Below are positions 1 through 14,439 of a DNA stretch of 14,439 bases, piece by piece. The notes below the pieces were generated by a model. The model worked only from the letters and a program-made list of their open reading frames with translations, was not told the DNA's origin and did not search any database. A program made the translations under genes and the position numbers. The stretch spans positions 1 through 14,439 of the forward strand of contig CANGYC010000028.1 in the NCBI GenBank assembly GCA_947457975.1, given 5' to 3'. The DNA is from Comamonadaceae bacterium. Its GTDB lineage: Bacteria; Pseudomonadota; Gammaproteobacteria; Burkholderiales; Burkholderiaceae_C. Positions within the stretch are counted from its first letter, which is position 1, and the number at the start of each line of letters is the position of its first letter.

Positions 1-828
1 GAGCTGCGCCACCGAACGCAACTCTTGCGCCGTGGTCGTGGGCAAACCAAAGAACTCCAGGTAGGCCGGGATCTGCTCAAACAGCATGTCCGAGCCAATC
101 TGCACCCGGCAGCCGCGCGCCTGGGCGGCGGAGAGAAAAGCCGTCATGTCGGTGCGCATGACCACTTCGCCCACGAAGGTAGAGGCGTCCAGGCGCGAGA
201 CATCCACGGGCAGCGGGTCGCCCTCGTTCATGCCCAGAGGCGTGGCGTTGACCACCAGGTCGAAGCCGGCCGGGTCCTTGCTACCGGTGCTCACCTGCAG
301 CTGCGGGTAATGCTTCTTCAAACGTTCACCCAGAGCCACGCTGGAGGCGGTGTTCAGGTCATAGAGCGCCAGGGCCGCGACGCCTGCACCGGCGAGCGAG
401 GCCGCAATCGCACAACCCACGCCGCCCGAGCCCACGACCAGCGCGCGTGCGCCCTGCAGCTTCAAGCCCTTGCGCTGCACACCGCGCACAAAACCTTCAC
501 CATCAAACATATCGGCCTGCAACTGGCCCAGCGGGCCCAGACGTACGGCATTGGCCGCCCCTGCAATGGCGGCGGCCGGCAGCACCTCGTCGACCAGCCC
601 CACGGTGGTGACCTTGTGCGGCATGGTGATCAGCGCGCCTTGGGTGTTGCCCAGCTTAAAAAGCGAACGCAGCAGGGCCTCGAAGTTGTCCGGCTGGCAG
701 GCCATGGGCACCACCAGCGCGTTGATGCCATGCGATGCGAAATACGGGTTGTAAATCAGCGGCGCTTTGAAGGAATGCGTGGGGTAGCCGATGTGCGGAA
801 TGATGACCGTGTGGCCATTGATGATCAT
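1..828 (-). CDS. AroE-family (shikimate/quinate dehydrogenase-like) oxidoreductase, 3' end cut by window edge
   Basis: An open frame of 276 codons runs from ATG at 828 to the window edge without a stop; the family is usually about 270-290 residues, so only the extreme C-terminus is missing. Seen: an N-terminal substrate domain with ITMPHK (catalytic-type Lys72), GAANAV (Asn93) and DGEGF (Asp109); a nucleotide-binding GSGGVG loop at 133-138; NATPLGM at 194-200; and a C-terminal IGSDMLFEQ at 244-252. The Lys-Asp pair used by shikimate dehydrogenases is kept. Odd: the usual shikimate-binding Ser-x-Ser near residue 20 reads Ser19-Phe-Lys21, and the usual NTD before the Asp is replaced (DMFDG). 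The substrate may therefore be quinate or another cyclic polyol acid rather than shikimate. Its ATG overlaps the aroQ stop by 4 nt (ATGA), so translation is probably coupled. Family assignment is firm; biosynthetic versus catabolic role is inferred. Confidence 0.85.
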   Translation of the reverse strand, partial: MIINGHTVIIPHIGYPTHSFKAPLIYNPYFASHGINALVVPMACQPDNFEALLRSLFKLGNTQGALITMPHKVTTVGLVDEVLPAAAIAGAANAVRLGPLGQLQADMFDGEGFVRGVQRKGLKLQGARALVVGSGGVGCAIAASLAGAGVAALALYDLNTASSVALGERLKKHYPQLQVSTGSKDPAGFDLVVNATPLGMNEGDPLPVDVSRLDASTFVGEVVMRTDMTAFLSAAQARGCRVQIGSDMLFEQIPAYLEFFGLPTTTAQELRSVAQL

Positions 829-1268
829 GCACTGGCCTTGATGTGAGAGACGGCCGCACGCAGTGCCAGCAGGTAGCTGTCGACGCCAAAGCCGGCAATC
901 TGGCCCTTGGCAATGGGCGCGATCACCGAGTGGTGACGGAACTCCTCGCGCGCATGGATGTTGGACATGTGCACCTCGAAGATGGGGCACTTGAGGATGG
1001 CCAGCGCATCGCGGACGGCATAGCTGTAGTGCGTCCAAGCGCCGGCATTGATGAGCACAGCCGCCGTGCCATCGGTGTGGGCAGCATGGATGCGCTCGCA
1101 CATGGCGCCTTCGAAGTTGGTCTGGAAGTTATCGACCTGGGCGCCCAGCTCACGGCCCAGGGCCACCAGCTGCTGGTTGATTTGCTCGAGCGTGATGGTG
1201 CCGTACTGAGCCGGGTCACGCTTGCCGAACATGTTGAGGTTCACGCCGTTGAGCACGAGGATGTTCAT
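825..1268 (-). CDS. aroQ: Type II 3-dehydroquinate dehydratase
   Basis: 147 residues, the normal size for the small dodecameric type II enzyme that interconverts 3-dehydroquinate and 3-dehydroshikimate in the cytoplasm. Seen: LNGVNLNMFGKRDPAQYG at the N-terminus with Arg17 and Tyr22 of the flexible lid and active site, QTNFEGAM (Asn51, Glu53), INAGAWTHYS (Asn74, His80), EVHMSN with the catalytic-type His100, and REEFRHHS (Arg107, Arg111). Odd: the family's INPGA reads INAGA (Pro to Ala at 75) and LNGPN reads LNGVN, mild divergence from housekeeping AroQ. A strong AAGGAG at 1280-1275 sits 6 nt before the ATG. It lies 30 nt after the Gfo/Idh gene and overlaps the AroE-like gene by 4 nt. Placement behind a TRAP transporter suggests a catabolic isozyme for quinate-type compounds (inference). 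Confidence 0.93.
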   Translation of the reverse strand: MNILVLNGVNLNMFGKRDPAQYGTITLEQINQQLVALGRELGAQVDNFQTNFEGAMCERIHAAHTDGTAAVLINAGAWTHYSYAVRDALAILKCPIFEVHMSNIHAREEFRHHSVIAPIAKGQIAGFGVDSYLLALRAAVSHIKASA

Positions 1269-1298
1269 GGAAGGCTCCTTGTTGGAATCGGTTGAGGT

Positions 1299-2351
1299 TC
1301 AGTCGAGCTCGACGACGCGCCCAGTGCGGGCCGCTTCGGCAATGGCCTCGGTCACGCACAGATTCTGCATCCCATCGCGGGCGCTCACCAGCGGCTCGGC
1401 CTGGCCCCGGATGACCTGCACAAAATGCGCCATCTGGCGCTGCAGCGGATCCTCGCGCACCAGGTCCACCCGGCCCTCCTCGAAGGGCTTCCACCAGGAG
1501 CTCTCTTCGGGGCCGGGGTAGGTCTTCAGGCGCATGGTGGGCACCGACAGGCTGCCCAGCGTGCCGGTGACCACATAGCAGTCTTCGTCGGCGTAGCTGG
1601 GATAGGCCTTGTTCTCCTGGCTGGTCTGCTCCCAGCTGCGGGCGCAGGCGGCGGTGTCGGAGAGCAGGAAACTGCCCAGCGCACCGCTGGCAAACCGCAG
1701 GTTGATGCTCACCGTGTCTTCCACCGCAAAGCCGCGCACCGCGTTCGAGGCAAAGGCCTGCACCGCCACGATGTCACCGCAGAGCATGCGCAGGTTGTGC
1801 ACCTCGTGAATCATGTTGATCAGGATGGGGCCGCCGCCGGGCTGGGTGCGCCAGGGGCCGTCGGCAAAGTAGTGGTCGGGCTTGAAAAACGCGGCGCTGC
1901 CCATCACGGCCACCAGCCGACCGAGCTGGCCGCTTTGGACCACCTCACGCGCCCGGGCCATGAGAGGGCTGTGTGCCCGGTGGTGGCCAATGAGCACCCG
2001 CGCCGTGGCGCTGCCGGCTGCGCGCACCAGCTGCTCGGCCTCGGCCACGGTGGGGGCGATCGGTTTTTCCACCAACACACTCACGCCCGCCGCCAGGCAT
2101 TGCAGCGCCTGCGGCACATGCAGCGCATTGGGTGTGGCCAGGATCACGCCATCCGGCCGGTCGTGTGCGAGCAAGGCCTCCAGGGCCGTGAAGTGCGGCA
2201 CGCCCTGCTGAGCGGCCAGCTCGGCGGCGGCCGGCGCAGGATCGACCACCGCGCACAGACGGGCGTCGGTGCGGCGGGTGAGCAGATCGATGTGGGTGCG
2301 GCCGATCAGGCCAGCCCCCGCCACCGCCAGGCGAAGTGCGTTCATGGTCAT
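1299..2351 (-). CDS. Gfo/Idh/MocA-family NAD(P)-dependent oxidoreductase
   Basis: 350 residues, the usual length for the family. Seen: an N-terminal Rossmann fold with AGAGLIGRTH (residues 11-20) and an acidic residue at the end of the second strand (VVDP, Asp37), the diagnostic EKP at 95-97 (catalytic Lys96), and a C-terminal alpha/beta domain with GGGPILINMIHEVHNL at 172-187 supplying Asn179, His182 and His185. Family members oxidise or isomerise hydroxyl groups on sugars, inositols and related cyclic polyols. The family does not fix the substrate, but the neighbours (AroQ, an AroE-like enzyme, a TRAP importer) point to a cyclic hydroxy acid. The start could be the ATG at 2351 or the second ATG at 2345; neither has a strong Shine-Dalgarno site. 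A GC hairpin (2365-2391) ends 13 nt before the start. Confidence 0.88.
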   Translation of the reverse strand: MTMNALRLAVAGAGLIGRTHIDLLTRRTDARLCAVVDPAPAAAELAAQQGVPHFTALEALLAHDRPDGVILATPNALHVPQALQCLAAGVSVLVEKPIAPTVAEAEQLVRAAGSATARVLIGHHRAHSPLMARAREVVQSGQLGRLVAVMGSAAFFKPDHYFADGPWRTQPGGGPILINMIHEVHNLRMLCGDIVAVQAFASNAVRGFAVEDTVSINLRFASGALGSFLLSDTAACARSWEQTSQENKAYPSYADEDCYVVTGTLGSLSVPTMRLKTYPGPEESSWWKPFEEGRVDLVREDPLQRQMAHFVQVIRGQAEPLVSARDGMQNLCVTEAIAEAARTGRVVELD

Positions 2352-2364
2352 CTTGGTCGCCCCA

Positions 2365-2391
2365 GGCCGGCTGCCTCAGGGCAGGCCGGCC
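2365..2391 (-). other. Intercistronic stem-loop between dctP and the Gfo/Idh gene
   Basis: On the plus strand GGCCGGCTGCC (2365-2375) pairs with GGCAGGCCGGCC (2380-2391) around a TCAG loop, giving 11 base pairs with one bulged base. There is no T-tract after it on the minus strand, so it is unlikely to be a full terminator. It lies 13 nt after the dctP stop and 13 nt before the next ATG. A likely role is 3'-end protection of dctP mRNA or partial attenuation (inference). Confidence 0.5.
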
Positions 2392-2404
2392 TCGGCAGGA
2401 CGGC

Positions 2405-3406
2405 TTATTTACGCACCTTGGCCAGCGTGTTCTGCACCTCTTTGAGCAGGTCCTGGCCGACGTTGACGCCGTACTTGGCCGTGACCGGGCGCATCTTGTC
2501 GCGCAACTTGCCAGACTCGGCGGCCGACAGCTCGGTGACCTGCATGCCGTTCTTCTTCATGTTGTCCAGCGCGGCTGCCACCTGACCACGGGCCTGCTGG
2601 CGCTGGAACTTGGCTGCTTCCTGGGCGGCATCTTGCAGGATCTTCTTTTGCGCAGCGTCCAGGGTGTCCCAGAACTTCTTGCTGATCACCACCGACTGCG
2701 GGTTGTACTGGTGGTTGGACAGCACCACGTGCTTCTGTACCTCGAAGAACTTGTTGGCATTGATCACGGTGACCGGGTTTTCCTGGCCGTCAATGGCTTT
2801 TTGCTCCAACGCGCCATACACCTCGGGGAAGGGCAGCGGCGTGGGGTTGGCGCCCAGGGCACGCACCCAGTCCACGTTGATGGGGTTGGGAATCACGCGC
2901 AGCTTCAGGCCTTCGAGGTCTTCGGCCTTGGTGATGGGGCGGCGGCTGTTGGTGATGTTGCGAAAGCCCAGCTCGAAGTAGGCCAAGCCCACCAAGCCTT
3001 TGTCCTGCAGCTTGTCATGCAGCTGCTTGCCGATGGGGCCGTCGATGATCAGCTCGGCCTCTTTCTCGTTGTTGAACAGGAAAGGGAAGTCATAGATGGC
3101 GAATTCCTTGACCTGGCTGGCGAAGATGCCGGAGTTCATGGAAGCCATCTCGAGCGTGCCGCCCTGGATGGCCGAGACATTGGCCTGATCGCTGCCCAGC
3201 GTGCCGCCGGGAAAGAGGTTGACCTTGATCTTGCCGCCGCTCTTGGCCTGCACGATCTCGGCAAACTTCTCCATGCCCATCACGATGGGATGGCCCTTGG
3301 GGTTTTGCGTGGCGAACTTGATGGTCTTGTCCTGGGCCTGCGCCAGGGGGACGAAGGCCGCTACGGCCAGGGCGGCCGCCAGGGCCTTGAGGGTCATGCG
3401 TTTCAT
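2405..3406 (-). CDS. dctP: TRAP transporter periplasmic solute-binding protein (DctP family)
   Basis: 333 residues, the usual TRAP binding-protein length. Seen: a Sec signal peptide (basic MKRMTLK, Ala/Leu core, likely cleavage after AQA at residue 24), then a two-lobe binding protein. GFRNITN carries Arg149 and GLKLRV carries Arg170, the positions where DctP proteins hold the substrate carboxylate. PEVYGALEQKAIDGQENP and the FFEVQKHVVLSNH region are typical of the family. It captures an organic acid in the periplasm and delivers it to DctQM. Start choice: ATG at 3406 with AGGAGA at 3416-3411. It is separated from dctM by 78 nt, so the order is Q-M-P rather than the common P-Q-M. Two GAACAGT direct repeats (3419-3425, 3433-3439) lie in its leader. 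Exact ligand unknown; a quinate/shikimate-like acid is suggested by neighbours. Confidence 0.95.
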   Translation of the reverse strand: MKRMTLKALAAALAVAAFVPLAQAQDKTIKFATQNPKGHPIVMGMEKFAEIVQAKSGGKIKVNLFPGGTLGSDQANVSAIQGGTLEMASMNSGIFASQVKEFAIYDFPFLFNNEKEAELIIDGPIGKQLHDKLQDKGLVGLAYFELGFRNITNSRRPITKAEDLEGLKLRVIPNPINVDWVRALGANPTPLPFPEVYGALEQKAIDGQENPVTVINANKFFEVQKHVVLSNHQYNPQSVVISKKFWDTLDAAQKKILQDAAQEAAKFQRQQARGQVAAALDNMKKNGMQVTELSAAESGKLRDKMRPVTAKYGVNVGQDLLKEVQNTLAKVRK

Positions 3407-3484
3407 GGTGTCTCCTGCGAACAGTACGCGTTGAACAGTTGGCTGTGCGCGGCGTACCAGACACGCACCACCAGGGATAGAAAA

Positions 3485-4765
3485 TCAGTGGTAGAGCCAG
3501 CGGGCCGGCACCATCACCAGCTCGGGGAACAGCACCAGCAAAAACATCACCAGCATCTGCACGGCCATGAAGGGCAGCACACCGCGCGTGACATCGTCCA
3601 TGCGCATGCGGCCCACGCCGGCCACCACATTGAGGACGGTGCCCACGGGCGGTGTGACCAGGCCGATGGAGTTGTTGATGATGAACAGCACGCCAAAGTA
3701 CACCGGGTCAATGCCAGCGGCTTTGACCAGCGGCATCAGCACCGGCGTGAGGATCAGGATGGTGGGCGTCATGTCCATGGCCGTGCCCACGATGATCACC
3801 AGCACCATGATGGCCGCCATCAGCAGCTTGGGGTTGTCCAGCAGAGGCTGCAGCAGCTCGATCACCTGGTTGGGCAGGTTGGCCACCGTGATCATCCAGG
3901 CCGAGACCATGGCCGCGGCCACCAGGAACATGACCACCGAGGTGGTCTTGGCCGAGGCAATGAACACGTCAATCAGCTGATTCCAGCGCAGCTCGCGGTA
4001 GACCACCGTGGCCACGAAGAGGGCGTACACAGCGGCCACCACCGCCGCCTCGGTGGGGGTGAACACACCCATGCGCAGACCCACCAGAATGATGACCGGC
4101 AGCATCAGGGCCCAGGTGGCGCGCCGCAGCGCCTTCCAGACCTCGCTGGCCGGCTGGCGCGGCGGGGGCGCAAGCTGCTCTTTTCGGGTGAGCCACCACC
4201 AGGTGAACCACAGGCCGGCACCCAGGAGCAGGCCCGGGAAGATGCCCGCCAGGAACAGCTTGCTGATGGAGACATTGGCGGCCACGCCAAAGATCACAAA
4301 GCCGATGGAGGGCGGAATGATGGGGCCGATCACGCCGCAGGCCGCAATCAGGCCTGCGCTGCGCGACTTGTCGTGGCCGGCTTTGATCATCATGGGCAGC
4401 AGCAGCGCCGTCAGCGCCGCCGCATCGGCCACGGCCGAGCCCGAGAGGGCCGAGAGCAGACAGGCCGCCAGGATGGTCACATAGCCCAGGCCGCCACGGA
4501 TGTGGCCCACCAGGGCCATGGCGAAATCAACGATGCGGCGCGACAGGCCGCCGGTGTTCATGATCTCGCCGGCCAGCATGAAGAAAGGCACGGCCAGCAG
4601 CGGGAAGCTGTTGGCGCCCTCGATCACGTTCTGCGCCAGGATCTGCGCATCGAACATGTCCATGTGCCACATGAGGGCCGCGCCGCACAGCAGCAGCGAG
4701 AAGGCAATCGGGATGCCCAGGGCCATGGCCCCCAGCAAAGCCCCAAGAAAGACGGCGATCGTCAT
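3485..4765 (-). CDS. dctM: TRAP transporter large permease subunit (DctM family)
   Basis: 426 residues, typical for DctM. This inner-membrane subunit couples substrate import to the sodium or proton gradient. Seen: about a dozen hydrophobic segments along the whole chain; conserved GSAVADAAALTALLLPMM; the GVIGPIIPPSIGFVIFG stretch with its double proline; the matching C-terminal NNSIGLVTPPVGTVLNV stretch; and the short hydrophilic loop KEQLAPPPRQPASEVW mid-protein. These internally repeated PP-containing hairpin regions are hallmarks of the DctM/IT superfamily. The ATG at 4765 follows the dctQ stop by 10 nt, so the two membrane subunits are almost certainly translated together. Nothing appears truncated. 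Confidence 0.96.
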   Translation of the reverse strand: MTIAVFLGALLGAMALGIPIAFSLLLCGAALMWHMDMFDAQILAQNVIEGANSFPLLAVPFFMLAGEIMNTGGLSRRIVDFAMALVGHIRGGLGYVTILAACLLSALSGSAVADAAALTALLLPMMIKAGHDKSRSAGLIAACGVIGPIIPPSIGFVIFGVAANVSISKLFLAGIFPGLLLGAGLWFTWWWLTRKEQLAPPPRQPASEVWKALRRATWALMLPVIILVGLRMGVFTPTEAAVVAAVYALFVATVVYRELRWNQLIDVFIASAKTTSVVMFLVAAAMVSAWMITVANLPNQVIELLQPLLDNPKLLMAAIMVLVIIVGTAMDMTPTILILTPVLMPLVKAAGIDPVYFGVLFIINNSIGLVTPPVGTVLNVVAGVGRMRMDDVTRGVLPFMAVQMLVMFLLVLFPELVMVPARWLYH

Positions 4766-4775
4766 GTTGGCGGTC

Positions 4776-5315
4776 TTACTTGAGTGGAGCAGGCACGATG
4801 ACCGGCTCTTCTTCGGATTCGCGCACGCCGATGAGTTCGGCCTCGCTGAGCTGGCCGGTGACCAGGCGCCAGAGCCTGTGCACCAGGATCAGGGCCACCG
4901 AGACCGAAGTGACCAGGCCGCAGGCATAGAAGATGCCCATGGAGACCTCCATCACCGCGCTGGTGGACGTGAGGTTGATCAGGGTCTGCTCATACGCGCC
5001 CTTGAAAAGCAGCCAGCAGACAAACAGCATCAGCAGGTGGCCGAGCACAAAGCACAGCTTCTTGCCGGCCCGTGGCAGGCGCGAGACCAGGGTGTCTGAA
5101 CCCAGGTGCGAGCCTTCGCGCATGGCCACCACGGCGCCTAAGAAGGTCATCCACACAAACAGCCAGCGCGAGAGCTCTTCCGACATGGTGATGCCGGAGC
5201 TGAAGGCATAGCGCAGCACCACGTTGGTGAAGACCAGCACCACCATGAGCGCCAGCCCCAGGGCCATGAGCCAGGACAGGAGGCGGCAGTAGCCGCCGAT
5301 CAAACGGTCAAGCAC
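4776..5315 (-). CDS. dctQ: TRAP transporter small permease subunit (DctQ family)
   Basis: 179 residues with four hydrophobic segments, the normal size and topology of the small TRAP membrane protein that partners DctM. Seen: the family signature region from NVVLRYAF through SEELSRWLFVWMTFLGA to MREGSHLG (about residues 31-72), followed by two more membrane helices and a charged tail rich in Glu. The start chosen is GTG at 5315 (GTG CTT GAC CGT), preceded by GAAGGGT about 8 nt upstream. It is the first gene of the transport operon. A candidate operator and promoter lie 29-53 nt upstream (5344-5368), and the tetR gene lies 90 nt upstream in the same direction. Confidence 0.93.
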   Translation of the reverse strand: MLDRLIGGYCRLLSWLMALGLALMVVLVFTNVVLRYAFSSGITMSEELSRWLFVWMTFLGAVVAMREGSHLGSDTLVSRLPRAGKKLCFVLGHLLMLFVCWLLFKGAYEQTLINLTSTSAVMEVSMGIFYACGLVTSVSVALILVHRLWRLVTGQLSEAELIGVRESEEEPVIVPAPLK

Positions 5316-5343
5316 GAAGAACCCTTCGGAAGTGCGTCCACGA

Positions 5344-5368
5344 CAGAATGTACCAACTGGTTAGTTTA
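5344..5368 (-). promoter_or_regulatory. Candidate TetR operator and -10 element before dctQ
   Basis: On the minus strand AACCAGTTGGTACATTCTG (5362-5344) contains the dyad ACCA-GT-TGGT. The same 19 bases occur with only two changes (AACCAGACGGTACATTCTG) at the start of tetR. Over 24 bases (5344-5367 versus 6056-6079), 20 match. A TAAACT hexamer (5368-5363) abuts the dyad and could be the -10 box; no good -35 was seen. A repressor bound here would cover the start of transcription. Operator assignment is inferred from the duplicated dyad next to the TetR gene. Confidence 0.65.
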
Positions 5369-5405
5369 CGACGGGACCGTAGAAACCCTGAGCCCCGAAC
5401 GCGGC

Positions 5406-6077
5406 TCAGCGCCGCACGAAGCGCACCACCATCTCGGCCACGTTGGCGCGGCGCAGGGCGCGGGCGGCCGGGGTGGAGAGATCGCGCTTGAAGATCTGCC
5501 CGAAGCTGTATTGGTTGGAGACATTGAAGAAGGCCAGCGCCGAGATGGAGGCATGGATGTCCACCGGGTCCAGGCCCTCGCGAAACACGCCCTCGGCCAC
5601 GCCGCGCACATACAACCGCTCGATGGCCGAGATGGCAGGCACATTGAGCTCCTGGATGATCTGGCTCTGCGCCAGGAACTTGCCGCGGGCGATGTTCTCG
5701 TTCATCACGATGCGGATGTAGTCCTCGTGGGAGCCGTGGTGGTCGAAGGTGAACTCCGCCAGGCGGCGCAGCGCCTCCTCGGGGGGCAGGTTGTCCAGGG
5801 TCAGCTCGGACTCGATGCGGCGCATCTCGCGGTAGCTGTGCTCCAGCACGGCCAGGTACAGGCCTTCCTTGCTGCCGAAGTAGTAATAGATCATGCGCTT
5901 GCTGGTGCGCGTGGCGGCGGCGATCTCGTCAATGCGCGCACCGCTCAGACCCTTGTCGGCAAACTCACGCAAGGCCACCTCGAGCATGCCGGCCATGGTG
6001 CGCTCGGGATCGTTGGTGCGCGAGGCCGCAGCCGGAGGCTTGGCCGGCGCGCGCGCAGAATGTACCGTCTGGTTCAT
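5406..6077 (-). CDS. TetR/AcrR-family transcriptional regulator
   Basis: 223 residues from the ATG at 6077. Seen: an N-terminal TetR DNA-binding domain from about residue 25 to 75, with EVALREFADKGLSGARIDEI and the recognition-helix region RTSKRMIYYYFGSKEGLYLAVL. A helical ligand-binding and dimerisation domain follows, including ENIARGKFL and FFNVSNQYSFGQIF, loosely like the RutR/YcdC-type C-terminal half (from memory). An in-frame ATG at 6170 would add 31 residues. I prefer 6077 because TATACT lies just upstream and the candidate operator straddles the start; neither ATG has a clear Shine-Dalgarno site. It probably represses the TRAP-aro operon downstream and its own gene in the absence of a small effector such as the imported acid or its CoA/keto derivative (inference). 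Confidence 0.9.
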   Translation of the reverse strand: MNQTVHSARAPAKPPAAASRTNDPERTMAGMLEVALREFADKGLSGARIDEIAAATRTSKRMIYYYFGSKEGLYLAVLEHSYREMRRIESELTLDNLPPEEALRRLAEFTFDHHGSHEDYIRIVMNENIARGKFLAQSQIIQELNVPAISAIERLYVRGVAEGVFREGLDPVDIHASISALAFFNVSNQYSFGQIFKRDLSTPAARALRRANVAEMVVRFVRR

Positions 6078-6079
6078 TT
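6056..6079 (-). promoter_or_regulatory. Candidate TetR autoregulatory operator overlapping the tetR start
   Basis: This is the second copy of the dyad-containing block found before dctQ, with 20 of 24 positions identical. It spans the tetR start codon (6077-6075) and codons 2-7. The dyad is ACC-AGAC-GGT here. Binding would block both initiation of transcription and elongation into tetR. Confidence 0.6.
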
Positions 6080-6083
6080 CGCC

Positions 6084-6089
6084 AGTATA
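6084..6089 (-). promoter_or_regulatory. Candidate tetR -10 box, implying a very short or absent leader
   Basis: TATACT on the minus strand (6089-6084) matches the -10 consensus in five of six positions and ends 6 nt before the ATG at 6077. Transcription would begin at or next to the start codon, fitting the lack of a Shine-Dalgarno site. No convincing -35 lies 16-19 nt further upstream. Confidence 0.4.
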
Positions 6090-6252
6090 GGAGTGCTGCG
6101 GCCGACCGCGCTCAGCACCGTTGACGAAATCGATCGCGGTGACCGAGGCCTTTTCGATAGTCCGCAGCATCGAGGTCTTCGGCCCGCAGGAAAGCTCTGG
6201 GCCAACCCTAGGGGATATCCCGGCCTTGCAGGGTCACAGCCCTCCCCCCATC
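6090..6252. promoter_or_regulatory. Divergent tetR/araC intergenic region
   Basis: This gap separates two divergently transcribed regulators. It contains a perfect 10-bp palindrome GGGATATCCC (6212-6221), 31 nt before the preferred araC-family ATG, and short arms TCGAT/ATCGA around 6154-6173. Either could be a regulator site. No strong sigma-70 promoter toward the araC-family gene was found; the TTGACG at 6121 lacks a properly spaced -10. Confidence 0.3.
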
Positions 6253-7206
6253 ATGGGCCACATGGAAGCGCGTGCGAATCCTCCTCCGAACGATGCAGTG
6301 CATCACCATCTGGTGCCGGTGCAATCCTTTGCAGACGGCATCGTCGGGCCGCGCTTTGGAATCCGCTCGCAAAAAATGGCCGCCGGCGACCGGCGCCTGC
6401 ACCGGCACGATTACTTCGAAATCCTGTTTTTCGTCTCCAGTGGAGCGCAGCAGCGCATCTACTTGCGCGACTACCTGAGCCGGCGAGGCAGCATCTTCTT
6501 TGTCTCGCCCATGACGCCGCACCAGCCGCGTTTCGGCCCGGACGACGTGTGTTACGTCATCTACTTCGACCTGGGTTTCATGCACCGCGAACTGACGGGT
6601 CTGCCGTCGGTGTCGCGGGACACCACGTCGCGCGTACCGGAACTCATGCCCTTTCTGTACCAGCAGGACATCGACTTTGCCTTGTCCGAGGCACAGGTCG
6701 AGCTGCTGCAGCAATTGTGCGAACGCATGCTGCGCGAGCAGCAGGAGCCGCGCATGTGCTCGCAGGAAGTCATCCGCGCCAACCTGATCCTGCTGCTGTC
6801 AGAGGTCAGCCAAAGCTATGAGCCGGAGATCAGCGCGCTCCTGCGCCGGCGCCCCGTGGTGACCAGCGGAGAGCGGCATGTGCAGCGAGCGCTGGACTTC
6901 ATCGAGCGTCACCTTGCGGAAAAACTCACGCTGTCTCAGGCGGCCGAGGCGGCCGCGGTGTCGCCTAATTACCTGGCGACACTGCTGCGCCGGGAGACCG
7001 GACAGACCTTCGTGGATCTTGTCACGGCCCGGCGTATGAATCGTGCGTGTGAGCTGCTGTCCTACACCCGGCTTCGCATCTCCCAGGTGGGCGATGCCGT
7101 GGGGTTTTTCGATGTCGACTATTTCTGTCGCCGCTTCAAGCAGATCATGGGCAGCACGCCCATGGAATACCGGGCGGCACACCGCCTGGTGCAAGTCAAC
7201 GAATAA
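6253..7206 (+). CDS. AraC/XylS-family transcriptional regulator
   Basis: 317 residues from the ATG at 6253. Seen: an N-terminal cupin-like sensor domain with LHRHDYFEILFF (His50, His52, Glu56) and RRGSIFFVSPMTPHQPRF, and a C-terminal AraC double helix-turn-helix from about residue 213 to 310. The latter includes LTLSQAAEAAAVSPNYLATL and the second-helix region ISQVGDAVGFFDVDYFCRRF followed by GSTPMEYR. This is the layout of AraC-type activators that respond to small molecules. The frame is open back to a TTG at 6121, and ATG at 6262 is also possible; no start has a clear ribosome-binding site. It is divergent from tetR and 124 nt ahead of the transketolase operon on the same strand, so that operon is its most likely target (inference). 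Confidence 0.9.
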   Translation: MGHMEARANPPPNDAVHHHLVPVQSFADGIVGPRFGIRSQKMAAGDRRLHRHDYFEILFFVSSGAQQRIYLRDYLSRRGSIFFVSPMTPHQPRFGPDDVCYVIYFDLGFMHRELTGLPSVSRDTTSRVPELMPFLYQQDIDFALSEAQVELLQQLCERMLREQQEPRMCSQEVIRANLILLLSEVSQSYEPEISALLRRRPVVTSGERHVQRALDFIERHLAEKLTLSQAAEAAAVSPNYLATLLRRETGQTFVDLVTARRMNRACELLSYTRLRISQVGDAVGFFDVDYFCRRFKQIMGSTPMEYRAAHRLVQVNE

Positions 7207-7275
7207 GCCCATGCAGGTGCCACGGCGGCCCATGTCGGTGAATTCTCCAGCAGCTACATAACTGTTTCCAGTCGC

Positions 7276-7293
7276 GCCCGCGCAAGTGCGGGC
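7276..7293 (+). other. Small stem-loop between the araC-family gene and the transketolase operon
   Basis: GCCCGC (7276-7281) pairs with GCGGGC (7288-7293) around a six-base loop. No T-tract follows, so it is a weak terminator or leader element at best. The rest of 7207-7330 shows no gene and no convincing promoter. Confidence 0.25.
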
Positions 7294-7330
7294 CAAATGG
7301 CGGTTTGACCCGAACCCGAAAGGATGTCGC

Positions 7331-8140
7331 GTGCAAGCCGCTTCCCCTCCCGACTGGCGCCAACTGCGCCATCTGTCCCTGCGCATCCAGCTCAATGCCG
7401 TGCGCATGGTGTCCATTCAAGGCTTTGGCTACTTCGGCCAGGCGCTGTCTGCCGCCGAAATCTTTGCGGTGCTCTATGGCGCGGGCGTGCTGCGACCCGG
7501 CCACGACCGCTTCGTGCTCTCGCCCGGGCATTACGCGGTGGTGCTGTTTGCCGCGGCCGCCGAGCTGGGGCTGATTGATCGCGAGGAGATGGCGTCCTAT
7601 GGCCTGGACGGCGCGCTTCTGGAGGCCATCAGCACAGAAAGAACCCCCATGGTGGACCTGACCTGCGGCTCGCTGGGCCAAGGACTATCGGGCGGCATTG
7701 GTCTGGCGCTCGCCGCACGGCTGGCCGGTGACGGTCGCAACACCTACGCCTTCCTCAGTGACGGCGAGATGGAGGAGGGGCAGGTCTGGGAAGCGGCCAT
7801 GTTCGCATCCCACCATGGCCTGGACAATCTGACCGTGCTGATCGATGCCAACGACTCGCAGGTAGACGGCCCGGTCACCTTTGTGACCACCATTGAGCCG
7901 CTGGCCGACAAGTGGCGCGCCTTCGGCTGGGAGGTGTTCGACCTGGACGGACACGATCTGCAGGCGCTGCACCAGGCGATGACCGCACCCCGCCGAAACA
8001 GGCCGCGCGTGCTGATCTGCCGCACTCAAATCCTGGCGCGCATCAAGGCACTGCCCCCGAGCACTGACGCCCACTTCGTGAAACTGGACCCGGCGATGAC
8101 CGCCGCCATCGAAGCAGAACTGGAGGCCCAGCTTGCGTAA
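7331..8140 (+). CDS. Transketolase, N-terminal subunit (split transketolase)
   Basis: 269 residues, matching the N-terminal (thiamine diphosphate pyrophosphate-binding) half of transketolase. Seen: FVLSPGHYAVVL (His67; family usually SNGH), the GSLGQGL loop (residues 113-119), and the ThDP/magnesium motif SDGEMEEG with Asp144 and Asn174 in VLIDAND. These bind the diphosphate of ThDP through Mg2+. The start chosen is GTG at 7331, six bases after AAAGGA (7319-7324); an upstream GTG at 7286 is in frame but poorly placed. It overlaps the C-terminal subunit gene by 8 nt, as expected for a heteromeric enzyme. Such split forms transfer or cleave two-carbon ketol units. Their substrates in catabolic clusters are often not the pentose-phosphate sugars, so the real substrate is open. 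Confidence 0.92.
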   Translation: MQAASPPDWRQLRHLSLRIQLNAVRMVSIQGFGYFGQALSAAEIFAVLYGAGVLRPGHDRFVLSPGHYAVVLFAAAAELGLIDREEMASYGLDGALLEAISTERTPMVDLTCGSLGQGLSGGIGLALAARLAGDGRNTYAFLSDGEMEEGQVWEAAMFASHHGLDNLTVLIDANDSQVDGPVTFVTTIEPLADKWRAFGWEVFDLDGHDLQALHQAMTAPRRNRPRVLICRTQILARIKALPPSTDAHFVKLDPAMTAAIEAELEAQLA

Positions 8141-9134
8141 GCCCCCCTACGACATCGTCCTCAAGCCCTATGGCAAGGCCTTGCTGGATCTGGCGGCGCG
8201 CCGGCCCGAGGTGCTGTGCCTGGGCGCCGACCTGACACGACAGACCGAAACCGACCTGATTCGCGATCAGATGCCCGAGCGCTTCATCAACGTGGGCATG
8301 GCCGAGGCCAATATGATCGGCATCGCGGGAGGACTAGCTCGCGCCGGCCACACGGTCTTCGTGAACAGCTTCGGCGTGTTCTGCACACGGCGCTGCTATG
8401 ACCAGATTGCCATGGCGCTGGCCTATCCCAAACTCAACGTCAAAATCGCCGGCTTCATGCCCGGTGTCTCCAGCCCCGGCGGCCCCAGCCACCAGGCTAT
8501 TGACGACCTGGCACTGATGCGTGCGCTGCCGAACATGACTGTGTTCGACCTGTCCGATGCCACAGAGATCTCGCAGGCCGTCAACGTGGCCGCCGAGATC
8601 CAGGGTCCGGTGTACCTGCGGCTCAAAAGGGGCGAGATCCCGGTGATCTTCGGACAGGACCACGTCTTCGACGGCCGCCGTGCCCACGTGCTGGCGCGGG
8701 GCTCGGACCTGTGCCTGGTCGCCTCCGGAATGATGGTGCCGGCCACCCTGGCCGCCGCCGAGGTGCTAGAGCGTGAAGGCCTGAGCGTGGCTGTGGTCAA
8801 TTCGCCGGTGGTCAAGCCACTGGATGCACGCACCATCATCGAAGCGGCCCGCACCACACAGGTGGTGGTGACTGCCGAAAACCACTCGGTAATGGGCGGC
8901 CTGGGCAGCGCGGTGGCCGAAGCCATGGCTGAAGCCGGACTGGGCGCGCGTCTGGTGCGCATCGGTCTGCAGGATTGCTTTGCCGAGTCGGGAAGCCGGG
9001 AGTTCCTGTTCGAGAAATACGGCCTGAGTGTGCAGGCCATCATTGACGCGGCCTGGCACGCGCTGCGGCCAGGCACGCCCGTCCCGAAGGCGCCCCCTCA
9101 GGTGAGCGAACCTGGAACCTATGCCCCCGTCTGA
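8133..9134 (+). CDS. Transketolase, C-terminal subunit (split transketolase)
   Basis: 333 residues covering the pyrimidine-binding and C-terminal domains. Seen: INVGMAEANMIGIAGGLA with Glu58, the residue that activates the ThDP aminopyrimidine; family members usually have AEQN, here AEAN. Also seen are the FVNSFGVFCTRRCYDQI helix, VSSPGGPSHQAIDDLALMR with the expected His, LPNMTVFDLSD, and the C-terminal ENHSVMGGLGSAVAE. The start is TTG at 8133, six bases after GGAGG (8122-8126), inside the last codons of the N-terminal subunit, so translation is coupled. It forms the active enzyme with the upstream product. A DXS-like single polypeptide is excluded by the split and the length. Confidence 0.92.
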   Translation: MRKPPYDIVLKPYGKALLDLAARRPEVLCLGADLTRQTETDLIRDQMPERFINVGMAEANMIGIAGGLARAGHTVFVNSFGVFCTRRCYDQIAMALAYPKLNVKIAGFMPGVSSPGGPSHQAIDDLALMRALPNMTVFDLSDATEISQAVNVAAEIQGPVYLRLKRGEIPVIFGQDHVFDGRRAHVLARGSDLCLVASGMMVPATLAAAEVLEREGLSVAVVNSPVVKPLDARTIIEAARTTQVVVTAENHSVMGGLGSAVAEAMAEAGLGARLVRIGLQDCFAESGSREFLFEKYGLSVQAIIDAAWHALRPGTPVPKAPPQVSEPGTYAPV

Positions 9135-9169
9135 CTGCCTGCAAACTCATCACAAAAGGAGCAAAACCC

Positions 9170-10033
9170 ATGTCCCTGCAGAAGTTCCCACCCATGCCCA
9201 CGTTCGAAGAAACCAAGGAACGTTTCAAGGATTTCTTCAAGCTCTCGCGCCGCCCTGATGGCGTGGTGCTGGCCGAAGCACACACCCTGGGCGGGCCCAT
9301 CCAGCTGAGCGTGGAAAACCACCGCGCCCTGGGCCTGATGCTCAAGGCCATTGGCGGCGATCCTGACAACGAGATCCTGATCCTGACTGGCTCCGGCCAG
9401 GAGTTCATGATGGACGCCGACCCCAACGGCTTCAAGCTCGAGGAAGAGGACATGCCCTACTGGGCCTATGAATACGCCTACAAGGACGGGCGCATCAACG
9501 TCAGCGCGCTGGTCAATGACCTGGAAATTCCCACCATCGGTGTGCTCAACGGCCCGGGCTTTCACACCGAGATCTGCCTGATGTGTGACATCAGCATTTG
9601 CGCCGACGACGCCACCATCTACGACCTGCACTACGACATCGGCTCGGTCCCAGGTGACGGTATCCACACCTGCTTTCAGACCTTGCTGGGCGTCAAGCGG
9701 GCGGCATACGCGCTGCTCACCGGTGAGGCCATCACGCCGCAAAAGGCGCTGGAGTGGGGCATGGTCAACGAGGTGCTGCCACGCGATCAGCTGATCAACC
9801 GCGCCTTCAAGATCGCAGACCACATCATGACTCAACCGCGCACCACGCGCCGGCTGACCACGCAGATCGTGCGCCGGCCCTGGCGCCAAGCGGTCACCGA
9901 CAGCCTGGACGGCGGTTTTGGCATCCAGATGTTTGGCCATCTGGCCAAGCTCAAGGGCGTGCACGGCAAACAGCACATCGCTGATGTGGTGGATTACGTG
10001 CGCAAAGGCAAACGCAACAACTTCGATAAGTGA
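9170..10033 (+). CDS. Crotonase-fold hydrolase resembling 6-oxocamphor hydrolase (beta-diketone C-C hydrolase)
   Basis: 287 residues. Seen: a crotonase core with ILILTGSGQEFMMDAD, NGPGFHTEICLMCDI, SVPGDGIH, and LLTGEAITPQKALEWGMVNEV. From memory of 6-oxocamphor hydrolase, several catalytic-site residues line up: His38 (HTLG) with its His45, His132 with His122, and His154 plus Asp163 with the His145/Asp154 pair, the last with the same 9-residue spacing. The glutamate at 244 of that enzyme does not appear conserved. Those enzymes cleave cyclic 1,3-diketones by a retro-Claisen reaction without coenzyme A, and the usual enoyl-CoA hydratase catalytic glutamates are not evident here. AAGGAG at 9156-9161 is 8 nt before the ATG. 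It lies 35 nt after the transketolase and overlaps the next gene by 4 nt. It could still be a CoA enzyme; automated annotation would probably say enoyl-CoA hydratase. Confidence 0.82.
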   Translation: MSLQKFPPMPTFEETKERFKDFFKLSRRPDGVVLAEAHTLGGPIQLSVENHRALGLMLKAIGGDPDNEILILTGSGQEFMMDADPNGFKLEEEDMPYWAYEYAYKDGRINVSALVNDLEIPTIGVLNGPGFHTEICLMCDISICADDATIYDLHYDIGSVPGDGIHTCFQTLLGVKRAAYALLTGEAITPQKALEWGMVNEVLPRDQLINRAFKIADHIMTQPRTTRRLTTQIVRRPWRQAVTDSLDGGFGIQMFGHLAKLKGVHGKQHIADVVDYVRKGKRNNFDK

Positions 10034-10986
10034 GTGCAGAAATGGGCCAGAACGTGACCGTGAAAGAGTTGGGCCACATCGGCTGGCTCGGGATAGGCAA
10101 CATGGGGTTGGCCATGGCGCGCCGCCTGGCCGATGCCGGTGCGCACCTGAGCGTCTACAACCGTTCGCCTGAAAAAGCCGAACCCCTGCGCGCCCACGGC
10201 GCGCAGGTGGCGCGCTCGCTGCAGGACCTGGCCGGCTGCGACATCATCGTCACCATGCTGGCCACAGGCGATGTGGTCGAGGACCTGTTGCTGGGTAACG
10301 CGGGCCTGCTGAGCCAGTCTGGGGGGAAGAAGCCGAAGGTCGTGATCGACTGCTCCAGCATCTCGGTGGAGACCTCCTCGTCCATCCGCGCGCGCCTGGC
10401 TACCATGGGTGTGGCTTTCATTGCCGCACCCGTGAGCGGGAACCCCGAGGTGGTGGCCATGGGCAATTCCACCTTTGTCTGCTCTGGACCACCAGAGATG
10501 GTGGAGCGCCTCAAGCCCCTGTTCATGAGCGTAGGCAAGGCCGCCAGCTACGTGGGCGAAGGCGAGTTGGCGCGCGTGGCCAAAATCTGCCACAACGTCT
10601 GGCTCGGCGGCGTCAGCCAGACGCTGGCCGAGGTCTTGGTCCTGGGGCAAAAGGCCGGCCTGACGCGCGAGGCATTTCTCAATTTTCTGAACCAAAGCGC
10701 GATGGGCTCAGCCTTCACCAAGGGACGTACGCCCTCCTGGGTGGCCCTGGATGGTGCAGCCGGTTTTTCACCCTGGCTGATGCGCAAGGACATGGACCTG
10801 GGCTTGGACCTGGCCAAGTCGCTGGAGATGCCCATGCCCCTGTCCAACACCGCCAGGGATTTTCTGCAGGCACTGATCAATTCCGGCGACGCCGAGGCAG
10901 ACTTCACGCAAGGACTGATGCAGTTGCAGGCGCGTGCTTCTGGCCTGCAAATGACACCGGAAAAAAGCGCAGGCGATCGCCACTGA
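10030..10986 (+). CDS. 3-Hydroxyisobutyrate-dehydrogenase-like NAD(P)-dependent oxidoreductase
   Basis: 318 residues from GTG at 10030, near the family norm of 290-310. Seen: N-terminal Rossmann motif GWLGIGNMGLAMARRL (Gly21, Gly23, Gly26) with YNRS after the second strand, whose Asn44-Arg45 would favour NADP; the substrate motif APVSGN at 133-138 (family SGG); and the catalytic helix with Lys185 and Asn189 in AKICHN. A late MRKDMDLGLDLA stretch is also typical. Enzymes of this family oxidise beta-hydroxyacids or reduce the corresponding semialdehydes. The GTG overlaps the crotonase stop (GTGA), consistent with coupling; an ATG at 10042 is an alternative start four codons in. It is the last gene of the plus-strand operon, and its substrate is likely a product of the C-C cleavage steps (inference). 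Confidence 0.9.
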   Translation: MSAEMGQNVTVKELGHIGWLGIGNMGLAMARRLADAGAHLSVYNRSPEKAEPLRAHGAQVARSLQDLAGCDIIVTMLATGDVVEDLLLGNAGLLSQSGGKKPKVVIDCSSISVETSSSIRARLATMGVAFIAAPVSGNPEVVAMGNSTFVCSGPPEMVERLKPLFMSVGKAASYVGEGELARVAKICHNVWLGGVSQTLAEVLVLGQKAGLTREAFLNFLNQSAMGSAFTKGRTPSWVALDGAAGFSPWLMRKDMDLGLDLAKSLEMPMPLSNTARDFLQALINSGDAEADFTQGLMQLQARASGLQMTPEKSAGDRH

Positions 10987-11015
10987 CGCTCAGCCTTCCC
11001 CTCTATCAGAAGAAA

Positions 11016-11046
11016 GTGGGCCGCCCGAGATGCTCGGGCGGCCCAC
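11016..11046 (-). terminator. Strong intrinsic terminator between convergent genes
   Basis: GTGGGCCGCCCGAG (11016-11029) and CTCGGGCGGCCCAC (11033-11046) form a perfect 14-bp stem with an ATG loop. On the minus strand the stem is followed by TTTCTTCT, so it terminates the binding-protein operon. On the plus strand there is no T-run, but the hairpin may still slow or end transcripts from the dehydrogenase side. Confidence 0.85.
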
Positions 11047-11070
11047 ACACGCCGAGTGCAAGACGGCCGC

Positions 11071-12045
11071 TCAATCCTGCGGCTTGATCCCCGCCGCCTT
11101 GACGATCTGCTCAGAGACCTTGAACTCCTGGGCTAGGAAGCTGCGGAATGCATCCACACTCATGGGCATGGGATCGGCACCGAGCTTTGCAAAGCGGTCC
11201 CTGACCTCTGGCGAGGCCAGTGCCGCCTGCACCTCCTGGTTTATCCGCGCGATGATGGGTGCGGGGGTCTTGGCCGGTGCAAAGAGCCCGATCCAGAGCG
11301 TGTAGGCCGAGTTCGGCACACCGGCTTCCTCGGTGGTAGGCAGATCCGGCAGCAGCGAGGAGCGCTCCTTGGAGCCGACCGCCAGGGCCTTGAGCTTGCG
11401 GTCCTTGACGGCGCCCATCACGGAAACGCCCGGTGCAAAAAACCAGTCGACTCGCCCGGCCATGGTCTCGGTCACGGCCTCGGGCGTGCCTTTGAAGGCG
11501 ATGTGCTCCGCGCTCAGACCCGAGGCAATGCGGAACTTCTCGGAATTCATGTGCGTTCCGCTGCCCACACCGGCCGAGGCGTAATTGAGCTTGCCGGGTC
11601 TGGACCTGGCGGCAGCGAGCAATTCCTGCACTGAATTGACAGGTGACTGCGGACTGACGACCAGAATATTGGGCAGGCTGCCCAGGGTAGCGATGCCGAC
11701 AAAATCGGTCGCACTGTCGTAGGGCAGATTGCGATAGAGATGCGGGTTGACGGTGTGCGCATTCGAATTGGCCAGCAAGGTATAGCCGTCGGGCTCGGCC
11801 TTGGCCACATGGGCTGCACCGATCGTGGTGCCCGCCCCAGCGCGGTTTTCAATCACCACCGGCTGGCCCAGCCGTGCCTGCATGCGTTCGGCCACGGCGC
11901 GTACCAGCACGTCGGTGGCACTGCCAGGGCTGATGGGTACGACGATCTTGATAGGTCGGTTTGGATAGGCCGCCTGACCTTGCGCGGACACGCCGGCAAC
12001 GCCACCGGCAAGTACAAGACAAACCAGAAGTCGGGACATCTTCAT
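11071..12045 (-). CDS. Bug/TctC-family periplasmic solute-binding protein
   Basis: 324 residues, the usual length for Bug proteins. Seen: a Sec signal peptide (MKMSRLLVCLVLAGG, probable cleavage after VSA at residue 21), then YPNRPIKIVVPISPGSATD (family YPxRPIxxVVPxxPGGxxD), VIENRAGAGTTIGA, and AEPDGYTLL. The common PGG reads PGS. These proteins bind small organic acids in the periplasm, either for a TctAB permease or as sensors. No TctA/TctB gene is present in the window, so it is an orphan here. Start chosen at ATG 12045 with AAGGAG at 12060-12055; an upstream in-frame start at 12105 would lie inside the amidohydrolase gene and spoil the signal peptide. It follows the amidohydrolase by 19 nt and presumably handles that enzyme's substrate or product. 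Confidence 0.93.
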   Translation of the reverse strand: MKMSRLLVCLVLAGGVAGVSAQGQAAYPNRPIKIVVPISPGSATDVLVRAVAERMQARLGQPVVIENRAGAGTTIGAAHVAKAEPDGYTLLANSNAHTVNPHLYRNLPYDSATDFVGIATLGSLPNILVVSPQSPVNSVQELLAAARSRPGKLNYASAGVGSGTHMNSEKFRIASGLSAEHIAFKGTPEAVTETMAGRVDWFFAPGVSVMGAVKDRKLKALAVGSKERSSLLPDLPTTEEAGVPNSAYTLWIGLFAPAKTPAPIIARINQEVQAALASPEVRDRFAKLGADPMPMSVDAFRSFLAQEFKVSEQIVKAAGIKPQD

Positions 12046-12064
12046 GATGGTGCTCTCCTTGGGC

Positions 12065-14032
12065 TTACACAGTGCACGGGCAGGCGGTGCGCCAGTTGCC
12101 CGCATCGGAAATGATCAGGGGGTGCGGGTGGCTGGCCAGGGGCGTCTGCGGCGGCAGGCCCGCGCTCTTGGCATAGCGGCCATATTCCTTGAAAGGCAGC
12201 CAGTCCTGATTGATCCTGGGAGCCGGCAAAGCCAGCTTCTCATAAGCGCCTGCCCCATAGGCCACCCGACCACCGACCATGGTCATGACCGATTCGAGGT
12301 TGCGGATCTCGTCGACCGGCACGGTGAAGTAGTCGTCGGAGAGAAACAGCAGGTCGGCCAGCTTGCCCACTTCGAGGGTGCCCTTGAGATTCTCTTCGCG
12401 CGACATCCAGGCGCCGCGCTCGCTGTACATGCGCAGGGCGGTGGTACGGTCCAGCAGGTTGCGATCTCCTTGCAGCTTGGCGCCACCAAGGGTCTTGCCG
12501 GTGACCAGCCAGTGCACGCCCACCCAGGGGTTGTAGCTGGTGGCACGGTTGCCGTCGGTGCCAGCGGCGATCGGCAGACCCATTTCCATCATGCGCCGGA
12601 TGGGGGGCGCATCGGCCGCAACCTGTGCGCCGTAACGCTGCAGGAAGGCTTCGCCGTCGAGCGACATCCGGTTCTGGATATTGACGCTGCCACCGAGCTT
12701 GGCGATGCGCTCCAGCGTTTGAGGCGAGAGGGTCTCGCAGTGGTCGAAACCCCAGCGCAGCTTGTCGATGGGCACTTCCCGATGCACCTTCTCGAGGACA
12801 TCCAGGGCGCGTGCTGCAGTGTTATCGAAACTGGCATGCATGCGAAACGGCCAATTCATGCCAGCCAGGTACTTACCAACAGCGGTCAGCTGGGTCTCGA
12901 GCACCGCCGGAACGATGGGCTGGGAGTCCTTCGCGAAGTTCGAGACATCGCCAAGCGCCCAGACGATGTACTCTCCCGCACCAATCATGCGGTAGTAGTC
13001 ATCGCCCTGCCCAATGCTGACCATCTTGGACCAGGTCTGGTAGTTCTCCAGCTCCTTGCCGCCGGACTGCGCAAAGAGCTGGTAGCCAATGCGCAGCGTC
13101 AGCTGCTTGTTCTTGGCGAGCTCAGCCACAGCGGCATAGTTCTCCGGGTAGTTCTGCCCGCCGCCGCCCGCGTCAAGCACACTGGTCAGACCCAGGCGGT
13201 TGTTCTCGCGCATGAAGTGCAAGGTCGACAGGGTCTGGTCCTCGGCAGGAAGGCGGGGCACACGCAGCCAGGTGGCCACCAGGCCGGGAAGAATGCCCAC
13301 CAGCAAGCCCGTCGGATCACCGCGGGTGTCACGGTCAATCACGCAGCCGAAAGGATTGGGGGTCGTGCGATTCCAGCCCAGAACCCGCATGGCGGCCTTG
13401 TTCAACCACAGGCGGTCGTACATGTGCATGATCATGGTGGGCACATCGCCGGTGGCGGCGTTGATCTCGTCGAGCGTGGGGAAGCGTCGCTCGGCAAATT
13501 GCGCCCATGTCCACCCGCCAATGACCTGGATCCAGTGCGGCGAGGGTGTCCGCGCGGCCTGCAGTCGCAGCATGCGCAAGCCGTCCGCCAAAGAAGGCAC
13601 GCCGTCCCAGCGCACCTCGTTGGTGTATGTCAGGCCGCCACGGATGAAATGGGTGTGGGCGTCGATGAGGCCAGGGATGACCCGCCGCTTTGCCGCATCA
13701 ATCACCCGCGTATCGGGACCCCGAAAACGCATGATCTCTGCATCCGTGCCGAGTGCGACGATCTTTTCTCCACGCACGGCCAGCGCGCTGACCTCTGGCT
13801 GCTTGGGATTGAGCGTAGTGATGCGGCCACCGATGATGAGGGTGTCCGCAGGCTCCACCGCAGGTCCGGCCGAGGCACAACCGACCAGGGCGACGCTGGG
13901 GGCGCCAACGGCCAGTCCGAGGCCTGCAAGGTCCTTGAGGAATCCACGCCGGCCAAAGTAAGCCTGGGCAGATTCGACGGGGGTCGAGCAATTGGGATCG
14001 ATGCAATCAGCGATACCGCACACATCCAGCAT
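12065..14032 (-). CDS. Tat-exported YtcJ-like amidohydrolase, putative lipoprotein
   Basis: 655 residues. Seen: a twin-arginine signal at 27-33 (GRRGFLK) followed by a hydrophobic stretch and LVGC at 49-52, which fits a lipobox, so the mature protein may be anchored by Cys52. The catalytic body belongs to the amidohydrolase_3/YtcJ group: a beta-rich start (TLIIGGRITTL), the metal-binding DAHTHF (His126, His128), later candidate ligands His399 (RMHAS) and His431 (FDHCE), and GTDGN with Asp493. The family hydrolyses amide or related bonds with one or two metal ions. The 655-residue length is above the common 530-600, partly because of the export signal. AAGGAG at 14044-14039, 6 nt before the ATG, fixes the start, which leaves an unusual leader with Cys5, Cys10 and Cys15 ahead of the Tat motif. 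It heads a two-gene operon with the Bug protein. Substrate unknown. Confidence 0.93.
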   Translation of the reverse strand: MLDVCGIADCIDPNCSTPVESAQAYFGRRGFLKDLAGLGLAVGAPSVALVGCASAGPAVEPADTLIIGGRITTLNPKQPEVSALAVRGEKIVALGTDAEIMRFRGPDTRVIDAAKRRVIPGLIDAHTHFIRGGLTYTNEVRWDGVPSLADGLRMLRLQAARTPSPHWIQVIGGWTWAQFAERRFPTLDEINAATGDVPTMIMHMYDRLWLNKAAMRVLGWNRTTPNPFGCVIDRDTRGDPTGLLVGILPGLVATWLRVPRLPAEDQTLSTLHFMRENNRLGLTSVLDAGGGGQNYPENYAAVAELAKNKQLTLRIGYQLFAQSGGKELENYQTWSKMVSIGQGDDYYRMIGAGEYIVWALGDVSNFAKDSQPIVPAVLETQLTAVGKYLAGMNWPFRMHASFDNTAARALDVLEKVHREVPIDKLRWGFDHCETLSPQTLERIAKLGGSVNIQNRMSLDGEAFLQRYGAQVAADAPPIRRMMEMGLPIAAGTDGNRATSYNPWVGVHWLVTGKTLGGAKLQGDRNLLDRTTALRMYSERGAWMSREENLKGTLEVGKLADLLFLSDDYFTVPVDEIRNLESVMTMVGGRVAYGAGAYEKLALPAPRINQDWLPFKEYGRYAKSAGLPPQTPLASHPHPLIISDAGNWRTACPCTV

Positions 14033-14079
14033 GACAGTCTCCTTGGAGCGTTGGGAAGCGTCGTCAAACGACTTGTCTG

Positions 14080-14109
14080 ATTAACGCCCCGGAGCCCCGC
14101 CACCGTCAA
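14080..14109 (-). promoter_or_regulatory. Candidate promoter for the amidohydrolase operon
   Basis: On the minus strand TTGACG (14109-14104) and GTTAAT (14085-14080) are separated by 18 bases. They match the sigma-70 consensus in five and four of six positions. The -10 ends about 47 nt before the ATG at 14032, leaving room for a normal leader with the strong ribosome-binding site. Confidence 0.4.
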
Positions 14110-14439
14110 CGGCGCCGGCCGTACAGCCTTATCGGAAAACAGTAATTTCTTCAGTTTGAGCTTCGCCAAGCGGTGGCCGACACGTGTTCGTCCGCGCAGC
14201 AATACCCCTGCGGCTCAAACAGGAAATGGAGGAGATGGAAGTTGGGCCAGGGCCCAGCAGCGCCCGGGCTCTTCAGCCCTGGGCCCGATGGGTCGAACCC
14301 ATCGCCACCTCTGGGCCTTTCCGTTTAAAACGCAAGGTGCTGCTGGCGCGCAAACGCTGTGGCAGAGCCGCCGGCGTGCTATCCCATGGCGAAGCGGCCA
14401 TGCTGGAGGTGGCCGTGAAGTCGGCGAGGCTGTCCGGCC
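14110..14439. other. Right-edge region with no supported gene
   Basis: About 330 bases without a convincing coding region. Two frames stay open to the edge: a plus-strand frame from ATG 14226, and a minus-strand frame ending at a TGA at 14275-14273. I recognise neither translation, and at most one can be real. The minus-strand frame could be the C-terminus of a gene starting beyond the window. The stretch also contains two adjacent stem-loops (14266-14304). Confidence 0.4.
14266..14304. repeat. Two adjacent inverted repeats near the right edge
   Basis: GGGCT-cttc-AGCCC (14266-14279) is followed by a perfect 8-bp stem CGATGGGT-cga-ACCCATCG (14286-14304). Neither strand shows a T-run after the hairpins, so a terminator role is uncertain. 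Confidence 0.4.

Follow-up and report, generated by a model that had tools for sequence, protein, structure and literature searches.

Which reaction does a crotonase-family protein carry out when its gene is flanked by a split transketolase and a hydroxyacid dehydrogenase? The question arises from the window (the whole 14,439-nucleotide stretch of Comamonadaceae DNA analysed here), which comes from an incomplete draft assembly (77.8% complete, 302 contigs). An open reading frame of the forward strand (9170..10033, 287 amino acids, preceded by a Shine-Dalgarno-like GGAG stretch) encodes the crotonase, hereafter CRO. A sequence-only reading of this DNA had described the frame, which is indeed there, as a 6-oxocamphor hydrolase (OCH)-like protein that might cleave the ring of another cyclic 1,3-diketone.

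Gene layout of the window

Upstream of CRO lie the N-terminal half (7331..8140, +; PF00456; longest open reading frame from 7286) and the C-terminal half (8133..9134, +; PF02779 and PF02780) of a split, non-canonical transketolase. Downstream follows a 3-hydroxyisobutyrate-dehydrogenase-family NAD(P) enzyme (HIB; 10030..10986, +; PF03446 and PF14833), the first 4 bases of which are shared with the end of CRO (a later start at 10042 is possible). The flanking genes are thus those that the sequence-only reading had named, and the arrangement recurs in close loci. The NCBIfam model nearest to HIB was that of 3-hydroxyisobutyrate dehydrogenase (with scores below the cut-off of each of the 11 matching models), and its best PDB matches were probable 3-hydroxyisobutyrate dehydrogenases. 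An AraC-family regulator (6313..7206, +; longest open reading frame from 6121), placed by the open reading frame list, the domain scan and the codon-score calls, is situated upstream of the operon.

HIB and a TctC receptor gene converge, and the gap between their ends holds a 14-pair hairpin (11016..11046) that may be a shared terminator; as the terminator scan returned 4 sites in the window against a shuffle mean of 2.8, the hairpin is weak evidence when taken alone. The receptor (11071..11991, −; PF03401, E 1.4e-74) is of the tripartite tricarboxylate transporter type and could be an uptake component, its kin being found in two of the 59 close loci (see below), both of which are near-copies of the window (L009 and L010). 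Beyond it, the domain scan recovered an Amidohydro_3 amidohydrolase (12065..14032, −), with relatives in six of the 59 loci (near-copy L009 included); those of L031 and L047 lie within or alongside the CRO genes. With a twin-arginine-like RRGFLK stretch and a Cys of lipobox type at its N-terminus, the window enzyme may be an exported lipoprotein; among the six relatives compared, only that of L009 shares this start.

The left part of the window (1-6170, −) holds a divergent operon (TetR with a TetR_C_29 domain, TRAP DctQ/DctM/DctP, a Gfo/Idh dehydrogenase, a class II 3-dehydroquinase and a shikimate-dehydrogenase-type protein) that, by its predicted gene products, looks like one for quinate/shikimate uptake and catabolism. 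An inositol/quinate pathway was rejected as part of the CRO module: the Gfo/Idh gene of this operon was kept out of it because it recurs in a single one of the 59 loci, the near-copy L009. Two very long open reading frames antisense to real genes (2336-4783, +, 815 aa; 12044-14080, +, 678 aa) are GC-rich shadow frames and were dropped by the codon-score caller.

Relatives and active site of the crotonase

CRO matches a single Pfam family, the general crotonase family PF00378 (E 7e-25), and the proteins of its family, where named in the sources, are called enoyl-CoA hydratase or assigned to the hydratase/isomerase family. Searched against all solved structures (phmmer), it retrieved first two kinds of CoA-free diketone hydrolase, OCH (1o8u, E 2.3e-32; 1szo, E 1.7e-31) and the Anabaena beta-diketone hydrolase ABDH (2j5g, E 6.4e-30), followed, after a gap of more than nine orders of magnitude, by an enoyl-CoA hydratase (E 1.7e-20). 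Among the best 25 of its 58 NCBIfam matches, all scores fell far under the cut-off (the top one reaching 109 bits versus 354), and no curated hydratase-model cut-off was attained.

Residues were placed by sequence alignment, using the phmmer pairwise alignments of the PDB search and a MAFFT family alignment. The latter comprised 58 rows, i.e. the window and 57 of the 59 close loci (CRO was missed by the gene caller in L051 and is partial in L067); counts over 57 rows also leave out L061. The catalytic residues of ABDH (Anabaena Alr4455; PDB 2j5g, 2j5s) are H43, H144, D153 and E243 (PMC3584854). In CRO, they correspond to His51 (codon 9320..9322, +), His154 (9629..9631, +), Asp163 (9656..9658, +) and Gln253 (9926..9928, +), hence three are kept and the fourth is not. 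Chain positions 154 and 163 of ABDH are its H144 and D153, which puts H43 at chain position 53, opposite His51; the latter is also aligned with chain position 45 of OCH. The sequence-only reading had taken His38 for the first catalytic His, an assignment that now passes to His51: His38, thirteen residues earlier, is conserved in OCH, ABDH and 58/58 family rows and is outside the published ABDH list. The other letters it pointed to (His132, His154 nine residues ahead of Asp163, and SVPGDGIH at 159-166) are all in the protein, as is His38 itself, and the VPGDG loop is found in OCH as well.

His51, His132 (9563..9565, +), His154 and Asp163 are invariant in the 58 family rows. Jointly they occur in 57/57 family rows, in both OCH/ABDH rows, in 9 of 13 intermediate rows and in none of the 12 hydratase-type rows, nor in any of the seven further crotonase-like proteins that the window's genome encodes (several of which aligned poorly). 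We take them to be the counterparts of His45, His122, His145 and Asp154 of OCH, respectively, which would make His122 the residue aligned with His132; in the hydratase-type rows this position is Gly (12/12). From the Glu pair of the hydratases CRO keeps one member (E134) and has His154 at the position of the other, in what we presume to be the register of the rat enzyme. The rat catalytic pair is E144/E164 (PMC3584854).

The column of ABDH Glu243 (chain position 253) is occupied by Gln253 in the MAFFT alignment (Q in 58/58 family rows) and by Phe255 in the phmmer alignment, and the window protein contains no Glu beyond residue 201. A Gln here does not set the CRO family apart, as it also occurs in 10 of 12 hydratase-type rows. 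For OCH, we assume that the fourth catalytic residue is Glu244, again with no Glu to match it in CRO (the aligned OCH fragment ends at 241). Judged from the alignment, Asp247, invariant in 57/57 family rows and six residues before Gln253, might act as a stand-in for the missing Glu. The two proteins also differ in length (257 residues in OCH versus 287 in CRO) and at OCH Trp40, where 57/57 family rows have Leu (Leu46 in CRO). An eight-column signature reads HLHHEHDQ in each of the 57 family rows, HWHHEHD in OCH (the last column lying outside the fragment) and HFHHEHDE in ABDH.

The tree was built from 48 rows (18 of the 57 family rows were used, and the long or odd rows L069_3, L079_6, L072_2, L072_3 and L072_4 were left out). 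It recovered the CRO family as one clade (support 98/99). The phylogeny that the sequence-only reading had named as a check came out in its favour insofar as a branch (89/97, under the starring threshold) separates the hydratase-type rows from this clade, OCH, ABDH and the intermediate rows; a very long row of the window's own genome falls on the latter side too. An exclusive clade of the CRO family, OCH, ABDH and L087 was marginally disfavoured (p-AU 0.044); in the tree ABDH pairs with L087, not with the CRO family.

An enoyl-CoA hydratase was rejected for CRO on four counts (His154 at the E164 position, the altered oxyanion loop, the order of PDB matches and the tree), and so was a simple OCH orthologue (Trp40 and the Glu are lost, and terpene genes are absent among the neighbours scanned). 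The likeness to OCH that had been claimed therefore stands as regards the nearest solved relatives and lapses as regards the tetrad Glu and Trp40; the claim of a setting other than a terpene cluster was borne out by the scanned neighbour proteins (a part of all neighbours), none of which is a terpene gene. Because of the missing Glu and the Leu46 replacement we set CRO apart as a distinct subfamily, and do not class it as an OCH/ABDH member, as the defining catalytic residue is absent. By sequence comparison, it probably acts like OCH and ABDH, likely on another substrate.

Distribution and partners of the family

A scan of species genomes recovered at least 78 distinct loci, 59 of which (L009-L067) make up the close family (60-99% identical in the best segment) and are scattered over Pseudomonadota, Actinomycetota and Acidobacteriota. 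L009 (99%) and L010 (97%) are near-copies of the window, and hence not independent. In a protein search with CRO, the best 120 of 1,755 matches were all at least 76% identical and 283-293 amino acids long. At E 1e-60 CRO was detected in 1 of 399 genomes of the order and 1 of 398 of the phylum (its own genome in both cases), and at E 1e-30 in 2 of 299 genomes of the family (its own and G071, 35% identical). No close relative was found on plasmids, all 855 records being below 60% identity. The family is thus rare and patchy in the window's lineage, which fits an accessory, mobile catabolic trait.

Neighbour genes were called with a codon-score gene caller, clustered, and then searched with reference proteins; open reading frames chosen by length are shadow frames in GC-rich loci. 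Counts refer to the whole fetched locus, in which some partners (e.g. the dehydrogenase of L036) lie several kilobases from CRO, and absences are overstated, since only 34 of the 59 loci reach 16 kb. Both halves of the split transketolase were present in 27/59 close loci (one half in 2 more), and a 3-hydroxyisobutyrate-dehydrogenase-family enzyme in 31/59 (20 at least 37% identical to that of the window, and 11 more distant). A 2-oxoacid/acetoin-type complex was represented by E1 in eight loci and by E2 in six, and eight loci without both transketolase halves carried E1 and/or E2. None of the 27 loci with both transketolase halves had E2, compared with 6 of the 32 others, which suggests that one thiamine-dependent cleavage system takes the place of another; as E1 occurs in 3 of the 27, the two systems are not strictly exclusive. 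No thiamine enzyme (transketolase or E1/E2) was seen in 22/59 loci, many of them clipped by contig ends.

Further recurrent genes were those for a GntR regulator (18/59), for amidohydrolases (10/59 in all; Amidohydro_1-type in 6, Amidohydro_3-type in 6) and for succinate-semialdehyde-dehydrogenase (SSADH)-like enzymes (10/59). TIGR01780 (SSADH) was the top model for all four aldehyde dehydrogenases of L023, L034, L024 and L056, each scoring below its cut-off, and one of the four matched a solved succinate-semialdehyde dehydrogenase at E 7.3e-141. In 11 control loci (around hydratase-type relatives) there was no transketolase, dehydrogenase, amidohydrolase or E1/E2, with one SSADH and one TctC; these controls are mostly from Nocardia and Corynebacterium and therefore amount to few independent cases.

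The best PDB matches of the split transketolase were to the Carboxydothermus hydrogenoformans enzyme (PDB 6yaj, 6yak; E 7.3e-46 for the N half, 4.3e-79 for the C half), with which it shares the two-gene layout. The canonical donor/phosphate-site motifs SGHPG, GHP and TH...GEDG are replaced in the window: where the Carboxydothermus enzyme has SGHPG, GHP and THAGLTVGEDGASHQ, the window enzyme has GFGYFG, no His and GFMPGVSSPGGPSHQ. Over 28 family rows for the N half and 29 for the C half, most of the replacement letters are conserved at 95% or more, and a few at 80% or more. We presume that the replaced motifs make the donor, acceptor and phosphate contacts, and a non-phosphorylated donor is thus likely.

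Some of these genes were also observed apart from CRO. A Streptomyces plasmid (L095) encodes the dehydrogenase (45%), an M24 hydrolase (72% to that of L026), SSADH and E1/E2, with CRO absent in the 18.9 kb fetched, indicating that this half of the module travels alone as well. On a Variovorax paradoxus plasmid (L094, 8009-13716; C half 51%; no CRO in the stretch fetched), a related split transketolase shares a gene run with an amidase gene and one of the penicillin-acylase family; another, on an Ensifer plasmid (L096, 3690-9114; C half 44%), is flanked by methylthioribose kinase/isomerase genes and by a RuBisCO-like gene. In two Oxalobacteraceae MAGs (L033, 137-8861; L039, 2663-15153) a molybdenum enzyme, its FeS partner and an MMPL transporter are found by a close CRO orthologue; the molybdenum enzyme matches pyrogallol hydroxytransferase (E 2.4e-279) in L039 and PF21423 in L033.

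Proposed pathway and competing readings

We reason, with somewhat better than even confidence, that CRO is a CoA-independent retro-Claisen hydrolase acting on a cyclic 1,3-diketone or the corresponding enol, and that the keto acid formed would be broken down by a thiamine enzyme and dehydrogenases. The sequence basis consists of the OCH/ABDH kinship, the three retained ABDH catalytic residues, the E164-to-His exchange and the recurrent transketolase/dehydrogenase module; CRO, the two-piece transketolase and the dehydrogenase together suggest an undescribed route of ring-compound breakdown. Against a CoA-independent hydrolase speak the missing catalytic Glu (Gln throughout the family alignment) and the merely distant relatedness of OCH and ABDH.

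In the proposed mechanism, the His154-Asp163 dyad would activate water for attack on one ring carbonyl while His132 would steady the oxyanion, and the retro-Claisen C-C break would yield a free keto acid; His51, in another setting without the tetrad Glu, may be tuned to another substrate. HIB would then adjust the keto acid or its fragment, and a thiamine-diphosphate enzyme would cut the ketol. In the window this role would fall to the split transketolase, moving a ketol unit that apparently does not derive from a sugar phosphate, and in sister loci to an acetoin-dehydrogenase-like E1/E2, giving an acyl-CoA. An SSADH-like enzyme would oxidise the leftover semialdehyde acid. The amidohydrolases may release the diketone from a precursor bearing an amine, and in one lineage it may be formed from a polyphenol by a pyrogallol-transhydroxylase-like molybdenum enzyme. 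The exchange of transketolase for an acetoin-dehydrogenase-like complex, followed by an SSADH-type enzyme, fits the cleavage of a ketol (R-CO-CHOH-R') to a two-carbon unit and a semialdehyde acid. A more specific version is rather doubtful, namely that of a horizontally spread module in which a Glu-less retro-Claisen hydrolase is joined to a split transketolase that has ceased to bind sugar phosphates and cuts a non-phosphorylated ketol acid to a semialdehyde for the SSADH-type enzyme, with sister lineages choosing between transketolase and the acetoin-dehydrogenase-like complex by the hydroxyl on the end carbon of the opened ring.

CRO could instead act on a CoA thioester: as a hydrolase or lyase of the crotonase type, it would then handle a cyclic beta-oxo acyl-CoA of some aromatic or alicyclic pathway. 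Crotonases mostly work on CoA substrates, and CRO does match PF00378; moreover, its distant kin in L070, L071 and L074 adjoin thiolase-like and ChsH2-like zinc-ribbon/OB-fold genes (L070 and L074 by clustering). We nonetheless hold this to be unlikely: the close loci centre on a transketolase and a dehydrogenase of a free-acid family, the E164 position is His, the oxyanion-loop glycine has given way to His132, and the nearest solved relatives are CoA-independent, OCH being so and ABDH being termed so in the title of a reference of PMC3584854. Among the more distant OCH-type kin, L071 lies by an acyl-CoA ligase C-terminal domain and a thiolase, and L075 by BKACE, a CoA transferase pair and a thiolase, i.e. 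enzymes expected downstream of a free keto acid.

As regards the substrate of the favoured diketone hydrolase, the leads are hydroxyhydroquinone-type triones and mycosporine-type enaminones. By the former, CRO would open the triketone form of hydroxyhydroquinone (1,2,4-trihydroxybenzene) or of a hydroxylated homologue, and the keto acid would pass through a ketol to acetyl/glycolaldehyde units and succinic semialdehyde. A described route of resorcinol degradation hydroxylates the compound to hydroxyhydroquinone, dearomatises it oxidatively and then cleaves the product hydrolytically (PMC10470551). The triketone form would give a ketol-type product, and the two Oxalobacteraceae loci (L033 and L039, with CRO 72 and 70% identical) combine CRO with the molybdenum enzyme and its FeS partner, L039 adding E1/E2/E3 and one of the SSADH-like genes counted above. 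These two loci are close relatives, and so nearly one observation, and such a molybdenum enzyme was not found in transketolase-type loci. A search for CRO (E 1e-5, 35% of the query) around resorcinol-hydroxylase-like molybdenum genes, in loci picked regardless of CRO, found it in 0 of 6 loci (five other Burkholderiales genomes, 15-20 kb each, one clipped by a contig end). A general link with these enzymes was accordingly rejected, and we regard hydroxyhydroquinone as an improbable substrate.

The weakest candidate is a gadusol/deoxygadusol-type enol-diketone freed from mycosporine-like enaminones by the amidohydrolases and then opened by CRO, which the presence of amidohydrolases in 10/59 loci (that of L011 being related to SAH/MTA deaminase and atrazine chlorohydrolase, i.e. 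deaminases and triazine hydrolases, a class of enzyme that exchanges an amine on an sp2 carbon for oxygen) and of oligopeptide-type transporter genes in L043 and (by clustering) L048 would suit, but which we consider very improbable, since mycosporine-specific genes are lacking, the substrates of the amidohydrolases may be different compounds, deoxygadusol has no hydroxyl of the kind that transketolase chemistry would want, and no report of such a link was among the open-licence papers listed.

The favoured retro-Claisen route has a parallel in Clostridium scatologenes, where dihydrophloroglucinol cyclohydrolase likewise opens a cyclic beta-diketone, ahead of a dehydrogenase and C-C cleavage. 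That enzyme belongs to a Mn-dependent 'cyclase' family, and the second C-C cleavage is made by a BKACE-family lyase, not by a transketolase (PMC10470551). It is of another sequence family and mechanism, and its identity with CRO was rejected on this ground. The Flavonifractor plautii locus L075 (3228-11011) contains two tandem OCH-type crotonases, a 3-hydroxyacyl-CoA-dehydrogenase-type protein, the CoA transferase pair, thiolase and BKACE, and L073 has a like neighbourhood by clustering; these clusters resemble the published phloroglucinol cluster with crotonases at the place of the Mn cyclase.

Very few crotonases are known to open carbocyclic 1,3-diketones hydrolytically without CoA. By title or abstract, none of the open-licence papers found on diketone-hydrolase crotonases was about a transketolase cluster, and among the open-licence papers listed there was no account of the CRO, split transketolase and dehydrogenase gene set, which is weak evidence of absence. 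As the sources that name these proteins call them enoyl-CoA hydratase or place them in its isomerase family, annotators would gain a rule from the CRO family. A family with an altered tetrad, tied in three phyla to a transketolase that lacks its customary donor motifs, offers a definite new pathway that can be tested; if true, this pathway would couple a retro-Claisen step to ketol cleavage.
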